Source of the DNA: Comamonas testosteroni TK102
Lineage (GTDB): Bacteria > Pseudomonadota > Gammaproteobacteria > Burkholderiales > Burkholderiaceae_C
Length of the DNA stretch: 64,000 nucleotides
Assembly: GCF_000739375.1 (NCBI RefSeq)
Contig: NZ_CP006704.1
Span: 2,976,001-3,040,000 of the forward strand
Direction: 5' to 3'
The notes beneath the pieces are model-generated. The model had not been told where the DNA came from, did no database searches, and saw only the letters and a program-made list of their open reading frames with translations. A program made the translations under genes and the position numbers. Below are positions 1 to 64,000 of the stretch, in pieces. Within the stretch, counting starts at the first letter, position 1, and each line of letters opens with the position of its first letter.

Positions 1-407
1 GAGACCCCGGCTTGAATCGGCACCACGGGCGCGGGGCCGATGCTGGCGCCCAGCAGGATGGAGAGGAATGCGCCCAGGCTCATGCGCAGCAACAGGTGCT
101 GCTCGGGCAGCTGCCACAGCAGATCGCCGATCACGATGCCGAGTGTGCAGCCTATGAGCAGACTGCGTGCCTGCTTCAGATGGCTGGGCAGCCCGGGTGC
201 GAGGCAGATCACGGCGGTGACCACGGCGAAAGCCGGCTTTGGGTGGCCCCAGAGCTGCTGGGCGATGACCCAGGCCAGCATGCTGGCCAGTGCTGCGGCA
301 AGTGCATCACGCAGGGCCAGCCTGGCTCTTGAAGGCAAAGTGGTCTTGGCTCGGCGCCAGGCCAGCATGAAGGGGGTGCTCCAGCGCAATCTCAAACTCC
401 TTGGCAT
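1..407 (-). CDS. FUSC-like inner-membrane protein, N-terminal part (runs off the window)
   Basis: The reverse strand is open from an ATG at 407 to the left edge, giving about 135 residues. After a short basic start (MPRSLRLRWSTPF) there are hydrophobic stretches rich in Ala, Leu and Gly, with motifs such as GHPKPAFAVVTAVICLAPG and GCTLGIVIGD. These look like the N-terminal membrane helices of FUSC / aromatic-acid exporter family proteins, which export small organic acids across the inner membrane. A second in-frame ATG lies at 368. The C-terminal part is outside the window, so neither length nor substrate can be judged. The assignment is by family resemblance only. Confidence 0.55.
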   Translation of the reverse strand, partial: MPRSLRLRWSTPFMLAWRRAKTTLPSRARLALRDALAAALASMLAWVIAQQLWGHPKPAFAVVTAVICLAPGLPSHLKQARSLLIGCTLGIVIGDLLWQLPEQHLLLRMSLGAFLSILLGASIGPAPVVPIQAGV

Positions 408-624
408 AGCCTCTGATCAGACTGTGATTCAAGGATGTTAGAGGGCGCAGCGAGATTGCTTTGTGGGAAATACGCCACGTCCTCCGAAAATGCAGCGGCA
501 TTGTGCCGCAGTCCGCCGAGTCGTCGTACTGGGCCGGGGACTCGAGAAAGCCGCTGGTGACGATGCCTGGTGCTGATATGGCCGAAGAAGCGCTTGTGAA
601 TCACGCCGCCTAAAAGGAGCTGCC

Positions 625-1113
625 TCAATGCTCTTGCAGCAGAGCCTGAATGCAATGCCATTCGGCCTCGGTCACCGGGGTGATGGAGAGGCGATTGCCT
701 TTTTGCAGTACACGCATCTGCTGCAGTGGAGCTTGTCCGCGCAGCTCGGCCATCAGCAGCGGCCGGGTTTTCTTCAGTGCCTGCACGTCCAGCGTCAGCC
801 AGCGCGGTTTGTCGACCGGGGACTTGGGGTCGTAGTAGGGATCCTCAGGATCAAACTGTGAGGGGTCCACGCGCAGATTGCCGGCAATGCGGGCTAGGCC
901 GTAGATGCCGGGTTCGGCGCAACTGGAGTGCCAGTACAGAACGCCGTCGCCGACCTGCATATCGTCACGCATGAAATTGCGGGCCTGGTAGTTGCGCACG
1001 CCGTTCCAGGCAATGGTCTGTCCGGGGGCTGCCAATGCGTGGTCGATGGAGTACTCGTCAGGCTCGTTCTTCATGAGCCAGTAACGCTGGGCCAGGGTGC
1101 TGCTGTCGTTCAT
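625..1113 (-). CDS. EVE domain-containing protein
   Basis: This 162-residue protein begins with the hallmark YWLMKNEPDEYSIDHA and continues with WNGVRNYQARNFMRDDM and GDGVLYWHSS, which are typical of EVE (thymocyte nuclear protein 1-like) proteins. The family has a PUA/YTH-like fold thought to bind modified nucleic-acid bases. The whole protein is one domain of the usual length. It starts with an ATG at 1113. No signal peptide or membrane segment is visible. The cellular role of bacterial stand-alone EVE proteins is not settled, so only the domain is named. Confidence 0.85.
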   Translation of the reverse strand: MNDSSTLAQRYWLMKNEPDEYSIDHALAAPGQTIAWNGVRNYQARNFMRDDMQVGDGVLYWHSSCAEPGIYGLARIAGNLRVDPSQFDPEDPYYDPKSPVDKPRWLTLDVQALKKTRPLLMAELRGQAPLQQMRVLQKGNRLSITPVTEAEWHCIQALLQEH

Positions 1114-1143
1114 AGCTGGATTGTCGGTGAGGAAGTGGCGGGC

Positions 1144-1752
1144 TTAGTCATGAGGGCCGCGTTGCCAGGGGCCGCGATCTTGCTGCTGCCAGCTGCGTAC
1201 CAGATCGCTATTGCGTTGCAGCAGGTTGCGGGTGTCCAGCCAGCGGCCGGGAATGTCCAGCTCGGCCTCTTCGACCACGCGCATGCAGTCCTGAATATGG
1301 CGCTCTCCCAGAAAGCGCAGCGTGGCGTAGCCTATCGATGCCGCTGCGAGCTGGCCCAGTAGCGGCACATATTTGGCGGCCTGTCTGGTGCTCATGCGCA
1401 GTCCCATGGCTTTGCCAAGACGCAGCACCATATCGCGGGTGATGAACTTGCCGATCAGCACGGAGCCGACCATGGCGACGGCTTTCTGCACCTGCTCGCG
1501 CTTGCCTGGCGTGAGCTGGTCGAGCTGCTCGGGTGTCAACCCGAATTCCTGGTTGATGCGCGGATAGAGCTGCGCTAGCAGGGCAGCATCGGCAGCCCAG
1601 TCCAGCCCTGGTATCGGAATGGTGCTGGCAGCAGCGCTGATGAGCGCACGCTTTCTGAGCAGCTTGCGGGCCCGTGCAGCGGCCTGTGCAATGTCTTTGC
1701 GCTCTGCTCTGGTCGCGCTGAGATTTCTCAAACTCGGGTCTTTTTTCCACAT
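1144..1752 (-). CDS. DUF697-type membrane-associated protein
   Basis: About 202 residues counted from the ATG at 1752. That start lies just beyond the hairpin terminator of the gene upstream; starts further upstream would have to read through the terminator. The N-terminus is basic (ERKDIAQAAARARKLLRKRA). It is followed by a Pro/Gly-containing hydrophobic segment (AAASTIPIPGLDWAADAALLA), then a helical region and a second hydrophobic segment (YVPLLGQLAAASIGYATLRF). This arrangement is that of DUF697 proteins, which also occur as C-terminal domains of some GTPases. No GTPase domain is present. Function unknown. Confidence 0.6.
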   Translation of the reverse strand: MWKKDPSLRNLSATRAERKDIAQAAARARKLLRKRALISAAASTIPIPGLDWAADAALLAQLYPRINQEFGLTPEQLDQLTPGKREQVQKAVAMVGSVLIGKFITRDMVLRLGKAMGLRMSTRQAAKYVPLLGQLAAASIGYATLRFLGERHIQDCMRVVEEAELDIPGRWLDTRNLLQRNSDLVRSWQQQDRGPWQRGPHD

Positions 1753-1779
1753 ATACGGTAAGAAGATGCAGGAAATAGA

Positions 1780-1804
1780 AAAAGGGGCCCAAGGGGCCCC
1801 TTTT
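1780..1804 (-). terminator. Rho-independent terminator of glsB
   Basis: A perfect 10-bp stem (AAAAGGGGCC / GGCCCCTTTT) has a 5-nt loop and a run of A on the plus strand that reads as U on the minus strand. It lies just after the minus-strand GlsB gene. Being A/T-flanked on both sides it could work in both directions. Confidence 0.8.
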
Positions 1805-1819
1805 GTTCGGAATTCAGAT

Positions 1820-2071
1820 TCAGTTGGCCTTATCGCGCACCATGCCATAAATAAACAAAAGAATCACTGCTCCAACCACCGAGGCAATCCAGCCTGCGGT
1901 TTGCCCGGGCTGGTACCAGCCCATGGCCGAGCCCAGATAGGTGGCTACAAACGAGCCCACGATACCGAGAAGAATCGTCATGATCCAGCCCATGCTATCG
2001 TTGCCGGGCTTGATGGCCCGTGCAATCAAACCGACGATAAGACCGATGATGATGGTTCCGATGATGGACAT
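1820..2071 (-). CDS. GlsB/YeaQ/YmgE-family stress-response membrane protein
   Basis: The 83-residue protein consists of three hydrophobic segments: GTIIIGLIVGLIARAIKPG, WIMTILLGIVGSFVATYLG and GWIASVVGAVILLFIYGMV. The conserved GLIARAIKPG and GIVGSFVATYLG patterns identify the transglycosylase-associated / GlsB family of small inner-membrane proteins. Members are commonly induced by stress, but their biochemical role is unknown. The gene is monocistronic, with a strong terminator right after it. Confidence 0.85.
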   Translation of the reverse strand: MSIIGTIIIGLIVGLIARAIKPGNDSMGWIMTILLGIVGSFVATYLGSAMGWYQPGQTAGWIASVVGAVILLFIYGMVRDKAN

Positions 2072-2213
2072 AGTCTGTTCCCTGTTGGTGCTTTGACGAA
2101 AGTCACTCTACGCGGGCCCAAAGCCCGACTCTGTCGGACGATTCTGAATGTCGGCGCGAGCGGGCTTCTTCCATGGAGGCGGAGGGGTGAGGCGGGCTGC
2201 CAAGGCCAGAAAC

Positions 2214-2237
2214 GAAAAAAGCCTGCACAAAGCAGGC
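2214..2237 (-). terminator. Rho-independent terminator of the NlpC/P60 gene
   Basis: The stem GCCTGC (2221-2226) / GCAGGC (2232-2237) is followed on the minus strand by a run of U (AAAAAA at 2215-2220 on the plus strand). It lies about 27 bases past the stop of the NlpC/P60 gene. Confidence 0.8.
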
Positions 2238-2263
2238 GTTTCTTGCAGGCGCCTGATGGGGTG

Positions 2264-2914
2264 TCAGGGCTGCAGGGGGCCCAGGGCGCTGTAGGCTGCC
2301 GCCGTGGTTGCCGAGGCATCGGCACCTTCGACACGGCGGGCGCCGTCGAAGCGACGCGCCCAGTAGGAGGTTTGCATGCTTTCCACACGCACGCTGGCGC
2401 CGGTACGAGGTGCGTGGATGAATTTGCCGTCACCCACATAGATGCCCACATGACTGAATGTGCGGCGCATGGTGTTGAAGAACACCAGATCGCCTGGCTT
2501 GAGGTCGTTGCGGTCAATTTGCTGAGTGGCGTTGGCCTGTTCGGCAGAGACGCGAGGCAGAACCTTGCCCATGGTCTGGGAGTAGATGGCACGCACGAAA
2601 CCGCTGCAGTCGAAGCCAGTCTCAGCGTTGGTGCCACCCAGGCGATAGGGAACGCCAAGGAAACCCATGGCTGTCACCACCAGATCGGAAGTTTTCTCGG
2701 CCACGTTCTGACGTGCTTCACGCACGAAGTCAGTCGTCTTCTCGGCCACGGAGTGGCGAGCTTCACGCAACTGGGTGATGAGGCCGCGGTTGACCAGCAA
2801 CTGGGCCATGTCGTCGTCACGCTGCTCGCTGGGCGCCGCGTGCGCAGAGGTAACGCCGACAAATAGAAGTGCAATAAGCCATCGGGACATGGGGCGTGAG
2901 GGTAACACGTTCAT
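2264..2914 (-). CDS. C40-family (NlpC/P60) peptidoglycan endopeptidase, secreted
   Basis: About 216 residues from the ATG at 2914; an alternative ATG is at 2890. A signal peptide ends near AHA-AP, so the protein acts in the periplasm. The C-terminal NlpC/P60 domain carries the Cys-His-His triad: Cys in GFDCSGF (about residue 103), His in FSHVGIYVG (about 155) and His in FIHAPRTG (about 167). Such enzymes cut peptide stems of peptidoglycan. Between signal and catalytic domain lies a tandem duplication of about 15 residues (REARHSVAEKTTDFV / REARQNVAEKTSDLV), probably a helical spacer. The gene stands alone with its own terminator. Confidence 0.85.
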   Translation of the reverse strand: MNVLPSRPMSRWLIALLFVGVTSAHAAPSEQRDDDMAQLLVNRGLITQLREARHSVAEKTTDFVREARQNVAEKTSDLVVTAMGFLGVPYRLGGTNAETGFDCSGFVRAIYSQTMGKVLPRVSAEQANATQQIDRNDLKPGDLVFFNTMRRTFSHVGIYVGDGKFIHAPRTGASVRVESMQTSYWARRFDGARRVEGADASATTAAAYSALGPLQP

Positions 2915-3266
2915 TTGTAGGATGGGGGCTCTATTTCCAATTTTTTCTCTTGGTTTTTGATGCAGCACAGCAAGTGAGCTGCGGGCATAAGCTTATTGCG
3001 TGAGCTGCTCTCAAATTTGCAGCGTATGACAGTACGTAATTTCCCCATTCTGGTGAATGCGGGTCGGGAATGCACCAATTCATGGTATTGACACAAAAAA
3101 GGCGTTGCATTGACGGACTCTCTGCCCCGGAATGCGCTTGCAGCGACAATAGCGCCATCGATTGCAGCCGATGCGGCGCGCTTGCTCGGCGCGTTGCACG
3201 TCGGTCCTGCGCAAGCGCTGCGCTTTTTTGGCGGCAGGCTTGACACAGTTTTAAGAAAGATTTGCC
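2915..3266. other. Intergenic region between divergent genes
   Basis: About 350 bases separate the divergent NlpC/P60 and isochorismatase-like genes. A TTGACA-like element lies near 3240, only about 25 bases before the isochorismatase start, so promoter placement is unclear. Reverse-strand open frames here have no recognisable protein character and are not called. No RNA gene was recognised. Confidence 0.5.
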
Positions 3267-3869
3267 ATGTTGTTAGAAGCTTCCGAGTCGCAACTGGTTC
3301 TGGTGGACTACCAGGACAAGCTGATGCCCGTCATCCATGAAGGCGCTCAAGCGCTGGCCAATGCCGTCAAGCTGGCCAAGATGGCGCAGTTGCTGGAGGT
3401 GCCTGTCTGGGGAACGGAGCAGAACCCTTCGCGCCTTGGCGCCAACAATGCGGAGCTGAAGGCACTTTGCCAGAAGACGCTGGAGAAAATGTATTTCAGC
3501 GCCGTACCTGAGGGGCTGGGTGAATGGCTGCGTCCTCCTGCCAAGCCGCAGGGCGGCAATGCGCGCAGCCTGCCCAAGCATCTGCAAAAGCCGCAGCAGC
3601 AGGCGCCCGAGCGCAATATGGTGGTGATTGCGGGTTGCGAAACCCATGTCTGCCTGTTGCAGACAGCGCTGGAGCTGCTGGAAGACGAGTTCGATGTGTG
3701 GGTGGTGACGGATGCCTGCAGCTCGCGTACCGAGCGTAACCGGGATGCTGCGTTTGACCGTCTGGCGGGTGCCGGCGCCGAGCTGGTGACCACCGAGATG
3801 GTGATGTTCGAGTGGCTGCGCACCTGCGAAGACCCCGCCTTCAAGGAGATGCTGGCTCTGGTCAAGTAA
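3267..3869 (+). CDS. Isochorismatase-family cysteine hydrolase
   Basis: The 200-residue protein has the isochorismatase/nicotinamidase fold. The N-terminal LVDYQDKLMP supplies the catalytic Asp (residue 14), and GCETHVCLLQTA carries the catalytic Cys (residue 124). The short linker around residues 90-115 is rich in Pro, Gln and Lys. Family members hydrolyse isochorismate, nicotinamide, N-carbamoyl compounds and similar substrates; the YcaC-like subgroup has no agreed substrate. The start is an ATG at 3267 and a clear terminator follows. Specificity cannot be inferred from context. Confidence 0.8.
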   Translation: MLLEASESQLVLVDYQDKLMPVIHEGAQALANAVKLAKMAQLLEVPVWGTEQNPSRLGANNAELKALCQKTLEKMYFSAVPEGLGEWLRPPAKPQGGNARSLPKHLQKPQQQAPERNMVVIAGCETHVCLLQTALELLEDEFDVWVVTDACSSRTERNRDAAFDRLAGAGAELVTTEMVMFEWLRTCEDPAFKEMLALVK

Positions 3870-3893
3870 TCGCCTGCAGTCAGTCAATGGAGT

Positions 3894-3918
3894 AAGCGCC
3901 CTTCCTTGGGCGCTTTTT
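3894..3918 (+). terminator. Rho-independent terminator after the isochorismatase-like gene
   Basis: An 8-bp perfect stem (AAGCGCCC 3894-3901 / GGGCGCTT 3908-3915) with a 6-nt loop is followed directly by a T run. Confidence 0.9.
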
Positions 3919-4135
3919 CTTTGGGCGATGCATTGGCGCGCCAGGTCTCTATTCAAGGATGTCAAGGTCTCTTGAGCCGAGCCCGGCCCCGCGACGGCCT
4001 TCATGGTTTGAGCCACTAGCACTGAGCTGCATGGATGCAGTTGTCAAGCCCTGTCAGTTTTGGGCAAGCGCGTTATGAATAATTATGAATTCAGAAAGCT
4101 CTCTGCAAAAGACGGAGAGTCAAGGAGACATATTC

Positions 4136-6028
<1,893 letters not shown>

Positions 6029-6113
6029 CTTCCGCAACGGTGGTTGCAGAGCTTCATTCCCGTGGCCAGCGTCGGCTGGACGGCGCAACGGGATTTCGGC
6101 GAATCCAGAGTTC

Positions 6114-6143
6114 AAGGCCTGCGACCATCAAGGCGCAGGCCTT
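6114..6143. terminator. Strong hairpin after prpE
   Basis: A perfect 10-bp stem (AAGGCCTGCG / CGCAGGCCTT) with a 10-nt loop lies 85 bases after prpE. Only a weak T-rich tail follows, so it may be a terminator or an mRNA-stabilising hairpin. Confidence 0.55.
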
Positions 6144-6230
6144 GCTGTTTGCAGCCTAAAATCGCCCGATCACGCTGCGCAGCCCGCTGCCTGGCGCCAT
6201 GGAATTGAAAAACTTCGAGAAAGAGCTGTC

Positions 6231-7619
6231 GTGCAAGTTGCATCCTCCATCTTCAAGGCCTATGACATTCGCGGCATCGTGCCGTCGACACTGACTGAAG
6301 ACGTCGCCCGTGGCATCGGCCGCGCATTCGGCATGGCAGCGCTGGTCGCCGGTGAAAAAACCGTGGCGGTTGGGCGTGATGGCCGTCTGTCGGGTCCCGC
6401 GCTGTCGGCCGCATTGATGCAGGGCCTGACCGAGGTGGGCGTGAATGTGATCGACATCGGCCTGGCCACCACCCCCATGCTCTACTTTGCCGCCGCCACC
6501 TTGTGCACCAGCGGCATCCAGGTGACGGGCAGCCACAACCCCAACGATTACAACGGCTTCAAGATGGTGCTCGCAGGCCGCGCCATTTATGGCGATGAAA
6601 TCCAGGCCCTGCGCGTGCGCATGGAAACGGAGGACTGGACGATTACCGGTGCCGGACAGATCAGCCGGGCCGATGTGCTGGCCGATTACACCGCCCGCAT
6701 CGTGGGCGACGTGAGGCTCGCGCGGCCCATGAAGATTGTGGTGGACTGCGGCAACGGCGTGGCAGGTGCATCGGCTCCCGCCATCTTCCGTCAGCTGGGC
6801 TGCGAGGTGATCGAGCTGTTCTCTGAAGTCGACGGCAACTTCCCCAATCATCATCCCGACCCCAGCAAGCCCGAGAACCTGCGCGATGTGATCCATGCCC
6901 TGCAGACCAGCGATGCCGAGCTGGGTCTGGCTTTTGACGGTGACGGCGACCGCCTGGGCATTGTGACCAAGGACGGCCAGAACATCTTCCCCGACCGTCA
7001 GATGATGCTGTTCGCCAAGGATGTGCTTTCGCGCGTGCCCGGCGGCTCCATCGTGTTCGACGTCAAGTGCACCCAGCGTCTGGCACCCGAGATCGAAGCG
7101 GCCGGCGGCAAGGCCGTGATGTACAAGACCGGCCATTCGTTGGTCAAGGCTCGCATGAAGGAGCTGGGCGCGCCGCTGGGCGGCGAGATGAGCGGCCATA
7201 TCTTCTTCAAGGAGCGCTGGTACGGCTTTGACGATGGCACTTATGCGGGCTGCCGTCTGCTCGAAATCGTCAGTCGCGAAACCGACCCCAGCGCACTGCT
7301 TAACGCACTGCCCAGCAGCTTCTCCACGCCCGAGCTCAATGTGGCTTGTGCCGAAGGCGAGCCCCATCGTCTGGCGGCCGAGCTGCAGGCGCTCGCTGCC
7401 ACGGAGTTTGCTGAACCTGCCCGGGTCAGCACCATTGACGGCCTGCGCGTGGACTGGGCCGACGGCTTCGGCCTGATCCGCGCCAGCAACACCACGCCGG
7501 TGCTGGTGCTGCGCTTTGAAGGCCATACACAGCAAGCCTTGCAGCGCATAGAAGCGCAGATGCTGGCCTTGCTCAAGCGCGTCAAGCCCGACGCTCAGGT
7601 AGGCGCTTCCGCGCACTGA
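6231..7619 (+). CDS. Phosphomannomutase/phosphoglucomutase
   Basis: The 462-residue alpha-D-phosphohexomutase starts at a GTG (6231) with a purine-rich AGAAAGAG site upstream. Domain 1 carries the phosphoserine loop VTGSHNPNDYNGF (about residue 97), domain 2 the metal loop DGDGDRLGI (about 235), domain 3 the sugar-binding GEMSGHIFF (about 317), and domain 4 the phosphate-binding RASNTTPVLVLRFEG. The enzyme interconverts 6- and 1-phosphates of mannose and glucose for LPS and exopolysaccharide sugars. The Kdo transferase gene follows after 18 bases, so the two are probably co-transcribed for envelope synthesis. Confidence 0.92.
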   Translation: MQVASSIFKAYDIRGIVPSTLTEDVARGIGRAFGMAALVAGEKTVAVGRDGRLSGPALSAALMQGLTEVGVNVIDIGLATTPMLYFAAATLCTSGIQVTGSHNPNDYNGFKMVLAGRAIYGDEIQALRVRMETEDWTITGAGQISRADVLADYTARIVGDVRLARPMKIVVDCGNGVAGASAPAIFRQLGCEVIELFSEVDGNFPNHHPDPSKPENLRDVIHALQTSDAELGLAFDGDGDRLGIVTKDGQNIFPDRQMMLFAKDVLSRVPGGSIVFDVKCTQRLAPEIEAAGGKAVMYKTGHSLVKARMKELGAPLGGEMSGHIFFKERWYGFDDGTYAGCRLLEIVSRETDPSALLNALPSSFSTPELNVACAEGEPHRLAAELQALAATEFAEPARVSTIDGLRVDWADGFGLIRASNTTPVLVLRFEGHTQQALQRIEAQMLALLKRVKPDAQVGASAH

Positions 7620-7637
7620 CCGAAGCAGCGCTCAAGC

Positions 7638-8942
7638 ATGGCCAAACCGGCTCCCATGAGCTTTGCCCGTGCGCTGTTCAGTGCGCTGGCCTGGGCGGTG
7701 CAGCCGCTGCTGTGGCGCAAGCTGCGTCGCAGAGCTCGGGCTGAACCGGGATACGGCGTCGCCGTGCCTGAACGCTTCGGCCATTACCAGCCAGCAGATC
7801 TGGGGCGCGATGGACGCGGCCGTTGGGTGTGGATTCATTCGGTGTCGCTGGGCGAGACCCGGGCTGCTGCCATTCTGATCAAGGCCTTGCGCGAGCGCAT
7901 GCCGGCGATGCGTCTGCTGCTGACGCACAGCACTGCGACTGGGCGAGAGGAGGGCGCAAAGCTGTTGCACCCGGGCGATGTGCAGGTCTGGCTGCCCTGG
8001 GACTCCCTGAGTGCCACCAGGCGTTTTGTCGCGCAGTTCCGGCCTGCCGTGGGCGTGCTGATGGAAACCGAGATCTGGCCGAATCTGATTGCGGCCTGTG
8101 CCAACACGGGCATTCCTCTGGCCCTGGCCAATGCACGCCTCAACGAAAAATCCGAAGCGGGCGCCTTGAGAGTCAGGCCCCTGTCTCGCCCCGCGTACGC
8201 CGCACTGGCTGCCGTCTGGGCGCAGACCGAGGCCGATGCCAAGCGCCTGCGCAATGTAGGCGCCAGCGTGGATGCGGTGCTGGGCAATCTCAAATTCGAC
8301 GTGCAGCCCGATACTGCCCAGATCGCCCGGGCAGGCCAATGGCGCGCAGAACTGGCACGCCCCGTACTGCTGTTTGCCAGCAGCCGCGAGGGCGAGGAAG
8401 CGATGTTCATCGATGCGCTCAAGGCCCTGGGCGATGCTGCAGCGGCGGTGCAATGGCTGGTCGTTCCGCGTCACCCTCAGCGCTTTGACGAGGTGGAGAG
8501 CTTGCTGGGCAAGGCGGGCTTTGCTGTTTCGCGGCGCAGCCAGTGGGAGCAGAGGCCTCCCATGCAGTCCGGCGCGATCTGGCTTGGAGACTCGCTGGGC
8601 GAGATGCCCCTGTATTACGGCCTGGCAGCGGCAGCCCTGATGGGCGGGAGTTTTGCACCGCTGGGTGGGCAGAACCTGATCGAGGCGCTGGCCTGTGATT
8701 GTCCCGTGATACTCGGGCCGCATACCTTCAATTTCAGTCAGGCCTCCGAGCAGGCGCTGCATGCCGGAGCAGCCCTGGGCGTGGAGACTATGGGAGCGGG
8801 CTTGTGCCAGGCCCTGGATCTGGTGGCCAAGCCAGATCGTCTGCAGGCTGCCGTACAAAGCTGCCGCCAGATGGTGCTGGGCAATCGGGGTGCGGCCGCG
8901 GCCACGGCCGAGGCGATTCAAGCGTTGATGGATGCTCCTTGA
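7638..8942 (+). CDS. waaA: 3-deoxy-D-manno-octulosonic acid (Kdo) transferase
   Basis: The 434-residue GT30 glycosyltransferase moves Kdo from CMP-Kdo to lipid A precursor at the inner face of the inner membrane. An N-terminal hydrophobic stretch (ARALFSALAWAVQPLLW) anchors it. The conserved motifs WVWIHSVSLGETRAA, LLTHSTATGREE, METEIWPN, NAIL-like LGNLKFD, ASSREGEE and GGSFAPLGGQNLIE are all present. The protein has about the usual family length and looks intact. It lies 18 bases downstream of the phosphohexomutase gene and converges on tolC. Confidence 0.92.
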   Translation: MAKPAPMSFARALFSALAWAVQPLLWRKLRRRARAEPGYGVAVPERFGHYQPADLGRDGRGRWVWIHSVSLGETRAAAILIKALRERMPAMRLLLTHSTATGREEGAKLLHPGDVQVWLPWDSLSATRRFVAQFRPAVGVLMETEIWPNLIAACANTGIPLALANARLNEKSEAGALRVRPLSRPAYAALAAVWAQTEADAKRLRNVGASVDAVLGNLKFDVQPDTAQIARAGQWRAELARPVLLFASSREGEEAMFIDALKALGDAAAAVQWLVVPRHPQRFDEVESLLGKAGFAVSRRSQWEQRPPMQSGAIWLGDSLGEMPLYYGLAAAALMGGSFAPLGGQNLIEALACDCPVILGPHTFNFSQASEQALHAGAALGVETMGAGLCQALDLVAKPDRLQAAVQSCRQMVLGNRGAAAATAEAIQALMDAP

Positions 8943-9023
8943 TCAGGAGCATATGGTGCCCTATGGGTAAAGGTTTGGCGTCGATAAGACGTTAAACCCT
9001 GGAAGCCTGTTTCTCGACCGGTC

Positions 9024-10490
9024 TTAGCGCTTGAGCGTTCTGGCTGCAGGCTTTGCAGCAGCCATGCCGCTTGTGACCGCCGGCCTGGCTGCGGCAGCCG
9101 GGGCAATACTGGGCGTGCGCGTCAGTGCGTCGATCATGCGCAGATCATCGTCAGTAAGCACTCCCGCGGCCTGGCGCAACTTGAGCTGGCCAAGCAGCAC
9201 CTGATAGCGCGCATTGGCCAGGTCGCGCTCGGTCTGGTAGACCTGACTCTGGGCATTGAGCACATCGATATTGATACGCACGCCAACCTCATAACCCATC
9301 TTGTTGGCTTCCAGCGCACTCTGGCTGGAGGCGAGAGCTGCTTCCAGCGCCTTGACCTGAGCCTGGCCGGACTGCACGCCGAGGAAGGCCGTGCGCGTAG
9401 CCTGCTCCACGCTGCGGCGGGCATCGTCGAGCTGGGCGCGGGCTTTTTCCTCCAGCGCCACGGTTTCCCGGATGCGGTTCTGCACCGCAAAGCCCGCAAA
9501 CAGCGGCATGTTCATGACCACGCCGATCTGGGCTGCGTTGGTGCGATAGCTCAGGGGAATGGATGGAGTCATGGAGCCGTTGGGATAACGGTTGACCACA
9601 TAACCGGCCTGCAGGTCCACGGTGGGCTTGTGGCCGGCCTCGGCCTTCTGCGTGTCCAGCCTGGCGATGTCCAGGGCCAGCTGGGCCTGACGCAACTGGG
9701 GCTGGGCCGCCAGTGCCTTGTCCACCCAGTCTTGCATATTGTCGGGCTCCACCCTGGGCAGGGTCAGCGGCGCAGCCAGCGGTGCGGGCTGAATGCCGAC
9801 GCGGCCCACGAGCTGATCCAGGGCTACGCGCTTGACCTGCAGGTCATTTTGCGCAGCGATTTCCTGGGCCGTGACCAGATCGAAGCGTGACTGGGCTTCG
9901 CGTGAATCGGTGATGGTGGCCGTGCCAACTTCGAAATTGCGCTTGGCCATCTCGAGCTGGGTGCTGATGGCCTGCTTTTGCGACTGGGCCACCTGCACGC
10001 TGTCCTGGGCCGCCAGCACATCGAAATAAGCCTGGGACACACGCACGATCAGGTTCTGCGCAGCCGCATCCAGCTGAGCCTGGGCCACATCCACGCCGCG
10101 CTGCCCCTGCTCGTAGGCAATCTTGTTGGCAGGACGGTACAGCGGCTGCTGGGCGCTGAGCTGCACGTTCTGCTGTGTGTTGTTGAAGCTGCTGGCCATG
10201 CCGGGTATGGGCACGGAGGTATGGATGTCCACATGGGTGCGGTTGGCACCCGCTGACAGCCCCACGTTGGGCAGCAGCCCGGACAGGGCCTGATCGGCAC
10301 GGCTGGCAGCCGCTCTCGCATCGGCTTGCTGGGCCTGCCATGAAGCGTCATAGCCGCGTGCCTGGGCCACCAGCTCTGACAAGGTCTGCGCCTGTGTCTG
10401 AGCGCCGGCCCATGCCAGCAAAACTCCCAAGGAAATGGCACGCAGAGCGTGGGCGGAGGGGGCTTGCAGAGGCCTGGGCAGCTTGGTCAT
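9024..10490 (-). CDS. tolC: TolC-family outer-membrane efflux channel
   Basis: The 488-residue protein starts with a signal peptide (cleavage near TQAQ-TLSEL). It shows the duplicated outer-membrane efflux layout: long Gln/Ala-rich coiled-coil helices with repeated motifs (DAAAQNLIVRVSQAYFDVLA; VLNAQSQVYQTERDLANARY). A flexible Ala/Pro tail follows. It forms the trimeric exit duct for the RND pump encoded upstream on the same strand. Two short genes (Pcm-type methyltransferase and rhodanese) sit between pump and channel, an order I believe is seen in other Burkholderiales. The gene converges on waaA. Confidence 0.9.
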   Translation of the reverse strand: MTKLPRPLQAPSAHALRAISLGVLLAWAGAQTQAQTLSELVAQARGYDASWQAQQADARAAASRADQALSGLLPNVGLSAGANRTHVDIHTSVPIPGMASSFNNTQQNVQLSAQQPLYRPANKIAYEQGQRGVDVAQAQLDAAAQNLIVRVSQAYFDVLAAQDSVQVAQSQKQAISTQLEMAKRNFEVGTATITDSREAQSRFDLVTAQEIAAQNDLQVKRVALDQLVGRVGIQPAPLAAPLTLPRVEPDNMQDWVDKALAAQPQLRQAQLALDIARLDTQKAEAGHKPTVDLQAGYVVNRYPNGSMTPSIPLSYRTNAAQIGVVMNMPLFAGFAVQNRIRETVALEEKARAQLDDARRSVEQATRTAFLGVQSGQAQVKALEAALASSQSALEANKMGYEVGVRINIDVLNAQSQVYQTERDLANARYQVLLGQLKLRQAAGVLTDDDLRMIDALTRTPSIAPAAAARPAVTSGMAAAKPAARTLKR

Positions 10491-10562
10491 AGATGTCAGG
10501 TTTGGGCGGTCTCGATCACAACGGGGAACTCAACAGGCAGGAGGCGGGGATGTCGGACGGTC

Positions 10563-10910
10563 TCAGTAACGGGGGACGCTGGGGTCTGCGCTGAGCGACC
10601 AGGCATCAATGCCGCCGGTGATGTTGCTGACGTCCTCAAAGCCGTTGTTGACCAAAAAAGCGGCCACGCTCATGCTGCGCGCGCCATGGTGGCACAGGCA
10701 GGCGACAGGGTGGTCGGGGTTCAGCTCCTGCAGACGGCCGGGGATATCGTGCATGGGAATGCAGCGCAGCTCGAAGCCTTCACCGGGCTGGATGCTGGCC
10801 AGGGTGACTTCCCAGGGCTCGCGCACATCCAGCACCACAGGCTTGATGCCATTCGCGGCATGAGAGGCCAGCCATTGCTGGAATTGGGCGGGCAAGACCT
10901 GGGTCAACAT
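10563..10910 (-). CDS. Rhodanese-like domain protein
   Basis: About 115 residues from the ATG at 10910, which has an AGGAG site 6 bases upstream; longer versions add an unlikely N-terminus. It is a single rhodanese domain with VVLDVREPWE and the active-site loop CLCHHGARSMS, containing the catalytic Cys followed by HHGARS. Such proteins transfer sulfane sulfur. It lies between the Pcm-like gene and tolC in the same minus-strand run. Confidence 0.88.
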   Translation of the reverse strand: MLTQVLPAQFQQWLASHAANGIKPVVLDVREPWEVTLASIQPGEGFELRCIPMHDIPGRLQELNPDHPVACLCHHGARSMSVAAFLVNNGFEDVSNITGGIDAWSLSADPSVPRY

Positions 10911-11027
10911 AAAAACTCCTGGTGGCCGGCCGTCGAATCTGCGGGCCGGCCCTGACACTGAAAGACAGGCCCTGCCGGATGCACCGATGGGTCAGGGTGC
11001 AGGAAGCAGGGCGAACGCAACAAGCGT

Positions 11028-11738
11028 TTAGAACGAGAAGCGCGAAGGCTCTTCAAAACCCACGAGGCGCGTGGCAGCGGTATCCCAGGGTTGCTGGACT
11101 TCGAAATTGCTGCCGTTCTTGGTCACCAGCGTGAAGCGCATCACGGGCATGTGACCGACGATGGCGGCAATGCGGCCACCTTCGTTGAGCTGGGCGTAAA
11201 GGGCATCGGGAACCTGTGCCACCGAGCCGCTGAGCACGATCACGTCAAACGCGCCCTGCGCCAGGGAAGCTGTGGCACCGTTGGCCAGCTTGACTTCGAC
11301 ATTCTTGACGCCGGCGCTGAGCAGATTCTCACGGGCCATTTCGGCCAGCTCGGGATCGATCTCCAGCGTCACGACTTCCTTGGCCTGGGCGGCCAGCAGG
11401 GCTGCCATGTAGCCGGATCCGGTGCCGATCTCGAGAACGCGGTCGGTGGGCTTGATCTTCACGTCTTGCAGCATGCGCGCTTCGATCTTGGGTGCCAGCA
11501 TGTGCCAGCCTTTGGCGGCAGCTTCTTCGGCAGTGCCCTTCAGGGGGACTTCAATGTCCATATAGGCCATGTTCGCGTACTCGGGCGACACATAGTCTTC
11601 ACGGTGGACCTTGCCCATCAGCTCCAGCACGGATTCGTCCAGCACATTCCAGGGGCGGATTTGCTGTTCGATCATGTTGAAACGAGCCTGCGCGTGCACA
11701 TCGCGCGGGTCCACTTGGGCATTCATTGGCAGGGCCAT
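11028..11738 (-). CDS. Protein-L-isoaspartate O-methyltransferase family protein
   Basis: About 236 residues from the ATG at 11738, preceded by CGGAG; this places it 22 bases after the RND pump gene. It has the SAM-binding motif RVLEIGTGSGYMAALLA and the family signature (M)IEQQIRPWNVLD. Pcm repairs isoaspartyl residues in damaged proteins. This shorter proteobacterial branch clusters with tolC and rhodanese genes, and its actual substrate is less certain than for classical Pcm. Confidence 0.82.
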   Translation of the reverse strand: MALPMNAQVDPRDVHAQARFNMIEQQIRPWNVLDESVLELMGKVHREDYVSPEYANMAYMDIEVPLKGTAEEAAAKGWHMLAPKIEARMLQDVKIKPTDRVLEIGTGSGYMAALLAAQAKEVVTLEIDPELAEMARENLLSAGVKNVEVKLANGATASLAQGAFDVIVLSGSVAQVPDALYAQLNEGGRIAAIVGHMPVMRFTLVTKNGSNFEVQQPWDTAATRLVGFEEPSRFSF

Positions 11739-11760
11739 GGTATCTCCGGGGAAAGACTTA

Positions 11761-14700
11761 TCAGGACAAACCATCGATTCTACGAGCCTCGGAGGCTTCG
11801 TGCGGCGGCTCAGCGCTTTTTGAGGGGGCGCCAGACCATTTACGGCGCATCCAGTTGGCAAAATCATCGAGATAGCAGTACACCACAGGCACCACGACCA
11901 GGGTCAGCAGCGAGGAAGTGATGACGCCGCCGATCACGGCCTGACCCATGGGCGCGCGTTGCTCGGAGCCTTCGGTGACCGCAAAGGCCAGCGGCACCAT
12001 GCCGAAGATCATGGCCAGCGTGGTCATCAGGATCGGGCGCAGGCGCACGCGGGCCGCCAGCAGCAGGGCTTCATTGCGCGGCAGGCCTGGCTCGGTCTGG
12101 CCGCTGGCCTCGTTGGTTCGGGGTTCGCGGGCTCGGATGGCAAAGTCCACCAGCAAAATGGCGTTCTTGGTCACCAGGCCCATGAGCATGACCACGCCGA
12201 TGATGGAGAACATGGACAGGGCCGAGCCAAACATCATCAGGGCCAGCACCACGCCTATAAGTGTCAGGGGCAGCGAGGTCATGAGTGCCAGGGGCTGGAG
12301 AAAGCTCTTGAACTGGCTGGCCAGAATCATGTAGATGAAGATGATGGCCAGCATCAGCGCGGAAATCGCGTAGCCAAAGGATTCGGCCATGTTCTTGGCC
12401 GCGCCGCTGAACTGGTAGCTGTAGCCGGGCGGCATGGGAATGGTGGCCAGCGCCTGCTTGATATCGGCCGTGACCTCGCCCGTGCTGCGCAGATAGACAT
12501 TGGCGTTGATGGCGACCTCGCGGTTGAGATTGCGGCGGTTGATCTGGCTGGGGCCAGTGCTGTCCACCACGCTGGCAACCTGGTTGAGGCGCACGATGCG
12601 CATGCTGCCATCTCCGGTCGCCAGTGCAAACGGCAGGCGCTCCAGGTCCTGTGGCGTGGTGCGCGCCTCGGGCTCGAGCCGCACATTCACGTCATAGGTC
12701 TGGTCATCGCTGGCCCGCCAGTTGCCCACGGTCTGGCCGGCCACCCAGGTGCGCAGCGCGCCGGCCATATTGCCTATCGACAGGCCCAGATCGGCCGCGG
12801 CATCGCGATGGACCTCGATATTGACCATGGGCTTGTTGGGCTTGAGGCTGGAGTCCAGATCAACCAGCCCCGGAATATCGTTGATGCGCTCCTGCACGAT
12901 CTGGCTCAGGCGGGCCAGTTCGTCAAGATCTGGGCCCATGAGCGAGAACTCGACCTGCTTTTGCCCGCCCACGGCCTCGCGCAGGCCCACATGGGTGAGC
13001 TTGATGCCTGCAATCGCCTGCAACCTGGGGCGCAGATAGGCCGAGATCTCGTCCACATTGCGGCGGCGCTGATGACGGTCAACCAGTCGCACATAGATAT
13101 TGGCGTAGTTCTTGCCGTTGGCATTGCCGGTGTTGATGGTGGTCAGTGTGTAGCGCACCTCGGGCAAGGCGCGCAATATGTCCGTCACCTGCCTGGCCTT
13201 GGCTTCGGTGGCCTCGATCGAGGAGCCTTCGGGGGTGTTGAAGCTGATCGAAGTTTCCGAAAAATCCGCCTTGGGCACAAACTCGGTGCCAAGCAAGGGT
13301 ACAAGAGCGATACTTGCTATGAAAATAATGAATGCCAGCGCCAGGGTGAGCAGCTTGTGGGCCAGCGACCAGCGCAGTATGCCCTGGTAGAAGTTCGAGA
13401 GCCGATCGCTCATGCGCTCCACCCAGGCCGTCACGCGCCCCAGCGTGCGGTCGTACAGGCTTTTGCTGCCATGTTCGCCGTGGGCGTGGATCGCCGGGTC
13501 ATGCCAGACACTGGAAAGCATGGGGTCCAGCGTGAAGCTGACGAACATGGAGATCAGCACGGCCGCCACGATGGTGATGCCGAACTCATGGAAGAACTGC
13601 CCGATGATGCCGCCCATAAAGCCTATGGGCAGAAATACGGCGACGATAGAAAGCGTGGTGGCGAGCACGGCCAGCCCGATCTCCTGCGTGCCTTCCATGG
13701 CGGCCTGATAGGCGTTCTTGCCCATCTGCACATGGCGCACGATGTTCTCTCGCACCACGATGGCATCGTCGATCAGCAGGCCCACGCACAGCGAGAGCGC
13801 CATCAGCGTGACCATATTGATGGAAAAGCCGAACCAGTACATGAAGAGGAAGGTGCCGATCAGCGCGATGGGCAGTGTCAGCCCCGTGATCACCGTGGAA
13901 CGCCAGGAGTTCAGGAACAGGAACACGATGAGCACCGTGAGCAAGGCACCCTCGATCAGCGTCTGGCGCACGTTGTCCACGCCCACGCGGATGGCGCGCG
14001 AGTTGTCGGCAATCGCCTGCAGGCGCACGCCCGGCGGCAGCTCGGGGGCGATGGCCTTGATCGCTGCATTCAGGCCGTCGACCACCTCGATGGTGTTCTC
14101 GTCCTGGGCCTTTTGCACGGACATCAGCAGGGTACGGCTGCCGTTGTAGAGTGCCAGGGTCTGCAGCTCCTGCGCATCGTCTTGCACGCGGGCTAACTGG
14201 CCGACGCGGATCGGAGCGCCGTTGCGGTAGGCCACGATGATGCGGGCGAATTCCTCGGGGCGCTGGATGCGGGCATCGATCTGCACCACGCGTTCCTGAG
14301 CCTTGGAGCGGATCGCCCCCACAGGCAGATCCTGGTTCTCGGCACGTACCGCCTGGGCAACCTGCTCGGGGGTGATGGCGTAGGCCTCGAGCGCCCGTGG
14401 GTCCAGATAGACATTGATCTCGCGTTTGGTGGCTCCCACCAAGTTCACGGCGCCCACGCCGCGCACGTTCTCCAGCCGCTTTTTCAGCACCTGGTCAGCC
14501 CAGCTGGTCAGCGCAATCGCATCGGGCGGCGTTACGCTCTGGCCATCGGGGGCGGTCTCGCCGTGCAGGGCATGGGGGTCTGGCAGCACGGCCAGCGACC
14601 ACACTGCCGTGCTGGCCGGGTCGAAACGGATGACACGCGGTTCCTTGACCTCATCACGCAGAGTGGGGCGTACCGAGGCGACCTTCTCGCGCACATCGTC

Positions 14701-15015
14701 GGCAGCGCGGCGACCGTCTATATGCAGCTGGAATTCGATGATGACGACGCTGGTGCCTTCGTAGCTGCGCGAGGTCAGGGCATTGATGCCCGCGACCGAG
14801 TTGACGGCTTCTTCGATCTTTTTGGTGACCTCGCTCTCCACGATCTCGGGCGAGGCTCCTGGATACTCGACCGTGACTACCACCACGGGGAATTCGATGT
14901 TCGGAAACTGGTCGACCTTGAGCCGCTGGTAGGAAAAAACGCCCAGCACCACAAAGGCCAGCATGAGCATGGTGGCCAGCACCGGGTTTTTCAGGCTGAT
15001 GCGCGTGAACCACAT
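11761..15015 (-). CDS. RND-family (HAE1) multidrug efflux transporter
   Basis: The 1084-residue inner-membrane pump has the full RND architecture. There is one N-terminal helix ([19 protein letters not shown]), a large periplasmic porter domain, a helix block with [17 protein letters not shown] (the two proton-relay Asp), a second porter domain and a second helix block ending [16 protein letters not shown]. It uses proton-motive force to expel drugs or other amphiphiles. Its start abuts the adaptor stop with no gap, showing translational coupling, and a TolC gene lies downstream. Substrates cannot be predicted. Confidence 0.92.
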
Positions 15016-16302
15016 TTATGGGCTCCCGGGACGATCTGCATCCGCCCCCTTGGCGCCGGGGACAGCAACCGCAGCTGGGCTCGTCGCTTCGACCAGCGTG
15101 CCTTCACGCAGACCGCCGGTGCTGCCGGCCAGTATCCGGTCGCCCGCATCCAGGCCCTTGAGGATCTGCACCCAGGTAGCACCTTCATGGGCGGACTGGC
15201 GCCCCAGTTCCACGGTCTTGTGGACCACGCGAAGCTCTGTGCGGCCGGCCATCTGCTGGGCCGGCTCCGGTGCGACTGCAGTCACGGCCAGCTTGCCGGC
15301 TTGCAGCACCTGTACATAGGGCAGGGGCTTGTCGGTGCGCACGGCGGCCAGAGGCACGGCTAGCTGGCTGTCCTTGCCGGTCAGTATGCTTCCCTGCAGA
15401 AACAGGCCGGGACGCAACTGGGGTGAACGCTGACTGCTATTATTTTTGGTAGCCTCGTCCTCTTGTACCGCCAGATAGGCCGCCACCGTGCGCGAGCCGG
15501 TCTGGGCGCTGGGATTGATGCGCACCACCTTGGCGCTGATGGCCTTCATGTCCTGGGGAGCACCGGGCACTTGCAGCTCGGCCATCTGGCCGACCTGGAC
15601 CTGCACCGAATCGGCAGGGGCCAACTGGGCCATGATTTCCAGCTTGGCCGGATCGACGACTTCGACGATGCGCGCTTCCACACCGACACGCTCGCCGTTC
15701 TGGACAAAGCGTTGGGCGATTTGTCCGCTCATGGGGCTGGTGATGACGGCGTCGGTGACGGACTTGCGGGCCGCGTCGGCGGCAGCCTGGGCGGCGGCCA
15801 GATTGGCGCGGGCCGAATCTAGGTTGGCCTGAGAGGTCAGCAGCGCCGTGGTGGAGATAAAGCCTTTTTGCACCAGGGTCGCATTGTTGTCCTGGTTGCG
15901 CTGGGCAATTGCCAGCTGGGCTCTGGAAGCGTCGGCCTGCTGCTGGGCCTGGCGCCAGCGTGCCTCGGCCTCCGTGGCGTCGACGCGCGCCAGCTGCTCG
16001 CCCTTGCGGACGCTATCGCCTTCGCGCACTGTCAGGCCGCGCAGCTCGCCCGCGACATAGGCCTTGACCACGGCCGAGTTCACCGCCTGAACCACACCGT
16101 TGAGCGGAACGCTCAAAGCAAGCTGAAGGGGCTGGACCGTCAGAACCTCCTGGGCAGTCAGCTGTATAGGCAGCTCCTGCGGAACCGCAGCATGGTTCGT
16201 GGCCTGTTTTTTATGCTGCAGATTGACGACTGCGCGCCAGCCTATGACGACCAGCAAGCCGATGAGGGCCAGACTCAAGGCCCAGCGGCCGGAACGCTTC
16301 AT
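15016..16302 (-). CDS. RND efflux periplasmic adaptor (membrane fusion protein)
   Basis: The 428-residue protein has an N-terminal membrane anchor (ALSLALIGLLVVIGWRAVV). A lipoyl/barrel-sandwich region follows (AYVAGELRGLTVREGDSVRKG), then an alpha hairpin rich in Ala/Gln and beta-barrel domains. It bridges the RND pump and TolC across the periplasm. The ATG at 16302 has a GAGGGA site upstream. It is the first gene of the efflux run; the pump gene begins at the next base after its stop. Confidence 0.9.
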   Translation of the reverse strand: MKRSGRWALSLALIGLLVVIGWRAVVNLQHKKQATNHAAVPQELPIQLTAQEVLTVQPLQLALSVPLNGVVQAVNSAVVKAYVAGELRGLTVREGDSVRKGEQLARVDATEAEARWRQAQQQADASRAQLAIAQRNQDNNATLVQKGFISTTALLTSQANLDSARANLAAAQAAADAARKSVTDAVITSPMSGQIAQRFVQNGERVGVEARIVEVVDPAKLEIMAQLAPADSVQVQVGQMAELQVPGAPQDMKAISAKVVRINPSAQTGSRTVAAYLAVQEDEATKNNSSQRSPQLRPGLFLQGSILTGKDSQLAVPLAAVRTDKPLPYVQVLQAGKLAVTAVAPEPAQQMAGRTELRVVHKTVELGRQSAHEGATWVQILKGLDAGDRILAGSTGGLREGTLVEATSPAAVAVPGAKGADADRPGSP

Positions 16303-16500
16303 GGTTTGTATCCCTCTGAGGCAGGTTTTTCTGTTCTATGCGCCACATGGTAGGTGCGCCAGACATGGCTTGTATTGCAAAGCAGCAAGCAGTGTAGTGG
16401 GCGCTCCGCAGCATAGCGGGGCCGCAATCGCTGTCATTGGTGAAAATGGGTAGTTGATTTGAGCTACGCTTGACGCGTCTTAAAAAACAAGGAGCCGGTG

Positions 16501-17037
16501 ATGGCAGCGGAAACCATTTATCTGGGCGGAGGTTGCTTCTGGTGCACCGAAGCCGTCTTCGACCGTGTGCGCGGAATAGTCGATGTGGAGAGCGGCTATG
16601 CCAATGGTCACCTGGATCATCCCAGCTACGACGATATCTGCACCGGACAGACCGGCCATGCCGAGGTGGTGAAGCTCGACTTCGACCCCGCGCTCATCAG
16701 CTTGCGCGATGTGCTGCTGATCTTCTTCGGCACTCATGATCCGACCACTCTGAACCGCCAGGGCAACGACGTGGGCACGCAGTACCGCAGCGCAATCTTC
16801 ACCACCGATGCGCAGCAAACGGCCGAGGCGCAGGCATTGCTGCAGGAAATGCAGAACGAAAAAGCATTTGATGCGCCGATAGTCACCCAGATCGAGCCCC
16901 TGACCAACTATTGGCCCGCCGAAGACTACCACCAGGACTATTTTCTGCAGCACCCTGGCCAGGGGTACTGCGCTTTCGTGGTCGGCCCCAAGGTGCAGAA
17001 ATTCCAGAAAGCGTTCTCACGCTGGCTCAAGGATTAA
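16501..17037 (+). CDS. msrA: Peptide-methionine (S)-S-oxide reductase
   Basis: The 178-residue protein starts at an ATG with AAGGAG 6 bases upstream; a GTG immediately before it is ignored. The catalytic motif GGGCFWCTEAVFDRV places the nucleophilic Cys at residue 12. HPSYDDICTGQTGHAEVV, IFFGTHDPTTLNRQGNDVGT and YFLQHPGQGYC complete the MsrA signature. It repairs oxidised methionine (S-sulfoxide) in proteins. It is divergent from the efflux run. Confidence 0.95.
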   Translation: MAAETIYLGGGCFWCTEAVFDRVRGIVDVESGYANGHLDHPSYDDICTGQTGHAEVVKLDFDPALISLRDVLLIFFGTHDPTTLNRQGNDVGTQYRSAIFTTDAQQTAEAQALLQEMQNEKAFDAPIVTQIEPLTNYWPAEDYHQDYFLQHPGQGYCAFVVGPKVQKFQKAFSRWLKD

Positions 17038-17127
17038 ACCTGGCTTTCAGCGCATGGCCCGGAGTGCAGATACACTTTGCAACCCTTGGCCGCTTTCGCA
17101 CCGTCCGAGATCGATTGAGCCCCTAAC

Positions 17128-17634
17128 GTGTCACTCCACTCCCATCTGCCCCGACCCCGCCGCTCAGCCCCTGCTGACGGTCGCCTGTGTCTGCGCGAAA
17201 TCTGGGTGATGCGCTGGCTGATGGGCCTGCTGGCCCTGGCCATGGTGCTGGGGCCGACACTGGGCCAGATGCACCGTGCCGTTCACCTGGGCAGCGCGCC
17301 CGGTGGCAAGGTCCATGCGGTGCACAGCCATGCGGCCCCCGCGCTATCGGCAGCCTCGGCCGAAGCGATGGGAGATTGTCCGGCCGACCGCGGCAACTGC
17401 GCCTCGGACCTTTCCTGGGTGCATGCGCTGTTTGCCGGTCACGGACCGGCAGAATGCCAACTGCTCGACCAGGCCAATCATGGCTATGCCGGGCCTGTGG
17501 CCGTGCTCGCTTTCAGTGCGCCGCCACCTGACAGTTTCATTCCCCGGCCTTTTGCTCCCGCGCCCAGAGCCGTCTTTATTGCAGCGCCATTGGCTGCCCG
17601 CGCGCCCCCTCTGTCTCTCAGCTTCCTGGCCTAG
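17128..17634 (+). CDS. DUF2946-like small protein next to a TonB receptor
   Basis: About 168 residues from a GTG at 17128; an ATG at 17209 would remove 27 residues and start right at the hydrophobic segment MRWLMGLLALAMVLGP. After this signal-like segment come several His residues (MHRAVHLG, VHAVHSHAAP) and the pattern LFAGHGPAECQLLDQANHG. That pattern resembles DUF2946/DUF2880-type proteins found beside metal-related TonB receptors. The C-terminus is Pro/Ala-rich. Together with the following ZnuD-like receptor it suggests a role in metal handling; this is inference from context. Confidence 0.55.
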   Translation: MSLHSHLPRPRRSAPADGRLCLREIWVMRWLMGLLALAMVLGPTLGQMHRAVHLGSAPGGKVHAVHSHAAPALSAASAEAMGDCPADRGNCASDLSWVHALFAGHGPAECQLLDQANHGYAGPVAVLAFSAPPPDSFIPRPFAPAPRAVFIAAPLAARAPPLSLSFLA

Positions 17635-17741
17635 GTAGGAGCCATGCTGCGGCATGGTTTGCCTCCTACACCAGAAACTTCAGAATTGATAGCTGTAAGC
17701 GCTTTATTCATAAGCGATTCAGTCTATTTTTATTGAATTTT

Positions 17742-17776
17742 CGTGCGTACCATCTTTGATGGTCTGCTTACGCACG
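17742..17776. promoter_or_regulatory. Bulged hairpin in the leader of the TonB receptor gene
   Basis: CGTGCGTA (17742-17749) pairs with TACGCACG (17769-17776), and ACCATC (17749-17754) pairs with GATGGT (17758-17763) around a TTT loop, leaving a 5-base bulge. It ends 18 bases before the receptor ATG and could be an operator or an mRNA leader structure. No Zur consensus was recognised. Confidence 0.4.
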
Positions 17777-17794
17777 GTTGTTTGTGGAACTGAG

Positions 17795-19930
17795 ATGTAT
17801 CAACGTTTTTCGAATTCTTCCGCCCATTCCTTGCGCCGCTCCCCCAAGTCGGCTCTGGCCCGCGCCATAGAGGCGCTGCAGCCGGCAGGGCGCGGACTGG
17901 CCCTGGGTACGGGCCTGGGCCTGCTGGCCTGCTCACCCCTGGTCTTTGCGCAGTCCGAGGCGGCCAAGCAGGAGTCCAGCCTGGCAGAGGTGACCGTGTC
18001 GGCGACCGGCATGGCCGCCGGCGATATGGCCACGCCCGTCCAGGTGCTCGGCGAAGAGGAACTGCGTCTGCGCCGCGCTGCAACCCTGGGCGAGACCCTG
18101 GCGGCCGAGCCCGGCATCAATGCCAGCCATTTCGGCGCAGGAGCCAGCCGGCCCGTGATTCGCGGCATGGATGGCGCGCGGGTCTCTGTGCTCAGCGATG
18201 GTTCGGAGTTGCTCGATGCATCGACCGTCAGCCCTGACCATGCGGTGACCACCGAGCCTTTGCTGGCCAGGCAGATCGAAGTGCTACGCGGCCCTTCGGC
18301 CTTGCTTTACAGTCCTGGCGCCATGGGTGGCGTGGTGAATGTGCTGGATGGCAAGATTCCGACCCAGGCGCCCGAGAAGGGCCTGGAAGGTTCGGCCGAG
18401 GTGCAGGCCGGCACGGCTGCAGGCATGTCAGCAGGTGCGTTCTCCCTGACCACGGCCACACCGCTGAAGAACGATAACGGGCAGCTGGTGCTGCATGCGG
18501 AAGGCGTGGCGCGCAACGCGGGAGACTATCGCGTGGGCAGCGGCTGGGGCCAGAGCAAGGTTCCGGGCAGCTTCAGCCGTGGCAACACGGGCAGCGTGGG
18601 CCTGTCCTGGGTAGGCAATCAAGGCTACCTGGGCCTGGCCTATACGCGTCAGCAGGCCAAGTACGGCTTGCCCGGGCATCAGCACAGCTTCGAAGGCTGC
18701 CACGCACATGGCGATCATCTGCATTGCGGCTCCCATGACGGGCACGACCATGATCATGGTCATGAGGAAAGTGGCAGCGTGCCCGTGGTCGATCTGACCA
18801 GCGAGCGCTGGGATCTGCGCGGCGAATGGCGCAAGCCCGCAGCTGGCATCGCCGCACTGCGTTTGCGTGGCGGCCTGACCAATTACCGCCATGACGAGAT
18901 CGAGGACGGCAGCGTTGCCACCCAGTTCAGAAACAAGGCCCATGACCTGCGCCTGGAGATGGAGCATGAGCCCATCTCCGGCTGGCGTGGCACGCTGGGT
19001 CTGCAAACCCTCAAGCGCCGCTTCAGCGCTACCGGCGAGGAGGCCTATGTGCAGCCCACGGATACCCAGCGTCACAGCCTCTATCTGCTGGAGGAATACC
19101 GTTGGCAGGATTGGAGCTTTCAGGGAGCCTTGCGCCACGACCGCCAACGTGTGGAGGCCGAGCTGAGCAACGAGCGGCGCAGCCACAGCGCCACTTCGGC
19201 ATCGCTGGGCACGGTCTGGAAGTTCCAGCCCGGCTACAGCGCATCGGCTTCGTTCACCAGCGGCAGCCGCATGCCCACGGCGGAAGAGCTGTTTGCCAAC
19301 GGTCTGCACATGGCCACGGCAACCTACGAGATCGGCAATCCCAATCTGTCGCGCGAGCGCTCGCAGGCACTGGACCTGGGCCTGGCCAAGACGACCGGTG
19401 ATACGACCTGGAAGCTCAATGCGTATCACTACCGCATCAATGGCTATATCTACGGCGCCACGCTGGATGCCCACGAAGGGCTGCAACTGCTGCAATACAC
19501 CCAGGGCAATGCGCGCTTTACGGGTTGGGAGGCCCAGCTGAGCCAGCGCCTGAGTCGCGAGTTGAGCCTGAGCGTGTTTGGCGATGGCGTGCGTGCGCGT
19601 CTGGAAGACGGCTCGGCGCTGCCACGCATCCCGGCCTTGCGCGCGGGCCTGCGTGTGAATGCGCGTCTGGCCGGCTGGGACACCATGGCTGAATGGACCC
19701 AGGTGCTGCGCCAGAACCGTACGGCCCAGTATGAAACCCAGACGCCGGGCTACGGCATGCTGAACCTGGGCGCCAGCTACCTCTGGAAGAGCGGCGGCAA
19801 CCAGTGGCAGTTCTATGTCAAGGGCCAGAACCTGACCAACCGTCTGGCCTATGCGGCAACCTCGTTCATCAAGAGTGCTGCCCCGTTGACAGGTCGCAAT
19901 CTGGTGGTCGGTCTGAGAATGGACTTCTGA
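17795..19930 (+). CDS. TonB-dependent receptor, ZnuD-like (probable zinc uptake)
   Basis: About 711 residues from the ATG at 17795. A long signal peptide ends near LVFAQ. The plug domain follows (VTVSATGMAAGDMATPVQVLG ... RPVIRGMDGARVSVLSDG), then a 22-strand barrel ending in Phe (GLRMDF). An extracellular loop around residues 294-325 is packed with His, Asp and Cys (FEGCHAHGDHLHC, HDGHDHDHGHEE), matching the zinc-binding loop of ZnuD. The protein imports a ligand across the outer membrane using TonB. Zinc is the best guess from the loop; other metals are possible. Confidence 0.82.
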   Translation: MYQRFSNSSAHSLRRSPKSALARAIEALQPAGRGLALGTGLGLLACSPLVFAQSEAAKQESSLAEVTVSATGMAAGDMATPVQVLGEEELRLRRAATLGETLAAEPGINASHFGAGASRPVIRGMDGARVSVLSDGSELLDASTVSPDHAVTTEPLLARQIEVLRGPSALLYSPGAMGGVVNVLDGKIPTQAPEKGLEGSAEVQAGTAAGMSAGAFSLTTATPLKNDNGQLVLHAEGVARNAGDYRVGSGWGQSKVPGSFSRGNTGSVGLSWVGNQGYLGLAYTRQQAKYGLPGHQHSFEGCHAHGDHLHCGSHDGHDHDHGHEESGSVPVVDLTSERWDLRGEWRKPAAGIAALRLRGGLTNYRHDEIEDGSVATQFRNKAHDLRLEMEHEPISGWRGTLGLQTLKRRFSATGEEAYVQPTDTQRHSLYLLEEYRWQDWSFQGALRHDRQRVEAELSNERRSHSATSASLGTVWKFQPGYSASASFTSGSRMPTAEELFANGLHMATATYEIGNPNLSRERSQALDLGLAKTTGDTTWKLNAYHYRINGYIYGATLDAHEGLQLLQYTQGNARFTGWEAQLSQRLSRELSLSVFGDGVRARLEDGSALPRIPALRAGLRVNARLAGWDTMAEWTQVLRQNRTAQYETQTPGYGMLNLGASYLWKSGGNQWQFYVKGQNLTNRLAYAATSFIKSAAPLTGRNLVVGLRMDF

Positions 19931-19992
19931 TCCGGCTCTTGGTGAGCCAAGCCGCATCCGGCCTGGGTCCGGGCCGGATGCTACAGCTACAG

Positions 19993-21072
19993 CTATAGAT
20001 AGTGCTGCAGATGGCGCAGGGAACGAGTGCTGTCCACACCGATCCTGGCAATCACTTCCGATTCGGGCACGCCGGCGCGCAGCCATTGCACGATGGCTGT
20101 GTTGCGCAGTACCTGCGGCCCCACGCGCTGCAGCGGAAATTTCTGGCTGTCCTCGGGCTGGGCCTGATGGGCGCGCTGGATGATCTGCGAGGCCACATGG
20201 AACAGCATGCGTACCGACAACTCGCCGCCACGGCGCGAGTAGAAGACGATATGGCTGCCGTCAATCACGGACGGCCCGCGCTGTGCGGCGCTGAATCTCC
20301 TCCAGCTTTGCAGCGCCTGGGCCACGGAGTCGGGCAGCTCAAGCAGCCGTTGCTGAGCATTTCTGCCACCTTCTATCTGCAGGTAGCGGGGCAGAGGCGA
20401 TTCTCCGTTCGCAATGCTTTCCGAGCTGCCCACCCAGACCTGATCGGCACTTGAAAGCAGGTTCTTCCATAGCAGGCAGCGCACCTCCTCGGGGGCCAGA
20501 GCCATCTCGTAGAGCAGCAGCACTATGGCACGGTCGCGTGCGTCCTGATAATCGTCTGCGCTGGGAAAATGTCTTGGCAGCGATTGCCAGAGCAGGGGAG
20601 GCAGACAATGGCCCTTGCCGTCCTCGGATGGAGGGCGTTCGGCCGGCTCGATACCCGTTGCAGGGTTGGCGCCGATCCAGCCATGTTCCATCGCATGCTC
20701 ATAGATACGCTCCAGCAGCCGCCAGTAGCGGCGGCGGGTGACCGGACTGATCTTGCGCTCGGGGTGGTGGTGGGCGCGTTGTCCGTCGCGTATCTGCAGG
20801 AAGCTCTGCACATCCAGCTCGCTTGCCTGATGCCAGGACTTTGAAGATCGCGGTCTGCTGGTAGGGCGCTTTTTATCGCCGATAGCAGCGTGTCCGGACA
20901 GATGCATCAACCAGGCCTGCCAGACCTTTTCGTAGTTGCCGTCTGGAGAGGTGTCCAGCGCATCCCAGCTCTTGCTGCCCTCATGCTCGAGCCAGTCGCG
21001 AAACAGCTGGCTACCGGTTGGCAAGGCGGATGGATCTGGAGACTGCTGATCCTGAGTGCTTTCTTCTTGCAT
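19993..21072 (-). CDS. Tyrosine-recombinase-like protein with degenerate active site
   Basis: The 359-residue protein has the layout of a phage integrase: an N-terminal SAM-like domain and a C-terminal catalytic-like domain. The first catalytic Arg (usually GLR) is replaced in LLYEMALAPEEVRCLLW. The HxLR box reads VGPQVLRNTAIVQWL, so the Arg is kept but His is Gln. The C-terminal Tyr survives in LRHLQHYL. It may therefore be inactive as a recombinase, or a divergent class. No attachment site or mobile genes lie next to it. The ATG at 21072 is preceded by an AAGAAAG-like site. Confidence 0.6.
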   Translation of the reverse strand: MQEESTQDQQSPDPSALPTGSQLFRDWLEHEGSKSWDALDTSPDGNYEKVWQAWLMHLSGHAAIGDKKRPTSRPRSSKSWHQASELDVQSFLQIRDGQRAHHHPERKISPVTRRRYWRLLERIYEHAMEHGWIGANPATGIEPAERPPSEDGKGHCLPPLLWQSLPRHFPSADDYQDARDRAIVLLLYEMALAPEEVRCLLWKNLLSSADQVWVGSSESIANGESPLPRYLQIEGGRNAQQRLLELPDSVAQALQSWRRFSAAQRGPSVIDGSHIVFYSRRGGELSVRMLFHVASQIIQRAHQAQPEDSQKFPLQRVGPQVLRNTAIVQWLRAGVPESEVIARIGVDSTRSLRHLQHYL

Positions 21073-21215
21073 AGAATGATTTTAATGTAACTTACATGAT
21101 TAATTTATCACCATCAAAAAACATTCATTCAATTAGTGACAGCCTCCATGTAATCAGAGAAGAGGGCGCTTTCAGTCCAGGCGCCATCCCATTTTCATGA
21201 CAGACCCATCAAACC

Positions 21216-21863
21216 TTAGGGCGCCAGCCGTTCGCGAACCCACTGCTGACCTTCCTGTTGGTAGCTCAGGCGGTCATGAAGCCGGCTCTTGCGCCCCTGC
21301 CAGAATTCCCAGCGCTCGGGCACCAGACGGAAACCGCCCCAATGAGCAGGCCGGGGAGGATTGAGCAAAAACTGCGCGCTGTATTTGGCGGCATTGGCTA
21401 CAAGCACGCTGCGGCCGCTGATGACCTGGCTTTGCGGACTGGCCCAGGCGCCAATCCTGGAGTCAAGCGGGCGGCTGGCAAAGTAGGCATCGCTTTCCTC
21501 GGCGCTGACTTTTTCCACGCGGCCTTCGATGCGCACCACGCGCTCGAGCTCCACCCAGTGAAATTGCAGGGCCGCGAATGGATTGCCTGCCAGTTGCCGG
21601 CCCTTGCGGCTGTCGTAATTGGTGTACCAGACAATGCCGCGTTCGTCATAGCCTTTGATCAGCACGATGCGCGTGCTGGGCCGCAGGTCTTCGCTCACGG
21701 TTGCCACGGTCATGGCGTTGGGCTCGGGTACCTGGGCATTGACAGCCTCCTGCAGCCATTGATCGAACTGCTGCAGGGGATTGGGGTCGGAAGCGGATTC
21801 GCTCAACTCTGCGCGTTCATAGCTTTTGCGCAGATCGGCAATGGATGAAGATAGGCTGCTCAT
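21216..21863 (-). CDS. pdxH: Pyridoxamine 5'-phosphate oxidase
   Basis: About 215 residues from the ATG at 21863. Motifs of PdxH run the whole length: [64 protein letters not shown] and the C-terminal [20 protein letters not shown] with RLHDRL and the final ERLAP. It is an FMN enzyme that makes pyridoxal 5'-phosphate from pyridoxamine or pyridoxine phosphate. It is divergent from the nucleotidyltransferase gene 49 bases away. Confidence 0.95.
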
Positions 21864-21912
21864 GCGCGTATTGTGCCCCGCTGTCAAAGCTGGCGTTATG
21901 CTCGGCGGCAAT

Positions 21913-22512
21913 ATGAATCAAGAAGTGCTGCGCGCTCCCTCAATCGATCCAGGTCAGCCTTGTGTGCTGGTTCTCGCTGCGGGCAGAGGCGATCGATTTC
22001 TCGCATCAGGCGGCACCAGCCACAAGCTTCAAGCCATGCTGGGCCTGCAAACCGTTCTGCAAAACACTCTGGCTGCAGTGCAGGCCTCCGGTCTGCCCTG
22101 GCATCTGGAACGCGGGCCGCATCCTGGCATGGGCGACAGCATTGCAGCAGCCGTCAAGGCCACAGCCGGCGCCAATGGCTGGCTGATCCTGCCTGCAGAT
22201 CTGCCCTTGATTCAAGCCAGCACGCTGCAACAACTGGCTTTGCAGCTGGCACAGCTGGAGAGTCGTGAGCGGCGTGTGATCCAACCTTTTTATCAGGGCC
22301 AGAAGGGCCATCCTGTGGCTTTCAGTCGTGCCGCCGCGCAGGAACTTGTTGAGCTGAGTGGCGATCTGGGCGCAGCCTCCATCGTGCGCAACGCGGCGGA
22401 GAATCAGCGTCTGCAGCGCTGGGACTGCGATGACATAGGCTGCGTGCTTGATGTGGACACCGTGCAGGCCTTGGAAGAGGCGCGCAGGATCTGGCAGCAG
22501 CGCAATTCCTGA
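21913..22512 (+). CDS. MobA/MocA-like nucleotidyltransferase
   Basis: About 199 residues from the ATG at 21913 (another ATG at 21898 is possible). The N-terminal [17 protein letters not shown] is the nucleotide-binding loop, and [11 protein letters not shown] holds the metal-binding Asp. [11 protein letters not shown] and the Leu-Gly-Ala-rich C-terminus match the MobA-like NTP transferase domain of molybdenum-cofactor cytidylyltransferases. No molybdoenzyme genes are adjacent, so the acceptor (molybdopterin or another cofactor) is not certain. Confidence 0.75.
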
Positions 22513-22655
22513 TTGTCGAAAAGCCCCTGAGGGAAGGTCTGATTCGGTAGCCTTTAAATTTACCGAGCTCGTCTATCAGTCAAGGCCCGGTTCTGGCTGC
22601 CTGGCCTTGTCCTTCCAATGCACGCTCGCCACTCATTTTCCAGGCAATGACAGGC

Positions 22656-23267
22656 TTAGACTCCGCGTTCGATCACGGCACAAGCCAGGCGCGCGCCGGA
22701 ATTACCAGTCGGCTGGGTCGTGTAGTCATCCGGATCGTTGTGCACGATTAGCGATCGACCCAGAATCCCGTTGCTGCCTCTGTCCAGCTTGAGTTCCTTG
22801 CTCACAAAATCGACAACTGCCACACCTTGGGTATCAGCATCCAGGCTAGGCAAATCGCCGGTGTGATGGGCCTTGCTGTCGCCGAATTTGCCATGCGCCT
22901 GCTGTCCCGGGTTGAAGTGGCCACCGGCGCTCAAGCCGTCTCCGCTCGAGCAGTCGCCTTTTTCATGGACGTGAAAGCCGTGCTCGGTATTCGGCGCCAG
23001 CCCTTCCACACGGCCTCTTACTCGCACGCTGCCGTCAGGCTGCGGGAAGAACTGCACCGTGCCCGTTACCTGGCTGCCCTTGGTGGCTTCCAGGCGTGCA
23101 ATCGACTGCACGCCTTTCCCGGGACTTGCCGCTGGAGCTGCTTCAGAAGAAGAGGGCGCTGCCGTGTTGCTGCTCGTTGAGCAGGCTGTCATGGCCAGGC
23201 TTGCAACAATCGTCAGACCTGCCCAGGCAGGGTGCGAAAAGAGGGAGGCAACGCGGTTGGGGGACAT
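22656..23267 (-). CDS. sodC: Superoxide dismutase [Cu-Zn], lipoprotein form
   Basis: The 203-residue protein starts with a lipoprotein signal (SLAMTACS, lipid-modified Cys at residue 29) and a Ser/Ala/Pro linker. The SodC domain follows with GFHVHEKGDCS (Cu ligands and disulfide Cys), SAGGHFNPGQQAHG and FGDSKAHHTGDLPSL (Zn/Cu ligands), and RSLIVHNDPDDY. It removes superoxide in the periplasm. The C-terminal ARLACAVIERG closes the disulfide. Confidence 0.95.
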   Translation of the reverse strand: MSPNRVASLFSHPAWAGLTIVASLAMTACSTSSNTAAPSSSEAAPAASPGKGVQSIARLEATKGSQVTGTVQFFPQPDGSVRVRGRVEGLAPNTEHGFHVHEKGDCSSGDGLSAGGHFNPGQQAHGKFGDSKAHHTGDLPSLDADTQGVAVVDFVSKELKLDRGSNGILGRSLIVHNDPDDYTTQPTGNSGARLACAVIERGV

Positions 23268-23369
23268 GGCAATCTTTCCGAATTCAAAAGGGCATTGTGC
23301 CCCGGATCGTCAGAATTTCAAGTGTTTTTGCCCTGTAGACCAATACAGCAAAGCGCTGTTAGCTATGCT

Positions 23370-23999
23370 TCAAATAGCAGCAAAAGACGGGCAACCGACT
23401 TGTTGGAAATCTGCGTAGGCCAACAGGCGCTTGAGTGCCTTGTCGTCGATACCCAGTCGTTGCAGCTCCTCAAAAGTGGCCTGGGCATAGTCCAGTGTTG
23501 TGCCATATATGCCCTGGGCCTGAGAGAAGATGCGCCGGTATTCATCCGGCGCCAGCTCGCCGGTGTGGTGCGGGCTTTGGCGCGAGAGCGTGAATGCCAG
23601 GGCCTTCACGGCACCATGGGGCGTGCGGCAAGGCAGCCAGCGCGGGTCATAGACGGCATTGGGCATCTCGCGCAACCAGAGCTTGCGCATCACGGTGTCG
23701 CCTTGGTTGCGCGGAATACGGAAGGCCATCCCCTGGCAGCTGCCGCCAGAGAGCATGCCGAACACCAGGCCTGGCACCTGGGGCGTGCCACGATTGATGG
23801 TGCTCCACATTTTGAGAGCACGGTGCCAACCATGGACATGGGCCGAGCGACGTTCGCTGAAGTCGAACTCGGGACGCCAGATCAGGGAGCCATAGCCAAA
23901 AATCCACAAATCCTCGTCACCTCCCCACTGCGCCAGAGCCCGCTCCAGCATCTGGTCAGCATCACGCATGGAATGGTTCAACAAGGGCAGGGCGGACAT
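23370..23999 (-). CDS. ChaC-type glutathione-specific gamma-glutamylcyclotransferase
   Basis: The 209-residue protein has the ChaC signature WIFGYGSLIWRPEFDFSERR, with GLVFGMLSGGSCQGMAFRI and YDPRWLPCRTPHGAVKALAF. It degrades glutathione to 5-oxoproline and Cys-Gly in the cytoplasm. The C-terminal helices (FSQAQGIYGTTLDYAQATFEELQRLGI) are intact. It stands alone next to sodC. Confidence 0.9.
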   Translation of the reverse strand: MSALPLLNHSMRDADQMLERALAQWGGDEDLWIFGYGSLIWRPEFDFSERRSAHVHGWHRALKMWSTINRGTPQVPGLVFGMLSGGSCQGMAFRIPRNQGDTVMRKLWLREMPNAVYDPRWLPCRTPHGAVKALAFTLSRQSPHHTGELAPDEYRRIFSQAQGIYGTTLDYAQATFEELQRLGIDDKALKRLLAYADFQQVGCPSFAAI

Positions 24000-24300
24000 G
24001 GAAACTCCTCAAACCGGATTCAGGACTGAATTGACTTTGATGTATAACGCGCTGGCGCGCCGTCGGTGCACCGGTACATGCGTGAAGGCGTAAAAGCAAC
24101 GCTTACCCGCTGTGAAACGTCCGAGATTTGAATCTTTTTTGCGATTGCAGCCGGAGCCGCCGTTAGGGCGTTTCACGGCAAGCCTCTAGAATGCGTGATT
24201 TTGTCGCTTTGTCGGCCGGACACTTGGAATCTGGCCCCAAAGCGTCATGAATACAGGTTTCGTACTTTCATAATCACCCGCAAATACGGAGATTTCATCC
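24000..24300. other. Intergenic region upstream of the OmpA-domain gene
   Basis: This 300-base gap holds the divergent promoters of ChaC and the OmpA-domain gene. One inverted pair, GTGAAACG (24112-24119) / CGTTTCAC (24169-24176), is separated by 49 bases. A T-rich run lies near 24135. No open frame or RNA gene was recognised. Confidence 0.4.
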
Positions 24301-24825
24301 ATGTCCTTCAACAGCTCTGACGACGATAGCCAACAACGCTTTGCCCTGGGTTTTCTATTTGCCCTGATTGCTCTGGTTGTCTCCACCGTCGTCGGCACCG
24401 TCGTCTACAAGCGCGGTATTTCCCATGCACCCAAGACCGAAGCCGCAGTGTCCGCACCCAGCGCAACCAATGTGCCAGTGGTGGTGATTGAAGAAACCGC
24501 CCGCGTGATCGTGGAAAACGGCGTGGTCAAGTTCTACTTTGTCTCGGGCAAGGCTGAGGTGGCCGCTGGTGCCAATGAAGCGCTGAGCGACGTGGTCAAG
24601 GGCGTGGCCGAAGGCAAGCGCGCCGTGATCTCCGGTTTCCATGATGCAACCGGCAGTGCTGAAATCAATGCCGAGCTGGCCAAGCAACGTGCCCAGGCCG
24701 TGCAGGCCGCCCTGATGGCATTGGGCGTGGCGGAAGACAAGGTCGAGCTGAAGAAGCCAGAGCAGACCCAGGCCGATGGCTCCAACGCCGAAGCTCGCCG
24801 CGTGGAAGTGATTCTGGCCGACTGA
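24301..24825 (+). CDS. OmpA-domain protein anchored in the inner membrane
   Basis: The 174-residue protein has one N-terminal membrane helix (FALGFLFALIALVVSTVVGTVV) and a C-terminal OmpA-like domain (VKFYFVSGKAEVAAGANEAL, then VISGFHDATGSAEINAELAKQRA and RRVEVIL). Such domains bind peptidoglycan non-covalently. The peptidoglycan-contacting pattern GxxDxxG is modified to GFHDATG, with Asp and the later RR of SNAEARRVEV retained. It is a single-gene unit with a strong terminator. Confidence 0.8.
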   Translation: MSFNSSDDDSQQRFALGFLFALIALVVSTVVGTVVYKRGISHAPKTEAAVSAPSATNVPVVVIEETARVIVENGVVKFYFVSGKAEVAAGANEALSDVVKGVAEGKRAVISGFHDATGSAEINAELAKQRAQAVQAALMALGVAEDKVELKKPEQTQADGSNAEARRVEVILAD

Positions 24826-24848
24826 TTCAGCCCGGCACTCTGACCCAG

Positions 24849-24882
24849 AGCCCGATACGGCATCCGCTGTATCGGGCTTTTT
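24849..24882 (+). terminator. Rho-independent terminator after the OmpA-domain gene
   Basis: A perfect 10-bp stem (AGCCCGATAC / GTATCGGGCT) with a 10-nt loop runs directly into TTTTT. Confidence 0.92.
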
Positions 24883-24903
24883 AGCTGTTCGCAACTGGCT
24901 CAA

Positions 24904-25431
24904 TCAGCTGCTTTCAATGAACCCGGCTGCCGGAGGCTGGCCCAGAGCGAGGACTCGTTCAATGCCGCCGGCATCGACCTGACGCATGACAACCGATCTT
25001 CGCGCAAAGCGCATGGAACGGATCTGCCAGCACCCGTTGATGCGTTCGTATTCATCGCTGTATTGGCCGCAGAGATTGACGATGGTGCGTTCCTTGACAT
25101 TGATCTGGCAAAAATCCAGATCCCACAGGCCTTTGGCACTATCAGCACCTGTAAAGCGGATCTCAGGGTTGTGACCGTGATGCATATCCTGAATGAAAGG
25201 GTTGGCAACCGCCAGCCTGGTGAAGGTTGCAACCCATTCTTCGCGATCCGAAAAAGGCGGAAAGCCGTCGGCTTCGATGACTGCGCCATACTTCACAAAG
25301 CACTCACGCATGGCGTTCGGCTGCTTTTGATCGCAGGCCCGCAAGTATCGAGCCTTCAACGTTGTTATCGACTGGATATCTTCAAGATACCGCAAACGCT
25401 GCTGAAGTTGGGCCAGAATCGCATCACTCAT
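24904..25431 (-). CDS. NTF2-like / SnoaL-like domain protein
   Basis: The 175-residue protein begins with the helical stretch LRYLEDIQSITTLKARYLRACD, typical of SnoaL_4 proteins. It continues with FVKYGAVIEADGFPPFSDREE, HHGHNPEIRF and a C-terminal beta sheet (YSDEYERINGCWQIRSMRFARR). The NTF2-like cone fold serves as an enzyme or binding scaffold in many pathways, so no reaction can be named. It appears to be the last intact chromosomal gene before the ICE. Confidence 0.7.
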   Translation of the reverse strand: MSDAILAQLQQRLRYLEDIQSITTLKARYLRACDQKQPNAMRECFVKYGAVIEADGFPPFSDREEWVATFTRLAVANPFIQDMHHGHNPEIRFTGADSAKGLWDLDFCQINVKERTIVNLCGQYSDEYERINGCWQIRSMRFARRSVVMRQVDAGGIERVLALGQPPAAGFIESS

Positions 25432-25527
25432 TGCCTGTCTCCGGATATATGTTTGAGCACGGAGTCTTGAATAGCGGCCAGTGACTGAAAACCCCTGTTT
25501 GGACGATAGGTAGCCCGCTCAGGCATG

Positions 25528-25552
25528 AAAAAAGCGGCAACCAGGTGCCGCT
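25528..25552 (-). terminator. Rho-independent terminator (minus strand), chromosomal side of the ICE
   Basis: On the minus strand the stem AGCGGCA / TGCCGCT with a 6-nt loop runs into TTTTTT. It follows the short open frame at 25587-25667. The T run contains TTTTTCAT (25525-25532 on the plus strand as ATGAAAAA), the 8-bp sequence I recall as the Tn4371-family attachment core. Confidence 0.75.
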
Positions 25553-25586
25553 CGTTCCAGGAATCCAGGAATCTGGAGAAGACAAA

Positions 25587-25667
25587 TCAACGTAGACCGG
25601 TGCCGATACCCAGATCGTCCTTGCGTTGGATCAACTCGATCTTATAGTCGATTGATTTGATTTTCAT
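25587..25667 (-). pseudogene. Short 26-codon open frame abutting the ICE, possibly the end of an interrupted gene
   Basis: ATG AAA ATC begins at 25667 and the frame ends at TGA 25587-25589. It encodes MKIKSIDYKIELIQRKDDL and ends GIGTGLR. It has a normal-looking amino-acid mix and is followed by a good terminator. It is either a small gene or the 3' remainder of a chromosomal gene whose upstream part and promoter were displaced by the ICE. I do not recognise the protein. Confidence 0.35.
25660..25667. other. Candidate attL core of the ICE (7/8 match to TTTTTCAT)
   Basis: The sequence ATTTTCAT lies 150 bases upstream of the integrase start, in an AT-rich stretch and next to a possibly truncated open frame. 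It differs at one base from TTTTTCAT, the attachment core I recall for Tn4371-like ICEs. A perfect copy lies at 25525-25532 inside a terminator and is the alternative. The right end is outside the window, so the choice cannot be settled here. Confidence 0.4.
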
Positions 25668-25817
25668 AGCTTATTTTATCCTTATAAATCAATAACTTAA
25701 TAATGACGTGGCACTTGAAAGATGGCTCGGAAGTGTTCACAGCCGCCACAAAATGGCGGCTGAAAATCGATCAGACCATGCGATGATCCATCTTGTTGAC
25801 ATGATGGAGATTGTGGC

Positions 25818-27044
25818 ATGGCAAAACCTCGACTGAAACCATCCGGGAAGTGGGAAATCGGGCTGCGGCACCCATCGCTCCCGAAGGGGCGCAAATACTT
25901 CGTCTTCGACACCGAGGTCGAGGCCATTGCCTACGCCCAGCAGTGGAAGCTGATGAAGCATGCGGACATCCCGCCGCCGGCAGAGCTGACCACCCCTACG
26001 TCCCCCGGCGACGGCGTGCGCTTGGCACGCATCCTTGGCGAGTGGTCGGACAGCGGTTTCGCGGCGCCTACGCAGCTTCTCACGCTCAAGACGCTGACGC
26101 GCGAAGTTGGGTCGGTGCGATTCTCGGAGGCCAACTACAAGTGGCTGACCGGCTATCTCCGATTCCTGAAGGTGGAAAAGAACTTGTCGCCCACGTCCAT
26201 CAAGCACCGTATTCAGGCTCTGAGCCGGGCCATTGACGAGTACCTGCGTCACAACGTGAGCGTCAGGATCGGCAACCCGGTGAAGCTGCTGCCCAAGGGC
26301 TACTCGACCTATTCCGACGTCGATGCCCAGATGGTGAAAGCCAAGGGTGGCAAGGTAAAGGTGAGCGAGGCACGCGATAGGCGCTTGCTGCCAGGGGAGC
26401 ACGAGAAGATTGTGGCGGTGTTGTCGGGCTATGAGAGGCCGGATCGTGCGCGCGGTCTGGAACTCAAGGGCGGCGACGCGCTGCTGACCTTGTACTTGTT
26501 GATCCTGAACACTGGACTGAGGCTCAGAGAGGCCTACACGTTGACCAGGGGCCAGATTGACATGGAGAACAAGGTGATCCATGTCAAGGAGACAAAGCAG
26601 TGGCGGGGAAAGATTTCCTTTCGGGATGTGCCGATGCGCCCCGAAGTGCATCGGGCGCTTCTCTCTTACTTTGCGAGCCGGCCACCGTTTGAACACGGCA
26701 CGCTGCTCTTCCCGTTCCTCGAAGAGGAAGGAGTGGAGGAAGGAAAAAAGGGCTTGACGCGCGCTGGACAGCGACTGTCATTCCGTTTCAGGATCGCTTT
26801 CGAGTACATGGACATTGTTGGACTCCACGAACACGACCTGAGGCACGAAGCGACCTGCCGGTGGCTGGAGCTGAAAGACGCAGACGGACGCGATATGTTC
26901 CGTCTGGAAGAGTTGAACAAGATCATGGGATGGAAGCCGGGTTCGATGATGGCCCAGCGCTATGCCAGCTTCAGGGGCGTGGACCTTGCACAAAGGCTTT
27001 GGTCGGTACCGGAAGCGGTGGAGGCGTCTGCCGCCGCGGCCTGA
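25818..27044 (+). CDS. int: Tyrosine-type site-specific integrase of the ICE
   Basis: The 408-residue integrase has catalytic residues Arg235 (LNTGLRLREAY), His339-x-x-Arg342 (LHEHDLRHEATCRW) and Tyr382 (AQRYASFRG). The N-terminal part holds an arm-binding-like Gly/Lys-rich start (PRLKPSGKWEIGLRHPSLPK) and a SAM-like core-binding domain. It catalyses integration and excision of the element at attB/attP. The ATG at 25818 follows GGAG in TGATGGAGATTGTGGC. Its 3' end overlaps an antisense HTH gene by 74 bases. Confidence 0.95.
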   Translation: MAKPRLKPSGKWEIGLRHPSLPKGRKYFVFDTEVEAIAYAQQWKLMKHADIPPPAELTTPTSPGDGVRLARILGEWSDSGFAAPTQLLTLKTLTREVGSVRFSEANYKWLTGYLRFLKVEKNLSPTSIKHRIQALSRAIDEYLRHNVSVRIGNPVKLLPKGYSTYSDVDAQMVKAKGGKVKVSEARDRRLLPGEHEKIVAVLSGYERPDRARGLELKGGDALLTLYLLILNTGLRLREAYTLTRGQIDMENKVIHVKETKQWRGKISFRDVPMRPEVHRALLSYFASRPPFEHGTLLFPFLEEEGVEEGKKGLTRAGQRLSFRFRIAFEYMDIVGLHEHDLRHEATCRWLELKDADGRDMFRLEELNKIMGWKPGSMMAQRYASFRGVDLAQRLWSVPEAVEASAAAA

Positions 27045-27315
27045 TCGGTGTGTCCAGGCGTGGGATCGACTTTCTTGCGTTGAGATCTTGGCGCCGATCT
27101 TCTGCCTCTTTCCGGGCGCGGTCGGCAATGTAGGCCAGCAGGTCGGCCTTCACGTAAATCCAGCCGCGACCGAATTTCATTCCCGGGAGTTCGCCGCTAC
27201 GGGTCAGTTCCTCTATTCGCTGCTCGGTGCAGTGCAGAAGTTCAGCGCACTGTTCGGCGTTGATCGTTTCGTCGGTCAAACGCTTGATCAGTAGCCGTTG
27301 ACTGGTGTGGCTCAT
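26971..27315 (-). CDS. Small helix-turn-helix protein antisense to the int 3' end (possible excisionase/regulator)
   Basis: 114 residues from the ATG at 27315, which has GGGAGAA 5 bases upstream. The N-terminal half contains a MerR/excisionase-like HTH (NAEQCAELLHCTEQRIEEL ... GELPGMKFGRGWIYVKADL). The rest is a basic, Pro-rich tail. The last 74 bases lie antisense to the end of int, so transcription of one can interfere with the other. Position and fold suggest a recombination directionality factor or a regulator of int; this is inference. Confidence 0.7.
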   Translation of the reverse strand: MSHTSQRLLIKRLTDETINAEQCAELLHCTEQRIEELTRSGELPGMKFGRGWIYVKADLLAYIADRARKEAEDRRQDLNARKSIPRLDTPIRPRRQTPPPLPVPTKAFVQGPRP

Positions 27316-27646
27316 GGAGTTCTCCCTACATGGCTGCTGCGGCAGAAGTTGCCGAAACGGCATGGAGGAATTTTCCGGAGCTAGCAACGCGGACGAAACC
27401 CGCACAGGCATAGCGAGGCGTAGGTGGGCGTGGCGAGGTATCCATGTGGCTGTCGCCACAGATGCAATTTCTTCAGGAATCAGGATGCTCGGCGCGCAGC
27501 GGACATCCACGCTTGAGGAATGCACTGGCAGAGAGCGCATGGCGCTGCTGTGCGGATGCCCATGCCATTGCGCTGATCGGCTTTGCATGCAAGGACGCCG
27601 GCATCATGTATAAATTGCGGATCACCTATCAATCTGAATCATCGTC
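27316..27646. other. Intergenic region between the HTH gene and HU
   Basis: 331 bases hold the divergent promoters of the HTH gene and the HU-like gene. An AT-rich element just before HU (TATAAATTGC-like near 27609) may be the HU promoter. Open frames here lack protein-like composition. No repeats of note were seen. Confidence 0.4.
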
Positions 27647-27958
27647 ATGAATCGTGCCCAACTCGTTGAAATCCTGGCTGCAAAGAACGATCTATCGAAG
27701 GCTGCCGCCAATGCCGTGCTCGACACGCTGATCGAGACCGTGCAGACCGCCGTGAAGAAGGGTGATTCCGTGCAGTTGGTCGGCTTCGGCACCTTCAAAT
27801 CTGCCAAGCGTGCTGCGCGAATCGGCAAGAACCCTTCCACGGGCGCTGCGCTGAAGATCCCCGCATCGACGGTGCCCAAGTTCGTGGCTGGCGCGAAGTT
27901 CAAGGCTGTGGTGGACCCCAAGGCCGCGAAGCGCAAGGCCGAGAAGGCTGGTAAGTAA
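27647..27958 (+). CDS. HU-family DNA-binding protein
   Basis: The 103-residue protein shows the HU fold: NRAQLVEILAAKNDLSKAAAN, then LIETVQTAVKKGDSVQLVGFGTF and the DNA-clamping arm KRAARIGKNPSTGAALKIPAS. A Lys/Ala-rich C-terminal tail (DPKAAKRKAEKAGK) extends beyond the standard 90 residues, as in some betaproteobacterial HU variants. It bends DNA and may assist ICE recombination or replication, or be a stealth factor for the incoming element. Confidence 0.92.
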   Translation: MNRAQLVEILAAKNDLSKAAANAVLDTLIETVQTAVKKGDSVQLVGFGTFKSAKRAARIGKNPSTGAALKIPASTVPKFVAGAKFKAVVDPKAAKRKAEKAGK

Positions 27959-27973
27959 GCTGTATGCCCGCGC

Positions 27974-27999
27974 GGCGGTTGCCCTTGTGGGCAACCGCC
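27974..27999 (+). terminator. Hairpin after the HU gene
   Basis: A perfect 11-bp stem (GGCGGTTGCCC / GGGCAACCGCC) with loop TTGT lies 15 bases past the stop. There is no T run, so termination is probable but not certain. Confidence 0.6.
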
Positions 28000-28035
28000 A
28001 CCTCGTACCATCTATCGCATCGCACAGGGTGAACG

Positions 28036-28492
28036 ATGACCGCCTTTTCTGAAGCATTTCGTGCCGAGGTCTTGCGCATGGCGCGCAAGGAAATCAAGGC
28101 GGACGTGGGGGGGGCTGCGCAAGACCGTGACCGCCCAGCGCTCCGAGATCGCGGCGCTCAAGCGGGATGTCAAGGCGCTGACCTTGCAGTTGAAGGCTGT
28201 GCTCAAGGCAGTGGCCCGCCAGGATGGCGCTGGCAAAGCCGCGGCGCCCGAGGGCACTGATGCGCCGGCACGTCACGGGCGCCGTTTCAAGTTCGATGCC
28301 CGGGCGCTGGCTGCCAAGCGGGAGCAACTGGGAATCTCCCAGCAGGCCATGGCGGCCCTGCTGGAGGCTTCCATGCTGTCGGTGAGCCGGTGGGAGAGCG
28401 GCAAGGTCACGCCGCGTGCGGCGCAACTGGAACGCATCCAGACCGTGCTGAAGATCGGCAAGCGCGAGGCAAAGGCCAAGCTGCAGGGCTGA
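28036..28492 (+). pseudogene. XRE-type HTH regulator broken by a frameshift at an 8-G run
   Basis: The frame starting at ATG 28036 (MTAFSEAFRAEVLRMARKE) enters GGGGGGGG at 28107-28114. After it, protein-like sequence continues in another frame: LRKTVTAQRSEIAALKRDV, then a C-terminal XRE HTH (REQLGISQQAMAALLEASM ... SVSRWESGKVTPR). Removing one G restores one continuous protein of about 151 residues with a coiled-coil N-terminus and HTH C-terminus. The shift may be a true mutation, a phase-variable tract or a sequencing error in the homopolymer. Confidence 0.75.
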
Positions 28493-28496
28493 TCGC

Positions 28497-29345
28497 TCAG
28501 GCCTGTCTGTTCAGCCAGGTCTCCTTGAGCGTTTTGATGAATGGCTGGGCGTCGCAAAAGGCAATCACGTTGCCTGTGGGCTTGACGCGCTCCCACTGTT
28601 GACTGCTTTGGACACCAATCAAGCGGTAGTCCTCGATTTTCTCGAGGGGCGACCTGATGCCGAAGACCGGACCGCCGCTCATACCCAACAGATTGAATGG
28701 ACTATCGTGGTCCGTTGAATCGAAATCGACCTCCGCATAGTTCCTTGGGTATCGTTTCTCCGGAAATCCAGGCGCAGGACCACTGCGCCGGATCACGTGA
28801 AGGGTGGCATGCCGCTTTGCTTGTGGTTGTCCGGGGGCGTTCTCGATGAGTTCTTCCGGTGTTCCTACCAGAAGCCAGTAGGGGAAGTCCTCCAGGTCGC
28901 TCTTGCTCCAAATCTCCTCGGGAATGGGGCGGATGCCTTCTTTTTGCATCGCCACGATAGCCAGGTAATCCAGCTTGAACGCGGCATAGTCCATTCCTTC
29001 CACATCATCGTCAAAGTAGAAAACTTCCTTGTCGGGGTCGAATGAGATGTTGTAGACCACCTTCATGTTCGTGTTGGGGTGCGGATCGGGATTGACGGTC
29101 GAGTCGTCAATGGCCCAGTCCTTCAGAACGGCCCCGTGCACAATCGCTTTCTTCAGGTGGCTGAATATGTGGCCTGCGGTGATGGCGAGCCAGTCGTCAT
29201 TGATTTGAACCACGAAGGCGCTGAAGTGATACATCGGCGGCGTGCCGCCGTTGGCTTGCACCGCATCGAGCCGATGATCGCGGTAGGTGATATTGATGAA
29301 GTGCCGGTGCAGGGGACGCAGAAATTCTTCTCCAAGCTCGATCAT
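28497..29345 (-). CDS. Trypsin-like serine-protease-fold protein
   Basis: 282 residues from the ATG at 29345, with GGAGA 8 bases upstream. It has the three positions of a chymotrypsin-type triad: His in LAITAGHIFSHL, Asp in GMDYAAFKLD and Ser in LLGMSGGPVFGI. There is no signal peptide, so it should act in the cytoplasm. It lies convergent to the broken HTH gene in a cargo gap of the ICE. Cytoplasmic trypsin-like proteins are sometimes part of defence systems, but no partner gene is next to this one, so its role is unknown. Confidence 0.65.
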   Translation of the reverse strand: MIELGEEFLRPLHRHFINITYRDHRLDAVQANGGTPPMYHFSAFVVQINDDWLAITAGHIFSHLKKAIVHGAVLKDWAIDDSTVNPDPHPNTNMKVVYNISFDPDKEVFYFDDDVEGMDYAAFKLDYLAIVAMQKEGIRPIPEEIWSKSDLEDFPYWLLVGTPEELIENAPGQPQAKRHATLHVIRRSGPAPGFPEKRYPRNYAEVDFDSTDHDSPFNLLGMSGGPVFGIRSPLEKIEDYRLIGVQSSQQWERVKPTGNVIAFCDAQPFIKTLKETWLNRQA

Positions 29346-29440
29346 GCTTGTCTCTCCGTGGGTTCTTTTGAGGGTGAAGCCCAATATTTGAGGGCAGCTT
29401 CTCTTCGCACAAGATGGAACTGCGATTGCAGGCGTTTGTG

Positions 29441-29569
29441 CGTCCCGGCGTTCCGCCGCCGGGCTCGCGGGCTGCGCCCCGCGCTTCGTGCCGAATCGCA
29501 GCCATCCGGCTTTGATCCCTGACGCCTCCGGCCCGGCCCTCTGCGCCGGGCCTGCGCGCTGCGCTTGCC
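29441..29569. repeat. Dispersed GC-rich ICE repeat, copy A
   Basis: This copy lies in the 418-base gap between the trypsin-like gene and DUF2958. It contains GGGCTGCGCCCCGCGCTTCG, then TGCCGAATC, CGGCTTTGATCCCT and CTGCGCGCTGCGCTTGCC. Copies B (37,661-37,862) and C (39,138-39,350) share the same order of words. The rest of the gap shows no gene. Confidence 0.6.
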
Positions 29570-29763
29570 AATACCGGGTGGCTGGTGGTGGGGTGGGGCG
29601 GCTTGCTGTTCCTTTCATCGTGCCACGGCGTGCTCGCCGTGCAAGGGCGGCGCGTGCCTTGCACGCTGGCGGCCTGCGGCCGTCTGCGACCCTTGACTGC
29701 TTGCGCTGCGCCGTGACCCGGAAGGGCTGGGCAATTCCGCCCGGCAACCTTCAGGAGTTCACC

Positions 29764-30114
29764 ATGAACTGCGCATTCATCACCGACGAGCAGCGCGCGC
29801 TGCTGCTGGCCAACGGCCAGCAATCCATCGAAACCTCGGACTTCGATCCGGCCCCCGTGGTCAAGCTGTTCACGCCGGATGCCGGCGCGACCTGGCTGTT
29901 GACCGAGATCGACCCGGACGACCATGACCATGCTTTCGGTCTGTGCGATCTGGGCCTGGGGATGCCCGAGCTGGGCTGGGTCAGCCTGCAGGAGCTGGCG
30001 ACCGTGCGCGGGCAGCTGGGGTTGCCGATCGAACGCGATCTGCACTTCCGCGCGGAGAAGCGCCTGAGCGCCTACGCGCGCGATGCGCGGCTGGCGGGGC
30101 GGATCGTCGTCTGA
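29764..30114 (+). CDS. DUF2958 domain protein (first copy)
   Basis: 116 residues from the ATG at 29764, with CAGGAG upstream. It has the DUF2958 pattern: ITDEQRALLLANGQQSIE, PVVKLFTPDAGATWLLTEID, LCDLGLGMPELGWVSLQEL and a C-terminal FRAEKRLSAYARDARLAGRI. The family is common on ICEs and plasmids of proteobacteria and has no known activity. A paralogue of the same length lies at 41,881. A hairpin terminator follows. Confidence 0.85.
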   Translation: MNCAFITDEQRALLLANGQQSIETSDFDPAPVVKLFTPDAGATWLLTEIDPDDHDHAFGLCDLGLGMPELGWVSLQELATVRGQLGLPIERDLHFRAEKRLSAYARDARLAGRIVV

Positions 30115-30121
30115 TTCCGTC

Positions 30122-30140
30122 AAGGGGCGCCATGCCCCTT
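30122..30140 (+). terminator. Hairpin terminator after the first DUF2958 gene
   Basis: AAGGGGC / GCCCCTT with loop GCCAT begins 8 bases past the stop and is followed by TCTTCT. Confidence 0.7.
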
Positions 30141-30163
30141 TCTTCTCTATTCGCCCTGGGCGT

Positions 30164-30385
30164 TCACCAGGGTTTCCAGCGGCGCTGGGCTGGCTGCGAC
30201 ACCGTGCCCAGCAAGCGCACGGGCGATAGCGTCGGGGGCGTGTCGTTCCTGGGAAAGCGGCGGCGCACTTCGCATTCCAGTTCGTGAGCGAAGCCGCGTG
30301 CATCTTTCTCGCCGCGCAGTGCCCGCTGTCGCCATGCGCGGGCCTGGGCCATCAGTTCGTTGTCTTGTAGGGCTTGTATGTCCAT
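30164..30385 (-). CDS. Small ICE-type hypothetical protein
   Basis: 73 residues from the ATG at 30385. The first 45 residues are helical and charged (MDIQALQDNELMAQARAWRQ, then RALRGEKDARGFAHELECEVRRRF). Similar small proteins occur beside DUF2958 genes on related elements, as far as I recall. No domain is recognised. The C-terminus (LGTVSQPAQRRWKPW) is less protein-like. Function unknown. Confidence 0.5.
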   Translation of the reverse strand: MDIQALQDNELMAQARAWRQRALRGEKDARGFAHELECEVRRRFPRNDTPPTLSPVRLLGTVSQPAQRRWKPW

Positions 30386-30539
30386 GCAATTGCCATTGTG
30401 CCGATGGCTGGGCAGGTGGCAGTCCACGGGGATTTCATTGAAGTCATGTGGGCGTCCCCGGCCACCTGGGAGATGGCCGGTCGCGCTGTCGTGCGCATAG
30501 CGCATCGAGCCTCGCTACGCGAGTCTCACCCCTTCGGGC

Positions 30540-30660
30540 TTCCATCGTTCCCTCGCTCCGCTCGGCTGACGCCTCCGGCCCGGCTTCCAGCTTCGGGCCT
30601 GCGCGCTTGCGCTTGCCGTGCGGTCTGCACATCCAGGCGGCCGTTGCCATGTCCAGCCGT
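30540..30660. repeat. Partial copy of the GC-rich ICE repeat
   Basis: The 560-base gap between the small protein and DUF932 contains GACGCCTCCGGCCCGGCTTC-like sequence and CTGCGCGCTTGCGCTTGCCG, resembling the second half of copy A (29,531-29,569). It is shorter and more diverged. Confidence 0.4.
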
Positions 30661-30700
30661 CTTCCCTGACTCCATCACCTTGTCCGCGACTGTAGCCCGC

Positions 30701-30795
30701 GGCCGTGGGCCGTCAAGGCGCGCCAGGCCGTGTCCTCGCTGCGCTGCGGGCCGCACCAACCTGGCGCTTGTTTCCTTGACGGCCCCCGTCCACGG
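30701..30795. repeat. Long nested inverted repeat upstream of the DUF932 gene
   Basis: Perfect 12-bp arms GGGCCGTCAAGG (30707-30718) and CCTTGACGGCCC (30774-30785) enclose inner arms CGCCAGG (30721-30727) / CCTGGCG (30760-30766). Outer arms CCGTGG (30703-30708) / CCACGG (30790-30795) extend it. The structure lies 150 bases before DUF932 in a stretch with no gene. It could be a protein-binding site, an RNA leader or a replication or transfer element. Confidence 0.65.
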
Positions 30796-30945
30796 GCTCC
30801 CTTCCGTCGCGGGCGATGAACTCAGGAAAGACGGTGGCAACAGGGCCAACCGGGTTCCTCGTGCCGACCGCACCGAACAGCCGAAAGGCTGGGCTCCGAA
30901 TCTAGGAATCCGGTGTTTCTTCAACAGCCAAGTCAGGAGAAAGAC

Positions 30946-31770
30946 ATGCTCGCATCCCGTTTCGCAAACCACTCCCCAGCACTGCGTTCCGACTATCCCC
31001 TGTCGGACGACCAAATCCGGCGCGTGGCCCCGTCCATCTTCGCGGACGCCCCGCATGAAAGCCGTTCCGAGCGGTATAGCTACATCCCGACCGCCACGGT
31101 CTTGACCGAGCTGCGCAAGGAGGGGTTTCAGCCGTTCATGGTGTGCCAAACCCGCGTGCGCAATGAGGGGCGGCGTGAGCACACGAAACACCTATTGCGC
31201 CTGCGCCATGCCAGCCAGATCAACGGCGCGGAAGCCAATGAAATCGTGCTGCTGAACTCGCACGATGGCACCAGCAGCTATCAGATGCTGGCCGGGCAGT
31301 TCAGATTTATCTGTGCCAATGGGCTTGTCTGCGGTGACACCTTTGCAGACGTGCGCGTGCCCCACAAAGGCGACGTGGCGAGCCAAGTCATCGAGGGCGC
31401 TTTCGAGGTGCTGCGCGGTTTTGACCGCGTGAAGGAGTCGCGTGATCTGATGCGCGGCATCACCTTGGACGATGGCGAATCCGAGGTGTTTGCCCGCGCT
31501 GCGCTGGCCCTCAAGTACGACGACCCGGACAAGCCCGCGCCCGTCACCGAATCTCAGATTCTGATGCCGCGCCGTTTCGAGGATCGCCGCCCGGATTTGT
31601 GGTCTGTCTTTAACCGCACGCAGGAAAACCTCACAAAAGGCGGATTGCATGGCCGCGCCGCCAATGGCCGCAGGCAGCAAACCCGCCCCGTGCAGGGCAT
31701 CGATTCTGATATTCGCCTCAATCGCGCCCTGTGGCTGCTGGCCGATGGCATGCGCCAGCTCAAGGCCTGA
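30946..31770 (+). CDS. DUF932 domain protein
   Basis: 274 residues from the ATG at 30946, with CAGGAG upstream. It is recognised by LRSDYPLSDDQIRRVAPSIF, RYSYIPTATVLTELRKEGF, LRLRHASQ, EIVLLNSHDGTSSYQMLAG and FRFICANGLVCGD. This matches DUF932 (phage/plasmid-like) proteins. They are common accessory proteins of conjugative elements and phages, with no established biochemistry. It precedes the ParB-like gene, with a hairpin between. Confidence 0.85.
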   Translation: MLASRFANHSPALRSDYPLSDDQIRRVAPSIFADAPHESRSERYSYIPTATVLTELRKEGFQPFMVCQTRVRNEGRREHTKHLLRLRHASQINGAEANEIVLLNSHDGTSSYQMLAGQFRFICANGLVCGDTFADVRVPHKGDVASQVIEGAFEVLRGFDRVKESRDLMRGITLDDGESEVFARAALALKYDDPDKPAPVTESQILMPRRFEDRRPDLWSVFNRTQENLTKGGLHGRAANGRRQQTRPVQGIDSDIRLNRALWLLADGMRQLKA

Positions 31771-31792
31771 CCCTCCCGACATGTTCCCCGCC

Positions 31793-31811
31793 GGAGGGGC
31801 GGTTCCCCTCC
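31793..31811 (+). terminator. Intercistronic hairpin between DUF932 and the ParB-like gene
   Basis: GGAGGGG / CCCCTCC with loop CGGTT, followed by TTGTTT. It may partly terminate or may stabilise mRNA ends. Confidence 0.5.
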
Positions 31812-31837
31812 TTGTTTCACTCGATTGGAGATTCACC

Positions 31838-33877
31838 ATGAACGCCGTTAACCAAACCGAAGCCCGTGCCGTCAACACCGCAGCCAATGTGCTGCAGACC
31901 GCCGACCCGAGCAAGCACATGATCCTGGTTCCGCTGTCGCGGCTGATTCTGCGCCCCACGGGCCGCAACGTGCGCAAGATCGTCCCGCGCATGTCCGTTC
32001 CCCAGCTAGCAGCGTCTATCCAGCGCGTAGGCCTGCTGCAAAACCTGATCGTGATTCCCGCTAGCGATGGCGAGCATTACGAGGTGGTCGCGGGTGGCCG
32101 TCGTCTTGCCGCCCTCAAGCTGCTGGCGAAGAAACATCGCATCGCCAAGGATTGGGAGGTGCCTTGCTTGCAGGTGGCCGATGGTACGGCCCGCACCGCC
32201 AGCCTCACCGAGAACGTGCAGCGCGAAGCCATGCACCCGGCAGACCAGTTCGAAGCCTTCGCGGCGCTGGTGGCCGAAGGTCGTCCCATTGAGGACATTG
32301 CGGCGGATTTTTCCGTCACGCCACTGGTGGTGCAGCGCCGTTTGAAGCTGGCGAATGTCTCGCCGCGCCTGATGGCTGATTACCGGGCCGATGCCGTCAC
32401 GCTCGACCAACTCATGGCGCTGGCCGCCACCGACGATCATGCTTCGCAAGACGCCGCGTTCTACGATGCGCCGCAGTGGCAGCGCAGCCCATCCGCGCTG
32501 CGCGAACGCCTCACCGAGCGCGAGATTGATGCTTACCGGCATCCGCTGGTGCGCTTCGTCGGGCTGGACACCTACGAGGCCGCAGGCGGTGGCGTGCGCC
32601 GTGACCTGTTCGCGGAAGGTGACGCAGGCGTGTATCTGACCGATGCCGCGCTGCTGGAACGGCTGGCGCAAGACAAGCTGGCAGGCATCGCCACCACGGT
32701 CCGCGCCGAGGGTTGGGCATGGGTGGATGCCACGCCGGGCGTAACCCATGCCGACCTGCACACCTTCCAGCGTGCCCCGCAGACGCGGCGCGAGCCAAAC
32801 AAGCGCGAAGTGCAGCGCATCGAAAAGCTGCAGACCAAGATGCAGGCTATTGGGGAAGCCGTGGATGCCGCAATGGAGCAAGACGACGAGGAAAAGGCCG
32901 ACGCCTTGCAGGAGGAGGGTGAAGCCTTGGGCGAGCAGTTACAAGCGCTGGAGGATGGCTTGCAGGACTACAGCCCTAACGTGAAGGCCGCAGCCGGTGC
33001 CATCGTCACCATCGACCGCAACGGGCAGGCCGTGATTCATCGCGGGCTGCTGCGCGAAGCCGAGGCGAAGGCGCTGCGCACGCTGGAAAAGCTGCGCCAG
33101 GGCTTCAGCGGCAGCGATGCAGCGAATGACGACGAAGGCGAAGAAGACGAAGCGCCCAAGACCGCAGCCATGTCCGATCGGCTGGCCCAGCGCCTGAGCG
33201 CCCACCGCACCGCCGCGCTGCAAATCGAAGTCGCCCAGCATCCGCAGGTGGCGCTGGCCGCGCTGGTGCATGGCATGGTGCAGACCGTCTTGCAGGATCG
33301 CCACTATGGGCACGACCTGCCGCTGGGGGTTCGCCTGACGGTGCAAGACCGGCTGGAAGGCATGGCCCCGGACTGTCCGGAATCCCCCGCCACCGTGGCA
33401 CTGCGCGGCCTGCAACAGGTGGCCGGGGACGCCCTGCCGCAGGACTGCGCCGAACTGTTCGCCGCGCTGCTGGCGATGGAGCAAGGCGAGTTGGTCAAGC
33501 TGCTGGCTGTGTGCGTGGCTTCGACGGTGGACGTGGTGACGCTCCGCGCCACGCGGCCGCAACCGGGCGCGGAACTGGCGCAGGCCGTTGGCCTCGACAT
33601 GGCCGCGTGGTGGCAGCCCACCGCAGAAGGCTACTTCAAGCACGTTCCGAAGGCCGCGATTCTGCAAGCCGTGGGCGAGTTCGCGCCCGAGAGCGTCAAC
33701 CGGCTGGGCAAGCTCAAGAAGGCTGACATTGCCAGCGAGGCCGAGCGGCTGGCCGATGGCACGGGATGGATGCCTGCCATCTTCAAGACGGAAGACGCAC
33801 CCAAGGAAGGCCCGCAGGACGGCGACGATGAAACCGCCGCCCCGGCGGATGACCCTGCCGAGGCATTGGCCGCTTGA
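31838..33877 (+). CDS. Large ParB-like nuclease/partition domain protein
   Basis: 679 residues from the ATG at 31838 (TTGGAG upstream). The N-terminal ParB/Srx domain includes PLSRLILRPTGRNVRKI, LAASIQRVGLLQNLIVI, EVVAGGRRLAALKLL and LTENVQREAMHPADQFEA. It is followed by an HTH (IEDIAADFSVTPLVVQRRL). The long C-terminal part has an acidic coiled-coil stretch (MEQDDEEKADALQEEGEALG). ParB-like proteins of this size are standard on ICEs and may act in partition or as nucleases. It is not next to parA, which lies 11 kb away, so its partition role is open. Confidence 0.88.
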   Translation: MNAVNQTEARAVNTAANVLQTADPSKHMILVPLSRLILRPTGRNVRKIVPRMSVPQLAASIQRVGLLQNLIVIPASDGEHYEVVAGGRRLAALKLLAKKHRIAKDWEVPCLQVADGTARTASLTENVQREAMHPADQFEAFAALVAEGRPIEDIAADFSVTPLVVQRRLKLANVSPRLMADYRADAVTLDQLMALAATDDHASQDAAFYDAPQWQRSPSALRERLTEREIDAYRHPLVRFVGLDTYEAAGGGVRRDLFAEGDAGVYLTDAALLERLAQDKLAGIATTVRAEGWAWVDATPGVTHADLHTFQRAPQTRREPNKREVQRIEKLQTKMQAIGEAVDAAMEQDDEEKADALQEEGEALGEQLQALEDGLQDYSPNVKAAAGAIVTIDRNGQAVIHRGLLREAEAKALRTLEKLRQGFSGSDAANDDEGEEDEAPKTAAMSDRLAQRLSAHRTAALQIEVAQHPQVALAALVHGMVQTVLQDRHYGHDLPLGVRLTVQDRLEGMAPDCPESPATVALRGLQQVAGDALPQDCAELFAALLAMEQGELVKLLAVCVASTVDVVTLRATRPQPGAELAQAVGLDMAAWWQPTAEGYFKHVPKAAILQAVGEFAPESVNRLGKLKKADIASEAERLADGTGWMPAIFKTEDAPKEGPQDGDDETAAPADDPAEALAA

Positions 33878-33890
33878 CCTTTATCGCTGC

Positions 33891-33916
33891 GGCGCCCTGG
33901 CTCAGGCCAGGGCGCC
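33891..33916 (+). terminator. Perfect GC hairpin after the ParB-like gene
   Basis: GGCGCCCTGGC / GCCAGGGCGCC, 11 bp, loop TCAG, no T run. It lies 13 bases past the ParB-like stop and ends 20 bases before the next ATG. Confidence 0.6.
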
Positions 33917-33936
33917 TTGCCGCAGGGAGTCGAATC

Positions 33937-34149
33937 ATGCCCGCCATCAACACCACCAGCCGCCCGCGCATGGCGGCAATCTACGCACCCGGCACGGTAC
34001 GCGCCCGCCGCTGGCACAGCGAGGGCGACGTGCGCGGCTACCGTCCACCCTTGGGCTGGACGGCCCGCGCCGATCTCACCGACATTCACCCCATCACGGG
34101 CCGCGCCTTGGTGCGGGCCATGTGGTGGATCATCGAGACGAAGGAATAA
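33937..34149 (+). CDS. Small ICE-type hypothetical protein (70 residues)
   Basis: Starts at ATG 33937 with GGGAG 7 bases upstream. The product is basic and compact (PRMAAIYAPGTVRARRWHSE, YRPPLGWTARADLTDIHPI, RALVRAMWWIIETKE). No domain is recognised. Spacing and a good ribosome site support it as real and co-transcribed with the ParB-like gene. Confidence 0.6.
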   Translation: MPAINTTSRPRMAAIYAPGTVRARRWHSEGDVRGYRPPLGWTARADLTDIHPITGRALVRAMWWIIETKE

Positions 34150-34159
34150 CCGCGATCAG

Positions 34160-34371
34160 CACCGCGCCCAGGCCGTTCCGTCCTGGGCGCGGTGGACGCC
34201 AAAATCCGGGCGCGGCAGTGGCCGCGCCCGGTGTTCAAGGCCAACAGCCGAATCAGAACGCCGCCGCCTTCGCGCTGGCTCAGGCGGCGGCGTTGAAGGC
34301 ATCGCTGTGTTCGGGCACTGGCTCGCAAGGCCAGTGCCCAGGAGCATCCAACTCCCACGCTCGTCAGCGTG
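34160..34371. repeat. Array of five perfect hairpins in 212 bases
   Basis: Five non-overlapping perfect stems follow each other. H1: CACCGCGCCCAGG (34160-34172) with 34182-34194, 13 bp. H2: CCGGGCGCGGC (34206-34216) with 34221-34231, 11 bp. H3: AACGCCGCCGCCT (34257-34269) with 34282-34294, 13 bp. H4: GGGCACTGGC (34313-34322) with 34330-34339, 10 bp. H5: CACGCT (34356-34361) with 34366-34371. None has a T run. They fill the gap between the 70-residue gene and the converging MocR gene. Confidence 0.8.
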
Positions 34372-35851
34372 TGCTCATCCCCGCGATCACCCCAGCCAGG
34401 ATCGATATGCCTTGCTGGATCTGTTCGATCTTCAGGCTGGCGTATCCCAGGATCAGCCCGGCCGACCGGGGCTGTTCATCCAACGCTGACGGTGCAAACA
34501 GCGGCCCCACCGGATAGACGCCCACACCCTCGCGGCGGGCTGCGGCCACCAGCGCAGGCTCCTGCTGCGCGTTGAGGAAGGGGAGCCACAGCACCACATG
34601 CAGGCCAGCCGCCGTGCCGTCGATCCGCACATCCTTGGGAAGATGTTGCGCGATCACTTGCAGCAAGGCTGCCCGGCGCCGTTCGTTTTCGCGGCGCATC
34701 CGTCGCACGTGGCGCTCATAGGCGCCGCTATCGATCAACGCCGCCAACACCTGCTGCTCCAGTAGGGGGGCATGCCGGTCGGTCAGGCGCTTGGCCTGCC
34801 GGAACACCGCCACCAATGCGTGCGGCAGCACCATGTAGCCCAGCCGAAGTTGAGGGGACAACACCTTGGAGAACGTACCGACATAGATCACACGGCTCTC
34901 CGAGTCGATCGACTGCAGCGCGTCGATCGGCCGCTGGCCATAGCGGAACTCACCGTCGTAGTCGTCCTCGATGATCCAGGCGTCATGACGCGCTGCCCAC
35001 TGCAGGAGTGCTTGGCGGCGGCCAATTGGCAGCACGCCGCCGAGCGGGAATTGGTGCGAGGGCGTCACATAGGCCAGGCGGGCACGATCATCCTCGGGCA
35101 AACGGCTCGTATCAAGGCCATGGCCATCGGCCGGAGTCGCCAGCAGGTGCGCCCCCGTTGCCTCGAAGCAGTGACGCGCCATCAGGTAGCCCGGGTTCTC
35201 GAAGACAAAGGCATCCCCCGCATCCAGCAGCAGCCGGGCGCACAGGTCGATGGCCTGCTGCGACCCATGCACCACCAGGATTTGTTCCGCATCGCAGGCG
35301 ATGCCCCTGGCTCGACGCAGATAGCCTTGCAGCGCGCGCCGCAGTGCCGGGTCGCCTTCGGGCGGGACGTAGTACAGGCTGTGCTGCTGGCGCAGCAGCG
35401 CGGCCTGGTACGCCCGGCGCCAGGCCAGGCTCGGAAAATCCCGGGAGGCTACGGCACCGTACAGGAAATCAAAGCGGATCCGCTCGGCATGGGGCAAGGC
35501 CGGGGCGCCGATGTCCGCCACCCGGCGCCCGAATCCCGACAAGGACGGTGCCGCTTGGGCCTGCCGTCTGGGTGTCTCCCCGCGGGGCATGCCTGCCGCC
35601 AGCGGGCTGGCAACCCGGGCTGCGCGCCCGGTGGATGTCACCAGAAAACCCTCGGCCGCCAGCTGCTCATAGACAGCGGTGACGGTGGTGCGCGAGACGC
35701 CCAACTCGGCAGCCAGCGCCCGCGTGGACATCACCCGTGCGCCGGGCAGCAGCGTGCCATCGGCGATCTGGCTGCGCAGCAGGTCATAGATGCGGCGGCC
35801 CGCGCCAGTGGCGCCCGGATGGTTGCGACCTTCTTCGTCAAACTGGCCCAT
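34364..35851 (-). CDS. MocR-type regulator (GntR HTH fused to aminotransferase domain)
   Basis: The 495-residue protein has an N-terminal GntR winged helix (RRIYDLLRSQIADGTLLPGA, ALAAELGVSRTTVTAVYEQL). A class-I aminotransferase fold follows, with EDDYDGEFRYGQRP and the PLP lysine in VGTFSKVLSPQLRLGYM. MocR proteins sense amino acids or vitamin B6 compounds through PLP. It is divergent from the PaiB/monooxygenase/LysE genes and most likely controls them from the 87-base gap between 35852 and 35938. Confidence 0.9.
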   Translation of the reverse strand: MGQFDEEGRNHPGATGAGRRIYDLLRSQIADGTLLPGARVMSTRALAAELGVSRTTVTAVYEQLAAEGFLVTSTGRAARVASPLAAGMPRGETPRRQAQAAPSLSGFGRRVADIGAPALPHAERIRFDFLYGAVASRDFPSLAWRRAYQAALLRQQHSLYYVPPEGDPALRRALQGYLRRARGIACDAEQILVVHGSQQAIDLCARLLLDAGDAFVFENPGYLMARHCFEATGAHLLATPADGHGLDTSRLPEDDRARLAYVTPSHQFPLGGVLPIGRRQALLQWAARHDAWIIEDDYDGEFRYGQRPIDALQSIDSESRVIYVGTFSKVLSPQLRLGYMVLPHALVAVFRQAKRLTDRHAPLLEQQVLAALIDSGAYERHVRRMRRENERRRAALLQVIAQHLPKDVRIDGTAAGLHVVLWLPFLNAQQEPALVAAARREGVGVYPVGPLFAPSALDEQPRSAGLILGYASLKIEQIQQGISILAGVIAGMSTR

Positions 35852-35938
35852 TGAAAATCTTAAAAACTGGATCTTCTAATTATGCCGGTTTGACCTGAAA
35901 GTAAAGCTCTTTCATACCGTCTCAAGGACTTCCCTGCG

Positions 35939-36562
35939 ATGTACGTCCCTGCCCACCTTGCCGAAACCCGGCCTGAAGAACTGGCCCGCATCATCCGCGA
36001 GTACCCGCTGGGGGTGCTGGTTACGCACGATGCCCATGGCCTGGACGCCAACCACCTTCCTTTCGAGTTCGATCCCGATGCGGGAACGCATGGGGTGCTC
36101 ACGGCGCATGTGGCCCGTGCGAATCCGGTGTGGCAGCAGTGTGCTTCGTGCAGCCCGGTGATGGTCGTGTTTCGCGGGGCCGAGGGCTATGTCTCGCCCA
36201 ATTGGTATCCCAGCAAGCATGAGGCGCACCGCCAGGTGCCGACCTGGAACTATGAGGTGGTGCACGTGCACGGCCTGCTGACCGTGCGCGACGACGAGCG
36301 TTTCGTGCGTGGGATGGTCGGGCGGCTGACGCGCCGGCACGAAGCCGAGGAACCACGGCCCTGGAAGATGTCGGACTCCACGCCCGATTTCATCGACAGC
36401 ATGCTGCGCAACATCGTGGGCATCGAGGTCGCCATCACCTCGCTGGTATGCAAACGCAAGCTCAGCCAGAACAAGGAGGAGCGCGATCGGCTGGGGGCCG
36501 CCGACGCGCTGCAGGCGGCCGGAAATACCGAATTGGCGCAGTCCATGCGTGCGCCTGGATAA
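35939..36562 (+). CDS. PaiB-like FMN-binding negative transcriptional regulator
   Basis: The 207-residue protein begins MYVPAHLAETRPEELARII, as PaiB proteins do. It has HDAHGLDANHLPFEFDP, VVFRGAEGYVSPNWYPSK, VPTWNYEVVHVHG and a C-terminal FIDSMLRNIVGIEVAITSL. The fold is a split barrel that binds FMN; the Bacillus PaiB name refers to repression of proteases and sporulation genes. Here it is the first gene after the MocR promoter region, followed 15 bases later by a small monooxygenase-like gene. Confidence 0.85.
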   Translation: MYVPAHLAETRPEELARIIREYPLGVLVTHDAHGLDANHLPFEFDPDAGTHGVLTAHVARANPVWQQCASCSPVMVVFRGAEGYVSPNWYPSKHEAHRQVPTWNYEVVHVHGLLTVRDDERFVRGMVGRLTRRHEAEEPRPWKMSDSTPDFIDSMLRNIVGIEVAITSLVCKRKLSQNKEERDRLGAADALQAAGNTELAQSMRAPG

Positions 36563-36577
36563 GCATCACACGGGACA

Positions 36578-36955
36578 ATGGACCTCATGCAGACGATCTA
36601 TACATCGACCTTCACCTTCGCCATGGGCGAAGTGGGTGAAGAATTCCACACCCTGGACAAAATCATTGCCGATGCCGCGAAATCCGTTCCTGGCTACCTT
36701 GGCGAAGAGGCCTGGGAAAACCCCTCGACGGGTTTGATCTCCAACGTCTACTACTGGGACAGCATGGAGGCCTTGCAGGCACTCATGAGCCATCCCTCCC
36801 ACCTTGAAGCCAAACGGCGACAGGCCGAATGGCTCAAGGGCTATCACGTGGTGATCGCTCAGGTGGTGGGCTCCTATGGTGATGGCGGCATTGCCCATCC
36901 TCTCGCGGACTTCCGGCAACCCTTGCGTAGCAGGGATGCCGCTCTGAACCCCTGA
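36578..36955 (+). CDS. Antibiotic-biosynthesis-monooxygenase-like (dimeric alpha-beta barrel) protein
   Basis: About 125 residues (ATG at 36578; ATG 36587 also possible). It shows the ferredoxin-like pattern of ABM proteins: TIYTSTFTFAMGEVGEEFHT, SVPGYLGEEAWENPSTGLIS, VYYWDSMEALQALMSHPSH and EAKRRQAEWLKGYHVVIAQV. Such proteins can oxidise small aromatic or heme-like substrates or simply bind them. It sits between PaiB-like and LysE-type genes with short spacing, suggesting one transcript. Confidence 0.7.
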   Translation: MDLMQTIYTSTFTFAMGEVGEEFHTLDKIIADAAKSVPGYLGEEAWENPSTGLISNVYYWDSMEALQALMSHPSHLEAKRRQAEWLKGYHVVIAQVVGSYGDGGIAHPLADFRQPLRSRDAALNP

Positions 36956-36970
36956 AATCTCCCCGCGCCT

Positions 36971-37588
36971 ATGTCATTCCTTGCTTTCCTTCTGGCTGCA
37001 GTTCTTCTGGCTATCACTCCCGGCCCCGGCATCGCCTATGTCGTCGCACGCACGGCGGCGGGCGGCCGATCTGAAGGGCTGGCCTCATGTCTGGGCACCG
37101 GCTTGGGCGGAATGCTGCATGTGCTCGCTGCCGCATTCGGTCTGTCCGTGCTCATCGCTCAATCGGCGGTGGCGTTCACCCTGCTCAAATACCTGGGCGC
37201 TGCCTATCTGGTGTATCTGGGTATCCGCTTATGGCTGCGCCGGGAGCCGGCAGCCGCGGTGGAGGCGGTGACGCCTCAAGGCGCGCGCCGCGCACTGGTC
37301 GAAGGCATCGTGGTCGAGGCATTGAACGTCAAGACCGCGTTGTTCTTTCTGGCCTTTCTGCCGCAGTTCGTCGATCCGGGCGCGGCCTTGGTGCCGCAAC
37401 TGGTGCTGCTGGGCAGCATCTGCGTTGCCCTCAATACGTTGGTCGATGTGGTGGCGGTCTTTATCGCCCATCGCCTGCTCAGCTCGGGTGCGGCGCGTGC
37501 GGCCCGCGCCCGTGTGATGACCCGCATGTCGGGGGCCACGATGATGGGGCTGGGCGCTTTTCTGGCACTGGCACGGCGCGAAGCGTAG
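36971..37588 (+). CDS. LysE/RhtB-family amino-acid exporter
   Basis: The 205-residue protein has six hydrophobic segments and the family motifs LLAITPGPGIAYVVART, GLASCLGTGLGGMLHVLAA, LKYLGAAYLVYLGIRLWLRR and EALNVKTALFFLAFLPQFVD. It exports amino acids or analogues by proton exchange across the inner membrane. It is the last gene of the MocR-controlled group, so the module probably detoxifies an amino acid or related compound. Confidence 0.9.
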   Translation: MSFLAFLLAAVLLAITPGPGIAYVVARTAAGGRSEGLASCLGTGLGGMLHVLAAAFGLSVLIAQSAVAFTLLKYLGAAYLVYLGIRLWLRREPAAAVEAVTPQGARRALVEGIVVEALNVKTALFFLAFLPQFVDPGAALVPQLVLLGSICVALNTLVDVVAVFIAHRLLSSGAARAARARVMTRMSGATMMGLGAFLALARREA

Positions 37589-37660
37589 GGGCATAGACCT
37601 GGGCCTCGCCGCTGGCCTGCTGTCTTTCTGCGAGTCAATGGAGGTCAACCTGGGCGTGTC

Positions 37661-37862
37661 GGCGCGATGCGCCGCCGGGCTCTTCGGGCTGCGCCCCGCG
37701 CTTCGTGCCGAATCACGGCCATGCGGCTTGATCCCTCACGCACCTACGCGCCTGCGGCGCTGCGCGCTTTGCTTTCCTCCAGGGGAAAGCCCTGCGGGCT
37801 ATCCCCGCCGCGCGGTGCTTGGCGCCCCTCAATACCCCGAACCGGCATGCGCCGGATCGGCC
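37661..37862. repeat. Dispersed GC-rich ICE repeat, copy B
   Basis: Located in the 838-base gap 37,589-38,426, which holds no convincing gene. It has GGGCTGCGCCCCGCGCTTCG, CACGGCCATGCGGCTTGATC and CGCCTGCGGCGCTGCGCGCT, and ends with the imperfect hairpin CCGAACCGGC ATGC GCCGGATCGG. It matches copy C (39,138-39,350) for about 200 bases and copy A for about 120. Confidence 0.65.
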
Positions 37863-38240
37863 CGTCCAGCGCGCCGCCGCATAGGCAGTGCTCGGCGGGT
37901 ACGCCAGGGCTTGCTGCGGCAGGTTGTGCGAATGCATGCCGCCTGCGACGCTGGCGGTTCGTTGCCTGTGTGTCACGAAGGACGGTTCACGGATATGCCG
38001 CCTGGCCTTGCGAGGGCGCATCCTCACCGCGCATCCATCATGGCCGCCTGCATGGGATGGGGTGTGTTCCCACTGATCGTTGGGGAATGGCCTTGCCTGG
38101 GGAAGGGGGCATGCCGTTGACTCCTTCGTGCGGGGATGCCAGGGTGGCCATGGCTCCTTCCGGATGTGGGTCGGCCCAGGGCGTCCTTGTGTTGTCGTGA
38201 ATCCTGGCGGTGGTGTGGGCTTCATGTCTGCAACCTTCCA

Positions 38241-38307
38241 GCCCAAATAATTTCCCCTGCTTTGTCACTGCGTTCGGCGCATTCCTCGCGGGACAAATTA
38301 TTTGGGC
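38241..38307. repeat. AT-rich perfect inverted repeat in the gap before DUF736
   Basis: GCCCAAATAATTT (38241-38253) and AAATTATTTGGGC (38295-38307) are perfect 13-bp arms around a 41-base loop. Each arm is preceded or followed by TTCCA in direct orientation. The AT-rich arms contrast sharply with the surrounding GC-rich DNA. It could be a binding site, origin component or structured RNA. Confidence 0.65.
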
Positions 38308-38426
38308 TTCCAGGTGCTCCACTGCGTTGCGCCCGCAAGCGGTGCCGCCAGCCCGCCCCCCCGCCGGCCGGATCACAACAAGGACGCGATGGGCGCGAAC
38401 CTTGTTCAACCGTAAGGAGTTTCATC

Positions 38427-38743
38427 ATGGCAAACATCGGCACCTTCACCGCGGACAAAGATGGTTTCAGCGGCACGCTGCGCACCCTGACGCTCAACGT
38501 CAAGGCCAAGCTGGTTCCCAACGACAAGGGGGACAACGAACACGCCCCCGACTACCGCCTGCAGGCAGGGGGGGGCTGGAGGTTGGCGCGGCGTGGAAGA
38601 AAGTCAGCAAGGCCGAACGCCCCTACATCTCCGTGACCCTGGATGATCCTTCGTTTCCGGCAACCGTCTATGCCCGCCTGATCGAGGGCGAGGACGGCAC
38701 GCACGACCTGATCTGGTCGCGCAGCAAGCCCCAGGCGGCCTGA
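38427..38743 (+). pseudogene. DUF736 family gene broken by a frameshift at an 8-G run
   Basis: ATG 38427 follows a strong TAAGGAG. The product begins [20 protein letters not shown] with [19 protein letters not shown], typical of DUF736. The frame changes at GGGGGGGG (38568-38575). The C-terminal half continues in another frame as [39 protein letters not shown] and [12 protein letters not shown]. Six (or nine) G instead of eight would restore the protein of about 105 residues. Whether the defect is real cannot be told from the sequence. Confidence 0.85.
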
Positions 38744-38846
38744 CGGCCGCCAGCGCCCCTGCCCACGCGGCGGGGCGCTGTGCTGCTGGCGCAGCGCCAT
38801 GCAGGAAGCGGCCGTGGCCGCTTCGTCACTCAGGGGGGGAGAACAG

Positions 38847-39421
38847 ATGCTGATATTTTCAGGCACAGGGTTTCACCGACGCTCGTGGTGCTGCTGGAGC
38901 AGATCGGACGTGGCGCGCACAAGCGCGTTGATGAAAACCGCGAGCTGCTGGAGCTGCTACAAAAGAAGGCGCCGCATCTGCTAGACGAATGCCCGTGGAT
39001 CGTGGGCTGGCTCCGCGCCAACGATGAGGTGTTCGTGGCAATGGGGATGAGGGTGACCGAGTTGCGGCTTTTGCCCCCAGGTTTGCCGTGCGGCCAGGTT
39101 TTCCGCGTGCATGGCCCGAGTGGCGTCCATCAGCAGACCAGGGCGTTTCGGTGCGTTGCACCGCCAGGCTTTGCGGGCTGCGCCCCGTGCCACTTTCAGC
39201 GTCACGGCCATCCGGCTCCAATCCTTAACGCGGCTTCGCGCCTGCGGCGCTGCGCGCTTCGCTTGCTCCAGGGGATCGGCGCAAGGCCCATCCCCGCCGT
39301 GCGAGGCTTGGCGCCCCTCGACACCACCGAACCGGCTCGCGCCGGATCGGCTGGGGGCAGTGCAAAGGCCGGCCATCGCCATCAACAGCACACATCACAC
39401 GTCAGCAGTGGATTGGCGTAG
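38847..39421 (+). pseudogene. Small ICE-type gene with probable frameshift
   Basis: The ATG at 38847 follows GGGGGGGAGA and starts MLIFSGTGF. The next 20 codons only look like protein if one base is added near GGGTTTCACC (38868-38876), giving ...SPTLVVLLEQIGRGAHKRVD, then ENRELLELLQKKAPHLLDE and CPWIVGWLRANDEVFVAMG. The helical, charged core (38,875-39,060) is convincing. Beyond it the frame stays open through repeat copy C to 39,421 without protein character, so the true end is unknown. Function unknown. Confidence 0.4.
39138..39350. repeat. Dispersed GC-rich ICE repeat, copy C
   Basis: It shares with copy B the words GGGCTGCGCCCCG, CACGGCCATCCGGCT, CGCGCCTGCGGCGCTGCGCG, CAGGGGAT/AA, GGCGCCCCTC and the terminal hairpin CCGAACCGGC TCGC GCCGGATCGG. 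It lies just downstream of the candidate defence operon. Confidence 0.6.
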
Positions 39422-40221
39422 GAGCGGTGCCCCTTGTGAGGGTCGATGATCCGTTCGGGATGGCAATGGCCGCGCACGCATTCAGGAGGAATGTCTTGGC
39501 GCACGACATAGCAAGGGGGATCATCCCCAAACCCCATGGGGCGCCGAGCGGCCAGTTGCCCCCATTCGGACAAGATCATCTTCGCCACTTCCACCTGTTG
39601 CGCTCCTGGCACGAGCTTCACCGGGATATCGACTTCCAGGATTGTCGGGATGCCGTACTGGCGAAGCCGGAAGCGGTAGTCCTCGCCGCTCGGGGATCGG
39701 CTCAAGTGCGCCGCGAGCGCCATCAGGTACTCACTGCCCTGAATGAGGTAATGGCCGCATTGTTCGATAAGAAACTTGTCGCTGCCGACAAGCCACATGG
39801 CACCGCGCTCCGAGTTGCTGCGGTCGGCGAATTGCCTGATGGCGTTCTCCACGTCTTCCTTGGGCACATCGGAGAAGATTTCGCGGAATATGTCGCACAG
39901 CAGATCGCTGTTCTGCCCAAGCAGGCCGCGCTCGTAGTAGCTGGACACGCTTGACGGCCGACAGCCATGAAAGCCTTTGAAGTGCGTGTAGTAGCTGGTG
40001 AGGCTGCCAGTGAACTCAGGCAGGATGTACTCTGAGTCGGGAAGCCAGCAAAGATCGTCAGACCAGCATTCCGGCTGCTCTTGCGCAAGGTGTTGCCGTA
40101 GTTCAGCGGTCAGGACATGACCTGCGTAGTGGCGGATGCTGGCCAGCCAGCTCCGGCGATTTCTCCAGTCCAGAACTTTGGGGGGCAACGCAATCGGCCG
40201 CCTGGGATTGTTTTTCGCCAT
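39382..40221 (-). CDS. Unrecognised 279-residue protein, last gene of the AbiTii operon
   Basis: ATG at 40221, 33 bases after the AbiTii stop. The central part reads YYTHFKGFHGCRPSSVSSYY with ERGLLGQNSDLLCDIFREIF and later HYLIQGSEYLMALAAHL. The FHGCR...SYY...GSE order recalls the His-Tyr-Glu arrangement of ADP-ribosyltransferase folds, but this is a guess. The C-terminus is Cys/His-rich (CVRGHCHPERIIDPHKGHRS ... LLTCDVCC) and could bind zinc. No signal peptide or membrane helix. Its place beside an AbiTii gene makes an antiphage effector or partner role plausible. Confidence 0.6.
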   Translation of the reverse strand: MAKNNPRRPIALPPKVLDWRNRRSWLASIRHYAGHVLTAELRQHLAQEQPECWSDDLCWLPDSEYILPEFTGSLTSYYTHFKGFHGCRPSSVSSYYERGLLGQNSDLLCDIFREIFSDVPKEDVENAIRQFADRSNSERGAMWLVGSDKFLIEQCGHYLIQGSEYLMALAAHLSRSPSGEDYRFRLRQYGIPTILEVDIPVKLVPGAQQVEVAKMILSEWGQLAARRPMGFGDDPPCYVVRQDIPPECVRGHCHPERIIDPHKGHRSYANPLLTCDVCC

Positions 40222-40254
40222 TCTTCTGGCACGTGCCTGTGTGATGAGCGTCGG

Positions 40255-41154
40255 TCAGGTTGCCAGTACCGCCAATGGCGCAAGAAATGGCGCCACGACA
40301 GGCCCAAGCACTTGCATATGGTCTGCAACGATTCCCATAAAGCGATGGTACTTTTCTTTGAACGCGGTCGTTCCATTGGTTGCGCGTAATTCTTCAACAG
40401 CACCGCCTAGCTCGACTTCAAGCGGCTTGGCTAAATTAGCTGCGGCGATTGCATCAAGGAGCTTGGCGAATAGCTCGTGATCCACATTTTTCTGCTGTTT
40501 GGCATGTTGAGTGAAGTTAGTGCTGCCCGATGCCAAATTCTGAACATCCCCGGTTATATAAGTATTGAAGATATGTTGAACTGTCTCTTGTGGAACAGGC
40601 TTTTCGTTTGCCATTGCTTCTCCTGCGGCTGGGTTCTGTGCCTCGATCTCCAAGGCGAAATTTAAGATGCGAGTGCGAACCGTGTCCAAAGCTGCCACCA
40701 GCGCCGAGGTCGGTATGACTTTCCACGCTTGCATGCAGACCATGTTCTCGTAGATTCTCTGCCCGAAGTGAGCCACCAAATCTGGATTCCACGGCTCCTG
40801 CAATGTCCCTGACTTTCCGTCGGCCACAAGCGATGCCATGGCTGCTATGGGCTGCGTGAAGTACGAGTGTCCCAAGATTTCACGAAAATCCTCGGGGAAA
40901 CAGCTCAGAGGAATATGGGCGTTGCGTAGACCAGACCCGAAGGGTCCACTGAAATGGCCTTTGGAGTTCACGCCAAAAATTCTGTACTCAGGAAGATCAT
41001 CCGTGTTGTCATAGCCGGACAACTCACTATCGATCCAGCGCTTGAAGTCATCATTCCCAAGGCGGGCGGCCAGTACCTTGCACTTCCGAAGCAAGGTCGG
41101 CAAATCAATAGACGAGTCGATTGCTGCGTCTTGTATTTGGCGTAGGAGAGACAT
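40255..41154 (-). CDS. AbiTii domain protein (candidate phage-defence component)
   Basis: The 299-residue protein opens with the AbiTii signature: SLLRQIQDAAIDSSIDLPTL, LRKCKVLAARLGNDDFKRWI and ELSGYDNTDDLPEYRI. The N-terminal domain covers about 180 residues. A Gln/Lys-rich helical region follows (GSTNFTQHAKQQKNVDHELF). The C-terminus is hydrophobic (VLGPVVAPFLAPLAVLAT) and could insert in a membrane. AbiTii domains are associated with abortive-infection-type antiphage systems. It sits between an HTH regulator and an unknown gene on the same strand. Confidence 0.75.
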   Translation of the reverse strand: MSLLRQIQDAAIDSSIDLPTLLRKCKVLAARLGNDDFKRWIDSELSGYDNTDDLPEYRIFGVNSKGHFSGPFGSGLRNAHIPLSCFPEDFREILGHSYFTQPIAAMASLVADGKSGTLQEPWNPDLVAHFGQRIYENMVCMQAWKVIPTSALVAALDTVRTRILNFALEIEAQNPAAGEAMANEKPVPQETVQHIFNTYITGDVQNLASGSTNFTQHAKQQKNVDHELFAKLLDAIAAANLAKPLEVELGGAVEELRATNGTTAFKEKYHRFMGIVADHMQVLGPVVAPFLAPLAVLAT

Positions 41155-41274
41155 GTATTTCTTGGGAACCTTGAGTCAATGTGGTTTGACGGGAATAGAT
41201 GGGTGCGGCAGTGGAAATTGGTAGACCAACCGCATGAAAAGAGCTTTGACAGGCTGAGGCAGCACTGATGCGCT

Positions 41275-41592
41275 CTATAACTCAGTGCCTTCTTGTCGCA
41301 CCGCATCCAGCTCCTGCCGCACCTGCACCAAAAGCTGGTCGACCCGTTGTGAATCGTTGCCCGCATAGGCCAGCGTCAGCAGTGTGAGCGGGTGAACCTC
41401 CATGACTTCGCATAGCTCGGCCAGCTTGTTCAAGGTGGGACTTTTGAGATCGCGCTCCAGCGTACTCATGTAGGTGCGGCTGGAGACGTCGGAGAAGTCT
41501 TCCTGGCTCAGGCCCCGTGCTTTGCGGATGGTCTTCAATGCCTCCGACAATGTGTGCTTCGCTGCCAACCTTGGATCTCCCCCAAAATCCAA
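41275..41592 (-). CDS. XRE-family HTH regulator of the AbiTii operon
   Basis: About 105 residues. There is no in-frame ATG; the frame opens with TTG at 41592, and a second TTG at 41568 sits 9 bases after GGGGGAG and is a good alternative. The HTH is clear: LKTIRKARGLSQEDFSDVSS, RTYMSTLERDLKSPTLNKLA. A C-terminal coiled segment (VDQLLVQVRQELDAVRQEG) may dimerise. It is first in the operon, 120 bases before the AbiTii gene, so it probably represses the module. Confidence 0.8.
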   Translation of the reverse strand: MDFGGDPRLAAKHTLSEALKTIRKARGLSQEDFSDVSSRTYMSTLERDLKSPTLNKLAELCEVMEVHPLTLLTLAYAGNDSQRVDQLLVQVRQELDAVRQEGTEL

Positions 41593-41611
41593 GATGACAT
41601 CCGATTGCGCT

Positions 41612-41632
41612 CTATAGGACTACAATCTATAG
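41612..41632. promoter_or_regulatory. Candidate operator of the XRE/AbiTii operon
   Basis: Two copies of the self-complementary hexamer CTATAG (41612-41617 and 41627-41632) are 15 bases apart. They lie just upstream of the HTH gene, in its promoter region. Such paired sites suit a dimeric XRE repressor. Confidence 0.45.
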
Positions 41633-41668
41633 TATTCATTGCATGTGGCTTGCCGCTTTTGTACTTTT

Positions 41669-41806
41669 ACGGAAATCCGTATTTGTGGCTTTGAACAGGA
41701 GCACAAAGCCACATCCGTGCTTTGGCACAAATCCGCCGATACGGTTTTGTGCTTTCATGCTTCGGTGAATTCGATGCAAGGCGCATTTGTGATTTCGTGC
41801 AAATGC
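41669..41806. repeat. Cluster of four hairpins built from CACAAA/TTTGTG words
   Basis: The four stems are: ACGGA-AA-TCCGT (41669-41680); TGTGGCTTTG / CAAAGCCACA (41684-41693, 41704-41713); GCACAAATCCG / CGGTTTTGTGC with one mismatch (41725-41735, 41742-41752); and GCATTTG / CAAATGC (41783-41789, 41800-41806). Three have loops of 6-10 bases. The cluster fills the gap between the divergent XRE gene and the second DUF2958 gene. It could be an origin, a binding array or a structured RNA. Confidence 0.7.
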
Positions 41807-41880
41807 TGACGATGTTTTGCGTTTCCGTAATGGGGATCAAGGCGTGCGAGCGCATCATGCGCGTTGCGGAGGATTCAGCC

Positions 41881-42231
41881 ATGACAGAACCACTCACCAC
41901 CGATCAGGAACGCGCACAGTTGCTTGCCAACGGCAGGGATCGCGCGGCCGGCTTCGCCATCGACCCGCTGCCCGTGGTGCGGTTGTTCACGCCGGATGCC
42001 CACGCCACTTGGCTGCTGGCCTGGCTTGATCCCGCCGATGGCGACACCGCGACCGGCGTGGTTGATTTGGGGCTGGGCATGCCCGAACTGGGCGAGATCA
42101 AGCTGTCCGATCTGGCCTCCATCGTCGGCCCGAACAAGCTGGCGGTAATGCGGGACCGGTATTTCAAGGCGGTGCGCCCGCTGTCGGAGTACCTGCGGCT
42201 TGCGCAGGAGAACGGTTCCATCATTGATTGA
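41881..42231 (+). CDS. DUF2958 domain protein (second copy)
   Basis: 116 residues, the same length as the copy at 29,764. Motifs: LTTDQERAQLLANGRDRAAG, LPVVRLFTPDAHATWLLAWL, GVVDLGLGMPELGEIKLSDL and VRPLSEYLRLAQENGSI. The two copies share about half their residues by eye, so they are old paralogues rather than a recent duplication. The ATG at 41881 follows GGAGG in TTGCGGAGGATTCAGCC. Function unknown. Confidence 0.85.
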   Translation: MTEPLTTDQERAQLLANGRDRAAGFAIDPLPVVRLFTPDAHATWLLAWLDPADGDTATGVVDLGLGMPELGEIKLSDLASIVGPNKLAVMRDRYFKAVRPLSEYLRLAQENGSIID

Positions 42232-42570
42232 ACCGTTTGCGTCCCGTCGTTGTCGGGCGCATTGAGGCTATTTGCGTCTGAGTCCAGACCTGTACGGTCT
42301 CAATCGGCACTGTTGCAGCGAAGTGGTGCGACTCTTGCGTAAACGGTCATGACAGCCGGCGTGGCTTGCGGCACGGTGGGTGCAGCAGGAGACGATTCAC
42401 GCCATGCGCCACCATCGCATTCGGACGATCTGCACAATGTAGCGGATTCATTTCGTCTTGAAACAAAAGTTTCTGATCCACATGTTTTTTAACGATTGGA
42501 TTTTGATGCGGTAGTGCTCTCCCTTGGATGGCCGGTGGCGCCTCTCCTGCGCAATATGGGAGATTGCGTC
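42232..42570. other. Intergenic region before the DUF6499/DUF2285 gene
   Basis: 339 bases without a convincing gene. They include a small hairpin (GAAAC-AAAA-GTTTC near 42459-42472) and GGCACTGTTGCA at 42306-42317, which resembles the tip of IS6-family ends but has no transposase nearby. An AT-rich stretch around 42,480-42,510 probably holds the promoter of the next gene. Confidence 0.4.
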
Positions 42571-43329
42571 ATGGCAGATCGAAGCACCGAGCCTTGGTAT
42601 CCCACGGCCGCGTACCTCTACGTGCTGCACCTGGACGGCCCCGCGCTGGCCTGGGAGTACCTGCGCAGAAATCCCGATTACCGGCTGGATTGGCTGCACC
42701 AGCGTCGCCGGCCCGAGGTGGCCCAACGCTGGGGCCTGCGCCTGTTCGAGGACCCAGCCCTGGATGCGCGCGACGCGCATCCGGCTTGGTTTCCAGACCA
42801 TGAGGCCCTGGTCTTGCTCTACCCGGATGCCGATCCACCGCCGGATGCCCTGGTCTTCGGGTTCTGGCACCTGCCTGGTCGCAAGCACTTGGTCCACGAC
42901 GGGCGCCGCCTGGTGCTGGTGGTCCACTGGCCCGGCTGCTGCCTGCGCTTCGCGCTGGCGCCGGGCCTCGAGGAGGGCATGGCCTGCGTCTACGCCGTGC
43001 GGGCCTGCAGGGCGCCTTGCACGCGCTACCGCGCATTTGCAGCTGAACTGGACAAGCTCGATCGGCTGACCGCTGTCCAAGCCGATCCGCCGACAACTCG
43101 GCCCCGGCCGTTGACCACCGCGCTGCTGGAACTGCATACCCTGCAGGCGCTCGACGCCACCCTGGCGGGCGCGTCCTTGCGCGAGGTGGCCGAGGGCTTG
43201 TTCGGCGCCGACGCCGTGGCGGCCGACTGGTTCTCCGACGGCAGCCTGCGCTCGCGCGTGCGGCGCCTGGTACGGCGGGGCCAGATGCTGATGGACGGCG
43301 GTTATCGCCGTCTCGCACAGCTCGAATGA
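42571..43329 (+). CDS. DUF6499 / DUF2285 domain DNA-binding-type protein
   Basis: 252 residues from the ATG at 42571 (GGGAG upstream). The N-terminal DUF6499-like part reads STEPWYPTAAYLYVLHLDGP, ALAWEYLRRNPDYRLDW. The C-terminal DUF2285 includes RLVLVVHWPGCCLRFAL, a helical stretch and a terminal LRSRVRRLVRRGQMLMDGGY. Such proteins are part of the regulatory/replication block of Tn4371-like ICEs, next to the AlpA-like and RepA genes. A regulatory role is likely but unproven. Confidence 0.85.
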   Translation: MADRSTEPWYPTAAYLYVLHLDGPALAWEYLRRNPDYRLDWLHQRRRPEVAQRWGLRLFEDPALDARDAHPAWFPDHEALVLLYPDADPPPDALVFGFWHLPGRKHLVHDGRRLVLVVHWPGCCLRFALAPGLEEGMACVYAVRACRAPCTRYRAFAAELDKLDRLTAVQADPPTTRPRPLTTALLELHTLQALDATLAGASLREVAEGLFGADAVAADWFSDGSLRSRVRRLVRRGQMLMDGGYRRLAQLE

Positions 43330-43454
43330 CCTGGGGAGGGTCGTTTTGCCCTGGCTGCAAAACGACCCTCTGCGAAACAGCCGCGTTTTCTGAGACTGCC
43401 TCCATCCGGTTGCGCTGTGTGGCCGGAGCTTTGAAAGCTATGGAGATTCTCACC

Positions 43455-43736
43455 ATGCGTCCTGCTCCCTTGCGGCCTGCCGCCGCACCCATGATTTCTT
43501 CCGCGCAGCCCCAGCGCTATCTGACCAACGACGAAGCCGCCGAGTACCTACGGCTGTCACCGCGCACGCTGGAGAAGCAGCGCGTGATGGGCGGCGGCCC
43601 CAAGTTCCGCAAGTTCGGCCGCCGCGTCATGTACGCCGTCACCGATCTCGATGCCTGGGCCGAAGACCGCAGCTACGAGACCACGTCCGATCCCGAGTAC
43701 GCCGAGTTCCATGCGGCGGACAGCCGTGCGCGCTGA
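43455..43736 (+). CDS. AlpA/MerR-like helix-turn-helix protein
   Basis: 93 residues from the ATG at 43455, with GGAG upstream. The core is YLTNDEAAEYLRLSPRTLEK, QRVMGGGPKFRKFGRRVMYA and VTDLDAWAEDR, the standard excisionase/AlpA-type winged HTH. It lies directly upstream of repA (27 bases), a conserved arrangement on these ICEs. It may regulate repA or act in excision. Confidence 0.88.
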   Translation: MRPAPLRPAAAPMISSAQPQRYLTNDEAAEYLRLSPRTLEKQRVMGGGPKFRKFGRRVMYAVTDLDAWAEDRSYETTSDPEYAEFHAADSRAR

Positions 43737-43762
43737 TCGGCGGCGCGCGGGTGGCCTTCGCC

Positions 43763-44623
43763 ATGTCCAGCCCATCGCTGCCATCGCGGCAGCGACCGTC
43801 ACGGGAGCGCGAACAGCTCGATCTGTTCCGCGCCCTGCCGGGCGATATGGCGCCGCGCGACAGCCAGGACCTGATGGCTTTTCCGTTCTTCTCGCTGGCG
43901 AAGTCACGGCGCACGGCGCCGATCGACTTCCAGGCCAGCGGGGTGACGATCCGTGTGGAGGGGACGCAGGAACATGGCATCGCCACGATCTGGGATGCCG
44001 ACATCCTGATCTGGGCGGCCAGCCAGATCGTGGAGGCACGCGACGCGGGCTTGCGCCCGTCGCGGCTGATGCAGGCCACGCCCTACGAGATCCTGCGCTT
44101 CATCGGCCGCGGTACGTCGCTGCGCGACTACCAGCGCCTCAAGGCCGCGCTGGATCGTCTGCAATCGACGACCGTGGCCACGTCGATCCGCGAGACCACG
44201 GGAAGGCGGTTGCACCGCTTCTCGTGGATCAACGAGTGGAAGGAACTGGCCGATGCCCAGGGCACGCCGCTGGGTATCGAGCTAATCCTGCCGGACTGGT
44301 TCTATGCGGGCGTGCTGGATGCGGCACTGGTGCTGACCATCGATCTGGCGTACTTCCAGCTCACCGGGGGCATCGAACGCTGGCTGTACCGGCTGGTGCG
44401 CAAGCATGGTGGGCGCCAGGAACAGGGCTGGCAGTTCGACTTCAGGCAGTTGCACCGCAAGTCGGGCAGCACAGCCAAGCCCTACGACTTCGCCTGCGAT
44501 CTGCGTGCCCTGGTGGCGCGGCAGTCGCTGCCGGGCTACGTCCTGGGCATCGAGCGGCTGGATGGGGCCGAACTGCTGACATTCCGCCCAGGGCGTCTCG
44601 TGCCGCCCACGGCACGGGGGTAA
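43763..44623 (+). CDS. repA: Replication initiator protein A
   Basis: 286 residues from ATG 43763 (a GTG at 43751 is possible). It matches RepA-type initiators of broad-host-range elements: DLMAFPFFSLAKSRRTAPID, ADILIWAASQIVEARDAGL, LMQATPYEILRFIGRGTSLR, DYQRLKAALDRLQSTTV and FAYFQLT-like sequence, with LYRLVRKHGGRQ. It is expected to bind direct repeats and start replication. Three such repeats lie 25 bases after its stop codon. Its presence supports an extrachromosomal replicating phase of the ICE. Confidence 0.9.
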   Translation: MSSPSLPSRQRPSREREQLDLFRALPGDMAPRDSQDLMAFPFFSLAKSRRTAPIDFQASGVTIRVEGTQEHGIATIWDADILIWAASQIVEARDAGLRPSRLMQATPYEILRFIGRGTSLRDYQRLKAALDRLQSTTVATSIRETTGRRLHRFSWINEWKELADAQGTPLGIELILPDWFYAGVLDAALVLTIDLAYFQLTGGIERWLYRLVRKHGGRQEQGWQFDFRQLHRKSGSTAKPYDFACDLRALVARQSLPGYVLGIERLDGAELLTFRPGRLVPPTARG

Positions 44624-44647
44624 CTGCGGGATCGCCTGTGGACGGGC

Positions 44648-44711
44648 TCGTGCTATCAGGCGTGCCAGGTATCGTGCTATCAGGCGTGGGACTATCGTGC
44701 CATCAGGCGTG
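44648..44711. repeat. Three 17-bp direct repeats: probable RepA iterons / oriV
   Basis: TCGTGCTATCAGGCGTG occurs at 44648-44664 and 44672-44688, and with one change (C for T at position 7) at 44695-44711. Spacing is 24 and 23 bases, about two helical turns, so all copies face one side of the DNA. An AT-rich tract (about 44,752-44,790) follows, suitable for strand opening. The position between repA and parA is that of a classical iteron origin. The remaining bases to 44,924 hold no gene. Confidence 0.75.
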
Positions 44712-44924
44712 CCGATCGGCCGCAAACCCAATGCTGGCGCGGGTTTCGGCCTCTCTTAACTTATCTAACTTAATACATAACATTAGTAGTAGCAGTGCGG
44801 CGTTTCGGTGGACAACCACCAAACGGCACGTTCTGCCATGGGTATGGGCCTGCGATTCTTGCCATCGGCAAGCCGGTTTTGCAGGCCGATCAAAGGCAGG
44901 TTTTCCAACACGGAGGGCCAGGCC

Positions 44925-45563
44925 ATGATTGTCGCGCTGCTCAACCAGAAAGGCGGCGTGGGCAAGACCACGCTCGCTACCCACATCGCCGGCGAGCTGG
45001 CGATGCGCGGGCAGTCGGTCATCCTGTTGGATGCCGATCCGCAGGGCTCTGCGCTGGACTGGACACAGCGCCGCAGCCAGCAAGGTTTGCCAAGGTTGTT
45101 CAGCGCCGTGGGCCTCGCACGCGAGACGCTGCACCAGGAAGCCCCAGAACTCGCCAGGCGGGCCGATCACGTCGTCATTGATGGTCCGCCCAGGATCGCG
45201 GCCTTGGCGCGCTCCGCGCTGCTGGCGGCCGAGCGGGTGCTGATCCCGGTGCAGCCCAGCCCCTACGACCTGTGGGCTAGCGCCGAGATGGTGGCGCTGA
45301 TCCGGGAGGCCCAGGTGTTCCGGCCGCAGCTGCGCGCGGCCTTCGTCATCAACCGGCGCGTGAGCACCACGGTGATCGGGCGCGAAGCACGCGGGGCGCT
45401 GGCCGAGCAGCCGCTTCCCGCACTGCGCGCGGAAGTGCGCCAGCGCATCGTCTTCGCTGACAGCGTGGCCGCTGGCCGGTTGGCCCGCGAGACGGCGTCC
45501 GACAGCGCCGCTGCGCGCGAAATCACTGCGCTGGTCGATGAACTGCTGCGGTGGCTGTCATGA
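44925..45563 (+). CDS. parA: ParA-family partition ATPase
   Basis: 212 residues from the ATG at 44925 with GGAGG upstream. The deviant Walker A motif NQKGGVGKTTLATHIA lies at residues 7-22, with LLDADPQGSALDW (Walker A') and HVVIDGPPR (Walker B) following. It drives segregation of the element or stabilises it in the cell. The stop overlaps the next start (ATGA), so the two are translationally coupled. Confidence 0.93.
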   Translation: MIVALLNQKGGVGKTTLATHIAGELAMRGQSVILLDADPQGSALDWTQRRSQQGLPRLFSAVGLARETLHQEAPELARRADHVVIDGPPRIAALARSALLAAERVLIPVQPSPYDLWASAEMVALIREAQVFRPQLRAAFVINRRVSTTVIGREARGALAEQPLPALRAEVRQRIVFADSVAAGRLARETASDSAAAREITALVDELLRWLS

Positions 45564-45844
45564 CAGCGAAGCCCGCACCCAGCAGCAAACGCGCAGCCAA
45601 GCGTGTCGGCATCGGTGCACGACCGCCCGCGAATCCGCACGCCGAGGCGTGGATTCGCCAAGGCAGCGCCGACGACCTCCAGAAAGGCGATCTCTACACC
45701 GCTCGCCTGACCCTCGACATCACACCCGCCATGCGCTCGCGCATCAAGGTGTCGGCCTTCACGCAAGGCGTGACGGTGGCTGACCTGCTGCGCGGTCTGC
45801 TGGAGCGGGAGTTTCCAGAACACCGCAGGGAGAACACGCCATGA
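45560..45844 (+). CDS. Small ParA partner, ribbon-helix-helix-like
   Basis: 94 residues; the ATG overlaps the parA stop. The N-terminus is basic (KPAPSSKRAAKRVGIGARPP). The C-terminal half LYTARLTLDITPAMRSRIKV, SAFTQGVTVADLLRGLLERE looks like a ribbon-helix-helix DNA-binding domain. Such small proteins act as centromere-binding partners of ParA. Its stop overlaps the start of the DUF2840 gene. Confidence 0.75.
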   Translation: MTAKPAPSSKRAAKRVGIGARPPANPHAEAWIRQGSADDLQKGDLYTARLTLDITPAMRSRIKVSAFTQGVTVADLLRGLLEREFPEHRRENTP

Positions 45845-46398
45845 ACACATCCGCTGCACCTGCCGCCAATCCTATGGCTACTGCGGCCACAGCTATACCG
45901 TTGCCGTCCTTCGCTGCGCTGGCTGGCCGGCCTTCATCCACGCCACTGACGCGCGTTTCGCTGGCTTACGTGGAGCACCGTTTCAAGCTCTATCTGCGCT
46001 TTGGCGAGCCTGCGCGCACGCTGCGGCTCGATCGCTGGCGCAGCGTCGCTGTGTTCCTACCGGGCGCGGCGCTCTGTCGTATCCGCTGGCAGTCCAACGA
46101 CTACGGAACGATCCGCTGGCAGCTCATGGTGATGCAGACATGCACGCCCTTGGATGATGCGCAGCGCATCCCCGGCGTGCAGCCGGGCGCGCGCCTGCTG
46201 CTGCACGCAGAGGGCGAGAACCAAGTCCGCGCCGTGCTGGAGCGCATTGACGCTATCGAGGCGCTGGGCCTTGCCCCCGCTGCAGCGTCGCCCGCGTACT
46301 GGCGCACGCTGGGCAACCGGCTCGCTGCCCGCTTGCCGTTACCCGAGTACACCGCCGAGCGCCACGCCGCCTGGCTGGCCGGGAGGGTGCTGCCATGA
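45841..46398 (+). CDS. DUF2840 domain protein
   Basis: 185 residues, start overlapping the previous stop. The N-terminus is Ala/Pro-rich; the DUF2840 core reads TRVSLAYVEHRFKLYLRFGE, PGAALCRIRWQSNDYGTIRW and QLMVMQTCTPLDDAQRIPGV. It is conserved between parA and traF in Tn4371-type ICEs. Function is unknown; its stop overlaps traF by 4 bases. Confidence 0.88.
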   Translation: MNTSAAPAANPMATAATAIPLPSFAALAGRPSSTPLTRVSLAYVEHRFKLYLRFGEPARTLRLDRWRSVAVFLPGAALCRIRWQSNDYGTIRWQLMVMQTCTPLDDAQRIPGVQPGARLLLHAEGENQVRAVLERIDAIEALGLAPAAASPAYWRTLGNRLAARLPLPEYTAERHAAWLAGRVLP

Positions 46399-46994
46399 CG
46401 GCCACGACAGCATTCCTTTCTCGCTCGTCTGCGCACTCGCGTTCGCGTGCTCGCCTCGTGCTGGCTGCACTGTCCGCCTGCGGCCTCGCTGCGCTGGTCT
46501 GGACGGCTTTCGTGCAGCCGCTGCCGCGCCTGGTCTACAACCCGTCCGACAGCGTGGCGGTCGGTTGGTATCGCGTCCATCCGCTGGACCGCGGTGCCGG
46601 CTTTCTGCCGCATCTGCTACCTCCTTCACTGCGTGTCGGCAGCATCGTGCTGACCCGCTTGCCTGCCGACGCTGCCGCGCTGGCTGCGCAGCGCGGTTAC
46701 CTGCCGGCGCGCGTGCCGCTGCTCAAGCGTGTGGGCGCCATCGCGCCGCAGCATGTGTGCGTGTTCGATGCGCTGGTCTGGATCGACGGCGTTCCGGCGG
46801 CCGCCGTTCGGTCTGCAGATCAGCTGGGCCGCGCGTTGTCGCCCTGGCCCCAGTGCCGTCGTCTTCTCCCTGGCGAGCTGTTCTTATTGAGCGCGACCAA
46901 CCCGGCGTCGTTCGACAGCCGGTATTTCGGGCCGGTGAGTGCATCCGCCGTGATCGGCGTGGCGCATCCGGTCTGGCTGGAGGAACGTCCATGA
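46395..46994 (+). CDS. traF: Conjugative-transfer signal peptidase TraF (S26 family)
   Basis: The 199-residue protein has a membrane anchor (LVLAALSACGLAALVWTAF) and S26-type catalytic motifs. The Ser is in LVYNPSDSVAVGWYRVHPL and the Lys in RVPLLKRVGAIAPQHVC; the C-terminal box is LFLLSATNPASFDSRYFG. In RP4-like systems TraF matures the pilin TrbC. It is the last gene of the coupled parA-traF string. Confidence 0.92.
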   Translation: MTATTAFLSRSSAHSRSRARLVLAALSACGLAALVWTAFVQPLPRLVYNPSDSVAVGWYRVHPLDRGAGFLPHLLPPSLRVGSIVLTRLPADAAALAAQRGYLPARVPLLKRVGAIAPQHVCVFDALVWIDGVPAAAVRSADQLGRALSPWPQCRRLLPGELFLLSATNPASFDSRYFGPVSASAVIGVAHPVWLEERP

Positions 46995-47030
46995 TGATCC
47001 CTGATTTGCTGCACGCAAACGTGCATGCCA

Positions 47031-47197
47031 TCATGCTATCGGACGTGTCATCGTCATGTCATCGCGCGTGCAGTGCCAATGCATTCGCGTTGCACTTCGG
47101 GCTGCATTCAGCGCGGTCATCCCGCGCACCAGCCACTGCATTGCTGGCTGTCGACTCGCTGCGCATCGCCGTGCAGCCAGTCGCACTATCGGGCGTG
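47031..47197. repeat. Degenerate second iteron array upstream of the relaxase
   Basis: TCATGCTATCGGACGTG (47031-47047) and TCATGTCATCGCGCGTG (47054-47070) match the oriV iteron at 14 and 12 of 17 positions and are 23 bases apart, the same spacing as at oriV. A third match, TCGCACTATCGGGCGTG (14/17), is at 47181-47197. RepA may bind here too, or the array may be a decayed duplicate. Confidence 0.5.
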
Positions 47198-47399
47198 TCC
47201 TTGCGGCTGCATGGGCTGTGTCGCCGCGCATGGCGTGCCTGTGCTGTCGCGCGGCCCAACGCGCAGCCTCCGGCCCTGCACTCCGTACAGCCGTCCCACG
47301 TGCAGACGTCTTGCCCCGAACGCGCCCGGCCTGCGGCCATCGGCGTGTTCGCCGGGGTGCTGACTGCTCGGGCAGCAGCGCCACCGGGCCGCGATTGCC

Positions 47400-47448
47400 G
47401 GGAGCGAATGCGGGAGCGAATGCGGGAGCGAATGCGGGAGGCAAATGC
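47400..47448. repeat. Tandem 12-bp repeat, three perfect copies plus one degenerate
   Basis: GGGAGCGAATGC is repeated exactly at 47400, 47412 and 47424, then GGGAGGCAAATGC follows at 47436. It lies 180 bases before the relaxase start. Direct repeats near a relaxase gene can belong to oriT accessory-protein sites. The 12-bp length preserves reading frame. Confidence 0.65.
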
Positions 47449-47628
47449 GGAAGGCAAGATTGAAGGGTGCGGCACCACGGTGCTCGCAATGCCAGTCTGC
47501 ACGTGGGTGTGGGGCGGCACGCGCCCAAGGGCGGTTGCGTGCCGCCTACAGCGCCAATGCCTTGCGGGCATTGGGAATACCGCGTGCCGCATCCGCTCAG
47601 GCGCGCTGGGCTTGTCTGGAGTCTCGCC

Positions 47629-49608
47629 ATGAGCAAGCGCAATTCTCCTGATGGAGATGACCGTTTCCACATACGGCCCGGCAAGCCCCGGCAGCGCGGT
47701 GACACCTTCATCGCGCAGGTACTGCGCCAGACCAGCAAGGCAGCAGGTACTACCGGAGGCCGTCGCAAAGCTGGCGGCAAAACCACTGGCAAAGCCCCTG
47801 GCTCGCGCCTGGGTCGAGGACATGTCGCGGCGCGTTTCACAGGCCAGTCGCTCACTGCCCATTCGCGCCGGGCCACGGTCAAGGTGCGGCTGGTGTATCT
47901 CCAGCAGGCCAGCGGCCGATCCACGGTGCAGCACCTGCGCTACATTGAGCGCGACGGTGTGGATCGCCAGGGCGGACAAGGCCGAGCCTATGGGGCCATC
48001 ACCGACGAGGCGGACACGGCCGCCTTCGAGGAACGCGGCCGGGGTGACCGCCACCAGTTCCGCTTCATCGTCTCGCCAGAGGATGCGGAGCAGCTCGAAG
48101 ACCTGCGCACCTACGCCCGGCACCTGATGCAGCGCATGGAAGCCGACCTGGGCACCCGGTTGGACTGGGTGGCGGTCGATCACTGGAACACCGACAACCC
48201 GCACACCCACGTCGTGCTGCGCGGCAAGGACGACACGGGCAAGGATCTCATCATCTCGCAGGAATACATCATTCGCGGCATGCGCGAGCGGGCGATGGAA
48301 CTGGCGACCGAATGGCTGGGGCCGCGCACCGAGTTGGAGATCCAGCGCAGCCTAGCCCGCGAGGTGGAGCAGGAGCGTTGGACTTCCCTGGATCGCACCT
48401 TGCAGCGCGAGGCGGTGGATGGGCTGGTGAAGACCGAACGGTTCAATGATCCCAAGCTGCAACGCCAGCGCCTGCTGCTGGTCGGTCGGCTGCAACGGCT
48501 TCAACGCATGGGGCTTGCCACGGAGACCCAGCCTGGTATGTGGGCCGTTCACGCCGAGGCTGAGCCCACTTTGCGGGCGATGGGCGAGCGCGGCGACATC
48601 ATCCGCACCATGCAGCGTGCCATGGGCGGCAAGCAGCGTGACCTGGCCGTGTTCCAGCCGGGCGAGGATGGGCACTCCATCGTCGGCCGCGTGGCGGGTA
48701 AGGGGCTGGCCGACGAGCTGTACGACCGGGGCTATCTGGTGGTCGATGGCATCGACGGCAAGGCCCACTATGTGGTGCTGCCGCCCAGGACGGAGCTGGA
48801 GCAATACCCCATGGGTGCAGTGGTCGAGGTGAAAGGCTCCGCAGAGATGCGCGCGGCGGACAAGAACATCGCCGCGCTGGCGAGCAACGGCCTGTATCGC
48901 ACCGACCATCACCTTGCGATTGCGCGGGGGCAAGCCAAGGATGGCCGAGACCCGCAGGAAGTGGTAGCGGCCCACGTTCGCCGGCTGGAAGCCCTGCGCC
49001 GAGCGGGCATTGTGGAGCGCGTGGCTGAGGGGTTGTGGAAGGTGCCGGACGATCTGCCCGAACGTGGCCGACAGTACAACGCGCAGCGCCTGGGCGGCGT
49101 GGCTGTTGAGCTGAAGTCGTACCTGCCTATCGAGCGGCAGGCCCGCGTGATCGGCGCCACCTGGCTCGACCAGCAGTTGATCGGCGGCGGCAAGGGGCTG
49201 GGCGACCTGGGCTTTGGCGGCGAGGCCAAGCAGGCGCTGCAGCAGCGCGCCGACTTCTTGGCCGAGCAGGGATTGGCCGAGCGGCGCGGGCGGCGCGTCA
49301 TCCTGGCGCGCAACCTGCTGGGGACGCTGCGTAACCGGGAACTGGCGCAGGCCGCCAAGGACATTACCGCCGAAACCGGCCTGGCACATCGCCCCACGGC
49401 CGATGGCCAGCGTGTGGCAGGCATCTATCGCCGCAATGTCATGCTCGCCAGTGGGCGCTACGCGATGCTGGACGACGGCACGGGGTTCAGCCTGGTGCCG
49501 TGGAAGCCAGTGATTGAGCAGCGGCTGGGGCAACCGCTTGCCGCGACTGTGCGTGGTGGTGGGGTGGCTTGGGAGATTGGGCGACAGCGGGGGCCGTCAG
49601 TGGTATAG
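47629..49608 (+). CDS. Relaxase / mobilization nuclease (DUF3363 type)
   Basis: 659 residues from the ATG at 47629. After a basic, disordered N-terminus comes the relaxase domain with HWNTDNPHTHVVLRG; the metal-binding histidines are at about 185, 192 and 194. The DUF3363 region follows (DRTLQREAVDGLVKTERFND, LVDGIDGKAHYV-like). It nicks oriT and pilots the single strand to the recipient. This matches the RlxS-type relaxase of Tn4371-like ICEs. No catalytic loss is seen. Confidence 0.92.
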   Translation: MSKRNSPDGDDRFHIRPGKPRQRGDTFIAQVLRQTSKAAGTTGGRRKAGGKTTGKAPGSRLGRGHVAARFTGQSLTAHSRRATVKVRLVYLQQASGRSTVQHLRYIERDGVDRQGGQGRAYGAITDEADTAAFEERGRGDRHQFRFIVSPEDAEQLEDLRTYARHLMQRMEADLGTRLDWVAVDHWNTDNPHTHVVLRGKDDTGKDLIISQEYIIRGMRERAMELATEWLGPRTELEIQRSLAREVEQERWTSLDRTLQREAVDGLVKTERFNDPKLQRQRLLLVGRLQRLQRMGLATETQPGMWAVHAEAEPTLRAMGERGDIIRTMQRAMGGKQRDLAVFQPGEDGHSIVGRVAGKGLADELYDRGYLVVDGIDGKAHYVVLPPRTELEQYPMGAVVEVKGSAEMRAADKNIAALASNGLYRTDHHLAIARGQAKDGRDPQEVVAAHVRRLEALRRAGIVERVAEGLWKVPDDLPERGRQYNAQRLGGVAVELKSYLPIERQARVIGATWLDQQLIGGGKGLGDLGFGGEAKQALQQRADFLAEQGLAERRGRRVILARNLLGTLRNRELAQAAKDITAETGLAHRPTADGQRVAGIYRRNVMLASGRYAMLDDGTGFSLVPWKPVIEQRLGQPLAATVRGGGVAWEIGRQRGPSVV

Positions 49609-49697
49609 ATCAGCGGTCATCCACCACAGCATAAGTGCATGGCTGATATGCATCTGTAGCTATATGTAGATGCCGCGCCAATCTTCACACTTCGTTC

Positions 49698-49715
49698 TGA
49701 GTTGAAGAACTCAGC
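49698..49715. repeat. Small hairpin upstream of the NTF2-like gene
   Basis: CTGAGTT-GAAG-AACTCAG, 7-bp perfect stem, in the 173-base gap after the relaxase gene. It may mark a terminator or an operator at the backbone/cargo boundary. Confidence 0.4.
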
Positions 49716-49781
49716 TAACCCCTCTGCCATCACCTTCTGTCGCGGACATGAGAGTGGCCTGTTTATACCGAGGATGAAACC

Positions 49782-50237
49782 ATGAGCATGATTTCTCGAA
49801 CCCATGGGTGCCTGTGCCTGCCTGCCTTGGCACTGGGCGCGCTGATCGCATTGCCCGCGCTGGCGGCCGGTGACGAGGATGCGGTTGCCGCCAAACTGGA
49901 GGAGTTCCGCAGTGCGCAGATGGCAGCCAATGCCGGCACCCTGACTGAGCTGACGGCGCCGGAACTCAGCTACAGCCATTCCGATGCGCGCGTGGAGGAC
50001 CGAGCAACCTTCGTGGCCAACACAACGTCGGGGAAAAAGCCTTTTCTGTCGCTGGAATACCGCGAGCCGACAATTCGCGTTGTTGGCAGCAACGCCATCG
50101 TGCGCTTTCATTGGATGGGTGAGCAGCAGGCAGTGGCCGATGGCAAGAAAACCGCCACCAATCTGCATATCCTGATGGTGTGGCAAAAGCAGGGCGGCGA
50201 CTGGAGGCTGCTGGCAAGAAGCGCAACAAAGCCTTAA
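49782..50237 (+). CDS. Secreted NTF2-like (DUF4440-type) protein
   Basis: The 151-residue protein has a signal peptide (LPALALGALIALPALAAG, cleavage near ALAA-GD). The following cone-fold domain reads AVAAKLEEFRSAQMAANAGT, LTELTAPELSYSHSDARVED, KPFLSLEYREPTIRV and LMVWQKQGGDWRLLARSAT. DUF4440-type proteins bind small ligands in varied pathways. It is at the left edge of the catabolic cargo, convergent with the LysR gene, and may belong to it as a periplasmic accessory. Function unproven. Confidence 0.75.
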   Translation: MSMISRTHGCLCLPALALGALIALPALAAGDEDAVAAKLEEFRSAQMAANAGTLTELTAPELSYSHSDARVEDRATFVANTTSGKKPFLSLEYREPTIRVVGSNAIVRFHWMGEQQAVADGKKTATNLHILMVWQKQGGDWRLLARSATKP

Positions 50238-50241
50238 TCAA

Positions 50242-51177
50242 TCAAGCCAAGCGCGCGCCTATCCACGCTCCCGACGTGACGAGGCCGCGCACTTCCTTGC
50301 GCACGGTTTGCGTGATTTCAAAGAGTTCGGGTATGGCGGGCCGATTGCGCGCTATGGCCAGCGAGATCTTGCGGGTCACCACCGGCTCGACCAGCTGTGC
50401 CGAATGCAGCCGGCCTTGTGCCACGCGGTCGGCCACCGCCGCGAATGGCAGAAGCGTGGCTCCGCAGCCGTCCTCGACCAAGCGCATGGAGACGGTGTTC
50501 GACGCATCGCACTCCAGCGCCATGTTCAGCGTGGCGCCGGTCCGCTCCGCCAGCGATTCGGCCAGCACGCGCAAGCCATGCTCGGTGCTGGGCAAGATCA
50601 TGGGAACCTCTCCCAGCTTGCCGACAGGAAACGTAGGGCCGATGTAGCTCCATGAAGCCGGAGTTACCAGCATCAGATCCTCCTCCAGTAGGACGTCCAG
50701 GCTCAGCCCGCTGTGTTGTTCGGGAGAATAGAGGAGCGCCATGTCCACCTCGCCCGAGGCCAGCCATCCCAAGATAGGGCCAGCCAGGCCCTCAACGAAT
50801 CGCAGCTTGGTGGCGGGAAAGCGTTGCTTGAGCGCTGCGCCGATCAAACCGAATGCCGTGGTAGCGATGGTGGGCTGAGCGGCGATCACCAGCTTTGCAG
50901 GCCCTTTGGCCATGCAGGTGCGCACCGCGTCGCAGGCCTCTGAGATCGTTGCAGCCACTTGCTGCGCGTAGCCGAGCAAGGTATTGCCAGCTTCGGTCAG
51001 CACGACGCCTCGGCCACTGCGACTGAATAGGCGGGTTTTTAGCGCCGTCTCCAGGCGTGAGATTTGCCGGCTGACCGTGGATTGGTCTGAGCCCAACTCC
51101 AGGGCCGCACGAGAGAAGCTGCCTGCGTTGGCAACACAGGTAAAGCAAGCCAAATCATCAGAGTTCAAAGGCGGCAT
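50242..51177 (-). CDS. LysR-family regulator of the catabolic cargo
   Basis: The 311-residue protein has an N-terminal wHTH (LACFTCVANAGSFSRAALEL, GSDQSTVSRQISRLETALKT) and a periplasmic-binding-like co-inducer domain (KLVIAAQPTIATTAFGLIG). It is the last gene of the minus-strand run (oxidase, aldehyde dehydrogenase, LysR), 38 bases after the dehydrogenase stop. It is thus probably co-transcribed with the genes it controls. The likely inducer is a 2-hydroxy acid or its 2-oxo product. Confidence 0.9.
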   Translation of the reverse strand: MPPLNSDDLACFTCVANAGSFSRAALELGSDQSTVSRQISRLETALKTRLFSRSGRGVVLTEAGNTLLGYAQQVAATISEACDAVRTCMAKGPAKLVIAAQPTIATTAFGLIGAALKQRFPATKLRFVEGLAGPILGWLASGEVDMALLYSPEQHSGLSLDVLLEEDLMLVTPASWSYIGPTFPVGKLGEVPMILPSTEHGLRVLAESLAERTGATLNMALECDASNTVSMRLVEDGCGATLLPFAAVADRVAQGRLHSAQLVEPVVTRKISLAIARNRPAIPELFEITQTVRKEVRGLVTSGAWIGARLA

Positions 51178-51215
51178 GGGCCTACTCTCGTGCGTGTGTG
51201 TCCATGCTCACTAGT

Positions 51216-52667
51216 CTAAGCCAGCGTGTACGCCGTCTTCACCGTGGTGAAGAACTCCTGCGCATACTTGCCCTGCTCGCGCGGGCCGTAGCTGCTGCCC
51301 TTGCGCCCGCCAAACGGCACGTGATAGTCCACGCCCGCCGTGGGCAGGTTCACCATCACCATGCCGGCCTGGCTGTGGCGCTTGAAGTGCGTGGCGTACT
51401 TGAGGCTGCTGGTGGCGATGCCGGCCGACAGGCCGAACTCGGTGTCGTTGGCCACGGCCAGCGCTTCCTCGTAGTCCTTGACGCGGATCACGCTGGCCAC
51501 GGGGCCGAAGATTTCCTCGCGGTTGATACGCATGGAGGGCGCGGTGTCGGCAAACAGCGCCGGCGCCATGAAGAAGCCCTCATGGCCGCTGCCCGTGTGG
51601 CAGGCGATGCGGCTACCGCCCGTGAGCAGCTGCGCGCCTTCAGCCTTGCCAATCTCGACATAGCTCAAATCCTGCTCCAGCTGCGCCTGGCTCACCACCG
51701 GCCCCATGTCGGTGCCTGCAGCCAGCGCCGCGCCCACCTTGATGGCCTCCACGCGGGCCTTGAGCGCTGCGACGAAGGCCGGGTAGATCTTGTCGGTGAC
51801 GATCATGCGGCTGGATGCCGTGCAGCGCTGGCCGGTGGAGTAAAAGCAGCTTTGCGCGGACAGCTCCACGGCCTGCTTGAGGTCGGCATCGTCGAGCACC
51901 ACCTGCGGATTCTTGCCGCCCATCTCCAGCTGGACTTTCTTTCCATTGGCGACACAAGCCGCCGCAATGCCACGGCCCACGCCAACCGAGCCGGTAAAGC
52001 TAATCGCCGCCACGCCGGGGTGATCGACCAGCGCTTCGCCGATCACACGCCCACGACCCATGACCAGATTGAACACCCCGGCCGGAATGCCCGAGTGGTG
52101 AATGATGTCGGCCAGCGCCCAGGCGCTGCCCGGCACCAGATCGGCGGGTTTGATGACCACGCAGTTGCCAAAGGCCAGCGCGGGCGCAATCTTCCACGCG
52201 GGAATCGCAATCGGGAAGTTCCACGGCGTAATCAGGCCGACTACGCCAATCGGTTCGCGCGTGATCTCCACGCCGATGCCAGGCCGCACCGAAGGCACCA
52301 TCTCGCCCGCAAGGCGCAGGCATTCACCGGCGAAGAACTTGAAGATCTGGCCGGCGCGCATGACTTCGCCAATCGCTTCGCCGCGCACCTTGCCTTCCTC
52401 GCGGGCCAGCAGCTCGCCCAGCTCTTCCTTACGGGTCAGGATTTCGGTGCCGATCTTGTCCAGCGCATCGGAACGGGCCTGGATGCCCGAGGCGCTCCAG
52501 GCGGGAAACGCAGCCACAGCGGCGGCCACAGCGGCATCCACGTCGGCTGCATCGCCCTGGGCGTACTCGCCGGCCACATCGGCCAAGTTGCTGGGGTTTA
52601 GGTTGGGCGCATAAGACTGGCCTGGTTTCCATTGGCCGTTGATCAGGTTGTGGTGCTTGGTGGTCAT
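51216..52667 (-). CDS. NAD(P)-dependent aldehyde dehydrogenase
   Basis: The 483-residue protein is a complete ALDH: TPWN at residues 147-150, Glu248 in QLEMGGKNP and the nucleophile Cys282 in FYSTGQRCTASSR. The C-terminal GGRKGSSYGPREQGKYAQ with EFFTTVKTAYT resembles 2,5-dioxovalerate (alpha-ketoglutarate semialdehyde) dehydrogenases. In this cluster it would oxidise the aldehyde released by the ThDP enzyme. A semialdehyde or an aromatic aldehyde would both fit the family. It lies 10 bases downstream of the FMN oxidase gene. Confidence 0.88.
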   Translation of the reverse strand: MTTKHHNLINGQWKPGQSYAPNLNPSNLADVAGEYAQGDAADVDAAVAAAVAAFPAWSASGIQARSDALDKIGTEILTRKEELGELLAREEGKVRGEAIGEVMRAGQIFKFFAGECLRLAGEMVPSVRPGIGVEITREPIGVVGLITPWNFPIAIPAWKIAPALAFGNCVVIKPADLVPGSAWALADIIHHSGIPAGVFNLVMGRGRVIGEALVDHPGVAAISFTGSVGVGRGIAAACVANGKKVQLEMGGKNPQVVLDDADLKQAVELSAQSCFYSTGQRCTASSRMIVTDKIYPAFVAALKARVEAIKVGAALAAGTDMGPVVSQAQLEQDLSYVEIGKAEGAQLLTGGSRIACHTGSGHEGFFMAPALFADTAPSMRINREEIFGPVASVIRVKDYEEALAVANDTEFGLSAGIATSSLKYATHFKRHSQAGMVMVNLPTAGVDYHVPFGGRKGSSYGPREQGKYAQEFFTTVKTAYTLA

Positions 52668-52677
52668 GGCTATCCAA

Positions 52678-53844
52678 TCAGGAAGTTGAACGGGGGGTGG
52701 GACGCAGCAGGCTGCGGTCTATGTCATCCAAACGATTTACGCCCAGCAGCGCCATGTCACGGTCTACTTCAGTGCGCAGGATGCCGATGGCATGGCGCAC
52801 GCCGGCACCGCCGGCCGTTGTCGCGGCGAAGTTGAACGAACGGCCGTTGAAAACGCATTGCGCGCCCAGGGCCATAGCTTTGAGCACGTCCGTGCCACGG
52901 CGAATGCCGCTGTCCATCATCACGGTGAGGTTCGGCGCCGCGTCCACGATCTCGGGGAGTACGTCCAGCGGAGACAGGGCGCCGTCGAGCTGGCGGCCGC
53001 CGTGGTTGCTGACGATGATGCCGTCGGCCCCGGCGTTCTGTGCGCGCAGCGCGTCTTCCTTGCGCATCACGCCCTTGACGATCAGCGGGCCTTTCCACTG
53101 GTTGCGCACCACCTTGAAATTTTCCCAGGACAAGTGGTCCCGTGCGACCATATCGCGCTGCACGTTGGCCGACAGGATTGGCGCCCCGCGCTCGGCGCGC
53201 CAGTTCTCGAAATGCGGCATGCCGTGCGAGAGCAGCGTGCGCCCGAAGGTGCCGAGCAGCCAGCGCGGATGGCTGATGCCGTCCCAAGCCAGCCGCACGC
53301 TGGGCTTCAGCGGCGTCGAAAAGCCGTTCTTGACATATCGCTCTGGATTTACCTGCACCGGCAAATCCACCGTGACCACCAGCGTCTTGAACCCTGCCGT
53401 GGCAATGCGGCGAATCAACTCGGCGATGCGCACGTCGTCGCCCGGTATGTAGGCCTGGAACCAGGTGTTCGGCGCGGCGGCAGCCACTTCCTCCATGCGA
53501 ATCAGCGACGCGCCACTCATGATGGCGGGCACATTGCTTTCCTGTGCTGCGCGCGCCAGCACGATGTCGCCGCGATAGCACCACATGGCCGCCAGCCCGA
53601 CCGGTGAGATGCCGAACGGCGAGGCATAGGACTGGCCGAACAGCGAGATCTCCTGCGAGCGCCGTTCCACGCCTTCCAGGATGCGGGGCGTGAATGCCCA
53701 GCGAGAGAAGGCCTCGCGGTTGAAACGCATCGACTGCTCGTCGTCTGCGCCATTGGCGATATAGCTGTAGAGCTGCCGGGGCAAGCGGGTTCGGGCGATG
53801 CGTTGGAAGTCGTCCAGGCAGTGGATGGTGTTTAGTTTGCTCAT
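52678..53844 (-). CDS. FMN-dependent L-2-hydroxy-acid oxidase/dehydrogenase
   Basis: The 388-residue TIM-barrel enzyme belongs to the lactate dehydrogenase (LldD), mandelate dehydrogenase (MdlB) and glycolate oxidase family. Motifs: LYSYIANGADDEQSMRFN at the N-terminus; SPVGLAAMWCYRGD; catalytic His281 and Arg284 in SNHGGRQLDG; and the phosphate site GIRRGTDVLKAMALGA. It oxidises an (S)-2-hydroxy acid to the 2-oxo acid. It is the first gene of the minus-strand run and starts 195 bases from the divergent ThDP enzyme gene. Confidence 0.9.
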   Translation of the reverse strand: MSKLNTIHCLDDFQRIARTRLPRQLYSYIANGADDEQSMRFNREAFSRWAFTPRILEGVERRSQEISLFGQSYASPFGISPVGLAAMWCYRGDIVLARAAQESNVPAIMSGASLIRMEEVAAAAPNTWFQAYIPGDDVRIAELIRRIATAGFKTLVVTVDLPVQVNPERYVKNGFSTPLKPSVRLAWDGISHPRWLLGTFGRTLLSHGMPHFENWRAERGAPILSANVQRDMVARDHLSWENFKVVRNQWKGPLIVKGVMRKEDALRAQNAGADGIIVSNHGGRQLDGALSPLDVLPEIVDAAPNLTVMMDSGIRRGTDVLKAMALGAQCVFNGRSFNFAATTAGGAGVRHAIGILRTEVDRDMALLGVNRLDDIDRSLLRPTPRSTS

Positions 53845-53950
53845 TTCTATAGCGTCTTGCGCCTGCTATGCAGGCCCTGCAGGCCAATATGCCGGAGATA
53901 GCGGATGCCGTCATGCTAGTGCTGCACGGTGGAAACCGCTGTGCATGTGG

Positions 53951-53967
53951 TGCATAGCTGGTATGCA
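53951..53967. promoter_or_regulatory. Perfect LysR-type operator dyad between divergent catabolic operons
   Basis: TGCATA-GCTGG-TATGCA is a perfect 6-5-6 inverted repeat that includes T-N11-A, the core pattern of LysR binding sites. A further half-site TGCAT lies 9 bases upstream (53942-53946). It sits in the 195-base gap between the FMN oxidase and ThDP enzyme starts and could control both directions. Confidence 0.65.
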
Positions 53968-54039
53968 TCGCGCCCGGTGTGGTCGCCGAAGCCATATCCT
54001 ACGCTTGTGGGTGTTTCCACAACAAACAGCCGATCCATC

Positions 54040-55704
54040 ATGAGTGATTCAATGAATGCTCCGAGCCGCACGGCCGGGCGCGCCCTGGTTGCCTCCCTGC
54101 GCACGCATGGCGTCGAGCGTGTCTTCTGCGTTCCGGGCGAAAGCTATCTCGAAGTCCTCGATGCCTTGTACGACGAAAAAAGCATCGAGCTCATCGTCGC
54201 CAAGCACGAGGGCGCAGCGGCCAACATGGCCGAGGCCGACGGCAAGCTGACCGGGCGGCCCGGCATCTGCATGGTCACGCGCGGCCCCGGCGCCACACAT
54301 GCCAGCATCGGGGTGCACATCGCGCAGCAGGATTCGACGCCAATGATTCTCTTCGTGGGCCAGATCGCCCGCGGGCACAAGGGCCGCGATGCGTTCCAGG
54401 AAGTGGACTACCAGCAGATGTTCGGCGGCATCGCCAAGCTGGTCATGGAAATCGACGATCCCGAGCGCATGCCCGAGCTGATGGCGAAGGCCTTCAATGC
54501 CGCCGTGGCCGGCCGGCCCGGCCCTGTGGTGGTGTCGCTGCCTGAGGACATGTTGACCGAGCAGACCACCGTGCCTGACTGCGCGCCGCTGACAATGCAG
54601 GCACCCGCCGTCAGCGAGGCTACTACGGAGGCAATCGCGCAAGCCCTGCGCGCGGCGCAGCGCCCGCTGGTCATCGTCGGCGGCAGTGACTGGTCCAACG
54701 AGGGTTGCGCCAGCCTGCGCGCATTTGTCGGGGCATGGAATCTGCCCGTGGCCTGCTCCTTTCGCCGCCAGGATGTGCTGGACAATACCAACGCCCAATA
54801 CATAGGGCACCTGAGCCTGGGCATGAATCCCGCGCTCAAGCGCATGGTGGCCGAGGCCGATGTGATCCTGGCCATCGGCACGCGGCTGGGCGATATCGCC
54901 ACCGACGCCTATACGCTGCTGAACGTGCCGCAGCCGAGGCAGCGGCTCATCCACTGCCACCGCGATGCGCGCGAACTCGGCCGGGTCTATCGGCCGAACA
55001 TCCCCGTCCAGGCCGATGCCTCGGTGCTGCTGCAGGAACTGAACGCCGCCGAGGCGCCCCGGGCTCCGGCCTGGAGCGGCTGGGCGGCGCAGGGGCGGGC
55101 CGCATTCGTGGCGTTCACGTCGGCACGCCCCGAGAACCCCGAGATTCGTGGCGTGGACCTGACCCAGGTCATGCTGCACCTGACCGAGACGCTACCGGAC
55201 AACGCTATCGTGACCAATGGTGCGGGCAACTACTCCGTCTGGTTGCACCGCTTCTACCAGTACCGCGCGCCGCGCACCGAACTGGCCACCACCTGCGGCT
55301 CCATGGGCTACGGTTTGCCGGCGGCCATTGCCGCAGCACTGCAACACAAGGACCGCCCCGTGGTGTGCGTGGCCGGCGATGGCTGCTTCATGATGTACCC
55401 GCAGGAGCTGGCGACTGCCGTGGAATACGGCGCCTCGCTCATCGTGCTGGTGGCCAACAATGGCATGTACGGAACCATCCGCATGCACCAGGAGCGTGAC
55501 TATCCGGGCCGCGTATCCGGCACGTCGCTCAAGGGCCCCGACTATCCCGCCCTGGCCCGATCTTTCGGCGCGCATGCCGAGCGCGTCACCACGGCCCAGG
55601 ACTTTCCCGCTGCATTCGCGCGGGCACGGGCCGCAGGCAGCGTCGCGCTCATCGAACTGGTGACCGACCCGCTGCAAATCACCCCCGACAAGCGCATGGC
55701 CTGA
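54040..55704 (+). CDS. Thiamine-diphosphate-dependent 2-oxo-acid decarboxylase/carboligase
   Basis: About 554 residues from ATG 54040 (ATG 54052 also possible). It has the three-domain acetolactate-synthase/benzoylformate-decarboxylase fold. Glu57 in KHEGAAANMAEADG activates ThDP. The cofactor motif starts GDGCFMMYPQELATA (446-) and ends NN at 473-474. The middle domain is the FAD-type fold seen in AHAS (DVILAIGTRLGD). In this context decarboxylation of a 2-oxo acid to an aldehyde is most likely, but carboligation is possible. It is the first gene of the plus-strand operon. Confidence 0.88.
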   Translation: MSDSMNAPSRTAGRALVASLRTHGVERVFCVPGESYLEVLDALYDEKSIELIVAKHEGAAANMAEADGKLTGRPGICMVTRGPGATHASIGVHIAQQDSTPMILFVGQIARGHKGRDAFQEVDYQQMFGGIAKLVMEIDDPERMPELMAKAFNAAVAGRPGPVVVSLPEDMLTEQTTVPDCAPLTMQAPAVSEATTEAIAQALRAAQRPLVIVGGSDWSNEGCASLRAFVGAWNLPVACSFRRQDVLDNTNAQYIGHLSLGMNPALKRMVAEADVILAIGTRLGDIATDAYTLLNVPQPRQRLIHCHRDARELGRVYRPNIPVQADASVLLQELNAAEAPRAPAWSGWAAQGRAAFVAFTSARPENPEIRGVDLTQVMLHLTETLPDNAIVTNGAGNYSVWLHRFYQYRAPRTELATTCGSMGYGLPAAIAAALQHKDRPVVCVAGDGCFMMYPQELATAVEYGASLIVLVANNGMYGTIRMHQERDYPGRVSGTSLKGPDYPALARSFGAHAERVTTAQDFPAAFARARAAGSVALIELVTDPLQITPDKRMA

Positions 55705-55748
55705 CCCATGACAGCCATCACGTCCATCACATCACAAAGGAGACTGCA

Positions 55749-56732
55749 ATGAAGTTCAACACCCGCACACTCACCCGCCGCTGTGCCATGGCCTGCCTGT
55801 TGGGCGCTGCCGTATCTGGCGCCTATGCGCAGACCTCCAATTGGCCCGACAGGCCGATCAAGATCATCGTGCCATTTGCGCCGGGCGGCGGCACGGATCA
55901 GGTCGCCCGTCTGGTGGCCGTCGAGATCTCTAAGGATCTAGGCCAGCCCGTCATCGTCGACAACAAGCCCGGCGCCGCTGGCAACCTGGGCGCCGACTTT
56001 GTTGCCAAGAGCGCACCTGACGGCTACACGCTGCTGTGGGGCACCGTGGGCACCCAAGCCATCAACCAGCTCGTGAGCAAGAAGCTGCCCTATGACGCGC
56101 AGAAGGACTTCAAGCCGGTTGCCATGGTGGCGACCTACCCGAATCTGCTGGTCGTGCCGATGTCCAGCCCCGCCAAGAGCGTGGCTGACCTGGTGGCGAT
56201 GGGCAAGAGCAAAGACCTGACCTATGCGTCCTCAGGCGTGGGCACATCGTTGCACCTGTCCGGCGCCATGCTCGCCGTGCAATCCGGGCTGAACATGACG
56301 CACATCCCCTACAAGGGTAGCTCGCAAGCGATGACCGACGTGATCGGCGGTCAGGTGGACATGATCTTCGACAACATGCCGGTGGCCTACACCATGGCCA
56401 AGGGCAACAAGGTGCGGCCACTGGCGGTGACTGGCACTAAGCGCTTTCCGCTGTTGCCCGAGGTGCCCACCATGTTGGAGTTGGGCTACAAGAACTTCGT
56501 GACCGAGTCCTGGAACGGCCTGCTGGCCCCTGCGGGCACGCCGGATGCGGTTGTGCAAAAGCTTGATGCCGCCGTCAAGAAGACCGTCATGGCCAACAGC
56601 TTTGCGGACAAGTTGCTGCAGGCTGGCATCGAGCGCAGCTACAAGGACTCGGCTGAATTCGCCAAGTACATCCGGGCGGAGTACGTTCAGTGGCGCACCT
56701 TCATCCAAGTCAACCGTATCAGTGTGGACTAA
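55749..56732 (+). CDS. Bug-type (tripartite tricarboxylate) periplasmic solute-binding protein
   Basis: The 327-residue protein has a signal peptide (cleavage near AYAQ-TSNW) and the Bug fold motifs: WPDRPIKIIVPFAPGGGTDQ, VIVDNKPGAAGNLGADFVAK, TYASSGVGTSLHLSGAMLA and THIPYKGSSQAMTDVIGGQV. Bug proteins bind small carboxylic acids for TctAB permeases. No tctA/tctB gene is present here, so it must share a chromosomal permease or act as a sensor. It most likely captures the pathway substrate. Confidence 0.92.
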   Translation: MKFNTRTLTRRCAMACLLGAAVSGAYAQTSNWPDRPIKIIVPFAPGGGTDQVARLVAVEISKDLGQPVIVDNKPGAAGNLGADFVAKSAPDGYTLLWGTVGTQAINQLVSKKLPYDAQKDFKPVAMVATYPNLLVVPMSSPAKSVADLVAMGKSKDLTYASSGVGTSLHLSGAMLAVQSGLNMTHIPYKGSSQAMTDVIGGQVDMIFDNMPVAYTMAKGNKVRPLAVTGTKRFPLLPEVPTMLELGYKNFVTESWNGLLAPAGTPDAVVQKLDAAVKKTVMANSFADKLLQAGIERSYKDSAEFAKYIRAEYVQWRTFIQVNRISVD

Positions 56733-56737
56733 ACGAC

Positions 56738-58144
56738 ATGAACACGATTGCCACACGACTGGTTGAAGCGCTTGGCCAGGACCGCGTATTGACGAGTGCC
56801 GACGACGTTGCCCCCTGGCTGTCCGACTGGCGCGGCCTTTACCGGGGTCAGGCTCAGGCCGTGGTACGGCCGCGCACGGTGGACGAGGTATCGCGCTGCC
56901 TGGCGCTGTGCAACGAAACCGGCACGCCGGTCGTGCCGCGCGGTGGCAACACCGGGCTGTGCGGCGGCGCCGCCCCCGATGGCGAGGGGCGCAGCATCGT
57001 CCTGAGCTTGGACCGGATGAACGCCATTCGCTCGCTCGACACCGTAGGCAACACACTGGTTGCCGAGGCGGGCTGCATCCTCGGCAACCTGCGTCGAGCC
57101 GCGCAGGACGCGGGGCGGCTGCTGCCGCTGAGCCTGGGCGCTGAGGATTCGTGCCAGATCGGCGGCAACCTTGCCACCAATGCGGGTGGCGTCAACGTCG
57201 TGCGCTTCGGCATGGCGCGCGAACTGGTGCTTGGCATCGAGGCGGTGTTGCCGTCGGGTGAAGTCTTTCACGGCCTGCGCACGCTGCGCAAGGACAACAC
57301 CGGCTACGACCTCAAGCAGATGTTCATCGGCGCGGAGGGCACGCTGGGCGTGATCACTGCTGCATCGCTGCGCCTGTTTGCGCGAGCCGACACGCGCTCG
57401 GTCGTGCTTGCAGGAGTGGAATCCTCCGTGCAGGCGTTGGCACTCTACGAACTGCTGTTCCAGCGCTGCGGGCCTAGGCTGCAGGCCTTCGAATTCTTCA
57501 CGGGCGAATGCCTGGGGCTGGTGCTGGAGACGACCGAAGGCGTGCAAGACCCGTTCGAGCGACGCTATCCGGCCTATGTGCTGGTCGAGTTTGCCGACAC
57601 CACCGACGAGGCCGGACTGGAAGCCCTGCTCGAATCCGTGATGGAGGCCGCGCTGGAGCAAGCGTTGTGCCTGGATGCCGTAGTGTCGGCATCTTTGGCG
57701 CAGCTCAATGGCCTGTGGCGGCTGCGCGAGGAAATCCCCGAGGCGCAGCGTGTCAACGGAGCGCATTTGAAGCATGACATCTCGCTACCGATCGAGAAGC
57801 TTCCAGAGTTCATGACAACGATGGAGACACGGCTGCAGTCTCTATGTCCTGGGGTAAGGCTGTTTGTCTTCGGGCATTTCGGCGATGGAAATCTGCACTA
57901 CAACCTGTCGCGCCCGCTGGGTGCGGCGGAGGATTGGGCAAGCACCCAGGGCCATGATCTGACCGATGCGGTGCTGGAGCAGGTGATGCAGTTCGGCGGC
58001 AGCATCAGTGCGGAGCATGGCATCGGCCAGCTCAAGCGCCATGCCTTTCTCCAGTACAAGGCCCCGCTGGACCTGCAGCTGATGCGCGCCGTGAAGGCGG
58101 TGTTCGACCCTGCCGGAATTATGAACCCTGGAAAGTTGCTGTAA
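56738..58144 (+). CDS. FAD-linked D-2-hydroxy-acid dehydrogenase (GlcD / D2HGDH type)
   Basis: 468 residues from the ATG at 56738, 5 bases after the Bug stop. The VAO-type FAD domain has VVPRGGNTGLCGGAAP and GGNLATNAGGVNVVRFGMA. The C-terminal cap has HLKHDISLP, the metal-binding FVFGHFGDGNLHYNL and GGSISAEHGIGQLKR. This subgroup oxidises D-2-hydroxy acids such as D-lactate, D-2-hydroxyglutarate or (R)-mandelate and passes electrons to ETF. The etfBA genes directly follow, supporting that electron path. Confidence 0.9.
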   Translation: MNTIATRLVEALGQDRVLTSADDVAPWLSDWRGLYRGQAQAVVRPRTVDEVSRCLALCNETGTPVVPRGGNTGLCGGAAPDGEGRSIVLSLDRMNAIRSLDTVGNTLVAEAGCILGNLRRAAQDAGRLLPLSLGAEDSCQIGGNLATNAGGVNVVRFGMARELVLGIEAVLPSGEVFHGLRTLRKDNTGYDLKQMFIGAEGTLGVITAASLRLFARADTRSVVLAGVESSVQALALYELLFQRCGPRLQAFEFFTGECLGLVLETTEGVQDPFERRYPAYVLVEFADTTDEAGLEALLESVMEAALEQALCLDAVVSASLAQLNGLWRLREEIPEAQRVNGAHLKHDISLPIEKLPEFMTTMETRLQSLCPGVRLFVFGHFGDGNLHYNLSRPLGAAEDWASTQGHDLTDAVLEQVMQFGGSISAEHGIGQLKRHAFLQYKAPLDLQLMRAVKAVFDPAGIMNPGKLL

Positions 58145-58171
58145 GGCACTTTGAGTACGAGAGAGGTTGAA

Positions 58172-58921
58172 ATGAAGATTCTTGTAACGGTGAAGCGGGT
58201 GGTGGACTACAACGTCAAGGTGCGTGTGAAGTCCGACGGCAGCGGCGTGGACATCGCCAACGTCAAGATGAGCATGAACCCCTTCGACGAAATCGCCGTG
58301 GAAGAGGCCGTGCGCCTGAAGGAAAAAGGCGTGGTCACCGAAGTGATCGCCGTCTCCTGCGGCGTGGCCCAGTGCCAGGAAACGCTGCGCACTGCCATGG
58401 CCATCGGCGCCGACCGCGGCATCCTGGTCGAAACCACCGAAGAACTGCAGCCGCTGGCCGTGGCCAAGCTGCTCAAGGCCCTGATCGACAAAGAGCAGCC
58501 CGGCCTCGTCATCCTCGGCAAGCAGGCCATCGACGACGACTGCAACCAGACCGGCCAGATGCTGGCCGCGCTGGCCGACCTGCCGCAAGCCACCTTCGCC
58601 TCCAAGGTCGAAGTGGCGGGTGACAAGGTGGCCGTGACCCGCGAAGTGGACGGCGGCCTCGAAACCATCAACCTGAGCCTGCCCGCCGTGATCACCACCG
58701 ACCTGCGCCTGAACGAGCCGCGCTACGTCACGCTGCCCAACATCATGAAGGCCAAGAAGAAGCAGCTCGACACCTTCAAGCCCGAAGATCTGGGCGTGGA
58801 TGTGGCCCCCTGCATCAAGACCCTCAAGGTCTCCGAGCCGCCCAAGCGCGGCGCCGGCATCAAGGTGCCTGATGTGGCCACCCTGATCGACAAGCTCAAG
58901 AACGAAGCCAAGGTCATCTAA
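58172..58921 (+). CDS. etfB: Electron transfer flavoprotein, beta subunit
   Basis: 249 residues from ATG 58172, 27 bases after the dehydrogenase. Typical start [23 protein letters not shown]-binding region [29 protein letters not shown] and [18 protein letters not shown]; the recognition loop region [17 protein letters not shown]. With EtfA it carries electrons from the FAD dehydrogenase to ETF:quinone oxidoreductase. A dedicated pair on the ICE makes the cargo more self-sufficient. Confidence 0.95.
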
Positions 58922-58956
58922 GGCCCCCGCACAACAAGAACACGAAGGACACGAAC

Positions 58957-59889
58957 ATGACCGCACTCGTTATTGCAGACCACGACAACGCCAGCATCAA
59001 AAGCGCCACCCTCAACGCCGTGACGGCCGCCAAGGCCTGCGGCGGTGACGTGCATGTGCTCGTCGCCGGCGAAGGCGCCGGCGGCGCCGCTACAGCCGCC
59101 GCGCAGATCGCCGGTGTTGCCAAAGTCATCCACGCCGATGGCGCGAGCCTGAAGAACGGCTTGGCCGAGAACGTCGCCGCCCAGGTGCTGACCATCGCTG
59201 GCAACTACAGCCACATCCTGTTCCCCGCCACCGCCGGCGGCAAGAACGTGGCGCCCCGCGTGGCCGCCAAGCTCGACGTCGCCCAGATCAGCGACATCAC
59301 CAAGGTCGACGGCCCCGACACCTTCGAGCGCCCCATCTACGCCGGCAACGCCATCGCCACCGTGCAATCGGGCGACGCCACCAAGGTCATCACCGTGCGC
59401 GGCACCGGCTTCGACGCCGCAGCCGCCACCGGCGGCAGCGCTGCCGTCGAGACCGTTGCCGCCGCAGCCGATTCCGGCAAGAGCAGCTTCGTGGGCTCCG
59501 AGATCGTCAAGAGCGACCGTCCCGAACTGACGGCCGCCAAGATCATCGTCTCGGGCGGCCGCGCGCTGGGCAGCGAAGAGAAGTTCAAGGAAGTCATCAC
59601 CCCGCTGGCCGACAAGCTGGGCGCCGCCATCGGTGCCAGCCGCGCCGCGGTGGACGCGGGCTACGCCCCCAACGACCTGCAGGTGGGCCAGACCGGCAAG
59701 ATCGTGGCGCCGCAGCTGTACATCGCCTGCGGCATCTCGGGCGCCATCCAGCACCTGGCCGGCATGAAGGACTCCAAGGTGATCGTGGCGATCAACAAGG
59801 ACCCCGAGGCACCGATCTTCTCGGTGGCCGACTACGGCCTGGAAGCCGACCTGTTCGAGGCAGTGCCGGAACTGATCAAGATGCTCTGA
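58957..59889 (+). CDS. etfA: Electron transfer flavoprotein, alpha subunit
   Basis: The 310-residue protein has the C-terminal FAD domain: [80 protein letters not shown]. The N-terminal domain ([20 protein letters not shown]) pairs with EtfB. Third base usage is very strongly G/C, as in etfB. It is co-transcribed with the FAD dehydrogenase and followed 12 bases later by a LysR gene. Confidence 0.95.
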
Positions 59890-59901
59890 GTGCACTCAGG
59901 T

Positions 59902-60816
59902 ATGGAGTTCAGGCATCTCCGCTACTTTCTCGCGGTTGCCGAAGAACTTCACTTCGCCAGAGCCGCCGCCCGGCTGCACATCGACCAATCGCCGCTGTCA
60001 CGCTCCATCAAGGAGCTGGAGGATGAGCTGGGCTCGCAACTCTTCACCCGCACCACACGCAGTACCCAGTTGACCCGCGCCGGCAGGGTATTTCTGGAGC
60101 GGGTGCCGCGCATCTTCACGGCCTTGGAACAGGCGCGCGATGGGGTGAAGTCGGCCGCCAACGGCTTTCACGGGCAGTTGCGCATTGCCTTGTCCGACGG
60201 CATCACGCCGTCGCGGTTACCGGCATTGCTCGCGCGAAGCCGAGAGGAAGAGCCCGAGGTGGAAATCCGGCTCTTTGAAGTGCCCCTGGATCAGCAAATC
60301 AGGGGCTTGCATGACGATCAGTACGACGCCGGCTTCTCGATGGCCAATGAGGTCGGCGATGGCATTGCGGCCATTCCAGCCTGGGAGGACGAGCTGATGG
60401 TGGCCTTGTCTTCGCGCCACCCCTTGCTGGAGTACCGGCGCATTCCGCTGGAGATCGTGTTGCAGCACCGGCTGGTGTTGGGCGACCCTGCTTTTTGCCA
60501 GGGGCATACCCGTCAGGTAGATCGCATCCTGCAGAAGCGGGATGAGGAGTTGCAGATCCTCCAGCGCGTCGCCACCTTCGACGTGATGATGGCCCTGGTG
60601 TCCGCCGGGCTGGCGGTGGGTCTGGCAGGTGCCGCGCACATTGCATCCAGCCGCGAACCTGGGGTACTGGCCCGGCCACTGGCGGGCACGCCACCGATGC
60701 TGGCCACGTACCTGCTGCGCCGCGATGCGGAGCCGTCCCCGATGCTGGTCCGTTTCATCGAGCGGGTCGCCTCCATTGATTCGGGCAGTGGCGATACCGC
60801 TGCCGATGATTCATGA
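59902..60816 (+). CDS. LysR-family regulator next to the transfer genes
   Basis: 304 residues from ATG 59902. [43 protein letters not shown]. The effector domain follows ([20 protein letters not shown]). It is the BenM/CatR-like branch by its start. In Tn4371-type ICEs a LysR gene lies in the transfer region near traG, so this may be backbone rather than part of the catabolic cargo, although it follows etfA by 12 bases. It could link transfer to metabolite sensing. Confidence 0.88.
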
Positions 60817-60842
60817 ATTCACATAGGGAAAGGATGTTCGCC

Positions 60843-61073
60843 ATGAACAAGATTGTGATCCCCTTCATTGCCATTGTGCTGACCGCCTGCGGCCCCGCGA
60901 AGCCCACGGAGACCGTTGATGAGCTGGTGGCGAACCCCGCGCGCATCAAAGAAATCCAGCGCCTGTGCAAGGAAGATCGCGCGAAGGTTGGCGACGAACT
61001 CTGCATGCGCGCCGCTGCAGCCGCTGAACGGCGCTTCTTCGGCGACAGGCCGGAGCAGAAGAAGACCCCGTAA
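60843..61073 (+). CDS. EexN-family entry-exclusion lipoprotein
   Basis: The 76-residue protein has a lipobox (IVLTACGP, Cys at about residue 18) and the EexN pattern KPTETVDELVANPARIKEIQ with RLCKEDRAKVGDELCMRAAA. It sits at the cell surface or periplasm and blocks redundant transfer of the same element into the host. The ATG at 60843 follows AAAGGA in GGGAAAGGATGTTCGCC. A strong terminator follows. Confidence 0.88.
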   Translation: MNKIVIPFIAIVLTACGPAKPTETVDELVANPARIKEIQRLCKEDRAKVGDELCMRAAAAAERRFFGDRPEQKKTP

Positions 61074-61134
61074 TCCATCCCGCCGTCGCGACGCAGCATC
61101 ACCACGGCGGTTGAGTTCCCACTGTTACCTCCCT

Positions 61135-61167
61135 ACGCCGCAGAGCGCTCGCGCCTGCGGCGTTTTT
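61135..61167 (+). terminator. Rho-independent terminator after eexN
   Basis: Perfect 9-bp stem ACGCCGCAG / CTGCGGCGT with an 11-nt loop and TTTTT. It separates the cargo/eexN transcript from traG. Confidence 0.9.
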
Positions 61168-61301
61168 ATTGTCTTCGCTGCAGCAATAAATATGGCTTTT
61201 TTTGTCTGAATCGCTGCCGCAACGGTCTTTGACCGGCCCGTACGCTCGCCTTGATCCTCATGACTGCGGCCCCCCTCGGTGCCGTCATGGGAGGCCAATC
61301 A

Positions 61302-63299
61302 ATGCAAGGTACGAACGTGCTGTTCGGCCAGATCGCCGTCGTGTTCGGCATCGTGATCGCCGGCGTGTGGAGCGCCACGCAGTGGACTGCCGCCGCCCTG
61401 GGCTATCAGCTACGCTTGGGCTCGCCCTGGTTCGACTTCTTCGGCACGCCGGTCTATCACCCCTGGCGCTTGTTCGAGTGGTGGTTTTTCTTCGACGCCT
61501 ACGCACCGCGTGTCTTCGACATCGGTGGTGCGATTGCCGGCGGCAGCGGCCTGGTGGCCGTGCTGGTCGCCATCGGCATGTCCATCTGGCGCTCGCGGCA
61601 ATCGAAGCTGGTCACGACCTACGGTTCCGCGCGCTGGGCCAATGCGGAGGACATTCACAAGGCAGGCCTTGACCAGCCTGCGGGCGTGTTCCTCGGCCTG
61701 CATCGCCAGCAGTACCTGCGGCACGAAGGCCCGGAACACGTCCTGACCTTCGCGCCTACGCGCTCCGGCAAGGGCGTGGGCCTGGTGGTGCCTACGCTGC
61801 TTTCGTGGCCCGCATCCGCCGTTGTCCACGACATCAAAGGCGAGAATTGGAGCATCACCGCGGGCTGGCGGTCGCGCTTCTCGCACTGCCTGCTGTTCAA
61901 CCCCACCGATGCGAACTCGGCGGCCTACAACCCGCTGCTGGAAGTCCGGCGCGGCGCGCATGAAGTGCGCGACGTGCAGAACATCGCGGACATCCTGGTC
62001 GATCCCGAAGGCGCGCTGGAGCGGCGCAACCACTGGGAAAAGACCAGCCACGCGCTGCTGGTTGGGGCCATCCTGCATGTGCTCTACGCGGGCGAGGACA
62101 AGACGCTGCGCGGCGTCGCCAATTTCCTCTCCGATCCGGCCTGCCCCTTCGAGCTGACCCTGCACCGGATGATGACCACGCCACATCTCGGCGATGGGCC
62201 GCATCCAGTCGTGGCCTCCGCTGCGCGCGAAGTGCTCAACAAGAGCGACAACGAACGCTCAGGCGTGTTGAGCACCGCCATGTCGTTCCTCGGCCTGTAC
62301 CGCGATCCCACGGTGGCCGAAGTCACGTCGCGTTGCGACTGGCGCATCGCCGATCTGATCGCGGCCGAGCATCCGGTGTCGCTGTACCTCGTGGTGCCGC
62401 CTTCTGACATTTCTCGGACGAAGCCGCTCATCCGCCTGATCCTCAACCAGATCGGGCGACGCCTGACGGAATCGCTGGACGGCAGCGACGGTATTGCCCG
62501 CCGCCACAAGCTGCTGCTGATGCTCGACGAGTTCCCGGCACTCGGGCGGCTGGACTTCTTCGAGACGGCGCTGGCCTTTATGGCGGGCTACGGCATCCGC
62601 AGCTTCCTGATCGCGCAGAGCCTGAACCAGATCGACAAAGCCTACGGCCAGAACCATTCGATCCTGGACAACTGCCATGTGCGCGTGACCTTTGCGACTA
62701 ACGACGAGCGCACCGCCAAGCGCATTTCCGAGACGCTGGGCACCGCCACCGAATTGCGCGCGCAGCGCAACTATGCGGGCCACCGGCTTGCGCCATGGTT
62801 GGGACACCTGATGGTGTCGCGCCAGGAGACGGCACGCCCGCTACTGACGCCCGGCGAAGTGATGCAACTCCCGCCGGACGAGGCCGTGGTGATGGTGTCC
62901 AGCGTGGCACCGATCAAGGCCAAGAAGCTACGCTACTACGCCGACAGCAATTTCAAGCGGCGCGTGCTCCCGCCTCCTACGCTCGCCGCCGGGCTCTACG
63001 CCGATGCGCCGCCAACGCGGCCCGACGACTGGAGCGGCCTGGCGATTCCCGCTGTTCCTGCGGCGCCGGCCACTGAAGCCGTCGAAGGCATCGGCAGTGC
63101 CGATGACGGCGGCCCGCGCCGTCAGCCCGAGCTTTCCGAAGTCACCGAGTACCACCTGGAACAGGAATTCGCAGCCACCGACCTCGCGCTGCTCGATGAC
63201 GACGACACGCCGCTTCCCCTTCCGCGCCAGCTCGACCCGGCCCTGCAGCGCACAGCCCGGCTGGCATCCCTCGACCCCAACGACGGAATCGACCTATGA
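61302..63299 (+). CDS. traG: Type IV coupling protein TraG/VirD4
   Basis: 665 residues from the ATG at 61302, preceded by GGGAGG; an upstream ATG at 61251 lacks a good site. Two N-terminal membrane helices flank a short loop. The ATPase domain has Walker A FAPTRSGKGVGLVVPTLL (Lys157), LLLMLDEFPALGRLDFFE (Walker B) and FLIAQSLNQIDKAYG. The coupling protein brings the relaxosome to the secretion channel. The C-terminal 80 residues are acidic and Pro-rich. Its stop overlaps the next start (ATGA). Confidence 0.95.
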   Translation: MQGTNVLFGQIAVVFGIVIAGVWSATQWTAAALGYQLRLGSPWFDFFGTPVYHPWRLFEWWFFFDAYAPRVFDIGGAIAGGSGLVAVLVAIGMSIWRSRQSKLVTTYGSARWANAEDIHKAGLDQPAGVFLGLHRQQYLRHEGPEHVLTFAPTRSGKGVGLVVPTLLSWPASAVVHDIKGENWSITAGWRSRFSHCLLFNPTDANSAAYNPLLEVRRGAHEVRDVQNIADILVDPEGALERRNHWEKTSHALLVGAILHVLYAGEDKTLRGVANFLSDPACPFELTLHRMMTTPHLGDGPHPVVASAAREVLNKSDNERSGVLSTAMSFLGLYRDPTVAEVTSRCDWRIADLIAAEHPVSLYLVVPPSDISRTKPLIRLILNQIGRRLTESLDGSDGIARRHKLLLMLDEFPALGRLDFFETALAFMAGYGIRSFLIAQSLNQIDKAYGQNHSILDNCHVRVTFATNDERTAKRISETLGTATELRAQRNYAGHRLAPWLGHLMVSRQETARPLLTPGEVMQLPPDEAVVMVSSVAPIKAKKLRYYADSNFKRRVLPPPTLAAGLYADAPPTRPDDWSGLAIPAVPAAPATEAVEGIGSADDGGPRRQPELSEVTEYHLEQEFAATDLALLDDDDTPLPLPRQLDPALQRTARLASLDPNDGIDL

Positions 63300-63742
63300 C
63301 CCAACACCGCCTCAACTTGTTCATCCAGCCCGAGCACAGCAAACGGCTGGATGAACTGGCCGCCAAGAAAGGCGTATCGAAGTCCAGCATCGTCGCTGCT
63401 GCCTTGGCGTCCTGGCTGTCGCCGGATGCGGGCGACCAGCGCGAGGCGGCGATTGCCAAGCGGCTGGATCGCCTGTCGCGCCACGCCGAACGGCTGGAGC
63501 GTGACCAGAACATCCAGATCGAAACACTGGCGCTGTTCATCCGCTGCTTCCTCACGGTGAGCACGCCAGTGCCCGAAGCGCATCAGGACGCCGCGCGCGC
63601 CCAGGGCAAGGCGCGCTTTGAGCAGTTCGTCGAACAGCTCGGACGCCACCTGCTGCGTGGGCGCAGCCTGGTGCGGGACGTGGTGGAGGAACTGCATCCC
63701 GACCCCACGCGCATGGACGAAGCGCAGGAGCGTGCTGTATGA
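63296..63742 (+). CDS. CopG-like ribbon-helix-helix protein of the trb operon
   Basis: The 148-residue protein starts with a ribbon-helix-helix (HRLNLFIQPEHSKRLDELAA, KKGVSKSSIVAAALASWL). A helical region of likely dimerisation follows (AIAKRLDRLSRHAERLERDQ). It overlaps traG and trbB by 4 bases each, so it is translated in the transfer operon and may regulate it. Conserved at this position in Tn4371-like ICEs. Confidence 0.88.
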   Translation: MTQHRLNLFIQPEHSKRLDELAAKKGVSKSSIVAAALASWLSPDAGDQREAAIAKRLDRLSRHAERLERDQNIQIETLALFIRCFLTVSTPVPEAHQDAARAQGKARFEQFVEQLGRHLLRGRSLVRDVVEELHPDPTRMDEAQERAV

Positions 63743-64000
63743 GCGCCGTTCCTGCCTTCACAGCTGTTTCGTTGGATCGCCGCATCCAGATGCTGCGCAC
63801 GGCGATGGGGCCGCTGATCGCCGCCGCACTGGAAGACCCGGACGTGGTGGAAATCATGCTCAACCCGGATCGAGCCTTGTGGATCGATCGGCTTTCGTCG
63901 GGTCGCGCGCCGATGGGAGTGGAGCTGTCCGAGGCCGACGGCGAACGCATCATCCGCCTCGTGGCCGCCCACGTCGGCGCGGAGGTGCATCGCGGCCAGC
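63739..64000 (+). CDS. trbB: Conjugal transfer ATPase TrbB, N-terminal part (cut by window end)
   Basis: 87 codons are visible. The start overlaps the CopG-like stop. The N-terminal domain reads LDRRIQMLRTAMGPLIAAAL, EDPDVVEIMLNPDRALWIDR and GERIIRLVAAHVGAEVHRG, as in TrbB/VirB11 hexameric ATPases that power the mating channel. The Walker motifs lie beyond 64,000. Confidence 0.93.
   Translation, partial: MSAVPAFTAVSLDRRIQMLRTAMGPLIAAALEDPDVVEIMLNPDRALWIDRLSSGRAPMGVELSEADGERIIRLVAAHVGAEVHRGQ

Follow-up and report, generated by a model that had tools for sequence, protein, structure and literature searches.

Which compound is handled by a set of flavin-dependent enzymes encoded on a conjugative element, and does the electron transfer flavoprotein (ETF) encoded beside them belong to the same set? 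An earlier note on this DNA had described a pathway for both enantiomers of a 2-hydroxy acid with its own ETF. We examined these genes within a window of 64,000 nucleotides from Comamonas testosteroni TK102. The answer that we tentatively favour is a cassette for the catabolism of a hydroxy diacid of the 2-hydroxyglutarate type, located in the cargo slot of a Tn4371-family ICE.

Gene content and borders of the cargo

The genes listed in the earlier note are all intact open reading frames at the places and in the broad families given there, as evident from the ORF list, translations and profile matches. Its list omitted a TctC gene, and the last LysR gene was not seen as traR. The conjugative setting is likewise present, with Pfam matches for an integrase, ParB-like and ParA-like genes, a DUF3363 relaxase and TraG. 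The main features are as follows.

25818 to 27044, plus strand: ICE integrase (PF00589)
47467 to 49608, plus strand: relaxase TraI, DUF3363 (PF11843)
49782 to 50237, plus strand: DUF4440 protein, apparently with a signal peptide, at the left edge of the cargo (PF14534; similarity to MAG locus L009 from 49630)
50242 to 51177, minus strand: LysR1 regulator (Pfam)
51216 to 52667, minus strand: aldehyde dehydrogenase (ALDH), GucD/2,5-dioxovalerate dehydrogenase-like (NCBIfam NF042993, below cut-off)
52678 to 53844, minus strand: FMN-dependent enzyme of 2-hydroxy acid dehydrogenase type (PF01070)
54040 to 55704, plus strand: ThDP-dependent enzyme, PRK08199 subfamily (NF006052; likely start 54040, from the translation)
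55749 to 56732, plus strand: TctC (Bug) type solute-binding protein (PF03401)
56738 to 58144, plus strand: FAD enzyme of D-2-hydroxyglutarate dehydrogenase type (GlcD/D2HGDH; likely start 56738; family profiles and residues)
58172 to 58921, plus strand: EtfB, in the etfBA-traR block of the ICE and outside the imported cargo
58957 to 59889, plus strand: EtfA, in the same block as EtfB
59902 to 60816, plus strand: traR, LysR-type activator of ICE transfer (amino acid identity to traR of other loci; consulted parts of PMC11448139)
60813 to 61073, plus strand: EexN-family lipoprotein (NF033894, 43 bits, cut-off 33)
61302 to 63299, plus strand: TraG coupling protein (PF02534)

The cassette is ICE cargo, as the earlier note had claimed; judged by this gene order, the element belongs to the Tn4371 family and the cassette sits in its slot between traI and traG. 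The element may be mobile; a search for its end sites (att direct repeats) found no convincing repeat pair. In locus L148, T4SS-like genes follow, by inspection only.

The extent of the true cargo, as drawn from similarity borders, is ~49630 to 58171. A MAG carries this cargo in the same gene order and at 87% DNA identity, beside ppiD, and the similarity of its locus L009 to the window starts at 49630. Six cargo genes compared with their MAG relatives yield dN/dS values of 0.06 to 0.17, indicating purifying selection. The expectation that the gene set should recur elsewhere is borne out by L009 and L010, which hold the same set, and by L021, which holds a looser set of GlcD, FMN and ThDP genes; the search for this cargo on further ICEs gave none. 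The ThDP gene occurs at 88% identity or more in 2 of 399 family genomes, no plasmid record covers 80% of positions 52678 to 58144, and a literature search on the cargo gene set returned no publication.

Origin of the ETF genes

The description of the ETF as the pathway's own does not hold. The etfBA pair precedes traR in 12 of 30 traR-traG loci, and similarity to four other ICE regions (L069, L151, L152 and L155) begins at 58172, precisely the etfB start codon. EtfB and EtfA are 95% and 94% identical in amino acids to their counterparts in the G245 ICE. An acyl-CoA dehydrogenase gene adjoins etfB, or lies one gene before it, in 10/10 other ETF-bearing ICE regions examined, some of which are near-identical to each other. 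The last LysR gene of the window is traR, the ICE transfer activator; it shows 72-84% amino acid identity in 32 of 33 loci compared, a set that includes several overlapping ones. By these comparisons, etfBA-traR is a block common to ICEs with acyl-CoA dehydrogenase genes, and the ETF came with the ICE. Because this block is shared and at least five further etfBA copies exist in the host, the ETF is not a dedicated partner of the pathway by origin, a role ruled out by the distribution of etfBA-traR and by the similarity border at 58172. The D2HGDH-type enzyme may nevertheless use the adjacent ETF despite its separate origin. As a block, etfBA-traR is apparently undescribed. Among the 10 of 898 papers listed as containing two of the terms in a literature search on Tn4371, ETF, acyl-CoA dehydrogenase and cargo, one (PMC8627217) contains both ‘Tn4371’ and ‘electron transfer flavoprotein’; ‘etf’ has no match in the main text of PMC11448139.

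Cargo enzymes and a candidate pathway

The family matches of the two flavin enzymes of 2-hydroxy acid dehydrogenase type hold (PF01070 and GlcD/D2HGDH). For the D2HGDH-type enzyme, alignment places R, P, K, F, H, H, N, E and H at human D2HGDH positions 386, 390, 401, 432, 434, 441, 443, 475 and 476. All residues that contact Zn, C1 and C2 (Arg386, His434, His441, Glu475 and His476) are therefore present. According to the consulted parts of PMC7801405, the C5-carboxyl is bound in the human enzyme by Thr390, Lys401, Tyr432 and Asn443, and these residues are replaced in GlcD and D-LDHs, with the exception of yeast DLD2/3. Of these four, Lys401 and Asn443 are retained in the window enzyme, which carries Pro at 390, as in DLD2/3, and Phe at 432. 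A host paralogue has the same residues, and thus they are silent on why a second D2HGDH-type copy was taken up.

The FMN enzyme is a member of the FMN_dh fold family (PF01070, 413 bits). In an alignment it retains six of seven active-site residues that we take to be conserved, and the seventh, an Arg at what is presumably MDH R165 and GOX R164, is replaced by Pro. Because of this loss, the plain name (S)-2-hydroxy acid oxidase used earlier is not secure, although membership in the family stands; eight of ten inactive family members lack at least one of the seven conserved residues (consulted parts of PMC8491902). Members with this Pro form a clade, counted by an NPE motif at any position of the matched stretch, that is linked to the ThDP gene (more than 50% identity over more than 200 amino acids) in 12 of 17 loci versus 0 of 40 other FMN loci. 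When only loci with at least 5 kb on both sides are considered, these values become 9/10 and 0/32. ThDP genes, for their part, mostly stand without an FMN gene, which is missing at 9 of 10 further family loci read.

Other FMN genes of this family lie directly downstream of glaH, in 7 of 12 plasmid FMN loci (H43-H49; FMN genes 58-59% identical), in the host chromosome and in one congener; the GlaH of L160 scores over its cut-off. The remaining 5 plasmid loci lack glaH, including L066 and L086, the two that belong to the clade of the window enzyme, and no glaH match was found in 57 genome-contig FMN loci. The nearest sister of the window clade in the tree is a glaH-free clade (L024, L028, L033, L034 and L036), not the glaH-linked rows (L082 and L160). 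At the site of the Pro in the window enzyme, the glaH-linked enzymes inspected (L082, L160, L186 and L187) retain Arg. A case for L-2-hydroxyglutarate as the FMN substrate built from glaH alone is weakened by the Arg loss, the 57 glaH-free contig loci and the non-sister position of the glaH rows. A diacid context is also seen in L020, where a galactarate dehydratase gene (864 bits, cut-off 731) adjoins the FMN gene, with relatives in L016-L019.

In glyoxylate carboligase, Val occupies the site of the catalytic Glu of other ThDP enzymes. The window's ThDP enzyme (NF006052, PRK08199 subfamily, 820 bits, cut-off 539) has Glu where E. coli Gcl has Val, and its clade is separate from Gcl in the tree, which rules out this identity. 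From its sequence, it is probably a 2-oxo acid decarboxylase. In L013, the ThDP gene is flanked by part of a GabD-like gene, truncated where the contig ends; its product is 63% identical to GabD of E. coli and scores 502 bits against a curated cut-off of 646. The ALDH matches the GucD profile NF042993 with 525 bits, under the curated cut-off of 770; it is 85% identical to two host paralogues and 62% identical to the ALDH beside the glaH-FMN pair of L082. The name alpha-ketoglutaric semialdehyde dehydrogenase is insecure for the ALDHs of L014, L172 and L085, as those of L014 and L085 reach at best 92 and 119 bits, far under the curated cut-offs. LysR1-like genes occur near the ThDP gene in many loci compared, and LysR1 likely regulates the ThDP and FMN genes. 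No TctA or TctB gene is present in the cargo.

Where the earlier note left 2-hydroxyglutarate-like and aromatic substrates both open, the former are better supported. A dicarboxylic substrate is favoured because the D2HGDH-type enzyme keeps Lys401 and Asn443, glaH lies beside a neighbouring FMN clade, and a GabD-like gene lies beside one ThDP relative. In this scheme, TctC would serve as the extracellular binding protein for the compound. Its two enantiomers would be oxidised separately, one by the FMN enzyme and one by the D2HGDH-type enzyme, to a single 2-oxo diacid. The ThDP enzyme could decarboxylate this to a semialdehyde that the ALDH would convert to the next shorter diacid; for 2-hydroxyglutarate, the route would run through 2-oxoglutarate and succinic semialdehyde to succinate. 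Electrons of the D enzyme could pass to the adjacent ETF that came with the ICE. Since the host chromosome already has both a glaH-FMN pair and a gene for a D2HGDH-like protein, the cassette may act on a compound closely related to 2-hydroxyglutarate rather than on 2-hydroxyglutarate itself. All genes from the ThDP gene to traR point in one direction with no predicted terminator between them, so induction of the cargo may also raise traR and ICE transfer, an effect shown for ICEKKS102Tn4677 (consulted parts of PMC11448139).

A broader reading strikes us as rather doubtful. The Pro-clade FMN enzyme would be an undescribed type that pairs with the PRK08199 ThDP enzyme as a hydroxy-diacid dehydrogenase-decarboxylase, and etfBA-traR would be an exchange platform of Tn4371 ICEs, so that any ETF-dependent dehydrogenase cargo landing before it would acquire its electron acceptor together with a transfer switch. 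As part of this exchange, the D2HGDH-type gene would have taken the acyl-CoA dehydrogenase's place before etfB.

Competing readings and known systems

The island could be composite, with the FMN, ThDP, ALDH and TctC genes forming one pathway and the D2HGDH-type gene another (e.g. D-2-hydroxyglutarate clearing), joined by chance. Consistent with this, a GlcD-type gene occurs in only 3 of the 17 FMN-clade loci, one being the MAG copy of the cargo, and the D2HGDH-type genes linked in L021 and L022 encode a GlcD of a different line in the tree. We nevertheless consider it unlikely, given the same order in the MAG with a dN/dS of 0.06 over the 255 GlcD-type codons compared, the separate neighbourhoods that L021 and L022 represent, and the short gaps between the ThDP, TctC and GlcD genes.

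A mandelate-type pathway, from an aryl or arylalkyl 2-hydroxy acid through the 2-oxo acid and aldehyde to the acid, likewise appears unlikely. Among PDB structures, the FMN enzyme matches (S)-mandelate dehydrogenase best (6bfg, 255 bits), with which it shares a long loop 4 as read from the alignment, and long-loop-4 bacterial relatives were active on mandelate (PMC8491902, section 8). The host paralogue cluster L076 also holds a gene of mandelate racemase/muconate cycloisomerase type. Against this stand the two residues for a second carboxylate in the D2HGDH-type enzyme, the profile scores of the ALDH (525 bits for 2,5-dioxovalerate types versus 363 for phenylacetaldehyde types), and the PDB matches of the ThDP enzyme, of which the best 60 of 150 include no benzoylformate decarboxylase.

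C3-sulfonate pathways convert 3-sulfolactate to sulfopyruvate and then to sulfoacetaldehyde. It is improbable that the cargo handles both 3-sulfolactate enantiomers in this way, ending in sulfoacetate or at Xsc. Since sulfolactate resembles malate, the Lys/Asn pocket could bind a sulfonate, and TctC is present in the cargo. An annotated TSUP-family transporter gene adjoins the ThDP gene in L066, another is placed, by our reading of the L017 sequence, ~2 kb away from the FMN gene of that locus, and a third, 51% identical to that of L066, lies ~5 kb from the FMN gene in L025. The host does have xsc (1022 bits, cut-off 676), but it is located elsewhere; the cargo holds no sulfonate gene and no TSUP gene, Xsc is excluded as the identity of the ThDP enzyme, whose best stretch scores 156 bits, and no Xsc-labelled gene is found in the 25 loci examined. 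A glycolate route ending in glyoxylate carboligase is scarcely credible: GlcD-type and FMN enzymes can, as families, both make glyoxylate, but the ThDP enzyme has the catalytic Glu and a clade apart from Gcl, no tartronate semialdehyde reductase is among the named cargo genes, and Lys401 and Asn443 are kept, unlike in GlcD.

How Tn4371 ICEs change cargo is called ‘totally unknown’ in the consulted parts of PMC11448139. The present locus offers a testable case, with one border at the etfB start codon and a cargo relative visible outside any recognisable ICE. If true, a hydroxy-diacid cassette would link two groups to the use of hydroxy diacids, namely an odd FMN clade and the PRK08199 ThDP subfamily, to which NCBIfam assigns no reaction. 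The comparison also suggests that an FMN enzyme stands in for LhgD next to glaH.

The Pseudomonas mdl pathway, as we know it, shares the two-enantiomer logic and the enzyme types FMN dehydrogenase, ThDP decarboxylase and ALDH. It employs a racemase for the second enantiomer, where the window has a D2HGDH-type FAD enzyme and a probable diacid. E. coli glaH-lhgD-gabD similarly converts L-2-hydroxyglutarate to 2-oxoglutarate with a succinic semialdehyde dehydrogenase at hand. The glaH relatives have an FMN enzyme for LhgD, and the window adds a ThDP step and a D enzyme and has no glaH. Human and bacterial D2HGDH (consulted parts of PMC7801405 and PMC8651671) share all catalytic residues, Lys401 and Asn443 with the window enzyme, which differs by Pro at 390, Phe at 432 and an ICE-supplied ETF. 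ICEKKS102Tn4677 and other Tn4371-family ICEs share the order traI, cargo, traR, traG, with the cargo pointing to traR (consulted parts of PMC11448139). In ICEKKS102Tn4677 that cargo is bph, whereas in the window it is the hydroxy-acid cassette, with etfBA between cargo and traR.

Gene layout and the ICE-derived electron transfer flavoprotein

Every gene named in the earlier note was recovered intact and in place by open reading frame inspection and profile searches of this window, whose source is a complete genome of 6.06 Mb. From left to right, the genes are arranged as follows.

49782-50237 (+), DUF4440 protein
50242-51177 (-), LysR1
(-), ALDH
(-), FMN enzyme
(+, opposite to the FMN enzyme), ThDP enzyme
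(+), TctC
(+), D2HGDH-type enzyme
from 58172 (+), EtfB
(+), EtfA
59902-60816 (+), LysR2
(+), EexN-type lipoprotein
(+), TraG

The DUF4440 protein carries an apparent signal peptide and accompanies the cargo, being present also in L009, a metagenome-assembled copy described below. Pfam detects an integrase, ParA/ParB-like genes, a DUF3363 relaxase and TraG in the window, and inspection reveals T4SS-like genes downstream of it (L148). In PMC11448139, accessory region 3 genes are directed at traR in 30 of 32 Tn4371-family ICEs. LysR2 matches traR by position, orientation and sequence (72-84% at the amino acid level in 32 of the 33 loci given, several of them overlapping one another), which argues that this last LysR is traR and not a regulator of the cargo.

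A traR-traG DNA search of 399 family genomes yielded matches in 65, some to traG only, and the 30 loci kept (L118-L147, the window's own locus among them and L145 retaining just a fragment of traR) include 12 in which etfBA precedes traR. Upstream regions were read from 10 other ETF-bearing ICEs (L069, L151-L159; eight from loci among the 12, several near-identical). All 10 carry an acyl-CoA dehydrogenase-type gene (product of 593-594 aa) before etfB, a family call made by Pfam for L069 and by likeness for the remaining nine; in L151, one MaoC-looking gene intervenes. The closest such ICE is this L151, in genome G245 (EtfB 95%, EtfA 94% and TraR 84% aa). DNA similarity between the window and L069, L151, L152 and L155 starts at 58172, the ATG of etfB, and the host holds at least five further etfBA copies.

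The Tn4371-type backbone is present at least three times in the host genome, near 2.20, 3.04 and 3.50 Mb. The two extra backbones lie at 2,201-2,205 kb and at ~3,499-3,508 kb (L069), where etfBA-traR is preceded by an acyl-CoA dehydrogenase and an MFS-like gene. Four etfBA copies (L070, L073, L074 and L075) occur beyond those of the two ICEs; that of L074 is near transposase-like genes and that of L070 adjoins a 1161 aa ORF.

Because etfBA-traR recurs in other ICEs, similarity starts exactly at etfB and the host has other etfBA copies, the ETF is an ICE component that came with the element. The ICE-borne pathway for both enantiomers, as proposed earlier, is partly supported: its gene kit and its logic stand, but its ETF is borrowed from the ICE. 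This ETF may still serve the D2HGDH-type enzyme, given that d2hgdh genes frequently have ETF genes in their vicinity (PMC8651671).

Origin and distribution of the cargo

Two contigs of the metagenome-assembled genome SZAS CTRL-40 LIN-147 carry the cargo genes in identical order, and their DNA is 87% identical to the window. Contig L009 matches 49630-55313, and L010 matches 50482-57506, stopping at the contig end. In L009 the block adjoins a PpiD-type gene; tRNA-His and an integrase are found on the far side. Over the length of that contig, this copy is therefore not part of a Tn4371 ICE. Since similarity to this genome begins at 49630 and similarity to the ICEs at 58172, the cargo spans about 49630-58171. 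Six genes compared between the two lines have dN/dS values from 0.06 to 0.17.

The ThDP gene is found at 88% or above in 2 of 399 family genomes, the host and G355 (probably this same assembly), and no plasmid record covers 80% of 52678-58144. Thus, among these family genomes and plasmid records, this cargo was not seen to have spread widely or onto other elements.

The two 2-hydroxy acid enzymes

The D2HGDH-type enzyme scores 414 bits against the Rhodopseudomonas-type structure 3pm9 and 298 against human D2HGDH; its 249 bits against the GlcD profile fall below the cut-off of 568. On alignment to the human enzyme, every C1, C2 and Zn residue is present, as are Lys401 and Asn443, which contact the C5-carboxyl; positions 390 and 432 are occupied by Pro and Phe, respectively. 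All these positions carry identical letters in L078, the chromosomal paralogue. In L021 and L022, the GlcD-type gene adjoining the FMN gene clusters with this paralogue (91/100) and not with the window gene, in a small tree of unsettled bootstrap, so such genes may have become paired with the FMN enzyme on more than one occasion.

The best solved relative of the FMN enzyme is (S)-mandelate dehydrogenase (255 bits). Alignment places the letters NPE at the position of the family Arg, equivalent to mandelate dehydrogenase R165, in 17 of 57 loci found with the FMN enzyme, and in a tree of 33 rows all 14 NPE rows group together as a single, fully supported clade. Most rows outside it retain Arg; L054, L063 and L064 have His. 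A ThDP gene (>50% identity, >200 aa) accompanies 12 of 17 NPE loci versus 0 of 40 others, or 9 of 10 versus 0 of 32 where at least 5 kb is available on both sides; because the loci are mutually related, the P value calculated for this association is overstated.

Seven plasmid loci (matches H43-H49: L082, L160, L163, L181-L184; L082 and L163 are a single plasmid line) have glaH directly upstream of FMN genes 58-59% identical to ours, and the host chromosome and one congener have it upstream of a 55-56% identical gene. In the host, glaH and then the FMN gene occupy 4,577,935-4,580,218 (L186), and L187 is arranged likewise. Of 200 family genomes, 2 have a CsiD/GlaH match above the cut-off. In E. 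coli, lhgD occupies the position after glaH, and no lhgD occurs in the annotated members of these glaH-FMN loci (L186, L187 and the seven on plasmids). The FMN enzyme beside glaH may oxidise L-2-hydroxyglutarate, a role so far unrecognised. For the window's own enzyme this link is weakened, because glaH has no match in the other five plasmid FMN loci (L066, L080, L086, L161, L162) or in any of the 57 genome-contig loci, and because, in the tree, a different clade from the glaH-linked rows stands closest to its own. Also against it, in PMC8491902 eight of 10 inactive family members lack at least one of the seven conserved residues, and long-loop members favoured mandelate.

Predicted substrate and transfer

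The ThDP enzyme exceeds the cut-off of PRK08199, a profile with no assigned reaction, retains the catalytic Glu, and does not group with Gcl, oxalyl-CoA decarboxylase, IlvI or Xsc in a tree with long reference branches. Thirteen other family genomes carry the gene at 56% or above. In the 10 neighbourhoods read, an FMN gene is nearby once (L165, the same locus as L021); therefore, the 2-oxo acid would often be supplied elsewhere, as expected of a central metabolite like 2-oxoglutarate. In L013, the ThDP gene adjoins a GabD-like fragment truncated at the contig border, which shares 63% identity with E. coli GabD across 327 aa. Near the ThDP gene, L014, L172 and L085 have ALDHs whose annotation or placement is NADP type (L014 and L085 far below curated cut-offs), and GucD-like ALDHs occur in L068 and, ~7 kb off, in L081. 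DHDPS-type genes neighbour the ThDP gene in Alcaligenaceae. In several Alcaligenaceae (L016-L020), a galactarate dehydratase-type gene follows the FMN gene (L020 above cut-off, the others by likeness), a possible link of this clade to aldarates. The window ALDH is GucD-like, though below the GucD cut-off, and shares 85% identity with host paralogues and 62% with the ALDH found in L082, the glaH-FMN cluster.

A paralogous host cluster at 1,714-1,724 kb (L076) contains a ThDP enzyme (52%), an FMN enzyme (45%), a mandelate racemase/muconate cycloisomerase-type enzyme, TctC, an ALDH, ferredoxin- and reductase-like genes and an iron-containing redox enzyme (Haem_oxygenas_2); its GC3 pattern is weaker than in most regions read alongside.

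The common thread we see in the ThDP, FMN and ALDH neighbourhoods is small-diacid semialdehydes. Where 2-hydroxyglutarate-like and aromatic substrates had both been left open, Lys401/Asn443 and the semialdehyde-type neighbours now lead us to favour, with moderate confidence, a hydroxy diacid over an aromatic acid.

The genes for the ThDP enzyme, TctC, the GlcD-type enzyme, etfBA, traR and eexN follow one another in a single direction. No terminator-like site was found on the coding strand from the ThDP gene to traR, in a scan whose sites are no more numerous than in shuffled sequences; the first past traR is at 61151, ahead of traG. Given this unbroken order, and by analogy with ICEKKS102Tn4677, the cargo substrate might additionally switch on transfer of the ICE.
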